This document shows, piece by piece, positions 1 to 29,751 of a stretch of 29,751 nt of DNA. Location of the stretch: IMG/VR virus record IMGVR_UViG_3300028844_000192, positions 1-29,751 of that record; one strand, given 5' to 3'. Each line of letters starts with the position of its first letter. Position 1 is the stretch's first letter. The position numbers were made by a program, and so were the translations under genes. Origin of the DNA: a virus. A model generated the notes under the pieces. It ran no database searches, was not told the origin of the DNA, and saw only the letters and a program-made list of their open reading frames with translations.

Positions 1-206
1 AAAGAAAAAGTAGTATCATTAAGAGTACCTGATTTTTTTCTACGTTCATACTCTTTATCAACTTCCATAAATTTATCAAAGTCAATATCATTCGTATCCA
101 AAAAAGATTTTAAATCTCTTTTGGTTTTAATTGTACCCTGATTAATTTGATTTTCTACACTTTGTTTTACATCAAAAAACTCTTGTGTATTAGGAGCAAT
201 AGCCAT
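1..206 (-). CDS. Unknown phage protein, N-terminal part only (cut by window edge)
   Basis: An open frame starts with ATG at 206 and runs off the left edge, giving about 68 residues beginning MAIAPNTQEFFDVKQ. The visible part is charged and probably helical, with Lys/Asp-rich stretches and no hydrophobic segment. It follows the 547-residue protein after a 14-base gap, so it is the next gene of the same operon. The upstream sequence has only a weak purine-rich ribosome site (AGAAAG). Position after the ejection-type protein suggests another tail or internal virion protein, but the visible part does not identify a family. Confidence 0.7.
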   Translation of the reverse strand, partial: MAIAPNTQEFFDVKQSVENQINQGTIKTKRDLKSFLDTNDIDFDKFMEVDKEYERRKKSGTLNDTTFS

Positions 207-220
207 GAATTAACTTTCTA

Positions 221-1864
221 TTAATCTGGAAGACCTTGTATTACATCACCTGCTATACCAGCAGCAGGATCATCTTCTGGTGGCACACTACTTGTTACAG
301 ATGTACTTGGATCAACTGCAGTAGCTCCACCATAGCTTTGAGCAATTGCCAACGCATCGTCATAACCACCTGAAGAAAATGCTTTAGCCATATCTCTAAG
401 AAGTGTTACTTGAGCTTTCTTTTCGGCAGCACTACCAGTTACAATACCTGTCGTTTCGTCATATGTTGCACCTGTACGAGTAGCAGCTATTCTACTAAGA
501 GCATTTAGATCAGCAGATTCAATGTCTGCACCACCTAGTGCATCCTTAATATCTGACAAGCTTTCTGCCTGAAGCTGTTTCATTTTAAGAGAAGCTTCTG
601 CCTGTGTCAACTTACCACTAGCCAAATCTTCTTCTATTTGATTTAATTCATCTTGAATAGCCTCTCGCTGCCCACTTGCATACTCTGCAGCACTAGCTGC
701 TTGTACACCAAATCCTGTTCCGGGTTCTGCACCTGCATATCCTACTAACAAATCTGAAATATAATTAATTGGTGATGTTTGTTTTTTAAGTTGTTCTTTC
801 TTTTCTTCTGCTAGTTTTTTACGTGCATCTAATGCTTCTTCCATAGCTGTATTATAATCAGTTAAACCAGTTTGTAAACTTAGTAAAGTTCCAAGAAGTT
901 GTTTGTTTACAGAATCAGTAGTTGCATTTTCTTCTGAACCTACAGTCATTCCATCTGACATTTGTTTTACCATACCAGATAGACCACCCTGTGATTTAAA
1001 TGCCACACGACCACCACTATTAAAGAAACCGAAACCACTGCCAATTTTACCTGCCGCACCAAGAACACCTGCAAGGTTTTGCATTGAAGAAGGTTTTTGT
1101 GGTGCATTATAAGGATTAAACTTTGAAGTAGATTGATAAGGATAACCGTACAGAGTAGACTGGTACTGAGCAAGTGTATCATATGGGAATTGTTTTTGTG
1201 CTTCAAACTCTGAACGTGCAATATCTAACCCTGATTGTGTCATACCACGTTGAGCTTCACCAATACCTGCAAGAGCAGTAAGTTCTGTCATTGCTTGTCT
1301 AGGTGCAACTTGACCTAATGCAGACAAACCAGAAGCTGCTGCACGTTCACGTTCTTTCTGTGCTTCAAATGCACGAAGACCAGTTTCATATGCAGCCTGA
1401 GAACCTTTAGTTTGAATGTTTCCAAGTTGTTGTTGTAAATTACGTTGACGTTCTGATTCAAGAATAGCTTGACGTGATCCACCAAAGCTACCAGCCTGTA
1501 CAGCTTTAGCAGCAATGTTTTGCATAGGGACTTGTGACTGACGGATGGCTTCACGTTTTTCTACATCTACAACGGCTTGCTGGTATGGTGACATATACTG
1601 AGCAGCCATTTGTGGTGTGAACTGTTGTGTCTGTCCCATAGTAAGAGCAGTAGCAGGAGCAAAGTACTGTTGACCAGTACCTACTAAACTTGCAATACCT
1701 TGCATGGCAGCAAGTTCATCAGGACTGAACCCAGCAATTTGATCACCAGTATAAGTTTGATAACCTAAACCTTTTTGTTTTTCATAAATTTCTTTTGATT
1801 CTTTAAGAACATCCTTTAAACCAGATTTATAATCTTCTGGTACTTCATATTGTGATTCAGCCAT
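221..1864 (-). CDS. Gln/Ala-rich putative ejection or internal tail protein (547 aa)
   Basis: Likely a virion protein that acts in the tail or in DNA delivery; this role is inferred from position and composition. Residues about 40-60 hold a GFSPDELAAMQ block. Residues about 90-140 hold a helical segment ending in SFGGSRQAILESE, a pattern I recall in many marine phage proteins near tail genes. A Gly-rich patch near residues 275-295 contains NSGGRV, followed by long Ala/Lys/Glu/Gln helices (about 330-450), probably coiled coil, and an acidic, Pro-rich C-terminus. There is no signal peptide. Its ATG overlaps the stop of the preceding gene as TAATG. Marine phage homologues are usually unnamed or called internal or DNA-transfer proteins. 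I am sure it is a real gene but not of its exact role. Confidence 0.75.
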   Translation of the reverse strand: MAESQYEVPEDYKSGLKDVLKESKEIYEKQKGLGYQTYTGDQIAGFSPDELAAMQGIASLVGTGQQYFAPATALTMGQTQQFTPQMAAQYMSPYQQAVVDVEKREAIRQSQVPMQNIAAKAVQAGSFGGSRQAILESERQRNLQQQLGNIQTKGSQAAYETGLRAFEAQKERERAAASGLSALGQVAPRQAMTELTALAGIGEAQRGMTQSGLDIARSEFEAQKQFPYDTLAQYQSTLYGYPYQSTSKFNPYNAPQKPSSMQNLAGVLGAAGKIGSGFGFFNSGGRVAFKSQGGLSGMVKQMSDGMTVGSEENATTDSVNKQLLGTLLSLQTGLTDYNTAMEEALDARKKLAEEKKEQLKKQTSPINYISDLLVGYAGAEPGTGFGVQAASAAEYASGQREAIQDELNQIEEDLASGKLTQAEASLKMKQLQAESLSDIKDALGGADIESADLNALSRIAATRTGATYDETTGIVTGSAAEKKAQVTLLRDMAKAFSSGGYDDALAIAQSYGGATAVDPSTSVTSSVPPEDDPAAGIAGDVIQGLPD

Positions 1865-2592
1865 TACACCAACTCCCTAAGTATTTTGTCACCGTCAATT
1901 TGTTTTATTTGTTTTCGTTGTCCAGTTGATGCTTCTCTTACATCTCCCATAAATTGGTCTAATTTTTCTGCACCTGCATCAGATGATCCATTACCCAACT
2001 TAGATACTACATCTGCGGGTAGTACATATTCATCTCTGCTAAGAAGTGCCTTATCAATTTTAGGATCACCTTTTACTTTAAACATAATATCATCAGACAT
2101 CCCATCGCCATTATTATTATTTACATCTAACATTCCTTCAAATGGTCGTCTACCCCCTGCTAGTGCTGCAATTCCACCAGTTGGTTGAAAATTATCTTGA
2201 TTTAAAGGCATCTGAGGGGGCATTGGCATACCCTGTGGTGGGGTAACACCAGAAAGACCCTGCATCTCGTCAGGAGCCATTGTAGGCTCACTATCGTCAT
2301 CTGCATTATAATCAGCTATTTTATTACGTCCAAAGTTCATTAATTCTTGCATTGCTTCTTTACCACTAGTTTCTGGCATCATTAACCCAGACAAGCCTTG
2401 CATTGCTGCCTCTAAATTAAAAGCTTCTGGTAATCCTGTATTTGGATTTGTGGTAAGTTTACCCATAGTTCGCATTATATTAATTTCAGGCTTAGACATA
2501 TGTACTAATTCTGTATCACCCATACGACCTTTCATGGCAAGTAAGTTTGCAATACCACTTTGAGGTGCTTGTCTATTTGTAAAGTATGCCAT
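1864..2592 (-). CDS. Conserved marine phage protein with DGMSDDI / EYVLPADVV block (242 aa)
   Basis: Function unknown. The first half is Met/Gln/Pro-rich and low in complexity (MPMPPQMP near residue 125). The second half holds the conserved block: an Asn/Asp loop DVNNNNGDGMSDDI near residues 155-170, then LLSRDEYVLPADVVSKLG near 185-200 and NGSSDAGAEKLDQFM near 202-217. I recall this pair of motifs from many uncultured marine phages, always beside tail or ejection genes, with no assigned role. The Asp/Asn spacing resembles a metal-binding loop but is not a canonical EF-hand. Its stop overlaps the next start (TAATG), so it is translated together with the 547-residue protein and may work with it. 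Confidence 0.75.
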   Translation of the reverse strand: MAYFTNRQAPQSGIANLLAMKGRMGDTELVHMSKPEINIMRTMGKLTTNPNTGLPEAFNLEAAMQGLSGLMMPETSGKEAMQELMNFGRNKIADYNADDDSEPTMAPDEMQGLSGVTPPQGMPMPPQMPLNQDNFQPTGGIAALAGGRRPFEGMLDVNNNNGDGMSDDIMFKVKGDPKIDKALLSRDEYVLPADVVSKLGNGSSDAGAEKLDQFMGDVREASTGQRKQIKQIDGDKILRELV

Positions 2593-2595
2593 TAT

Positions 2596-2808
2596 TTATT
2601 TTACCTTATTTGGTGTCATATAATTAGATTGTGCTTTAGTCATATCGGCTTGAAAATTACTGCTTTTATTATACAATGAACTAAGGTTATATGCCATACC
2701 TTGTACAGTTTTTGTACCAAAATAGTCAGTAGCAACAGTAATACCATTATTAACATTACTTACTAGAGTACTATTATTTATCAAATCAAAGTATTCTTTT
2801 TTTTCCAT
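2596..2808 (-). CDS. Small hypothetical protein (70 aa)
   Basis: Not recognised. I place the start at the ATG at 2808 (MEKKEYFDLINNS) because it forms a TAATG overlap with the stop of the gene before it, like most junctions here. An in-frame ATG at 2826 would add six residues (MGKFKL) and overlap the upstream gene by 19 bases. The protein is rich in Asn, Ser and Thr, soluble, and has no hydrophobic segment or Cys. It lies three bases before the 242-residue protein. The arrangement makes a real gene likely, but the product has no visible motif. Confidence 0.55.
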   Translation of the reverse strand: MEKKEYFDLINNSTLVSNVNNGITVATDYFGTKTVQGMAYNLSSLYNKSSNFQADMTKAQSNYMTPNKVK

Positions 2809-3080
2809 TAGTTTAAATTTACCCATCCTGTGCTGCTTACATAACCTTTAAATTTTTCTTCCCCCAATGAAAATGCAATATCACCGGGCTGTGGCCTACC
2901 AATTTCAGTTACAGTTACTACACTATAAACTTTTGTTGAAGGTTGATTATCTACTTGTGAATCTCTAGTATCTAATTCATAACTTAGTAAATCTGTGTAT
3001 TGACGTATTTCTGTGTATATATCTTCGGCAGTCATTTTTTGTGCCATATTATAAGATGGAAGTTTAGGATAGTTTGCCAT
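2808..3080 (-). CDS. Small conserved phage protein ending in STGWVNLN (90 aa)
   Basis: Probably a small beta-rich accessory protein; function unknown. The N-terminal half is helical and charged (residues 1-45). The C-terminal half reads like a beta fold: GDIAFSLGEEKFKGYVSSTGWVNLN contains the G-Y-V-S-S-T-G-W ending I recall from short marine phage proteins encoded beside the large tail protein. It starts in a TAATG overlap with the 612-residue gene and ends in a TAATG overlap with the next, so it is translated as part of that unit. The ending resembles small structural proteins that dock on tail fibres, but that is only analogy. Confidence 0.6.
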   Translation of the reverse strand: MANYPKLPSYNMAQKMTAEDIYTEIRQYTDLLSYELDTRDSQVDNQPSTKVYSVVTVTEIGRPQPGDIAFSLGEEKFKGYVSSTGWVNLN

Positions 3081-4918
3081 TATCTCATTCCATCAGGTTG
3101 TATGTTTGCTCTAACAGAACCCCAACGCCATGAACCGTCTGAACTAGCAGACACAATATACTTTGCCTGTCTTCCTCTACCACGTAAATCTACTTTCTTT
3201 GTAGATTGTTGAATTGTAAAAGGTCCCTTTGAAACTGCAGGTCCATTAGGATACTCTTCAAACTGTAATGTAATATCTATGCTTCCATTATTTGTAATTG
3301 TATAATCAGGAATAATTCTATCTACAAACATAATTCTAGTTCCATCTTCAATTTCAAAGTTTGCAGACTCTAAGAATGAAGGCAGTATTTTACCGTCCCC
3401 ACGATATACATCAAATGGTTCATTATTCCAAATATGATTATCCGCAGTTGCCGATACCTTACCTGTTGCTATAGTGTTATCAAAAATATGTTGATCAGCA
3501 AAGGTAGAATAAAAAGATGTACCAAATACCCAATGATTTTCTTTATAATTATATATAATATAACTATCTGGTTCTACAGAATTAGCACTTGAATACAGCC
3601 AAATAATTTCATTAAATTCTGAATTAACTCCAGCAAATACTTTATCTTTATTTACCGTATTGAAGCTGTCATAAAGATAACGTCTTATAGGACAATCTAA
3701 ATTTCTTACTCTACCATCAAATGCATAGAAATTATTGTCACCCATCCAATAAGATATACCATCAACATCAATAGCTGCATGTGGTGCAATAAGGCCACAG
3801 TTACTTCCTACTTGTTGAAAGCTAAATATAAAAGGTGGACCAACAAACTGCTGAGTATACATTGCTGTGTCAGTCCATATATGAATACCATTACGTGAAC
3901 GTATGGCTCCTATAATTTCTGTACCACCTGTAAGAACTACTTCACCAGATGTTGAAGAAATAGAAGGTGTCCAATTAGTATAGTCTTCTTGATCAGACCA
4001 ACGTACAAGCATAGGATTATAACTACCTGTACCAAATTCATTAGTGCCATATGATACAACGTGCCTATCATTTGGTGAGATACGAATAGAATTATTAACA
4101 GAAGGAGCAGCAGACACAACCACTGCACGTTCTGGTGTTATAGATGCATCTACATCTAAAAAGAATATCTTACCACCTCTACGACAAGCTAACATATCTT
4201 CACCCCAATTGTCAAGGGACCATTGAGAACTTTTAAATGTTACAGCACCTGTAGCTGCTGGCCTATTCCATGCACGTCCACCAGTTGTGCTTACACCTGC
4301 ATTATATACACCTGCTCCATACCCAGTACCTTGAACAGGCACAGTGTTTTCTACAGGCAATATAAATTCTAAGTCTGCTGTACCGCCATCAGTTACTGCT
4401 GCGGCTGCAGAAGTTGTAGCAGAAATAGTAAAATTATTTAAACCACCAACAGCAACTACAGAAAATTCACCTTCTAATAAAATACCACTATTACCAATAG
4501 TAGTAGCAGAACTAATAAATATTCTATCATTAACAGACACACCATGATTTGTTATACTAATACTAACAAGTGGTGAGTTAAGTTGTGTATTCATTACACT
4601 GGTAAGGGTAGCAGCAGACACAAAAGGAGTACTATCATATAGTTGATTTGAATCTACTACATACAGAAACTTTTCTGTACCAAAGGACATAAGCTTTTTA
4701 GTATCATTGTCTGACCAAGTAATAAGGTCACGAGCAATACCTGTAAAGGTTGCATCATTAACAGCCTTAGTGTAACCTCTTAGGTTTTCAGGTTTGCCTT
4801 CCCTGAACCTAACCCTGTTACCATCAAACCACTTACCTTCTTCTGCATACTGTGTAGATTCTCTATGAAACCCCGGTATGAAATTAAGTTTGGCAAGCTT
4901 TCCTGAACTAGAAGCCAT
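3080..4918 (-). CDS. Large tail protein, nozzle/hub candidate (612 aa)
   Basis: Likely a structural tail protein. The N-terminus (about residues 5-50) has the pattern LNFIPGFHRESTQYAE, then WFDGNRVRFREGKPENLRGY, which I know from large tail proteins of marine short-tailed phages. The rest is almost entirely beta-rich, with repeated Trp/Tyr/Gly/Asp motifs (WSDNDTKKL, WSDQEDYTNW, YWMGDNNFYAFDGR) that suggest a propeller-like fold. An Ala/Thr-rich insert lies near residues 105-185. The remote analogue would be the hub/nozzle or packaged-DNA stabilisation proteins of P22- or SU10-type tails; this is inference from layout, since adaptor genes also occur in the window. The ATG lies three bases after the stop of the upstream fibre-like gene. 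Confidence 0.7.
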   Translation of the reverse strand: MASSSGKLAKLNFIPGFHRESTQYAEEGKWFDGNRVRFREGKPENLRGYTKAVNDATFTGIARDLITWSDNDTKKLMSFGTEKFLYVVDSNQLYDSTPFVSAATLTSVMNTQLNSPLVSISITNHGVSVNDRIFISSATTIGNSGILLEGEFSVVAVGGLNNFTISATTSAAAAVTDGGTADLEFILPVENTVPVQGTGYGAGVYNAGVSTTGGRAWNRPAATGAVTFKSSQWSLDNWGEDMLACRRGGKIFFLDVDASITPERAVVVSAAPSVNNSIRISPNDRHVVSYGTNEFGTGSYNPMLVRWSDQEDYTNWTPSISSTSGEVVLTGGTEIIGAIRSRNGIHIWTDTAMYTQQFVGPPFIFSFQQVGSNCGLIAPHAAIDVDGISYWMGDNNFYAFDGRVRNLDCPIRRYLYDSFNTVNKDKVFAGVNSEFNEIIWLYSSANSVEPDSYIIYNYKENHWVFGTSFYSTFADQHIFDNTIATGKVSATADNHIWNNEPFDVYRGDGKILPSFLESANFEIEDGTRIMFVDRIIPDYTITNNGSIDITLQFEEYPNGPAVSKGPFTIQQSTKKVDLRGRGRQAKYIVSASSDGSWRWGSVRANIQPDGMR

Positions 4919-4921
4919 GTC

Positions 4922-5986
4922 TTACCTTGTAAAGTTTTGAATTGCTGCTGCGTCAATAAAGGCAGTTGTTACCGTTACGGCTGCTGTTACTGTTGTGGCT
5001 ACACTACGAACACTGTATACCAGCATATCAACTGCAGAAATAGATGTTGTGATTGTTGGAACTGTACCACTCACAAACTTAAAGTCGTTTGCATATGATA
5101 ATGTTTTACCACCAGATGTTTGTTCTTGAATTACATAAATAATACCTTGTTGCCCTACTTTAATATTATCTGGCTGACGTAGTGTACTATCTGCGCTAAG
5201 ATACACAATAAAGTTATTACCTGCAGTCATGTCAACAGCAAAGATACTAGTATCAGAAACAGCAACAGTAACAAGGGGTGAATATGTTTGACCAGTAATA
5301 ATGTTTTCAGCCGCCATAGTATTGGTATAGCCAGCACTTGTATTTACATAGCGAATGTCAGTAGTAGACAAAGCCATTAGTGCAGGGTTTACTACTGAAG
5401 TATTAGAAATAAATGTACTTACACCAGTTGCAGTAACAGATGTTACAGGGTCAACCGTTGTAGTTTCAATTTCACCAATGCTTGTAATTACACTACGGCT
5501 TGATGCACCTGAATTACCACCGGGAATACCAAGACCTGCAGTATCAATACCATGTACATTTGTACCATCTGTAGTAATAAGGAATGTGCTAGTGCCTGTT
5601 GTAGTTGTAGGAACTGTAAAGCCTGTGGCAGTTGCACCAGTATTCATAATACGAACAGTACCAGTAGCTGATGCCTGTGTAATTTTATTGTGAATTACAT
5701 ATGTTTTAGAAACTGCAGGAAGAACAATGTTAGCTGCTGATGCACTAACCACATAACCTTGTAATTCAAGAGTTGCTGCACGTGCTTCATCTGCAGAACC
5801 ATTATTAGTTGTAAGAGAATTATCATTAACAATTTGTGAGCCTGATGTGCCAATAGTTACATAAGCACCAACTGCATCATCAAGCAAGTCAATAACGTTT
5901 TGATTGAGGATATCCCCCCAAGCATTAGGATTTTCACCGTCTGCTTGTTTTTCTATTCGTATTCTACTGGTATAAGTTGAAGGCAT
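4922..5986 (-). CDS. Fibre-like tail protein, Ser/Thr-rich (354 aa)
   Basis: Likely a tail or fibre structural protein. The N-terminus STYTSRIRIEKQADGENP followed by NAWGDILNQNVIDLLDDAV (residues about 3-40) matches a pattern I recall at the start of many marine phage fibre-like proteins: a short anchor with T-G-E-N-x-x-x-W-G. The remainder is Thr/Ser/Val/Ala-rich beta sequence with few charged residues, as expected of a trimeric shaft or beta-helical fibre. It has a good ribosome site (AGGAAG, 7 bases before the ATG). It sits between the 76-residue membrane protein and the large tail protein. The receptor role is not shown; it could equally be a baseplate-type component. Confidence 0.7.
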   Translation of the reverse strand: MPSTYTSRIRIEKQADGENPNAWGDILNQNVIDLLDDAVGAYVTIGTSGSQIVNDNSLTTNNGSADEARAATLELQGYVVSASAANIVLPAVSKTYVIHNKITQASATGTVRIMNTGATATGFTVPTTTTGTSTFLITTDGTNVHGIDTAGLGIPGGNSGASSRSVITSIGEIETTTVDPVTSVTATGVSTFISNTSVVNPALMALSTTDIRYVNTSAGYTNTMAAENIITGQTYSPLVTVAVSDTSIFAVDMTAGNNFIVYLSADSTLRQPDNIKVGQQGIIYVIQEQTSGGKTLSYANDFKFVSGTVPTITTSISAVDMLVYSVRSVATTVTAAVTVTTAFIDAAAIQNFTR

Positions 5987-6026
5987 ATCTCACTTCCTAT
6001 AATTAAACTGTTGCTAATATTATATA

Positions 6027-6257
6027 CTATAACCTGTCAGCAGACAATATACGGTCTAGTTTATCTTCTACACGGTGCAAGGCTTCCATAACCCTATCCA
6101 TATCTTCTTTAAGTTCACCACGTGTTGCATATTCTTCTCTTGTTCTATTAAGAAGAATCTCAAGACGTTTAACTTCCTTGGTAGTGTTGTTAGCCCACCA
6201 ACCAAAACCAGTAGCTATTACAGCAAGAAGCATATCTATAAGGCTATTCATTTCCAT
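6027..6257 (-). CDS. Small membrane-anchored coiled-coil protein, possible holin or spanin-like (76 aa)
   Basis: One hydrophobic segment near residues 5-22 (LIDMLLAVIATGFGWW) is followed by a charged amphipathic helix to the end, with heptad-like spacing (EVKRLEILLNR, then MEALHRVEDKLDRIL). Short phage proteins of this layout, with a YATRGELKEDM-type linker, are common beside fibre genes and are sometimes called holins or lysis accessory proteins, but the evidence for that is thin. No endolysin is visible in this window. The start is fixed by a TAATG overlap with the tail-assembly-like gene. A membrane role is well supported by sequence; a lysis role is inference. Confidence 0.6.
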   Translation of the reverse strand: MEMNSLIDMLLAVIATGFGWWANNTTKEVKRLEILLNRTREEYATRGELKEDMDRVMEALHRVEDKLDRILSADRL

Positions 6258-6739
6258 TAGAAGTCCTCTAGTTCAGGCCAGTTATTAATAGGTGCAGCTT
6301 CTTCACCATCTGCTGTTTCAAACAAAGCTTTTAATTCGTCAATACTAATAGTAATATCTATCAGTCTTTCTATCTCACCTGATTTAGCACGTACTGCTCT
6401 ACGATAGTTCTTAATATTAGTAGGACAGTTAGTACCTTCCTCTACTTCACGTGTGACATACCAATCGGTAGAACTAAGAAGACTACCTGCAGTTTGCTTA
6501 GTCTGTGCAATATAACCAGTTTTAAGTTCTGCCAAGTCACGTGGAATAAGATTACCATCTAAATCCCTACCAAAATAAAAACGACCATCATAAGGTGCAG
6601 GTGGTTCTTCCCATACCAATCCCTTAGATGCTTTAGTTTCATCAGACCAACGCACCCATGAATTAGGATGTTGAATACCATAGTCATCCTTCCATGCTTT
6701 TCCATTTTTAATAATTCTTGCTTTATATTTCCAAGGCAT
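6257..6739 (-). CDS. Tail fibre assembly chaperone-like protein (160 aa)
   Basis: Probably a chaperone for the large fibre encoded just upstream. The central segment LLSSTDWYVTREVEEGTNCP followed by NIKNYRRAVR (about residues 87-118) matches the phage tail-assembly-chaperone pattern (a short L-L-x-x-[ST]-D-W motif, then a YRxAVR helix) that I know from proteins encoded next to fibres. The N-terminal part is Trp-rich (NSWVRWSDETK, LVWEEPPAPYDGRFYFGRD) and the C-terminus is acidic. It lies 14 bases after the 1311-residue fibre and overlaps the next gene by TAATG. A binding partner in that fibre is inferred from position. Confidence 0.65.
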   Translation of the reverse strand: MPWKYKARIIKNGKAWKDDYGIQHPNSWVRWSDETKASKGLVWEEPPAPYDGRFYFGRDLDGNLIPRDLAELKTGYIAQTKQTAGSLLSSTDWYVTREVEEGTNCPTNIKNYRRAVRAKSGEIERLIDITISIDELKALFETADGEEAAPINNWPELEDF

Positions 6740-6753
6740 ATTATATTCTCCTA

Positions 6754-9700
6754 TTATCGGGCATTGGCGTATTTGAATGGTTGTTCGGCAAAGGCGAGGT
6801 AGATGTAGGTCTGACCGCTTGTGTTTGAGTCACTTAAACTTGTTCTCAACTTAAATCCATTGCTAAGAAAATCTACATCATAACCTGATGTTAACTCTGT
6901 GCCGTTAGTGTCTGCTTGCAACGCCTCATTCACAACATTTTCTGGGCTTCTTTTGTTATCTCGCAAATTCCAACCCGATGTTGATGAAGCCTCTTTAGTA
7001 AGAACAAAAGCTGGCCTAAACCCTGTGTAGACAAACGTGCCATCTGAGGAACCGTTGCCGACATAGCTGCCGACCTTGCTGAAGCCATCAACGCTGTGGA
7101 AACAGTAGGCTATCATTTCGTCTGTGTTTCCGTTGGACAGATTGGATGTACCCACCGAAAAAACTTGATTAGTTGCGGCAGTGCTATTCCATAGAGTAGA
7201 AGCGGCACCAGAACCATTCGTTAAATCTAAATACAAACGATTTGCTGCGCCAATAAATTTACTATAAACAGGCCAGTTACTTGTGTCGTCTCTGTTTTTT
7301 ACAATAATAAGTTCAGGGGCTTCACTCAAACCGTGAGCAATAGTACCATTAGAACCTGTGCCAGTGTAACTAGCTATACTAAACCCAGAAGTCGTATTAG
7401 CAGATAAACCTGTTAAGGCAATTGTACCATCACTAATAGGTGACGCAGCAATTGTTGCATAGCCAGTACCATCTATATTAAATGTATTAGCTTTACCACC
7501 TGCTTTCCAAGTCCAAGCTGCGTAGGTGTCTCCGCTATTATTCCAAGCATTTGAGTTAGTATAACCAACAGTAAACCCATTTGCATCAAGACTGCTAACA
7601 CCATCAGCGTCAGATTGATTAAACTCTGCGCCAGTAGTATCTGAAATTAAAGTATTGAAGTTTATTCCATTATCACCAATGCCACGAACACTATCCTGTA
7701 AAACATTTGAAATACTGGCTCTACTTCTATTTTTAATCCATACAAAGTCAGGAGAAGCTATACCTTCTTGTGGAATGTTGTCATCTACTATTGCTAGTGA
7801 GCCAGTAGGCGGTGTGTAGTAGAAGCTACCATAACCATTGGCATCTGCAGCTTGTGAACCGTTAGAAGGTGTTCTATAACCACAAAAACTATCATCTTGC
7901 CCAAAGTTAAATGCTATGCCTTCTCCAGCACTACCTGCTGCCCAAGACACAACTCTGTAATCTCCAGTTAAACCTGTTAGTGCAACACCTTGAGAAACAT
8001 TATCTTTAAAAAATTCAATTTGTCCATTACCTATAACCATAGATAATAAATTTGTTTCATTATAGGAAGCACCATATGCAGAAGATGACGTATCTAAATA
8101 TAAACTACCATTACTATAATAAGTAATAAATCCTGTATGACTAGTAGTATTACCTGCTCCTGTTGCTGTGGCTTCTGGACCAATACCAAAAGAATAACCA
8201 TTATCAGGTTTACATTCCACATACCACAAAGTACTAGATTCAATATTTGGAATAAAAAAGGTTGAAACCGTTTGTCTTTGCAAGCCGTTACCTTCAGTAA
8301 ATAAAAGATTACCTTCACTTAAATCATCTGTACCAGAACGAGAAGGGTCTAATGTATTAAAGTTCTGTGTAGGACTGTCACCTGTCTGGTCAGTTGTTGC
8401 TATGTTGGTTGCACTAAAGTTGTTAGTATTACCTGAACTGTCTGTACCCAATGCACTAGCAGTTGAGTTATCAGAAAAGTCAAGATAAAAACCTTCATCA
8501 CCATATGTTATACCTGATACAGTTTTTGGAATCCAATAACCATTAGAACCATACTGACCAAAATTGTCCATGTCATATGTTGTTCCTTCTGCTACATGAA
8601 CTTCAGCAAAGTAACCACTACCATACGTTGAACCACCTTCAAAATTAATTCTATGAGTTATGTTACTTTTAAACCAAGCAGCAAATACTGCATTTTGTGT
8701 AGGATAACCACCACCAGATGTATCTAAAGTTTGTAAATCACCGTCTACCCAAATTTTAATTCTATCTGTGTCTGTTGCTTGAGTAGTATCTACATTAACA
8801 CATATATGATACCATTTACTTGTATCTATAAATGTAATATTTGTTTTAACAATAGCAGTAGACGTTGAACCAAGTATAACTTGTAATTTACTATTTGTTG
8901 GTTCAATCCAAATAGAATCATACTGACTATCTACAGCTTGTAAAAGCATTTGATATTTACTTGTATTTGTTCTTTTTATCCAACCCGAATAAGTCATTTT
9001 TTGTGTATCACCATTATCACCCGGTTGATAACTTAAAAATGAACTATCAGAATTATTAAATCTAAGACTATTATCAATAGTAGTAACATTTATAGGATGC
9101 TGTGCGCCACCTGAACCAATGTGTTGTACTGCACCATTACCTGTGTACAGCATAGTTTCAAAGTAATTGTCAGCCTGTTGACCTGAAGCTTGTTGAGGAC
9201 CAATGGCTGGTTCTGGTAATGAAGATGCCGCTAACGCTAAGAAGCCGGATGGTGGGGTATAATAAAAATCGCCAATGCCGTTATCGTCTGCTGCGTTTGC
9301 AGAGCCAGTAGTCGCATCTCCGGCAAATGTACTATCCTGACCAAAGTTAGCGTGATGCGGGTCATTGCTTGATGTGCCACCAGTTTTGCTAACCATCATC
9401 ACAAATGTACCCGATAGCCCAGTAAATGCTGCGTTAGTCGTAGTGCCAGCCGCTATTTCAGCCGCTGTTGCCGAGTTTTGCCAAGTGCCATTTTTACTGA
9501 ACCAGATAGCCCCAGTATCTGCATCGAAAGCCACTCCAATGATATCGCCAATAGCCCCCCAAGTATCTCCATACGATCCTTGATTGCCGCCATTGTATAT
9601 ATTACCAGTACCAGCATAGTATAAATAACAATCGGCATTGGTATATGGAGTTAAAGATATCCTTGTATCTTCTTGAGCAATACCAATAAACCTAACCACA

Positions 9701-10689
9701 CTGCCAGAACCCGCTGTAATGTTTCTAGCTTCCCAGTACCATTTGCCAGATGACACAGCAAATGTGGAGTTTTGCGTACCGTTGTTACCAGCGGTTAAAG
9801 CACGAAGATTTCCTTCAGATGGCGCATTGTATGCGTATTTGTCTAAAGTATTCCAAACACAGAACGAGTTGGTCGGGCTATCCAGAATAATATCGCTGGC
9901 AGATATGTTGTAAGCATCATAATTGTTGCTTCCGGCTTGGTCGGCAAAAACATCAGGGTCAGAACCATTGTCTGTAAAGCTGTCTGAAGAAAACGTCAGG
10001 TAGTATCCATTAGTGCCGTATGCGCCATCTGCTGTGTTGTATGCTTTCGGCACCCACACACCGTTGTTGTCCTCGCCAAAGCTGGTGGCGTCTAGGGCAG
10101 TGCCGTCAATGAAGTTAACCTCTGCCAAATATCCATCTAGGCATTTAAAAGAGTTTGTTGCGGCATAACCAATCGAATTGTTTCTACCGCTGACATTCAT
10201 ATTTGTAGATAAATCAAGAGATGGGTATATGCTACCACTTACAGCCGCAAGGGTTTGAATTTGTCCATTTACATAAAGATTTACACGTTCACTATCAATT
10301 GCTTGTGTGGTATCAACAGCATAAACAATATGATACCAAGCCCCTACATCACGAAAAACAGCCGATGTGATGTGCTGAAACCTGTTTGAACTGCTGTTGC
10401 GTTCCTGTGCAAACAGTGTGTCTGTGCTGTTAAAGTAAAGCGCAAAAGAACTTCCAGTCGTGCCTTCAGAAAAGATAGCTTGCAACGTGCCTAAATTTCC
10501 ACGTTTGACCCAGCCACTCCAAGTCCATTTTTGTCTGTCACCAGTGCTGGCAACACGGTTCAAATAATGGTCATCTGCATCATTAAAACGCAGAGACTGG
10601 TTAATGCTGTAGGGATATACTACATTACCACCACCACCTGCAGAAGTAGCACCAGATGAAAACCAAAATGGACTATTAGTCAAACTCAT
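6754..10689 (-). CDS. Giant tail fibre / receptor-binding candidate with two LamG-SPRY modules (1311 aa)
   Basis: Probably the main adhesin. Two copies of a LamG-like then SPRY-like unit are visible. Copy 1 starts near residue 30 (SLRFNDADDHYL, WTWSGWVKR, WYHIVYAVDTTQ) and ends near 490 with DFYYTPPSGFLAL. Copy 2 starts near 540 (SLRFNNSDSSFL, MTYSGWIKR, WYHICVNVDTTQ) and ends near 975 with SFYYTPPTGSLAI. From about 985 a third region begins with FVWIKNRS and ends with FLSNGFKLR and AFAEQPFKYANAR; I recall this C-terminal domain from many marine phage fibres. The GC content is about 45-55% over much of the first module and the last few hundred bases, but near 30% across copy 2, so the gene looks mosaic. 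It carries only a short hydrophobic N-terminus (SPFWFSSG) that may bind the tail. Confidence 0.8.
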   Translation of the reverse strand: MSLTNSPFWFSSGATSAGGGGNVVYPYSINQSLRFNDADDHYLNRVASTGDRQKWTWSGWVKRGNLGTLQAIFSEGTTGSSFALYFNSTDTLFAQERNSSSNRFQHITSAVFRDVGAWYHIVYAVDTTQAIDSERVNLYVNGQIQTLAAVSGSIYPSLDLSTNMNVSGRNNSIGYAATNSFKCLDGYLAEVNFIDGTALDATSFGEDNNGVWVPKAYNTADGAYGTNGYYLTFSSDSFTDNGSDPDVFADQAGSNNYDAYNISASDIILDSPTNSFCVWNTLDKYAYNAPSEGNLRALTAGNNGTQNSTFAVSSGKWYWEARNITAGSGSVVRFIGIAQEDTRISLTPYTNADCYLYYAGTGNIYNGGNQGSYGDTWGAIGDIIGVAFDADTGAIWFSKNGTWQNSATAAEIAAGTTTNAAFTGLSGTFVMMVSKTGGTSSNDPHHANFGQDSTFAGDATTGSANAADDNGIGDFYYTPPSGFLALAASSLPEPAIGPQQASGQQADNYFETMLYTGNGAVQHIGSGGAQHPINVTTIDNSLRFNNSDSSFLSYQPGDNGDTQKMTYSGWIKRTNTSKYQMLLQAVDSQYDSIWIEPTNSKLQVILGSTSTAIVKTNITFIDTSKWYHICVNVDTTQATDTDRIKIWVDGDLQTLDTSGGGYPTQNAVFAAWFKSNITHRINFEGGSTYGSGYFAEVHVAEGTTYDMDNFGQYGSNGYWIPKTVSGITYGDEGFYLDFSDNSTASALGTDSSGNTNNFSATNIATTDQTGDSPTQNFNTLDPSRSGTDDLSEGNLLFTEGNGLQRQTVSTFFIPNIESSTLWYVECKPDNGYSFGIGPEATATGAGNTTSHTGFITYYSNGSLYLDTSSSAYGASYNETNLLSMVIGNGQIEFFKDNVSQGVALTGLTGDYRVVSWAAGSAGEGIAFNFGQDDSFCGYRTPSNGSQAADANGYGSFYYTPPTGSLAIVDDNIPQEGIASPDFVWIKNRSRASISNVLQDSVRGIGDNGINFNTLISDTTGAEFNQSDADGVSSLDANGFTVGYTNSNAWNNSGDTYAAWTWKAGGKANTFNIDGTGYATIAASPISDGTIALTGLSANTTSGFSIASYTGTGSNGTIAHGLSEAPELIIVKNRDDTSNWPVYSKFIGAANRLYLDLTNGSGAASTLWNSTAATNQVFSVGTSNLSNGNTDEMIAYCFHSVDGFSKVGSYVGNGSSDGTFVYTGFRPAFVLTKEASSTSGWNLRDNKRSPENVVNEALQADTNGTELTSGYDVDFLSNGFKLRTSLSDSNTSGQTYIYLAFAEQPFKYANAR

Positions 10690-10700
10690 TTATATAACTC

Positions 10701-13079
10701 CTATGCGAAAGCTTTTGTAGCTGCGCCTAAATAAACTGTACCTGTAACTTCTACGTAATACGGAACAATATCTACTGCATCTGCAGCAGTTGATAATGTA
10801 ATTCCTGAACCACCTGCAGTCTTATACTCAGAACCAAGTGAAAGCAATCTAGTTCCTGTTGCATCCTGTTTGAATACAAACACACCTGCCATTCCACCTA
10901 CTTCTGTAGTAGGATTACCAAGTGTCATGTCACCTACTAATGTCCATGTAAAGCTATTGTATGAACTAAAGTCAGGTGTTGTTGTAGCATTAACAGATGC
11001 TGTATTTACAGCATTTACTATATTACCAGTTAATGTGCCTCCTGTCAAGGGTAAATAATTACTAATTGAAGTTGCTAAAGTTGCAGAAAGATTAGTAATA
11101 ACAGTATTAACTGAAGTAATAGCATTAGTATTAGTAGTAATATTAGTAGTATTATTATTAATACTTGTTGCCATAGTTGCAGATAAATTAGTAATAACAG
11201 TATTAATAGATGTAATGGCATTAATATTAGTAGTAATATTAGTATTACTATTGTCAATAGATGTAGCCATTGTAGCTGAAAGAGCAGCTACGGCAGCAGA
11301 TGAAGGAACACCAGATACAGAAATTACCCTACTATCATTAACATTAATACCAGTTCCACCACTATATACCAAAGAAGAACTAAATTGTGCAAATGTAATA
11401 TTAGTAGTGCCAAATGTAATTGTTCCTACATTACTGCAAATATATGCATTGCCTTCACTTGTATTACCTTCAGTAACAAGGAAATAAGAACCTTCATCAA
11501 GTCCTGTGTTGTCTCCCGGCTCATAACTATCTGCATCAGTAGCACGAGTAAGTACCCAGTTAGTAGAAGCAGATCCAATATTTGTTACTGTATAAACACC
11601 ATTTTGAGTTTGATCTGTTTGATTGTCTACTAAAACACGATCAGCCACAACCAGTGTAATACCATCTATTACAAGAGCAGCTTGAGAACCTGCATTAGTA
11701 AGGGTAGCTCCTACACCTGCTGTACCATTATTATATGTAGCATTAAGATTTGAAATACTTTCAACACGTACAGCATCATGAAAATGAATTGAAGAAGATG
11801 CTAAGTTATCTACATATTGTTTTGTTGCTGCTTCTTGAGTGGTTGTAGGTGCTCCTGCTAGTATTAAGGAACCTGTCATAGTACCACCTGCAAGTGGTAA
11901 ATGATTACCAATAGATGTTGCTAATGCGGCTGATACTGCTTCTAGTTGTGCTCCAGTTACAAAACCTGCACCATCACCTATAACTGTATTAATAGATGTA
12001 ATAGCATTAGTATTAGTAGTAATATTAGTAGTATTATTATTAATGGAAGTTGCCATAGTAGCTGACAATGCAGTAATAACACTATTAATTGAAGTAACAG
12101 CATTTGTATTTGTTGTGATGTTTGTATTAGAGTTATCAATGCTTGTAGCCATTGTTGCAGAAAGTGTAGCTACAGTAGCAGACATTGCAACATTGTCACC
12201 ACCAATTACGAATGATGTGGCAGACACAGTATCAAAAGACTGGTTAGCATCAATAACAATTGTACCAGAACCAGTTACACCTGTTACAGTTGTTGAGTTT
12301 TCTAACAGATGGATGCCAGTACCTGCAGTCATTGCAGTCATTGTACCTGCACCTGCAAGACCTGTAATATTAGAACCATCACCAAATAAGTATGTAGCAC
12401 TTACCACACTTGTTGAAATGTTACCTGCAGTAAGCTTACCTGTTATTGAGGTAGCTCCTGCAACTGTAAGAGTTCCAGTACTATTAATATCATTTGATAC
12501 TGACAACTTACCATCAATATTAGTAGCACCTACAACATTAAGTGTACCACTTACCGATACATTATTTTCTACTGTAAGAGAAGAACCACTAAATGTACCA
12601 CCTACAAAAGAATTAGCAGAAATAGTTGTTGTAGCTGTAACATCTGTAATTCTACCTTGAGCATTAATCGTTATGTTACTCATTGGGCCATATGTACCAG
12701 CCACTACAGAAGTATCTTCTAAAGCAAATGTAGGATTACCTGCAGTACCATTTGCATTAGTAATTGTAACTCCTGCAGAACCTACAAGTGTACGTCCATA
12801 CTTGTTATCACCTGATTCAGCTACAATACCTGTAACAGAAGCTGCACCTGTGGCTGCAGTATTAAGTTGTTCTGCAGTTGCATTAAGCTGTACACCATCA
12901 ATTTGAATTGTTCCTGTAAGGTTAATACCTGATTGTGAAATTTGTAATGTAGAGTTACGTCCCGCACCATCTTGAATAAAAACAAATTGACCTGATCCTA
13001 AACCATTATTATTTGAATCAGATGTTTGTAATAAGTTCCTATACGAATCTGCTATAAGTGTTCCAGTTAAATCTGCCAT
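10701..13079 (-). CDS. Repeat-rich tail fibre protein (792 aa)
   Basis: A trimeric fibre shaft by composition: Thr/Ser/Asn/Val/Gly-rich, almost no Lys/Arg, and several tandem motifs. I place the start at the ATG at 13079 (MADLTGTLIADSYRN) because it overlaps the stop of the gene before it as TAATG; an in-frame ATG at 13094 would add only five residues. Two arrays of a 32-residue unit (LSATMATSI..N) occur in the middle and near the C-terminus. Each is followed by the fibre motif LPL[AT]GGT[ML]TG. A QEAATKQYVDN segment, common in phage fibres, lies between them. The C-terminal 90 residues are a distinct beta domain. It shares no obvious sequence with the 1311-residue fibre encoded next. Confidence 0.75.
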   Translation of the reverse strand: MADLTGTLIADSYRNLLQTSDSNNNGLGSGQFVFIQDGAGRNSTLQISQSGINLTGTIQIDGVQLNATAEQLNTAATGAASVTGIVAESGDNKYGRTLVGSAGVTITNANGTAGNPTFALEDTSVVAGTYGPMSNITINAQGRITDVTATTTISANSFVGGTFSGSSLTVENNVSVSGTLNVVGATNIDGKLSVSNDINSTGTLTVAGATSITGKLTAGNISTSVVSATYLFGDGSNITGLAGAGTMTAMTAGTGIHLLENSTTVTGVTGSGTIVIDANQSFDTVSATSFVIGGDNVAMSATVATLSATMATSIDNSNTNITTNTNAVTSINSVITALSATMATSINNNTTNITTNTNAITSINTVIGDGAGFVTGAQLEAVSAALATSIGNHLPLAGGTMTGSLILAGAPTTTQEAATKQYVDNLASSSIHFHDAVRVESISNLNATYNNGTAGVGATLTNAGSQAALVIDGITLVVADRVLVDNQTDQTQNGVYTVTNIGSASTNWVLTRATDADSYEPGDNTGLDEGSYFLVTEGNTSEGNAYICSNVGTITFGTTNITFAQFSSSLVYSGGTGINVNDSRVISVSGVPSSAAVAALSATMATSIDNSNTNITTNINAITSINTVITNLSATMATSINNNTTNITTNTNAITSVNTVITNLSATLATSISNYLPLTGGTLTGNIVNAVNTASVNATTTPDFSSYNSFTWTLVGDMTLGNPTTEVGGMAGVFVFKQDATGTRLLSLGSEYKTAGGSGITLSTAADAVDIVPYYVEVTGTVYLGAATKAFA
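11058..11282 (-). repeat. Second 96-bp coding repeat array in the fibre gene
   Basis: Two full copies and one partial copy of a 32-residue unit starting LSATMATSI. Copies differ at a few positions (DNSNTN versus NNNTTN; NINAITSI versus NTNAITSV). The regular spacing of Ile and Val suggests a trimeric coiled coil or beta-prism shaft. Confidence 0.75.
11979..12164 (-). repeat. First 96-bp coding repeat array in the fibre gene
   Basis: Two copies of the same 32-residue unit as the array at 11058-11282, the second ending at NTVI before a GDGAGFVTG insert. The arrays lie about 700 bases apart and each precedes an LPLxGGTxTG motif, so the whole repeat-plus-motif block appears duplicated. Confidence 0.75.
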
Positions 13080-13363
13080 TATATTAAATTCCAATACTTT
13101 AAAGTGTTATTAAATGTTGTAGTTACAGAAAGCCACGTACTATTCCTATCATTATTAGCTTCTGGTCTAGCATCCCTAATAAAGTACCTTTCATCAATTC
13201 TAGGTGATTTATTTTGCGGATGACTTTTTAAATCATAAGATCCATCATAATCAGTAGGGCATTGCATCATACCCATAGTATTCTTTTTTAATTGATTTAG
13301 TTTATACCTAAAGCCACAAGTATCACAAATACCAAATACATTTTTTATTCCTGCAGAACTCAT
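13079..13363 (-). CDS. Small Cys-containing phage protein, incomplete zinc-ribbon (94 aa)
   Basis: The N-terminal half has the pattern GICDTCGFRYKLNQLKK (residues 11-27) then MQCPTDYDG (34-41) and SHPQ (about 47-50). I recall a widespread marine phage family with this layout, C-x2-C-G-F-x-Y, then C-x2-C-x-D and HPQ, located beside connector and fibre genes. Here only three Cys are present (residues 13, 16, 35): the expected fourth Cys is replaced in CPTD. Zinc binding is therefore uncertain unless a His or Asp supplies the fourth ligand. It is coupled by TAATG to both neighbours. Function unknown; probably a tail or fibre attachment component. Confidence 0.65.
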   Translation of the reverse strand: MSSAGIKNVFGICDTCGFRYKLNQLKKNTMGMMQCPTDYDGSYDLKSHPQNKSPRIDERYFIRDARPEANNDRNSTWLSVTTTFNNTLKYWNLI

Positions 13364-14034
13364 TATACCATAACCCTTGGTTTTAAGAAAATACTAACTC
13401 GTTCTCTATCCTCATCCATAGCTCTTTGTAATCTATCTTCATATTCTTGTTTAATCATAGCAATACGTGTTGCTTCAACGTTGGGACGTTTCATAGACAT
13501 ATAGTATGCAAGCCCTGAAGTAAGGCAGGGAAGAAATCTACGAGATATATCTGCATTTTGAATAGCAGATTTATTTACATCTTCCATATAAGATACAATT
13601 TCTAATTTAATTTGATCGGTATTGTTTTCTGGAAGAGGCCACAAGTGAACTACAGGATTGCCACGTTCATGTCTAACTGCATATTGTGTAGTACGACCTG
13701 TTTGACCCTTATTAGGAATCTTTAAATATTCTTGCATAGATATACGTTCAAGCTGTATATCTGTATTATCTCTATTATGAACAGCTTCAAGCACATCAAT
13801 AGTAGAAGATGCTAATGTAAAAGTAGTTACACTTGTTACCAAAGTTACTGCAGATGTATTAGCAGTCCATAGCATTACACCACGATTCTGCCAATCTTGT
13901 AGTAATAAATTAATAGATCTACGTGCAGACTTAGGCTCATGCCCCAATGTCTGCTCACCACCAATCATTTCCAAGGCTTCTTGAATAACCTCGTCAATGT
14001 CCATGTTAAAATCGTATGTACCTGAAGTAGCCAT
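13363..14034 (-). CDS. Head-tail connector-like protein (223 aa)
   Basis: Likely part of the neck. The N-terminal half reads FNMDIDEVIQEALEMIGGE, then KSARRSINLLLQDWQNRGVM (about residues 34-53) and LWTA, a pattern I know from marine phage connector/adaptor proteins (helical bundle, then a beta region). The middle is beta-rich (ERISMQEYLKIPNK, YAVRHERGNPVVHLWPLPEN). The C-terminal third is helical: YYMSMKRPN, then a charged EYEDRLQRAMDEDRERV helix. Length and layout are usual for such proteins, and the analogue would be a P22 gp4-type accessory factor, though similarity is by pattern only. It overlaps both neighbours by TAATG. Confidence 0.65.
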   Translation of the reverse strand: MATSGTYDFNMDIDEVIQEALEMIGGEQTLGHEPKSARRSINLLLQDWQNRGVMLWTANTSAVTLVTSVTTFTLASSTIDVLEAVHNRDNTDIQLERISMQEYLKIPNKGQTGRTTQYAVRHERGNPVVHLWPLPENNTDQIKLEIVSYMEDVNKSAIQNADISRRFLPCLTSGLAYYMSMKRPNVEATRIAMIKQEYEDRLQRAMDEDRERVSIFLKPRVMV

Positions 14035-14282
14035 TATGATTTACCTCTATTGCCTAAATCTTTTTTCTTGCCCTTATACTTTCCAGAAGTCCTTGCTACT
14101 AGGCCTCTGGCTTTTAATCGGGCTAAATTCGTTGCGCCAATCCTCATACCAGCACGGTGCCTTTGTAGCAACTCTGTTATTTTTATTTTTGGCTTTGCGT
14201 TTACGTTTTTCTTTTTCTTGACCGGATTCTTTTTTCCGGGCTTTACTATTTGTTGCCCAACGGATGAACGATTTATAGCCAT
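14034..14282 (-). CDS. Very basic small protein (82 aa)
   Basis: Not assigned to a characterised family. It is dominated by Lys and Arg with two or three acidic residues, and begins MAINRSSVGQQIVKPGKKNP. A helical middle segment (TELLQRHRAGMRIGATNLARLKARG, residues about 37-61, quoted here only as its extent) is flanked by unstructured Lys-rich tails. This looks like a nucleic-acid- or capsid-binding peptide. It is the last member of a run of basic genes and is joined to both neighbours by TAATG. The start MAINR resembles that of the capsid protein, probably by chance. Confidence 0.6.
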   Translation of the reverse strand: MAINRSSVGQQIVKPGKKNPVKKKKNVNAKPKIKITELLQRHRAGMRIGATNLARLKARGLVARTSGKYKGKKKDLGNRGKS

Positions 14283-14617
14283 TAATAAAGCCTATTATGA
14301 GAGCCAACTGAACCTCCCCTTTTTCTTAAACCTGTACGTTTTTTAATATCATTAATTTTATTAATTTTAAGTTTAATTTTTTCTGCAAGATCAGGTGTTG
14401 GATTTATTTTATATTTTTCTTTCATAATTTTTAGATCTTTTTTTGATCCTTGTAGTTCTTTATTTTGACCAGAAGTACGTAAATTTTTTGTTGCACTATC
14501 TATTCTTTTTTTACTAGGTAAACCCATACCTGATTTAACCTGTTCTTTTTTTGAAAGACTAGGTTTTTTCTTTTTAGCAAAATTTTTTGCACCTGTTTTT
14601 ATAACTTTACCTAGCAT
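14282..14617 (-). CDS. Basic protein ending in GGSVGSHNRLY (111 aa)
   Basis: Unknown function. It is Lys-rich throughout (for example KNFAKKKKPSLSKKEQ near residues 12-27) and has a helical central part (about 60-95). The last 15 residues, LRKRGGSVGSHNRLY, match the end of the gene encoded immediately upstream (MKKGGRVGTHNRLY). The rest of the two proteins is not clearly similar. Stop-start overlaps (TAATG) link it to both neighbours. The shared C-terminus looks like a tag for a common partner. A role in DNA condensation or in packing inside the head is inference from charge and position. Confidence 0.6.
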   Translation of the reverse strand: MLGKVIKTGAKNFAKKKKPSLSKKEQVKSGMGLPSKKRIDSATKNLRTSGQNKELQGSKKDLKIMKEKYKINPTPDLAEKIKLKINKINDIKKRTGLRKRGGSVGSHNRLY

Positions 14618-14916
14618 TAGTACAACCTATTATGTGTGCCAACTCTACCACCTTTTTTCATAACACTTGGTTTAGTTACTGGTTTATTAGCTTGTGATGC
14701 ATCATACAAATACTTTTGATATTCTTCCATTTCTTTTTTACGTACTGGTGAACGTTTAGGTTTTGTTTTCATAGAACCACCTGACTTCTTTTTCTTAGGT
14801 GTTATTTCTTTAATTTTAATTTTAGGTTTACGTCTTCCTTTTGGTAAAGGCCTAGTATCTTTTTTAGCCCCCATCATTTCTAATACTTTATCAAATTCAC
14901 TATAATCTACAGCCAT
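14617..14916 (-). CDS. Basic protein ending in GGRVGTHNRLY (99 aa)
   Basis: Unknown function. The N-terminus (MAVDYSEFDKVLEMMGAKK, residues 1-19) is helical and mildly acidic. The middle is Lys/Pro/Arg-rich (GRRKPKIKIKEITPKKKKSGG). A second charged helix covers residues 60-78 (KKEMEEYQKYLYDASQ). The end MKKGGRVGTHNRLY repeats the ending of the next gene, including the terminal HNRLY. An internal KSGGSM near residue 45 resembles the same GG motif. The start has no overlap but lies 12 bases after the upstream stop. Confidence 0.6.
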   Translation of the reverse strand: MAVDYSEFDKVLEMMGAKKDTRPLPKGRRKPKIKIKEITPKKKKSGGSMKTKPKRSPVRKKEMEEYQKYLYDASQANKPVTKPSVMKKGGRVGTHNRLY

Positions 14917-14928
14917 TACTTTTCCCCT

Positions 14929-15285
14929 TTATGCTTTACCATATTTCTTATGCGATTGAGTTTTTGGTGGGCTTTTCTTGCTACCACCCTTACCAGCCCA
15001 CAGAACTTTATCAGCCCAGTAAGCAGCAGACAACTTACCCTTCTTAATATTTTTTCCATGCCTTGACTTAAATGAAGCCCTAGCTGTTTTAGAATAATTA
15101 TGACCGTATCCCTTTTGCCCATAGTGAATAAGTTTAATTGTATCTCCCTCTTTGGCAAGAACCATCCCTTTTTTTTCAGGGCGTGTAGACTTACGAGGTT
15201 TATTAAATCCTGCAAACGTTGTACCACGATACTCAATCCTTCCTGATGGTAATCTTTTAACTCCGGGGAACTTGCTTTTGGTCAT
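14929..15285 (-). CDS. Basic conserved phage protein with SRHGKNI / AAYWADKVLW motif (118 aa)
   Basis: Conserved but of unknown function. The start MTKSKFPGVKRLPSGRIEYRG is followed by a beta-like segment with IKLIHYGQKGYGHNY (about residues 50-64), then FKSRHGKNIKKGKLSAAYWAD and KVLW (about 73-96). I recall related G-x-K-x-Y then RH-x(n)-W-x-W patterns in phage and giant-virus proteins; here the usual Cys of some relatives are absent. The C-terminus is Lys-rich. It begins in a TAATG overlap with the next upstream gene (15285-15542), so the two are probably made in fixed ratio. Confidence 0.6.
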   Translation of the reverse strand: MTKSKFPGVKRLPSGRIEYRGTTFAGFNKPRKSTRPEKKGMVLAKEGDTIKLIHYGQKGYGHNYSKTARASFKSRHGKNIKKGKLSAAYWADKVLWAGKGGSKKSPPKTQSHKKYGKA

Positions 15286-15542
15286 TATGCTTTCCTATAC
15301 TTTCTGGTTTTCTTTGCGATAGTTTTAGGCTGCTTAACAAATTGTTTTCCTTGTTTAGTTCCTTTTCTTTTTGCTGCCGAAGTCTTTTGGTATTCCTTGG
15401 CTGATAATGCCTTGATTGCCTTTGCTGGTAGGTATCTTTCCCCGGTAGCTTTTGGACCTTGAGTAGACGGTTTACCACTCTTGGTTTTCCACTTTTGCTT
15501 TGTCCAAGCCTTTAAACTCCTCTGTGGTTTTTTTAAAGTCAT
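15285..15542 (-). CDS. Highly basic conserved protein, second half of a DUF5872-like pair (85 aa)
   Basis: By my count 23 Lys and 5 Arg among 85 residues against two acidic residues, so the net charge is about +26. The central pattern SLKAWTKQKWKTKSGKP, then GERYLPAKAIKALSAKEY and KQGKQFVKQP (residues about 9-76), matches the C-terminal half of bacterial proteins I recall as DUF5872 (name from memory). In those the first half is a YTKP..GQWSARKAQ domain; here that half is a separate gene at 16232-16534. The ATG is preceded by AGGA and closely by a promoter-like element. Function unknown, possibly nucleic-acid binding. Confidence 0.65.
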   Translation of the reverse strand: MTLKKPQRSLKAWTKQKWKTKSGKPSTQGPKATGERYLPAKAIKALSAKEYQKTSAAKRKGTKQGKQFVKQPKTIAKKTRKYRKA

Positions 15543-15552
15543 ATTTTATCCT

Positions 15553-15581
15553 ATTATAACATTAACTGTTTATATTTACAA
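15553..15581 (-). promoter_or_regulatory. Promoter-like element with shared 18-base motif
   Basis: On the minus strand: TTGTAA (-35-like, 15576-15581), 17-base spacer, TATAAT (15553-15558) with TG one base upstream (extended -10). It overlaps the 18-base motif at 15565-15582, which recurs at 23529-23546. A start about 7 bases downstream would leave only a few leader bases before the ATG at 15542, which is a caveat: it may serve distal genes or act as a binding site. Confidence 0.45.
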
Positions 15582-15683
15582 TGTGTTGACAAGAAAACAA
15601 AAAGCTAGTACAATAGCTAAACTATAATATCCTAAGACAATTAAAGATGCTAAACTTAATACCTTTAAACTTTTTTGTACCAT
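15576..15683 (-). CDS. 35-residue single-pass membrane microprotein
   Basis: An open frame of 35 codons starts at the ATG at 15683 (MVQKSLKVLSLASLIVLGYY) and ends in TAA at 15576-15578. The ribosome site AAGGAG lies 8 bases before the start, which is one of the best in the window. After a short basic N-terminus nearly all residues are hydrophobic (about 8-33), so it should span the membrane once. It fills most of a gap otherwise without a gene, between the 164-residue membrane protein and the basic cluster. It could be a holin-like or regulatory peptide; nothing in the sequence decides this. Confidence 0.5.
   Translation of the reverse strand: MVQKSLKVLSLASLIVLGYYSLAIVLAFCFLVNTL
15586..15614 (+). 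promoter_or_regulatory. Consensus-like sigma70 promoter on the opposite strand
   Basis: TTGACA (15586-15591), a 17-base spacer, and TACAAT (15609-15614) on the plus strand, where no gene is accepted. Transcription would run antisense to the 35-residue and 164-residue genes. The match is strong (11 of 12 bases) but a single match in AT-rich DNA can occur by chance. Confidence 0.35.
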
Positions 15684-15713
15684 ATAACATTCTCCTTTTA
15701 AAAAAATATTATA

Positions 15714-16208
15714 TCATATTTCTAAAGCATTTGCTACTGTAATCATAAGAAAAATAAAAAAGGATACTACCATTAATATTACACCACCTATGATTGCTCC
15801 AGCTTTAATTGTTTCCTCTATTTCTTTTTGTCTTTTTAGTTCTTTCTTTCTTTCTATTGCTGCTTGTTCTTTTGCTTCTTGTATTCTTTTTGATCTTTCA
15901 TCTACAATACTTTGCCATGTACCCGGACCAAAACGTAAATCAACTAGTGTCCTCATTTCATTTATTTTTTCTTGTGCAATCCTTGCATCTATAATTTCTT
16001 GTGCAACTGATTTAATTCCGAATTGATCTCCTAACTTAACACCAGAATTTTTAGAACGTGACTTTTGTACTTGTTGTTCACCTGTTAAAAGATTATCTAT
16101 TTGTCCCGCTATAGTTCCTATATCTTTTGCAGTATTAATATTATCCTTAATAAATTTAACAGATTGCTGGACAAGGGCAATACCTGTCAGAACTTCTGCT
16201 ACGACCAT
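15714..16208 (-). CDS. Conserved phage protein with C-terminal membrane helix (164 aa)
   Basis: Residues 1-40 form a helix (MVVAEVLTGIALVQQSVKF). A conserved core follows: LGDQFGIKSVAQEIIDARIA (59-78), then NEMRTLVDLRFGPGTWQSIV (83-102) and DERSKRIQEAKEQ. A charged helix rich in Lys/Glu (110-135) precedes one hydrophobic segment at about 137-159 (GAIIGGVILMVVSFFIFLMI), which ends near the C-terminus. I recall this LRFGPGTWQ family from many marine phages, without known function. The ribosome site (AGGGGA) supports the start. A tail-anchored membrane protein acting late in infection, or a virion component with a hydrophobic tail, are both possible. Confidence 0.7.
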   Translation of the reverse strand: MVVAEVLTGIALVQQSVKFIKDNINTAKDIGTIAGQIDNLLTGEQQVQKSRSKNSGVKLGDQFGIKSVAQEIIDARIAQEKINEMRTLVDLRFGPGTWQSIVDERSKRIQEAKEQAAIERKKELKRQKEIEETIKAGAIIGGVILMVVSFFIFLMITVANALEI

Positions 16209-16231
16209 GATTATCCCCTATCATTAGATCT

Positions 16232-16534
16232 TTAAGTTGTATAGCCACCACCAGCCTTCTTATAAGCTTGTGCTAACATCTGAGCTTTACGAGCACTCCA
16301 CTGACCCGGAGCACCCCCTTTGCTACCTGCTTTAATTTTTTCAAATAGTTTTTTACGCATACCCGGTTTGGTATAGTTACCAGCTTTATTAACTGTAGAC
16401 TTTGGTTTACCACCACGAGATAAAGGCTTTACACTCTTGCGAGTATAAGAACCTTTTCCCTTTTTAGGTTTAACAACCTTTGGTTGGTATAGTCTGTTGG
16501 CTAAAGACTTAGCAACAGGGTTTTCTTTACCCAT
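16232..16534 (-). CDS. Basic conserved protein with KAGSKGGAPGQWSARKAQ motif (100 aa), first half of a DUF5872-like pair
   Basis: Residues about 52-98 (GNYTKPGMRKKLFEKIKAGS then KGGAPGQWSARKAQMLAQAY and KKAGGGY) match the N-terminal half of bacterial DUF5872-type proteins as I remember them. Residues 1-50 are Lys/Arg-rich and disordered (VVKPKKGKGSYTRKSVKP). The matching second half is a separate gene at 15285-15542. The start is well supported by GGAGGG 5 bases before the ATG. It lies 9 bases after the 473-residue basic protein. Function unknown; the charge suggests binding to nucleic acid or an acidic capsid surface. Confidence 0.7.
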   Translation of the reverse strand: MGKENPVAKSLANRLYQPKVVKPKKGKGSYTRKSVKPLSRGGKPKSTVNKAGNYTKPGMRKKLFEKIKAGSKGGAPGQWSARKAQMLAQAYKKAGGGYTT

Positions 16535-16543
16535 AATACCCTC

Positions 16544-17965
16544 CTATTTTTTAGGTTTACGTGCAGCCCCAAAACCTCTTACCTGACGAGCACAACCACT
16601 TTTAATGCTACCACCCTCTCCAAATTTAGCTGCCAAAGCTGGGTCCATTTTATTTTGAACAGCTTCAGGAAGTTTAGAAAAACCATCGTATTTTTTAGGT
16701 GGATTTGAAGGTTTTTTACCTGCGGGTTTTCTAGATTTAAAAACTGGCGGTCTTTTAGCTGTTTTCATTCCAGCTTTTTTAATTCCACCAAATGTAATCT
16801 TTTTTTCTCCAGTATATTGAGCATCTTTTTGTGGAGTATCATACTTAGTTGTATTATACTTATTAACAGTCTTAGTCATAGGTTTTGTTTTTTTACCTAC
16901 CTTACCACCAGACATTTTATTATTAGCTGTGTTTTTAAAACGCATATTGCGAGCAGCTATATAATCTGCTTTACCTGCAGCAAGATTACCCTGTGTACCT
17001 GCAATAGCAGCTTTAGCAGCCGCCTTACCAGTACCACCATACATTTTCATAAGTGCCTTACGTTCTCCTGCACTGCCGGGAAAGATATTGCCTTTAAGAC
17101 CAAAGCCAGTATTTTTACTTGCAGAAATAGCTGTTTTTTCTACAATCCTTGGCCCTTTTGTTTTAGGTGCAGCTTTTGTTTTAGTTGATGGTTTAGGTAG
17201 TCCTTGCACTTTTGGTTTTGGTTTCGGCATAGCCATAGGTTTACCTGCATCAGATGGTTTACCCTCTAATGCTTTTTTACCTTGAGCAATTGTTCCCAAA
17301 GCCGCACCAGTTTTTACAATATTACCAATACCCGGTTTAAGTGGTTTTTGTTGAGTAGTAGTTCTTTGCTGTGATGGACGCATAGTACTAGAACGCCCAC
17401 TACCTACAGGACGTGGACCTGCTGTTGTTTTGCCACCACCTTTAGGAACTGAACCACTAACTGGTCTTTTAGGTAATAGAGAAGTGCGAGGCTTCTGATT
17501 AAAAACTTTTTCTGCAGTAGTAACGCCAGTCTTACCTTGACCAACTATTGGTTTTTTAGGAATAACTTTAGGTGCTTTTTTTAAAGCAGGTGGTGTTTTC
17601 TTTAAAGAAGGTGGTGTTTTCTTTAAAGAAGGTGGTTGCTTCTTTAATGTAGCACGACCTACTCCTGCAGTAGGTTTAGAAAGTTTTGGTGCTGCCTGTA
17701 CTGCACCTTCTCCCATCTGACGACCCCTACCTGCACCTGAGATAGGTTTAAATGGTTTAACACCTGCTGCTGTACGCATCTTAGGAGCAATGTTTTTAGC
17801 TTGCTTTACAGATGTAACAGTAGGTACTTTACTTGCACCTCCTGCTTTTTTAACAGCTTGTGTAGTTGCTTTTTTAGCACCTTGACGCATCAGTTGTTGA
17901 ATTACTTTAGGAGCAACTGCACGTACTACATTACCCCCAATTATTAATAGAAGTGGAAGAGCCAT
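16544..17965 (-). CDS. Large basic low-complexity protein with GGSIKSGC tail tag (473 aa)
   Basis: Unknown function. The N-terminus has a hydrophobic stretch (LPLLLIIGGNVVRAV, residues 3-17) that could be a membrane or core-binding helix. Residues 20-430 are Lys/Pro/Ala/Gly/Thr-rich with almost no predicted fold. A tandem repeat of LKKTPPS lies near residues 108-128, recalling histone H1-like tails. An internal SGGKVGKK occurs near 355. The C-terminus FGEGGSIKSGCARQVRGFGA resembles the end of the following 437-residue protein (GGKV... RGCGAAMRGYGKA). The gene overlaps its upstream neighbour by TAATG. A capsid-internal or DNA-binding role is inference. Confidence 0.6.
   Translation of the reverse strand: MALPLLLIIGGNVVRAVAPKVIQQLMRQGAKKATTQAVKKAGGASKVPTVTSVKQAKNIAPKMRTAAGVKPFKPISGAGRGRQMGEGAVQAAPKLSKPTAGVGRATLKKQPPSLKKTPPSLKKTPPALKKAPKVIPKKPIVGQGKTGVTTAEKVFNQKPRTSLLPKRPVSGSVPKGGGKTTAGPRPVGSGRSSTMRPSQQRTTTQQKPLKPGIGNIVKTGAALGTIAQGKKALEGKPSDAGKPMAMPKPKPKVQGLPKPSTKTKAAPKTKGPRIVEKTAISASKNTGFGLKGNIFPGSAGERKALMKMYGGTGKAAAKAAIAGTQGNLAAGKADYIAARNMRFKNTANNKMSGGKVGKKTKPMTKTVNKYNTTKYDTPQKDAQYTGEKKITFGGIKKAGMKTAKRPPVFKSRKPAGKKPSNPPKKYDGFSKLPEAVQNKMDPALAAKFGEGGSIKSGCARQVRGFGAARKPKK
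17580..17642 (-). repeat. 21-bp tandem repeat in the 473-residue basic protein
   Basis: Three consecutive copies of a 21-base unit (tttaaagaaggtggtgtttt c on the plus strand, with small differences) encode a seven-residue motif LKK[TQA]PP[SA]. Near-identical copies suggest recent expansion by slippage. Confidence 0.8.
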
Positions 17966-19278
17966 TATGTTATTCCTTTCATTGCTTTACCGTAGCCACG
18001 CATTGCTGCACCACAACCACGTGGGCTTTTTGATTTAATTTGTTTACCTGATTTGTACATACCTACTTTGCCACCTTTACGTTTATTTACTGTGGCAGTC
18101 TTAGTTCCCATTCTAGTAGGTGATGAAGGACTACTAATTTTAGTTGCTTGCTTCTTAGCATCACTAACTTTGTTTTGTTGTAGATCATTTGCAATATTAG
18201 TAAGCCTACGTTTTTCTGTTTGAGCTTCTGTAATTTCCTTACGAAGTTTATTCTTAACTTCTGAAGTCTTTGCATTTTTTAATGCTGTTTCTGCTCTATC
18301 AATACGTTGTTCTACAACAGGAATATCTTTATTACGAATCTTATTAATTTGTGATTCGGCACGTTTGATATTCTTTTGTACTGCTTTTTTCTCACCACTA
18401 ACTTTTGGTGGTGTCTTTGCACCAAGAGGTGGAAGTAAACCTTTTGCTTTTAAACGATTACGCAAACCTTCTATTTTACTTTTTGGTTTATTAGCTATAC
18501 GAACACCCGGTTCTTTTGTCATCATTATAGTTTTTAATTGAGTTGTTGTAAAGTCTGGAGCAAATCTTTTTTGAATGTACTCTAGCTTTTCAGATAAACG
18601 CATTTGTTTAAAGGTATCTTTATCTACCTTTTTACCTTTAACAGTAGGTTGCTCATTCATCGTCTGATAAAGATATTCATTTTTCTTTGTGCCTGTAGGA
18701 CCAGAAGCAGCAATAATCTTCTGAGTTCCACCACGTGTTTTAATAAGTTTTTCACCTGCAGGAGTAAGAGAAAGAGTACGATCCATAATCGTTACTCGTT
18801 CTTTACCTTCATTCTTCATATCCTGTAAAGCTCTTCTAATTAAGCTTCTACGTTCTTTCATTTGTTCTTCAGAAAAACCTTTAAATGCTCCTCGTGAACG
18901 AAGCTTTGAAGTTTCTTTACGAGCACGTGACATAACCTTTTTAACACGAGGTGCAGCATTTTCTGCTTTCTTAATAGCATCTGCTACAGAAATCTTGCCC
19001 TTTGTTTCTTTTACTTCTGCAATGGCATTTGTTTTTACATTTCCAGAAACATCTTTGTTACGAATTTCTGAAATCTTTTTATCAATCATTCGATCTCGTG
19101 TAAGACCTGCTTTAGTAGTACCTGCTTTTTCTGCAGCTTCTGCTTGACGTTGTTGATAAGTTGCTTGACGTGCTTTAGATTGTGCAGCACGTTTACCTCT
19201 GCCTTTGCGTTTGTCTACCTTCGGCCTACCACGTCCTTTTGTAGCAGCTTTAATAATAGGTTTAATAATGTTTGCCAT
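17965..19278 (-). CDS. Large basic helical protein with RGCGAAMRGYGKA tail tag (437 aa)
   Basis: Unknown function. The N-terminal 50 residues are Lys/Arg-rich (GRGRPKVDKRKGRGKRAAQS, an AT-hook-like GRGRPK at about 15-20). Long charged helices fill residues 50-200 and 290-390 (AESQINKIRNKDIPVVEQRI, ETALKNAKTSEVKNKLRKEI), probably coiled coil. A short ordered patch near 205-275 contains EKLEYIQKRFAPDFTT. The end contains RKGGKVGMYKSGKQIKS and PRGCGAAMRGYGKAMKG, which I recall from the ends of several small marine phage proteins. It begins directly after the adaptor gene (GGGAG ribosome site). A DNA-binding or internal head protein is plausible but not shown. Confidence 0.6.
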   Translation of the reverse strand: MANIIKPIIKAATKGRGRPKVDKRKGRGKRAAQSKARQATYQQRQAEAAEKAGTTKAGLTRDRMIDKKISEIRNKDVSGNVKTNAIAEVKETKGKISVADAIKKAENAAPRVKKVMSRARKETSKLRSRGAFKGFSEEQMKERRSLIRRALQDMKNEGKERVTIMDRTLSLTPAGEKLIKTRGGTQKIIAASGPTGTKKNEYLYQTMNEQPTVKGKKVDKDTFKQMRLSEKLEYIQKRFAPDFTTTQLKTIMMTKEPGVRIANKPKSKIEGLRNRLKAKGLLPPLGAKTPPKVSGEKKAVQKNIKRAESQINKIRNKDIPVVEQRIDRAETALKNAKTSEVKNKLRKEITEAQTEKRRLTNIANDLQQNKVSDAKKQATKISSPSSPTRMGTKTATVNKRKGGKVGMYKSGKQIKSKSPRGCGAAMRGYGKAMKGIT

Positions 19279-19953
19279 TTATGTGCTCCCTTGTACGATT
19301 GGATTATCTGCACCTGCTGGGCTGGCTGGTGCTTCCATATCGTCCCTTCTTGTTCTACGTGCTTGGTTTCGTAATGATTCGACTGCTTGTTGAAATCTTG
19401 TTTCAAACAATTGACTAGCTTGATAGTCTTTCATAAATATAAGTGATTCAACCATACAGGCATTAAATAAAGCATCATAACAAAAATCAGTAAAGTAATT
19501 ATTTGGTGTAGCAGATGTTAATGTAATGGGTCTGCTAGTATATCCTATCTCACCATCATACGTTGATACAGGAGTAGGAGCAATAATAATTGTTGTGTTG
19601 TCACGTTTGCCATAATACTGTGGAACTCCTGTGCTTGCGCTTACAGGCCAGTAGTCCCTAATGTACTCATCTGTACGTTGTAATAATTGAATTTTAGTTG
19701 GATCAGTAGTGCTAGTAAGAGAGGTTTGAATGTTTAAACTTTTTACTACTCTTGTTCCAGAAACTAATGTAATAAGATTGTTATCTACAGATACGGCTAC
19801 AGATGTATATGTTACTAAACCATAGTCGTCAAGAACTCTTGTCAGACGATCTTCTGCTCTATTAACAATCTTTGGAATATAATTTAAAAACTCTGTGCCA
19901 TCATTTTCTGTAGCACCAATTAAGTCTTCAACTAAAAAAGTATAATTAGCCAT
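19279..19953 (-). CDS. Head-tail adaptor candidate (224 aa)
   Basis: Likely sits beneath the portal. The N-terminal 45 residues are helical (LNYIPKIVNRAEDRLTRVLD), a beta region follows (LVTYTSVAVSVDNNLITLVS, VPQYYGKRDNTTIIIAPTP), and a helix near residues 165-205 has the pattern NNYFTDFCYDALFNACMVES LIFMK. That combination, P-x-Y-Y ... I-x-x-A-P-x-P ... Y-x-x-x-Y-x-x-R-P, then a Tyr/Ala/Cys-rich helix, is what I recall for adaptor proteins of short-tailed marine phages (SU10-adaptor-like, name from memory). The C-terminus is basic then Pro-rich. It overlaps the upstream 101-residue gene by 8 bases. Confidence 0.65.
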   Translation of the reverse strand: MANYTFLVEDLIGATENDGTEFLNYIPKIVNRAEDRLTRVLDDYGLVTYTSVAVSVDNNLITLVSGTRVVKSLNIQTSLTSTTDPTKIQLLQRTDEYIRDYWPVSASTGVPQYYGKRDNTTIIIAPTPVSTYDGEIGYTSRPITLTSATPNNYFTDFCYDALFNACMVESLIFMKDYQASQLFETRFQQAVESLRNQARRTRRDDMEAPASPAGADNPIVQGST

Positions 19954-20251
19954 AATAAACTGCTACAGTAGCTGCTGATGTAGGAGCAGAAACTTTAACA
20001 GGACCTACCATTCTAACACCAAAATCTGGAATTATAATGTCACTTGCATCATTTGCTGTTGTACCTACAAATTTAATGTTTGCACCTTTTACGTTATTAT
20101 ACTCATCTGTTTGAGAACCAGTAATAGTAAATGTACCTACACCTGAATAAGTTACACCTTTAATACGAGTATCAGCAACAGTTGTACTTGTTAAACTATC
20201 TAGCAATGCGCCAGATCCTGTAACAAAAGCGTTACGGATATTAGAAGCCAT
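19946..20251 (-). CDS. Small beta-rich structural protein (101 aa)
   Basis: Unknown function. It is Thr/Val/Gly-rich with few charges (MASNIRNAFVTGSGALLDSL, then DTRIKGVTYSGVGTFTITGS). Near residues 70-80 IIIPDFGVRMVGPVKV suggests another strand pair. Proteins of this size between the capsid gene and adaptors are common in marine phages and may be head decoration or neck proteins. The start has a GGAG ribosome site. It is the first gene after the capsid terminator, so it may head a separate transcript. Confidence 0.6.
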   Translation of the reverse strand: MASNIRNAFVTGSGALLDSLTSTTVADTRIKGVTYSGVGTFTITGSQTDEYNNVKGANIKFVGTTANDASDIIIPDFGVRMVGPVKVSAPTSAATVAVYYG

Positions 20252-20306
20252 AGAATTTCTCCATTTGTTAATTAGTTAGTTATTATTCTATTTGTATATT
20301 ATACAC

Positions 20307-20335
20307 AAAAAAAGAGGGATACGAAAGTACCCCTC
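20307..20335 (-). terminator. Intrinsic terminator after the capsid gene
   Basis: On the minus strand GAGGGGTAC-TTTC-GTATCCCTC forms a 9-bp stem with one G-T wobble and a four-base loop, followed by seven T. It lies about 30 bases after the capsid stop. The plus side also shows a T-rich stretch, so it may work in both directions. It would let capsid protein be made in excess over downstream genes. Confidence 0.85.
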
Positions 20336-20364
20336 CTTCTTTTTTATTATTTTTTTGGTTATTT

Positions 20365-21309
20365 CTAGCTTGAGCCAGAAGCACCATAGAAACCACGCCA
20401 GTCGGAAAAACCGAAGCTGTAACGTTCACGAGCCTTGAACCGAATATTTCCGGTGTCAAAGTCTGGTTCCATTTTAGTTTGCAATGCAGCACGTACAAAC
20501 ATTTTTGTACCATTAGGACAATCTGTCTTAATGAACCAAGCATTTGTATCGGTAAACCTACGATTGACGTAGAAGCCACCCGGTACAAGACCTTGATTAC
20601 GGATTGAGTTAATGTCGTTAACATTAGTCGCACCGTTAGCTGCAGTTGTTGGGTTCACACCAATGGTTGTTGACATTGTGCTGTTCAGAATCTGATCAGC
20701 AGTAAATGCCAAGTCTGATGGAATATGCAAAGACTTAGCTTGCAGACCAATTAGAATACCACGGTCATCTTTGGCTTTTGAAATGGTGATCAGTGATGAT
20801 TCCAAAGAAGCTTCTGACAAGTCAGTTGCTCCAAGGCTGTTAGACTGATTACCTGCGCCAATGGTTGGATGCGAAGCAGAGAACAATGGTTGACCATCGC
20901 CACCCTGAAACGCAGTATTAAAGCCGTTGTTAAACACATCAGCAGCTTTAACTTGTTTAGTGTTTGCCATAGCACGTGCAAGACCACGAGCACGAAGCTT
21001 TGCAAATGTATCGTAGAGGTTGTCTTCCATTGCCTCTTCGGTAACAGCAAATGCCAGTGCGATTGTCTCGTGTGTGTAACGTGACGTAAAGCTCTCTTGA
21101 GCATCATCATAGGACACTGCGGCACCTTCACCTTTAACAGGTGCAGTACCAAATCCTGTAAACAATACTTCTTCTTCAAATGCACGATCTGAGTTTTCTG
21201 TCTCAAATAACGGTGCATGTTCATCAGCTACTTCCCCATACTCCATACCGAATACGGCATTAAGACCGGGGAGAAGCTCTTTTGCAATACTTGCTCTATT
21301 AATAGCCAT
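20365..21309 (-). CDS. Major capsid protein, HK97-type (314 aa)
   Basis: Forms the head shell. Residues 80-130 hold an acidic then helical spine region (EEAMEDNLYDTFAKLRARGL ARAMANTKQ), followed by VFNNGF and DGQPLFSASHP (about 138-148), a sequence I know from marine phage capsid proteins. Before it, an E-loop-like region (EEVLFTGFGTAPVKGEGAAV, residues 46-65) is visible. The C-terminal half has RFTDTNAWFIKTDCPNGTKM and a final KARERYSFGFSDWRGFYGAS. Length is typical. It has a GGGAG ribosome site, follows the scaffold and decoration genes, and is followed by a strong terminator. Confidence 0.9.
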   Translation of the reverse strand: MAINRASIAKELLPGLNAVFGMEYGEVADEHAPLFETENSDRAFEEEVLFTGFGTAPVKGEGAAVSYDDAQESFTSRYTHETIALAFAVTEEAMEDNLYDTFAKLRARGLARAMANTKQVKAADVFNNGFNTAFQGGDGQPLFSASHPTIGAGNQSNSLGATDLSEASLESSLITISKAKDDRGILIGLQAKSLHIPSDLAFTADQILNSTMSTTIGVNPTTAANGATNVNDINSIRNQGLVPGGFYVNRRFTDTNAWFIKTDCPNGTKMFVRAALQTKMEPDFDTGNIRFKARERYSFGFSDWRGFYGASGSS

Positions 21310-21322
21310 TCTTTAATCTCCC

Positions 21323-21937
21323 TTAACCTAATAGGTACGCAGTAATGGTAGCAGGTGCTGAGACAGCAGCAGTCAAGAAGTTATCTGTATGCTGAATGAG
21401 TTGTACATTCAACTTCAGATAAGCGTTCTCAGCAGCTACATCTACATCATTACCCGGCTCATCAACAGAGCCCAGAGTACGACACATAGCAATACCAGTT
21501 GTACGAGTTGCTGCTTCAATACCGTGACCAGACATACCTGTAAAGGTAGAGCCTGAACCAAGAGTTACAGCAAAGTTTTGTGAACCGTGAAGGTCACCAG
21601 CAGTCACAGATGCGTCTGCCTGTACTTCAAACACGGTACGTGAATCATCAGCTACAAGAGCATATGCATCAGTTGCAGATGTGCCTGTAGGCCAATACTT
21701 ACTAAATTTTTGTTCACCATTAGCAACGTAACGACAGCCCTGAAATACACCTTGGACTATTTCTGTTACGGTGGTGATGACTTCCAAATTCCCTGCATTA
21801 ATACGGACAAGATCGCCTGTAAAAATGTTAGCAGCGTAACCTGAAGCAATAGGGTATTCACTTTGACCCTGATTGTTTGGGGTATTACCACGTTTGCGAG
21901 AAGGACGGAAGCCAGATAACGCTAAAGTTGCAGTCAT
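21323..21937 (-). CDS. Capsid-associated structural protein, decoration candidate (204 aa)
   Basis: Probably a head protein by position between scaffold and capsid genes. Residues about 25-45 (SEYPIASGYAANIFTGDLVR) and 62-85 (GVFQGCRYVANGEQKFSKYW) match a conserved pattern I recall in marine phage head operons, with the FSKYWP motif typical of it. It is beta-rich, with few Lys. The last part is Ala/Thr-rich (AENAYLKLNVQLIQ). It could be a cement or head-decoration protein; no catalytic motif is visible. The start has a GGGAG ribosome site. Confidence 0.7.
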   Translation of the reverse strand: MTATLALSGFRPSRKRGNTPNNQGQSEYPIASGYAANIFTGDLVRINAGNLEVITTVTEIVQGVFQGCRYVANGEQKFSKYWPTGTSATDAYALVADDSRTVFEVQADASVTAGDLHGSQNFAVTLGSGSTFTGMSGHGIEAATRTTGIAMCRTLGSVDEPGNDVDVAAENAYLKLNVQLIQHTDNFLTAAVSAPATITAYLLG

Positions 21938-21971
21938 TTGATTTCTCCCTATTTAAAATTGCACTACTAGA

Positions 21972-22469
21972 TTAGCCATCCTGAAATGAAGGATTACGTC
22001 CTCTAGTAACATTCGATTTACTACTATTCTTAATTGGCATACGAGAATCATTTTGACCCATAAGCTGTTGATTAACTGCATCAACCATCTCATGGCTTTT
22101 ATTTTCATAGTATGCCTGACGACTTTGCGCTTTAGCCATTGGCATTTTTGCTAGGGCCAAGTCTCCACGACAGACTGCTCCCATATATCGTCCTTCATCC
22201 CTCACGAAAGATGTATGCTGTAACTCAGGAACCTCATCTACTGTAACAAATTGCCAACCCTCTTGCATTCGAGTGCCAACATTTTTGTAATCGTCCTGAC
22301 CTTTTAGATTTATACGTATCCAACGAAGTGCAAGGTCTTGATTACCGAACCGTTCAAGAACGGTATCTGGAATATCCAACATATTTGGTTCACGATATTC
22401 CATATTTTGTTCCCTAGTATCGAGTTCACGAGTTTCTGCATTACGTGATAAAGTGTTATTACGTGCCAT
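21972..22469 (-). CDS. Conserved marine phage head-operon protein (165 aa)
   Basis: Unknown function. I use the ATG at 22469 (MARNNTLSRNAETRE), because GGAGG lies 8 bases before it; a GTG further upstream would add five residues and include the ribosome site itself. The core holds ALRWIRINLKGQDDYKNVG and GWQFVTVDEVP (residues about 45-78), then GDLALAKMPMAKAQSRQAYY (about 103-122) and SRMP. I recall this RWIR ... GW ... LAKMP pattern from many uncultured marine phages, always between scaffold and capsid genes. It has a mixed charge and probably binds scaffold or capsid. Confidence 0.7.
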   Translation of the reverse strand: MARNNTLSRNAETRELDTREQNMEYREPNMLDIPDTVLERFGNQDLALRWIRINLKGQDDYKNVGTRMQEGWQFVTVDEVPELQHTSFVRDEGRYMGAVCRGDLALAKMPMAKAQSRQAYYENKSHEMVDAVNQQLMGQNDSRMPIKNSSKSNVTRGRNPSFQDG

Positions 22470-22489
22470 TTTAATTTCCTCCACGCTAA

Positions 22490-23461
22490 TTAATATACTG
22501 TAGTATACTCGCCTTCAGCTTTATCTACTTTAAGCTTTTCGGCTGCATACTGTTCCAAGGGTATACCCCATTTTTCTGCCAACCGCACATCTTCTTTAGT
22601 AAGACGTACTTTTTTACCAGAAGAGGCTGATGAAGTGCGTGATGCTCCACCTACCACTTGGGCAGGACTTGACGTTTCCTGCTGACGTTCTGTTGTTTCA
22701 GTTTGTCCTTCAAATCTTTGAGGAAATTTGTTTTTCAAACGTGAATCAATCTCTCCATAAAAATCTTCTTCAGTAGGGTCAAACCCTTCCGATTTTAATT
22801 CCGCATCTACCTCTAAGGCAAGAGTGGTCATTACATTGTCTTGACCAAACCACGGATTTCGACCTGCCCACTCCATTGCAAGTTTGTCATATTCTACAGC
22901 TTTTTGCTGCTGCTGTGGAGCTTGCTTAGTCTCTTGCTGCTGTTCTTCTTCTTCAGGACGATACTGACTTTTAGTAATCTTTAAAGTAGTTGCATCACCT
23001 TGAGCATTATTTAAATTTTTCTGGGCTGCGACAATTCGATCTGCCTCGCCTGATTCTAATGCTTGTCTGTAAGCATCTTCAGCCATTTCAATACGGCTAT
23101 TAATTTGGGTTTCAGCAGCTTCAAAGTTTTTTTCTAAAGAAGATTTAATTTCTTGTTGCTGATTTTTTAATCGTTCTTCTAATTCTTGCTGTCGAGCAAT
23201 AAGACTTTGAATATGTTCTTCTCGCTCTTTCTTTTGTTTAACTAGTTGACGTATGCGTTTTTGTGCTCCAGACTGTTGTTCTTCTGGTTCTTCAGCAGAT
23301 TCTTGCTTAGTCTCAACCTGTGTTTCAGTTTTTTGAGACTGTACACGTTCTTCTGAAACTTCACTAGATGCATCAACTTCTTCTGTTTCAATTTCAAATT
23401 CTACTTTTTCTTCCTCGTTTACGGTTGGGGAAGTATTTACCGTTGCCCATTCTTCAGACAT
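22490..23461 (-). CDS. Scaffolding protein (323 aa)
   Basis: Likely guides head assembly and is absent from the mature head. The N-terminal 65 residues are acidic and Glu/Gln/Thr/Ser-rich. A long coiled coil follows (about 66-155). A Gln-rich linker precedes a conserved block near 198-212 (WAGRNPWFGQDNVMT) and GFDPTEEDFYGEIDSRL, which is typical of marine phage scaffolds. The C-terminal 75 residues contain a basic patch (KKVRLTKEDVRLAEKWG) that would bind the capsid protein. No protease domain is seen. It is the first gene after a promoter-like gap and has an AAGGAG ribosome site. Confidence 0.8.
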   Translation of the reverse strand: MSEEWATVNTSPTVNEEEKVEFEIETEEVDASSEVSEERVQSQKTETQVETKQESAEEPEEQQSGAQKRIRQLVKQKKEREEHIQSLIARQQELEERLKNQQQEIKSSLEKNFEAAETQINSRIEMAEDAYRQALESGEADRIVAAQKNLNNAQGDATTLKITKSQYRPEEEEQQQETKQAPQQQQKAVEYDKLAMEWAGRNPWFGQDNVMTTLALEVDAELKSEGFDPTEEDFYGEIDSRLKNKFPQRFEGQTETTERQQETSSPAQVVGGASRTSSASSGKKVRLTKEDVRLAEKWGIPLEQYAAEKLKVDKAEGEYTTVY

Positions 23462-23516
23462 TTATTTCTCCTTTTACGTCAGTTGCGACACTATGACGAG
23501 TTACGCATTTAAAGTT

Positions 23517-23545
23517 ATAATACAACATACTGTTTATATATACAA
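23517..23545 (-). promoter_or_regulatory. Promoter-like element before the scaffold-capsid genes
   Basis: On the minus strand: TTGTAT (23540-23545), 17-base spacer, TATTAT (23517-23522), giving a leader of about 50 bases to the scaffold start. It overlaps an 18-base motif (23529-23546) that recurs at 15565-15582 with one difference. The 106-base gap around it holds no gene. Confidence 0.55.
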
Positions 23546-23567
23546 TAGGTTGGTTTATTTTTATTTT

Positions 23568-23984
23568 TTAGTTAGCTAAATTAAATGTGGGATCTAGTTC
23601 TTTAGGGTCTTCTACAATCATAGATATTTGATCATCTGTTAGTAACAAAAGTTTAATACCTTTGTAAAAAAACTTTTGACCAGAATGTTTACCATAACAA
23701 ACATAGTCACCCTCTTGGCACCATGCACCATTTGGGTAACGAGCTTTGTCTTTGTAAGCATCTGTACCTACAACTAATACTTTTCCTACTGTAGTCAAGT
23801 ACTTCATATCTTCAACTGTAGAGTCAGGAAGAATAATACCACCCTTAGTTTCTGCCTTGATAGAGACAGGCCGTATAAGAATATGATAACCCGGAACTTC
23901 GGGTAGCACTAAAGGATCAGGAACCTCTTTATTAGTATTCCATGCATCATTAAGAATAGATTTGTCCATTGCTACTGCTCTCAT
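23568..23984 (-). CDS. GroES-like co-chaperonin (138 aa)
   Basis: A small chaperonin cofactor, probably paired with host GroEL to fold the capsid protein. After a 25-residue charged extension, the GroES fold begins at PGYHILIRPVSIKAETKGGI (31-50). The mobile-loop motif KGGIILPDST (47-56) is present, then TVGKVLVVG (65-73), and an EGDYVCYGKHSG loop (91-102) that matches the typical G-D-x-V region. The end is LLLTDDQISMIVED. It is somewhat longer than cellular GroES (about 95 residues). The start is preceded by GAGGAG 5 bases upstream, formed by codons of the preceding gene. It lies between portal and scaffold, typical for assembly helpers. Confidence 0.85.
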   Translation of the reverse strand: MRAVAMDKSILNDAWNTNKEVPDPLVLPEVPGYHILIRPVSIKAETKGGIILPDSTVEDMKYLTTVGKVLVVGTDAYKDKARYPNGAWCQEGDYVCYGKHSGQKFFYKGIKLLLLTDDQISMIVEDPKELDPTFNLAN

Positions 23985-23986
23985 TT

Positions 23987-24178
23987 TTACTCCTCTTCGT
24001 CTTCATACATTACTTTATTTACTATATTTTTAACTTCGGCTTTGGCCCATTCCAATCCTGAAATGCGACCTACAGCGTTCATATATGTATGATAATCGGA
24101 AGCTCCACCAGATGCAAGTGAATTTTTTACTACATCTATTTCTTTTTGTAATGTTCTATGTATTTCTTCTATTAGCAT
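23987..24178 (-). CDS. Small conserved phage protein (63 aa)
   Basis: Unknown function. It is helical and charged (MLIEEIHRTLQKEIDVVKNS), with a central SLASGGASDYHTYMNAVGRI (about residues 19-38) I recall from short marine phage proteins next to portal or capsid genes, then GLEWAKAEVKNIV. It ends in the acidic run EDEEE, whose codons supply the ribosome site of the co-chaperonin gene. It begins in TAATG with the 306-residue gene. Perhaps a small head-assembly accessory; no motif gives an activity. Confidence 0.65.
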   Translation of the reverse strand: MLIEEIHRTLQKEIDVVKNSLASGGASDYHTYMNAVGRISGLEWAKAEVKNIVNKVMYEDEEE

Positions 24179-25098
24179 TATATAGCCTTTGGTTCATAGT
24201 TATATGGATTACGTTCTATACTTCCACCTGACTTAAACTTTTCTATTTGTCCTACACCTTTAGAAAAAGAAGGGATAGCATCTACTTCAATATAATCATA
24301 TAAAGGTCTTACCGCTTTATTAATTTCTATTTCCCCAACAATATTTCCAAGTCTAATATCACCAACAGTTGAAGGACGTAAATTGGGTTGAGGTACAACA
24401 AGCTTACCTTTTTCCATTGCCTTTTTAGTCATACGTTTCATATTAACAGGACCAACAAATTGTGTATCCAAAGTATAATAATGTTTTCCATTTTTAGGTT
24501 GAACAGCTACAATAGGATGATCTAATATTCTTTTATTACCTTCTACTATTACTTTAAATTTTTCTGGTTGAACAAGATTTGTATTAATTTCTTTTCCTTG
24601 TTTACCAGTATTTTGTTTATAATTTTTTTCCATACTTTCAATAGAAAGATTTTCAGAAACAGTGTTTGCTCTTGCAGTTGTTTTATTTTCACCACTGCTT
24701 TTTTTAAATGAAGTGCGAGGACTAATAAAAAGATTTTCAAAAGTTTCATTAGATACATCAGTAGGTTTACCTTTACCCATCATAATGTAATTACCAAAAT
24801 CTAAATCAAGTTCAATACCTGCTTTAGATAAACCCTCTGCCATTTTTTCTTTGTAGTCACGTTTGGCAGGATCAAAAAATCTTCCGGGGGCTGGCATAAT
24901 AGAAGCAGCATCAGGAAATTTTTCTGAATCTATAGAACGTTCTAAGCGAGGACGAAGTGTTTCTTCAACACTTTCTTCCATACGCATTATAGGTTTATCT
25001 TTTGCAACTAACTTTTTTGAAGAACCTCTGCCTACTGTTTTAACTGGCGTGACAAATTCTTTTAATAGTGTTTTTGCTACTCCTGTTAATCCTGACAT
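24178..25098 (-). CDS. Unknown protein with GGSIERNPYNY tail (306 aa)
   Basis: Not recognised by fold. The N-terminus (MSGLTGVAKTLLKEFVTPVK) is followed by a Lys-rich, mostly hydrophilic body with MRMEESVEETLRPRLERSID (38-57) and several Asn/Gly stretches. A beta-like region near 180-215 contains KRILDHPIVAVQPKNGKHYY. The end KFKSGGSIERNPYNYEPKAI has the ERNPY-type tail I recall from marine phage proteins, and its GGSI resembles the GG motif of the basic proteins. It starts four bases after the portal stop codon, using a ribosome site inside the portal C-terminus. Position suggests a head accessory protein. Confidence 0.6.
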   Translation of the reverse strand: MSGLTGVAKTLLKEFVTPVKTVGRGSSKKLVAKDKPIMRMEESVEETLRPRLERSIDSEKFPDAASIMPAPGRFFDPAKRDYKEKMAEGLSKAGIELDLDFGNYIMMGKGKPTDVSNETFENLFISPRTSFKKSSGENKTTARANTVSENLSIESMEKNYKQNTGKQGKEINTNLVQPEKFKVIVEGNKRILDHPIVAVQPKNGKHYYTLDTQFVGPVNMKRMTKKAMEKGKLVVPQPNLRPSTVGDIRLGNIVGEIEINKAVRPLYDYIEVDAIPSFSKGVGQIEKFKSGGSIERNPYNYEPKAI

Positions 25099-27597
25099 TT
25101 AATTGCCTTTCTTTTGCATATCCAATAACATTTTACTAATCACATCTACTGCTTTACTAGTTTCAGAACTTTCAAGATTATCCTCATGCTTTACCATGTC
25201 TGCTAAAAGCTCTACTGCTTTAATAGCTGCTTTAGCATTACGGTCCTTTTCTTTTTCGTCAGCTTTGAGTGTACCTTCTGCACCAATCTTATATGCATCA
25301 AGTGCCAGTTTTTGTTCTTTCAAGTCAAGATCACGATTCTTCAAAGCACCTTCGGTTGCTTCTTTAGCAAGCTGTGCTTGTACTTTTTCTTGTTCAATCT
25401 GAAGACGTTGTGCCTCCATCTGAACCATTGCCTGTTCAGGTGTTGGACCTTTCTGTGCAGCAGCCATATTTGCTTGTGTTACTTGCTGTGCGGCAGCCAT
25501 CATTACTTGTTCAATAACTGCAGGGTTCTGAGCATTGGGATCACCCTCTGGTGCTTCCATCATCATCTGACGTGTTAAGCCATTGACTTGCTCTTCATAC
25601 TTCATTACTACGTGTTCTTGAATGTTAGCTTGTAAGATAGGAGACACACGTTGCATAATAGGATTAGCACCGTTAGCAGGATCTTGTAAGAACATTGATT
25701 TAATTTGAATATGTGCATCATGGTTCTGTCCTGCAAATGCTTTAATAGGCAAACCTTTAGTTGCTGCTTCAATATCTGTTACTGGATCAAGAGGCTGTGC
25801 TTTAGGTTTAGATGGTAATATTTTATCTAAGTTAGGAATATTTGCAGCATTAAGAAGTGTACGGTTAAGTTCTTCCATATTAAACATGCCGGGTGGTGAT
25901 TGCTGTGCTTGTTGCATTACCATTTGAGCCATCATCAAACGGTGTGCAGAAGAAGGAATATTAGGATCAGACACAGGCAGTATATCTACACGACCATCAA
26001 AGTCACGTTTAAAAATTGTTTCACTTACACCCGGAACATCATAAGGATATTTAGGTGGTAAACTTTCATTATTAATTCGTGCTAAAATTTTAAACTCATC
26101 TCGTTGTGCTTTGTGCAGACGTTTATGAATCGCACTAAAGAATTTGCTAGATGCTTCAAGTAAAGCCATAGTTGTACCTACAGGCCCATAATTAGACCCT
26201 TCGGTAATTACCTGCTCTGTTGTATCTGCAAACTTTTGTCCTGCTGCCGAAACAAATTGTAGCATCTGGAATAAAGTTCCTGACGGTTCTTTGTATGGCA
26301 AAGGTACAATTGAACGAGACAGATCCATACCTGTGGCTTCAACTTCTTTAAACTCACCCGGAGCAATAGGATCATTATCTCCTACTATACGTACACCCTT
26401 TGCTTTGAATCCACCGGGCAAGTTAGCAAACTGACCAGCATCAATAAGGTTACGCATAGCTGCCGTAGCAGACATTGTAAGATTTCCAAGGAAATGAATA
26501 AGACCAAGACCATAGAAACCAAACCCCGGAACAAAACGAAAATGAGTAAAGAACATTTTCTTTTCTTTATTCTTATCGTCTTCATTCCAGTTTCTACGAA
26601 TAGATAATACTTTGTGAGTAGACTCTTCAATTGTTACAATATAAGGACAATCAAATCCAAATCCTTCGATGTCTAGATAACAGTGTTGTTCTAATAGTAC
26701 ATACTGCATATCTGTAGCTGAAGAAGGAGACAACCCTAGTACGGTATCCATTTTTTGTGTAAGGTCGGATTGTTCTGGGATATATGCATCTGGGAGATCA
26801 ACATCTGCATACATACCTGAGTACACTGCATTAGCAATCTCACGAGGACTACGATATAGTACGTGAGTATAACGATCAGCCCTACGAAGATCTGTTGCGT
26901 AGTAAGACACATAGAACTGGTCAATAGGTACAAACTCACTAACAGGACGCTCTACAGATGCATCATAGTAAATCTTTTTAAATGAACTACCTATTAGTGG
27001 TAGGTGAAATAGCATACGCTCAAACTCATCAAAGTATTCAGGCATCTGTTCTGTTAATTGATAGTTCATAAAGTTTTGAACACGATTGGCTTGTTGCTGA
27101 CGTTCAACCGTAGCATCACCAAGAACCTGTGCTTTAACTGGGCCACTGGAAGGAAATAGTTCTTGGGATGCACGGCTCTGGAATTTAACTGCAGATTCAA
27201 TAAGGAGTGGATGTACAGCAGTTGCTGCACCCTCAAAGGGTTCTGTAGTTTCTTCCAGTTTCAGTCCAAGCAAATCAAATCCACGTTCAAACATGGATTC
27301 CCATTCTGCTCGTGATTCTTTATCTGCTTCAAACTTTTCATATACTTCTTCACCAATCTTAATAAGCTCGTCTTCTTCAATCTGCTCTGCAAGGTTGGTA
27401 TAAAATTCATCTTCAATATTAAATTCTACAACTTCACCCAGTTCCTCATCAGCTTCAAACTCCACATCTAGTTCGCCTGTGTCTGGGTCAATTTCAAAAT
27501 TTACATCTGGAAAGTTTTCTTCGTCCCTTTGAATAGATAATTCAATTACATTATCTTCAGTATTCTTAGGGTCATTAGGATTTTTTTCAGTAGCCAT
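25099..27597 (-). CDS. Portal protein (832 aa)
   Basis: Forms the dodecameric packaging ring. The N-terminal 90 residues are very acidic. A conserved patch near 119-150 (EPFEGAATAVHPLLIESAV then KFQSRASQELFPSSG) matches portals I know from marine phages. The body continues with PIDQFYVSYYATDLRRADRY and YGPVGTTMALLEASSKFF. A long Gln/Ala/Glu-rich helix at about 670-790 (EQAMVQMEAQRLQIEQEKVQ) forms the likely barrel/coiled coil. At 832 residues it is longer than many portals (about 500-750). The ATG has an AAGGAA ribosome site. It follows terL, as usual. Confidence 0.85.
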   Translation of the reverse strand: MATEKNPNDPKNTEDNVIELSIQRDEENFPDVNFEIDPDTGELDVEFEADEELGEVVEFNIEDEFYTNLAEQIEEDELIKIGEEVYEKFEADKESRAEWESMFERGFDLLGLKLEETTEPFEGAATAVHPLLIESAVKFQSRASQELFPSSGPVKAQVLGDATVERQQQANRVQNFMNYQLTEQMPEYFDEFERMLFHLPLIGSSFKKIYYDASVERPVSEFVPIDQFYVSYYATDLRRADRYTHVLYRSPREIANAVYSGMYADVDLPDAYIPEQSDLTQKMDTVLGLSPSSATDMQYVLLEQHCYLDIEGFGFDCPYIVTIEESTHKVLSIRRNWNEDDKNKEKKMFFTHFRFVPGFGFYGLGLIHFLGNLTMSATAAMRNLIDAGQFANLPGGFKAKGVRIVGDNDPIAPGEFKEVEATGMDLSRSIVPLPYKEPSGTLFQMLQFVSAAGQKFADTTEQVITEGSNYGPVGTTMALLEASSKFFSAIHKRLHKAQRDEFKILARINNESLPPKYPYDVPGVSETIFKRDFDGRVDILPVSDPNIPSSAHRLMMAQMVMQQAQQSPPGMFNMEELNRTLLNAANIPNLDKILPSKPKAQPLDPVTDIEAATKGLPIKAFAGQNHDAHIQIKSMFLQDPANGANPIMQRVSPILQANIQEHVVMKYEEQVNGLTRQMMMEAPEGDPNAQNPAVIEQVMMAAAQQVTQANMAAAQKGPTPEQAMVQMEAQRLQIEQEKVQAQLAKEATEGALKNRDLDLKEQKLALDAYKIGAEGTLKADEKEKDRNAKAAIKAVELLADMVKHEDNLESSETSKAVDVISKMLLDMQKKGN

Positions 27598-27632
27598 TAT
27601 TTGTTCCTTCTAGTTAAAGCCAGTTATCCGTT

Positions 27633-27661
27633 ATTATACAGTTAAGTTCTCCAGTATGCAA
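27633..27661 (-). promoter_or_regulatory. Weak promoter candidate at the end of terL, before portal
   Basis: TATAAT (27633-27638) with TTGCAT 17 bases upstream (27656-27661); the -35 box matches only TTG. It overlaps the last codons and the 44-base gap to portal. A perfect -10 is common by chance in this AT-rich DNA. Confidence 0.25.
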
Positions 27662-29210
27662 CCCTCTTTTTTGTTCTAGGCTCATCTTCCCAACTAGGAT
27701 CTTCTGGGTGTAAAAGGTTCCAACTCTCTTTCATATAATGAATAGCCATAGTTAAACAGTCAACTTGGTCATCGTGAGAGCCATGAGGGAAAGACATGCA
27801 CTCTGCATACAAATCATCTGCCCATGTTTTATTTGAAGGTATCCAAACACGCCCTGCTTCCATCAAAGGAGTAGCTGCATAGACACGAGCCACCTTGTCT
27901 CTATCTGGCAAATAATCTAAGACGGGCAACCCTGCTCTTCGCATATCTTGTATCAGAGACTGACCAGATGCTTTCTTTTCTATTATACAGACATCAGGCC
28001 TATATTCATAATATAACTCTTGGGCTTTTCGTCTAAGCTCTGGATATTCAAAGCGTCCTCTTATATTGCCTAATAATACTAAGTTAGAAGTTATTTCTTC
28101 TATACCATATTCATTTTCTTCATATGAATTAAATATTCCCCATGTTTGTATTACACTATAGTCAGCAGTTCTTGCTGTACTAAATGCTGTATCGTATGTC
28201 TGTATTATAAAGTCACATGGCGGTGGCTCATCATCTTCCCACCACCTGATCCAACGTTTTTTAATAATACCACCATCATCAGGCGAGGGGTCTTGCATAT
28301 ATAAAGAGTTCCAGTACCTGCTACCATTAGAACTTCTAATTTCCATTTCGTCAATCTTTAATACTTCATTTGGTTTCCATTCTGGAAAGTATGAACTACC
28401 TTCTGGTAAACCTAGTAACTCTGCTGCTTCTTCATTTAACCATGCAGGGATACTAATAACTTCCCAAGGGTTGGGAGTGTGTTCTGCATTTTGTTCCTGC
28501 TTTAATAGCCAGCCACATAAATCATCATAGTGATATCTTGTATTAATAATGATAATGGCACCGTTGGGCATGATACGTGTACGAAGACCTGCAGGATACC
28601 ATTCTTTAATATACCTACGTCCTGCTTCTGAGAAGCTATCTTCTTCAGACATCACATCGTCCAGAAGGGCTACGTGAGCACCCCGACCTGCAACCTGACT
28701 TCTTACACCTGCTGCGTAGTAAGAACCATTTTTATTTGTCTTCCATTTACCTGCCGCTTTAACATCGCTACGTAAAGAGACACTACGAAATATCTTTTGG
28801 AACCTTTCAGTATTTACAATATCTCTCACTGTTCTACCAAAGTCACTAGCAAGCTGATCACTGTGGGAGACAGACATAATCTCATGGTGTCCAAAGTTAC
28901 CTATGTACCAAGCAGGAAATAGTTTACTACATATAACTGATTTAGAAGAACGAGGTGGAAGAAACACCATAAGTCTTTTAGTACTACCATCTAGTACTCC
29001 TTGTAACTTTTCACATAATAGCTCTATATGTCTGCCCATCTTAAAGTCAGACACAATGGTAGGTGCAAATATTTTAACAAAAGTTAAGAAGTCATCTTTA
29101 GCTTTCATATTAGAATACTCAGTCATCTTTTCCTTTAAGTCAAGGAACATAGATATGTTGTGTATTTCTTCCGGGCTATGTTGTTCTTCTAAATCTGTAT
29201 AGTCTAGCAT
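27642..29210 (-). CDS. terL: Terminase large subunit (522 aa)
   Basis: The DNA-packaging motor. Walker A reads FLPPRSSKSV (83-92, P-P-R-x-x-K-S type). Walker B is ALLDDV (181-186), with Asp-Asp in place of the more common Asp-Glu. A coupling-type motif INTRYHYDD (222-230) follows. The nuclease domain carries D340 (QTYDTAFSTARTADYSV), E411 (CIIEKKASGQSLIQ) and D480/D481 (SHDDQVDCLT), the expected three acidic sites. The length is normal. Its ATG overlaps the stop of the small upstream gene (TAATG). No small terminase subunit is recognised in the window. Confidence 0.93.
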   Translation of the reverse strand: MLDYTDLEEQHSPEEIHNISMFLDLKEKMTEYSNMKAKDDFLTFVKIFAPTIVSDFKMGRHIELLCEKLQGVLDGSTKRLMVFLPPRSSKSVICSKLFPAWYIGNFGHHEIMSVSHSDQLASDFGRTVRDIVNTERFQKIFRSVSLRSDVKAAGKWKTNKNGSYYAAGVRSQVAGRGAHVALLDDVMSEEDSFSEAGRRYIKEWYPAGLRTRIMPNGAIIIINTRYHYDDLCGWLLKQEQNAEHTPNPWEVISIPAWLNEEAAELLGLPEGSSYFPEWKPNEVLKIDEMEIRSSNGSRYWNSLYMQDPSPDDGGIIKKRWIRWWEDDEPPPCDFIIQTYDTAFSTARTADYSVIQTWGIFNSYEENEYGIEEITSNLVLLGNIRGRFEYPELRRKAQELYYEYRPDVCIIEKKASGQSLIQDMRRAGLPVLDYLPDRDKVARVYAATPLMEAGRVWIPSNKTWADDLYAECMSFPHGSHDDQVDCLTMAIHYMKESWNLLHPEDPSWEDEPRTKKRVAYWRT

Positions 29211-29413
29211 TAAGTTGATATTCCTTCTTTAACTGGTCTACATTTATAATCAATAAAGGTAACCGGGGGTGTCTCTTCAAAAGATATAAAGTCTTGTAGC
29301 ATTTCTGCTACACGTGCTTTACATTGTACTTCTTCTATATAAGGCCCACGATCATCATGTACTTCTACACAGTTAGTGTTTATAAAACATACCAGTACTA
29401 TTGCTTCAATCAT
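29210..29413 (-). CDS. Small conserved phage protein before terL (67 aa)
   Basis: Probably starts at the ATG at 29413 (MIEAIVLVCFINTNCVEVHD) with AGGA 7 bases upstream; a farther start at 29491 would add 26 residues and is less likely. The N-terminal 12 residues are hydrophobic, then DDRGPYIEEVQCKARVAEML and a C-terminal CRPVKEG. I recall short marine phage proteins with this IVL-C ... RGPY ... C layout, sometimes predicted as exported. Cys are present at several points (C9, C15, C35, C59), which may pair. Function unknown. It is coupled to terL by TAATG. Confidence 0.6.
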   Translation of the reverse strand: MIEAIVLVCFINTNCVEVHDDRGPYIEEVQCKARVAEMLQDFISFEETPPVTFIDYKCRPVKEGIST

Positions 29414-29432
29414 TGTACTGTCCTTTGTAAAG

Positions 29433-29450
29433 TGTTGCATAATTGCAACA
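29433..29450. promoter_or_regulatory. Perfect 7-bp dyad, operator candidate
   Basis: TGTTGCA-TAAT-TGCAACA is an exact inverted repeat with a four-base centre, 20 bases upstream of the 67-residue gene start. It fits a dimeric regulator site, but could also be an RNA hairpin over the leader. Confidence 0.45.
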
Positions 29451-29729
29451 GTAAAATATATATTTGTTTGTGCATCTTGCCAGATAGACAAAAGTATGTT
29501 ATTTTATATTTAGTCCGGCAAAGGTAAATACCTAGTCCTAGACAGCCCGACACACCCACAAACTAATTATACTATACTCATACTTTTTATACTAGTACTA
29601 TTTATATCTACTAATTGTCCCCCGATGAAGTAGCCTTAGTTTTTTGAAAATTTATGGCAGGGGTATATTATATATATAAATAGAGACTGGTTTTTTTGGT
29701 GGGGGTTCTAAATAAATCTTCCCAAATCT

Positions 29730-29744
29730 GCCTAATTTTTAGGC
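29730..29744. repeat. 6-bp inverted repeat GCCTAA-TTT-TTAGGC
   Basis: A compact inverted repeat near the right edge. No T-run follows on the minus strand, so it is not a clear terminator for leftward transcription. It may belong to a gene or control site beyond the window. Confidence 0.45.
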
Positions 29745-29751
29745 AAAGAAT

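Follow-up and report, generated by a model that had tools for sequence, protein, structure and literature searches.

In phage T4, a targeting sequence loads basic, variable internal proteins, and packaging also takes in the ADP-ribosyltransferase Alt (PMC9026906). In the short-tailed phage P22, the scaffold recruits the internal ejection proteins gp7, gp16 and gp20 (PMC8402733). Encapsulins rely on a short, usually C-terminal cargo peptide that attaches to an HK97-type shell from the inside (PMC7355545), and polyvalent proteins are predicted to be packaged and injected and are thought to deliver enzymes (PMC5512222). We found no description of a tail of the kind reported below in the open-licence literature.

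The window, i.e. the whole stretch of DNA that was analysed, comprises 29,751 bases with 34 proteins and was read as a marine tailed phage. It encodes a terminase, a portal, GroES, a capsid, two SU10-type adaptors and a DNA ejection protein homologue, and all structural genes lie on its minus strand. The original prediction was that a motif xGG[KRS][VIM], recurring in otherwise unrelated proteins and often near the C-terminus, is either a common docking tag for capsid or scaffold or a double-glycine processing site. All eight motifs listed there were confirmed in position on the minus strand. The pattern occurs nine times in the window, compared with 1.8 (s.d. 1.3) in residue shuffles, where nine or more were reached in 0 of 2000; the block 14282-19278 alone has six against 0.53. 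The C-terminal placement held for several copies, whereas others are internal (for example NSGGRV, SGGKV and KSGGSM). The ninth motif, RGGKI, is internal to the structural protein of 3080-4918 and may be a chance occurrence. The motifs and their genes are the following:

1004..1018, minus strand: SGGRV (NSGGRV), internal, in the context FFNSGGRVAFKSQGG, within the DNA ejection protein homologue
221-1864, minus strand: gene of the DNA ejection protein homologue, 547 aa, phrog_4287
14285..14323, minus strand: class A tag KRGGSVGSHNRLY (KRGGSV, 12 aa from the end), C-terminus of the 111-aa protein
14282-14617, minus strand: gene of the 111-aa protein, net charge +25, with a class A tag; the NRLY$ class recurs in relatives
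14620..14658, minus strand: class A tag KKGGRVGTHNRLY (KKGGRV, 12 aa from the end), C-terminus of the 99-aa protein
14770..14787, minus strand: KSGGSM, internal, 55 aa from the C-terminus of the 99-aa protein
14617-14916, minus strand: gene of the 99-aa protein, net charge +19, with a class A tag and the internal KSGGSM
16547..16618, minus strand: class B-like tag EGGSIKSGCARQVRGFGAARKPKK (EGGSI, 24 aa from the end), C-terminus of the 473-aa protein
16898..16912, minus strand: SGGKV, internal, 122 aa from the end of the 473-aa protein
16544-17965, minus strand: gene of the 473-aa protein, net charge +89, with a class B-like tag and the internal SGGKV
17968..18078, minus strand: class B tag KGGKVGMYKSGKQIKSKSPRGCGAAMRGYGKAMKGIT (KGGKV, 37 aa from the end), C-terminus of the 437-aa protein
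17965-19278, minus strand: gene of the 437-aa protein, net charge +71, with a class B tag
24181..24231, minus strand: class C tag SGGSIERNPYNYEPKAI (KSGGSI, 17 aa from the end), C-terminus of the 306-aa protein
24178-25098, minus strand: gene of the 306-aa class C protein, adjoining the portal gene

Pfam and PHROGs scans of these tagged proteins assigned no function. The genes around them that matter for the argument are:

1864..2592, minus strand: 242-aa protein with LSRDEYVLPADVV (EYVLPADVV protein), beside the ejection protein, with a counterpart fused in the giant proteins described below
13363..14034, minus strand: second SU10-type adaptor, downstream border of the tagged block (PF24175, 3.8e-10)
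19279..19953, minus strand: SU10-type adaptor, upstream border of the tagged block (PF24175, 1.3e-17)
20365..21309, minus strand: major capsid protein of the Phage_capsid_4 and Mu-like gpT families, used for the tag-class tree
22490..23461, minus strand: acidic protein (net charge -26) in the scaffold position; a scaffold role is suggested by position and composition

The capsid sequence had no match among solved structures. The presence of two SU10-type adaptors in one genome, on either side of the tagged block, was recorded as an observation in its own right. A GroES-like co-chaperone gene (23568-23984, minus strand) lies between portal and capsid and is retained in the named relatives. Inside the block, an untagged 118-aa basic protein (14929-15285, minus strand) matched phrog_7595, phrog_9979 and part of phrog_220. 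A 100-aa basic protein (16232-16534, minus strand; LANRLYQPKVVKPKKGKGSYTRK) scored above the cut-off for Pfam ArfA (PF03889, 2.5e-8) and resembles the bacterial alternative ribosome rescue factor A; Pelagibacter phage HTVC027P has a similar 58-aa ORF (L097:5769-5945).

Comparison of the tags showed that the conservation goes further than the original prediction had it, since a conserved terminal piece follows the GG motif. In full, the unit consists of KxGG[KSRQ][VI] followed by one of four types of terminal piece, defined post hoc from the sequences themselves ($ marks the C-terminus):

class A: ..HNRLY$
class B: ..RGxGxAxRGxGKA..
class C: ..ERNPYNYEPKAI$
class Y: ..xxYD$, for example ITYRMSGGQVVDSSYD$

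The tags lie 10-37 aa from the C-terminus. In a set of 237 tagged proteins, where the GG[KSRQ][VI] columns are fixed by the selecting pattern and only the residue shares are informative, GG was followed by K in 165, S in 37, Q in 22 and R in 12, and the next residue was V in 177 and I in 58. When 105 tagged proteins were aligned, the two glycines were nearly the sole near-invariant columns. That the hosts of the motif differ in size and sequence was borne out by BLAST: the tagged bodies, which are basic, fell into 60 unrelated families among 77 tagged representatives and into 65 among 211 distinct tagged proteins of a larger set, counts that are approximate in both directions because of low-complexity sequence. 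One and the same class was found on at least two unrelated bodies in 47 loci, and seven body families bear more than one terminal class. The class B tag of the 437-aa protein is kept in relatives down to 48% identity.

Relatives were gathered by the capsid (80 loci) and by the 437-aa protein (8 loci); their ORFs came from a simple longest-ORF script, i.e. heuristic gene calls on fragmentary contigs, and the 1292 proteins were reduced to 350 representatives at 50% identity. The C-terminal enrichment that the original prediction had called for was indeed found: GG[KRS][VIM] occurred 99 times in the last 45 residues of these representatives against 7.7 expected, and 36 times elsewhere against 12. 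Within the same 45 residues, GGKV alone was found 50 times (1.7 expected) and valine at position +2 after GG 99 times (11.6 expected), whereas reordered controls stayed near chance: 13 against 7.4 for [VIM][KRS]GG, 8 against 7.3 for GG[VIM][KRS] and 9 against 8 for G[KRS]G[VIM]. Using tblastn with the short tails as sole queries gave identical copies or no matches. Conservation at the DNA level as the cause of the motif was ruled out by codon variation: 99 motifs were spelled by 63 different 12-base sequences, and the NRLY tails vary at synonymous sites. Because the codons vary while the residues are kept, the tag is a property of the protein and not of the DNA.

Tags are found almost exclusively in late genes. 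Among the genes of six long relatives (records of 53-61 kb), those with the motif in the last 45 residues numbered 19 of 253 on the strand of the capsid gene and 1 of 230 on the opposite strand (Fisher p 4e-5). In the closest long relative, a 106-aa protein that lies past the ejection genes, well away from the block, carries an NRLY tail. On the capsid tree (85 proteins), one change separated the 17 loci with class A from the 17 with class Y; no locus had both, and class B was present in both groups. Classes A and Y look like clade-specific equivalents, and the split is compatible with clade-wide inheritance, a change of host or co-evolution with a partner. A blind search of viral contigs with a DNA pattern (GGK[VI] plus the class B piece) led, among the matches listed, to new loci of which 77 of the 79 checked had large-ORF homologues, and the remaining two had small-ORF homologues of the same phage group. 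Judged from these sequences, the tag is specific to the phage lineage among the matches listed. The capsid's nearest named relatives, at 51-56% identity, include DSL-LC04, HTVC023P, HTVC027P, Pag-Yong1 and CRP-902; clear tags were not found in several relatives with the same capsid type (CRP-902, Caulobacter phage RW). Isolates that do carry class B-like tails include Pelagibacter phage HTVC023P (on gp32 and gp51) and Planktothrix phage Pag-Yong1 (UMO75986). Tails of the form GDGIAxRGxTxG are widespread in prophages, and a link to them was considered and dropped, as all 18 matches in 84,980 bacterial and archaeal genomes were chance-like.

Most tagged bodies have no recognisable domain, and the others mostly have one. 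Pfam matches at E<0.001 among 105 tagged representatives were LysM (10), SLT transglycosylase (2), ART-PolyVal (2), phage lysozyme (1) and Phage_L5_gp82 (1); further matches were few, single, weak and to unrelated families. The SLT match reached 6.5e-20, and the domain also matches solved lytic transglycosylases; the lysozyme match on a tagged protein was at 3.4e-9. ART-PolyVal matched at 1.1e-7, with L174:47-718 above the cut-off and a protein of L276 just under it. Among 2613 distinct proteins, a set partly chosen by the tag itself, a whole or partial tag was present on 19 of 19 LysM, 4 of 4 SLT and 4 of 4 L5_gp82 proteins, compared with about 10% over all; one lysozyme-like giant was untagged. 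The LysM proteins of loci selected by the capsid (L015, L016, L022, L028, L067, L082) were likewise tagged. A tagged 282-aa protein (L015:3583-4431) strongly matched phrog_30118 (5e-59).

The class C body links the tag to larger proteins. Homologues of the 306-aa body occur both as tagged solo proteins and as a domain of proteins of 870-1470 aa, with 48-53% identity. In L253, such a giant is flanked by the portal gene and a scaffold-like gene, which is the slot that the class C gene occupies in the window, and the portal and giant of L253 match HMO-2011-type roseophages, best CRP-13. The alignment of solo and fused forms showed that KF and GG are invariant and that homology stops at KFxxGG; after this joint, the solo forms continue with ERNPYNYEPKAI and the fused forms with a segment containing DDIPAMLSEGEYVVPADV. 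This downstream segment gave weak (E about 0.4) but consistent matches to siphophage tape measure proteins. By eye, what precedes the same joint in CRP-9 looks similar to the L5_gp82-type body that other class C proteins have. GG motifs (FNxGGxV) also mark domain borders of the giants. The giant post-portal protein of L253 (L253:2603-7000) combines repeated FNxGGxV-type linkers with HEMSH, a possible zincin motif. Structure prediction over the class C body, the GG joint and the EYVVPADV element had a mean pLDDT of 44, too poor for use.

To summarize, the tag is real, C-terminal and carried by unrelated bodies; it occurs almost solely in late genes, and its conservation is at the protein level. 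Our main reading, to which we give a probability of roughly 0.6, is that it is a modular C-terminal tag that marks late proteins for loading into the virion interior and for exit with the DNA. We infer that proteins made late, bearing an interchangeable C-terminal tag with a GG core, would bind an assembly partner through it, be packaged into the virion interior, and later pass, along with the DNA, out of the particle and into the next host cell. The partner could be the scaffold, the inner capsid surface or the ejection-protein complex, including the EYVLPADVV protein. With bodies swapped freely and the tag retained, the phage would ship a changing set of proteins; the proposed cargo comprises small basic proteins, entry helpers that bind or cut peptidoglycan, and host-modifying enzymes, and virion loading fits the cargo kinds seen (SLT, lysozyme, LysM, ART-PolyVal). 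The scaffold is a natural candidate receptor because the P22 scaffold recruits ejection proteins (PMC8402733), and the acidic protein of 22490..23461 is a possible tag receptor. Proteins fused in one lineage frequently interact in another. The 242-aa EYVLPADVV protein is one candidate docking partner because its counterpart is fused to the class C body. Of the docking tag originally predicted, the tag common to unrelated proteins therefore stands, whereas its partner need not be capsid or scaffold, as shell, scaffold and ejection complex could each serve. Each of the four terminal classes may represent a binding flavour of its own. Somewhat short of even odds, we would extend this reading to a lineage-wide, reprogrammable cargo address, in which terminal flavours would stand for places or steps, and the sister HMO-2011-type phages would have hard-wired the modules into giants at the GG joint.

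Alternatively, the tails could dock their proteins, wall-active ones among them, at the tail or the adaptor complex rather than inside the DNA-filled head. The adaptor genes flanking the tagged block and the LysM, SLT and lysozyme domains, which suit a wall-crossing tail, agree with this; yet many bodies are small and highly basic without a wall domain, ART-type cargo must reach the cytoplasm, and there are tags next to the portal gene and past the ejection genes as well, so that we consider such docking unlikely. Slightly less probable still is that GG is a cleavage site, where a phage or host protease would remove the tail at head maturation or after entry and cut the giants between domains. 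GG motifs do lie at the domain borders of giants and at the base of solo-protein tails, a protease trims the targeting peptides off in T4 (PMC9026906), polyvalent proteins often have metallopeptidase domains with a proposed processing role (PMC5512222), and HEMSH of the L253 giant could be zincin-like. However, no protease family was present among the head genes of the window that were scanned, and neither the late proteins of the six long relatives nor those named giants that were examined contain HExxH. Moreover, constraint peaks downstream of GG (V/I at +2), and a cut after GG would remove the conserved terminal piece. The double-glycine processing site of the original prediction is unsupported, although a cargo tag might be trimmed off at a later stage, as happens in T4.

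It is very unlikely that the tails are generic Lys/Gly-rich ends that bind nucleic acid or membrane without a specific partner: bodies and tails are basic and disordered-looking, but residue order is strongly specific, the terminal pieces are constant down to the very last residue, and A and Y are mutually exclusive by clade. Spread of short homologous segments by recombination at gene ends, without shared function, is highly improbable, for although solo and fused class C homology breaks exactly at the motif, like a recombination joint, residues are kept despite codon variation, early genes have no tails and the cargo domains are far from random.

If virion loading is the correct reading, one short pattern predicts dozens of unannotated marine phage proteins as virion cargo, entry enzymes and host-modifying enzymes among them, and would make it possible to test directly how short-tailed phages select their cargo. 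It would also account for neighbouring genes that are variable in body and constant at the end.

Among the described systems, P22 is comparable in that the window has a phrog_4287 ejection protein, but recruitment there involves the N-terminal portions of gp7 and gp20 at least, and the cited paper reports no common C-terminal tail (PMC8402733). The polyvalent proteins share the late-gene setting and the ART-PolyVal, lysozyme and L5_gp82-type modules; here, in contrast, separate proteins are linked by the common tail alone, and the fused giants belong to HMO-2011-type phages. Encapsulin cargo likewise has a C-terminal peptide common to unrelated proteins, whereas encapsulins are not phages and carry no DNA, and we claim no sequence kinship between their peptide and the phage tag. 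The T4 CTS of IPI, IPII and IPIII is also a short end peptide common to small, basic, poorly conserved proteins, with which a phage loads a varied protein set. It is, however, N-terminal and removed by the gp21 protease, whereas the tag described here is C-terminal, with no protease found in the window head genes scanned, and has another sequence, four terminal classes and a podovirus-type adaptor and capsid. Because position and sequence differ, we do not class the phage tag as a T4 CTS. On our best reading, it would work like the T4 CTS or the encapsulin cargo peptides and, if so, would be a compact C-terminal counterpart of the T4 targeting sequence.
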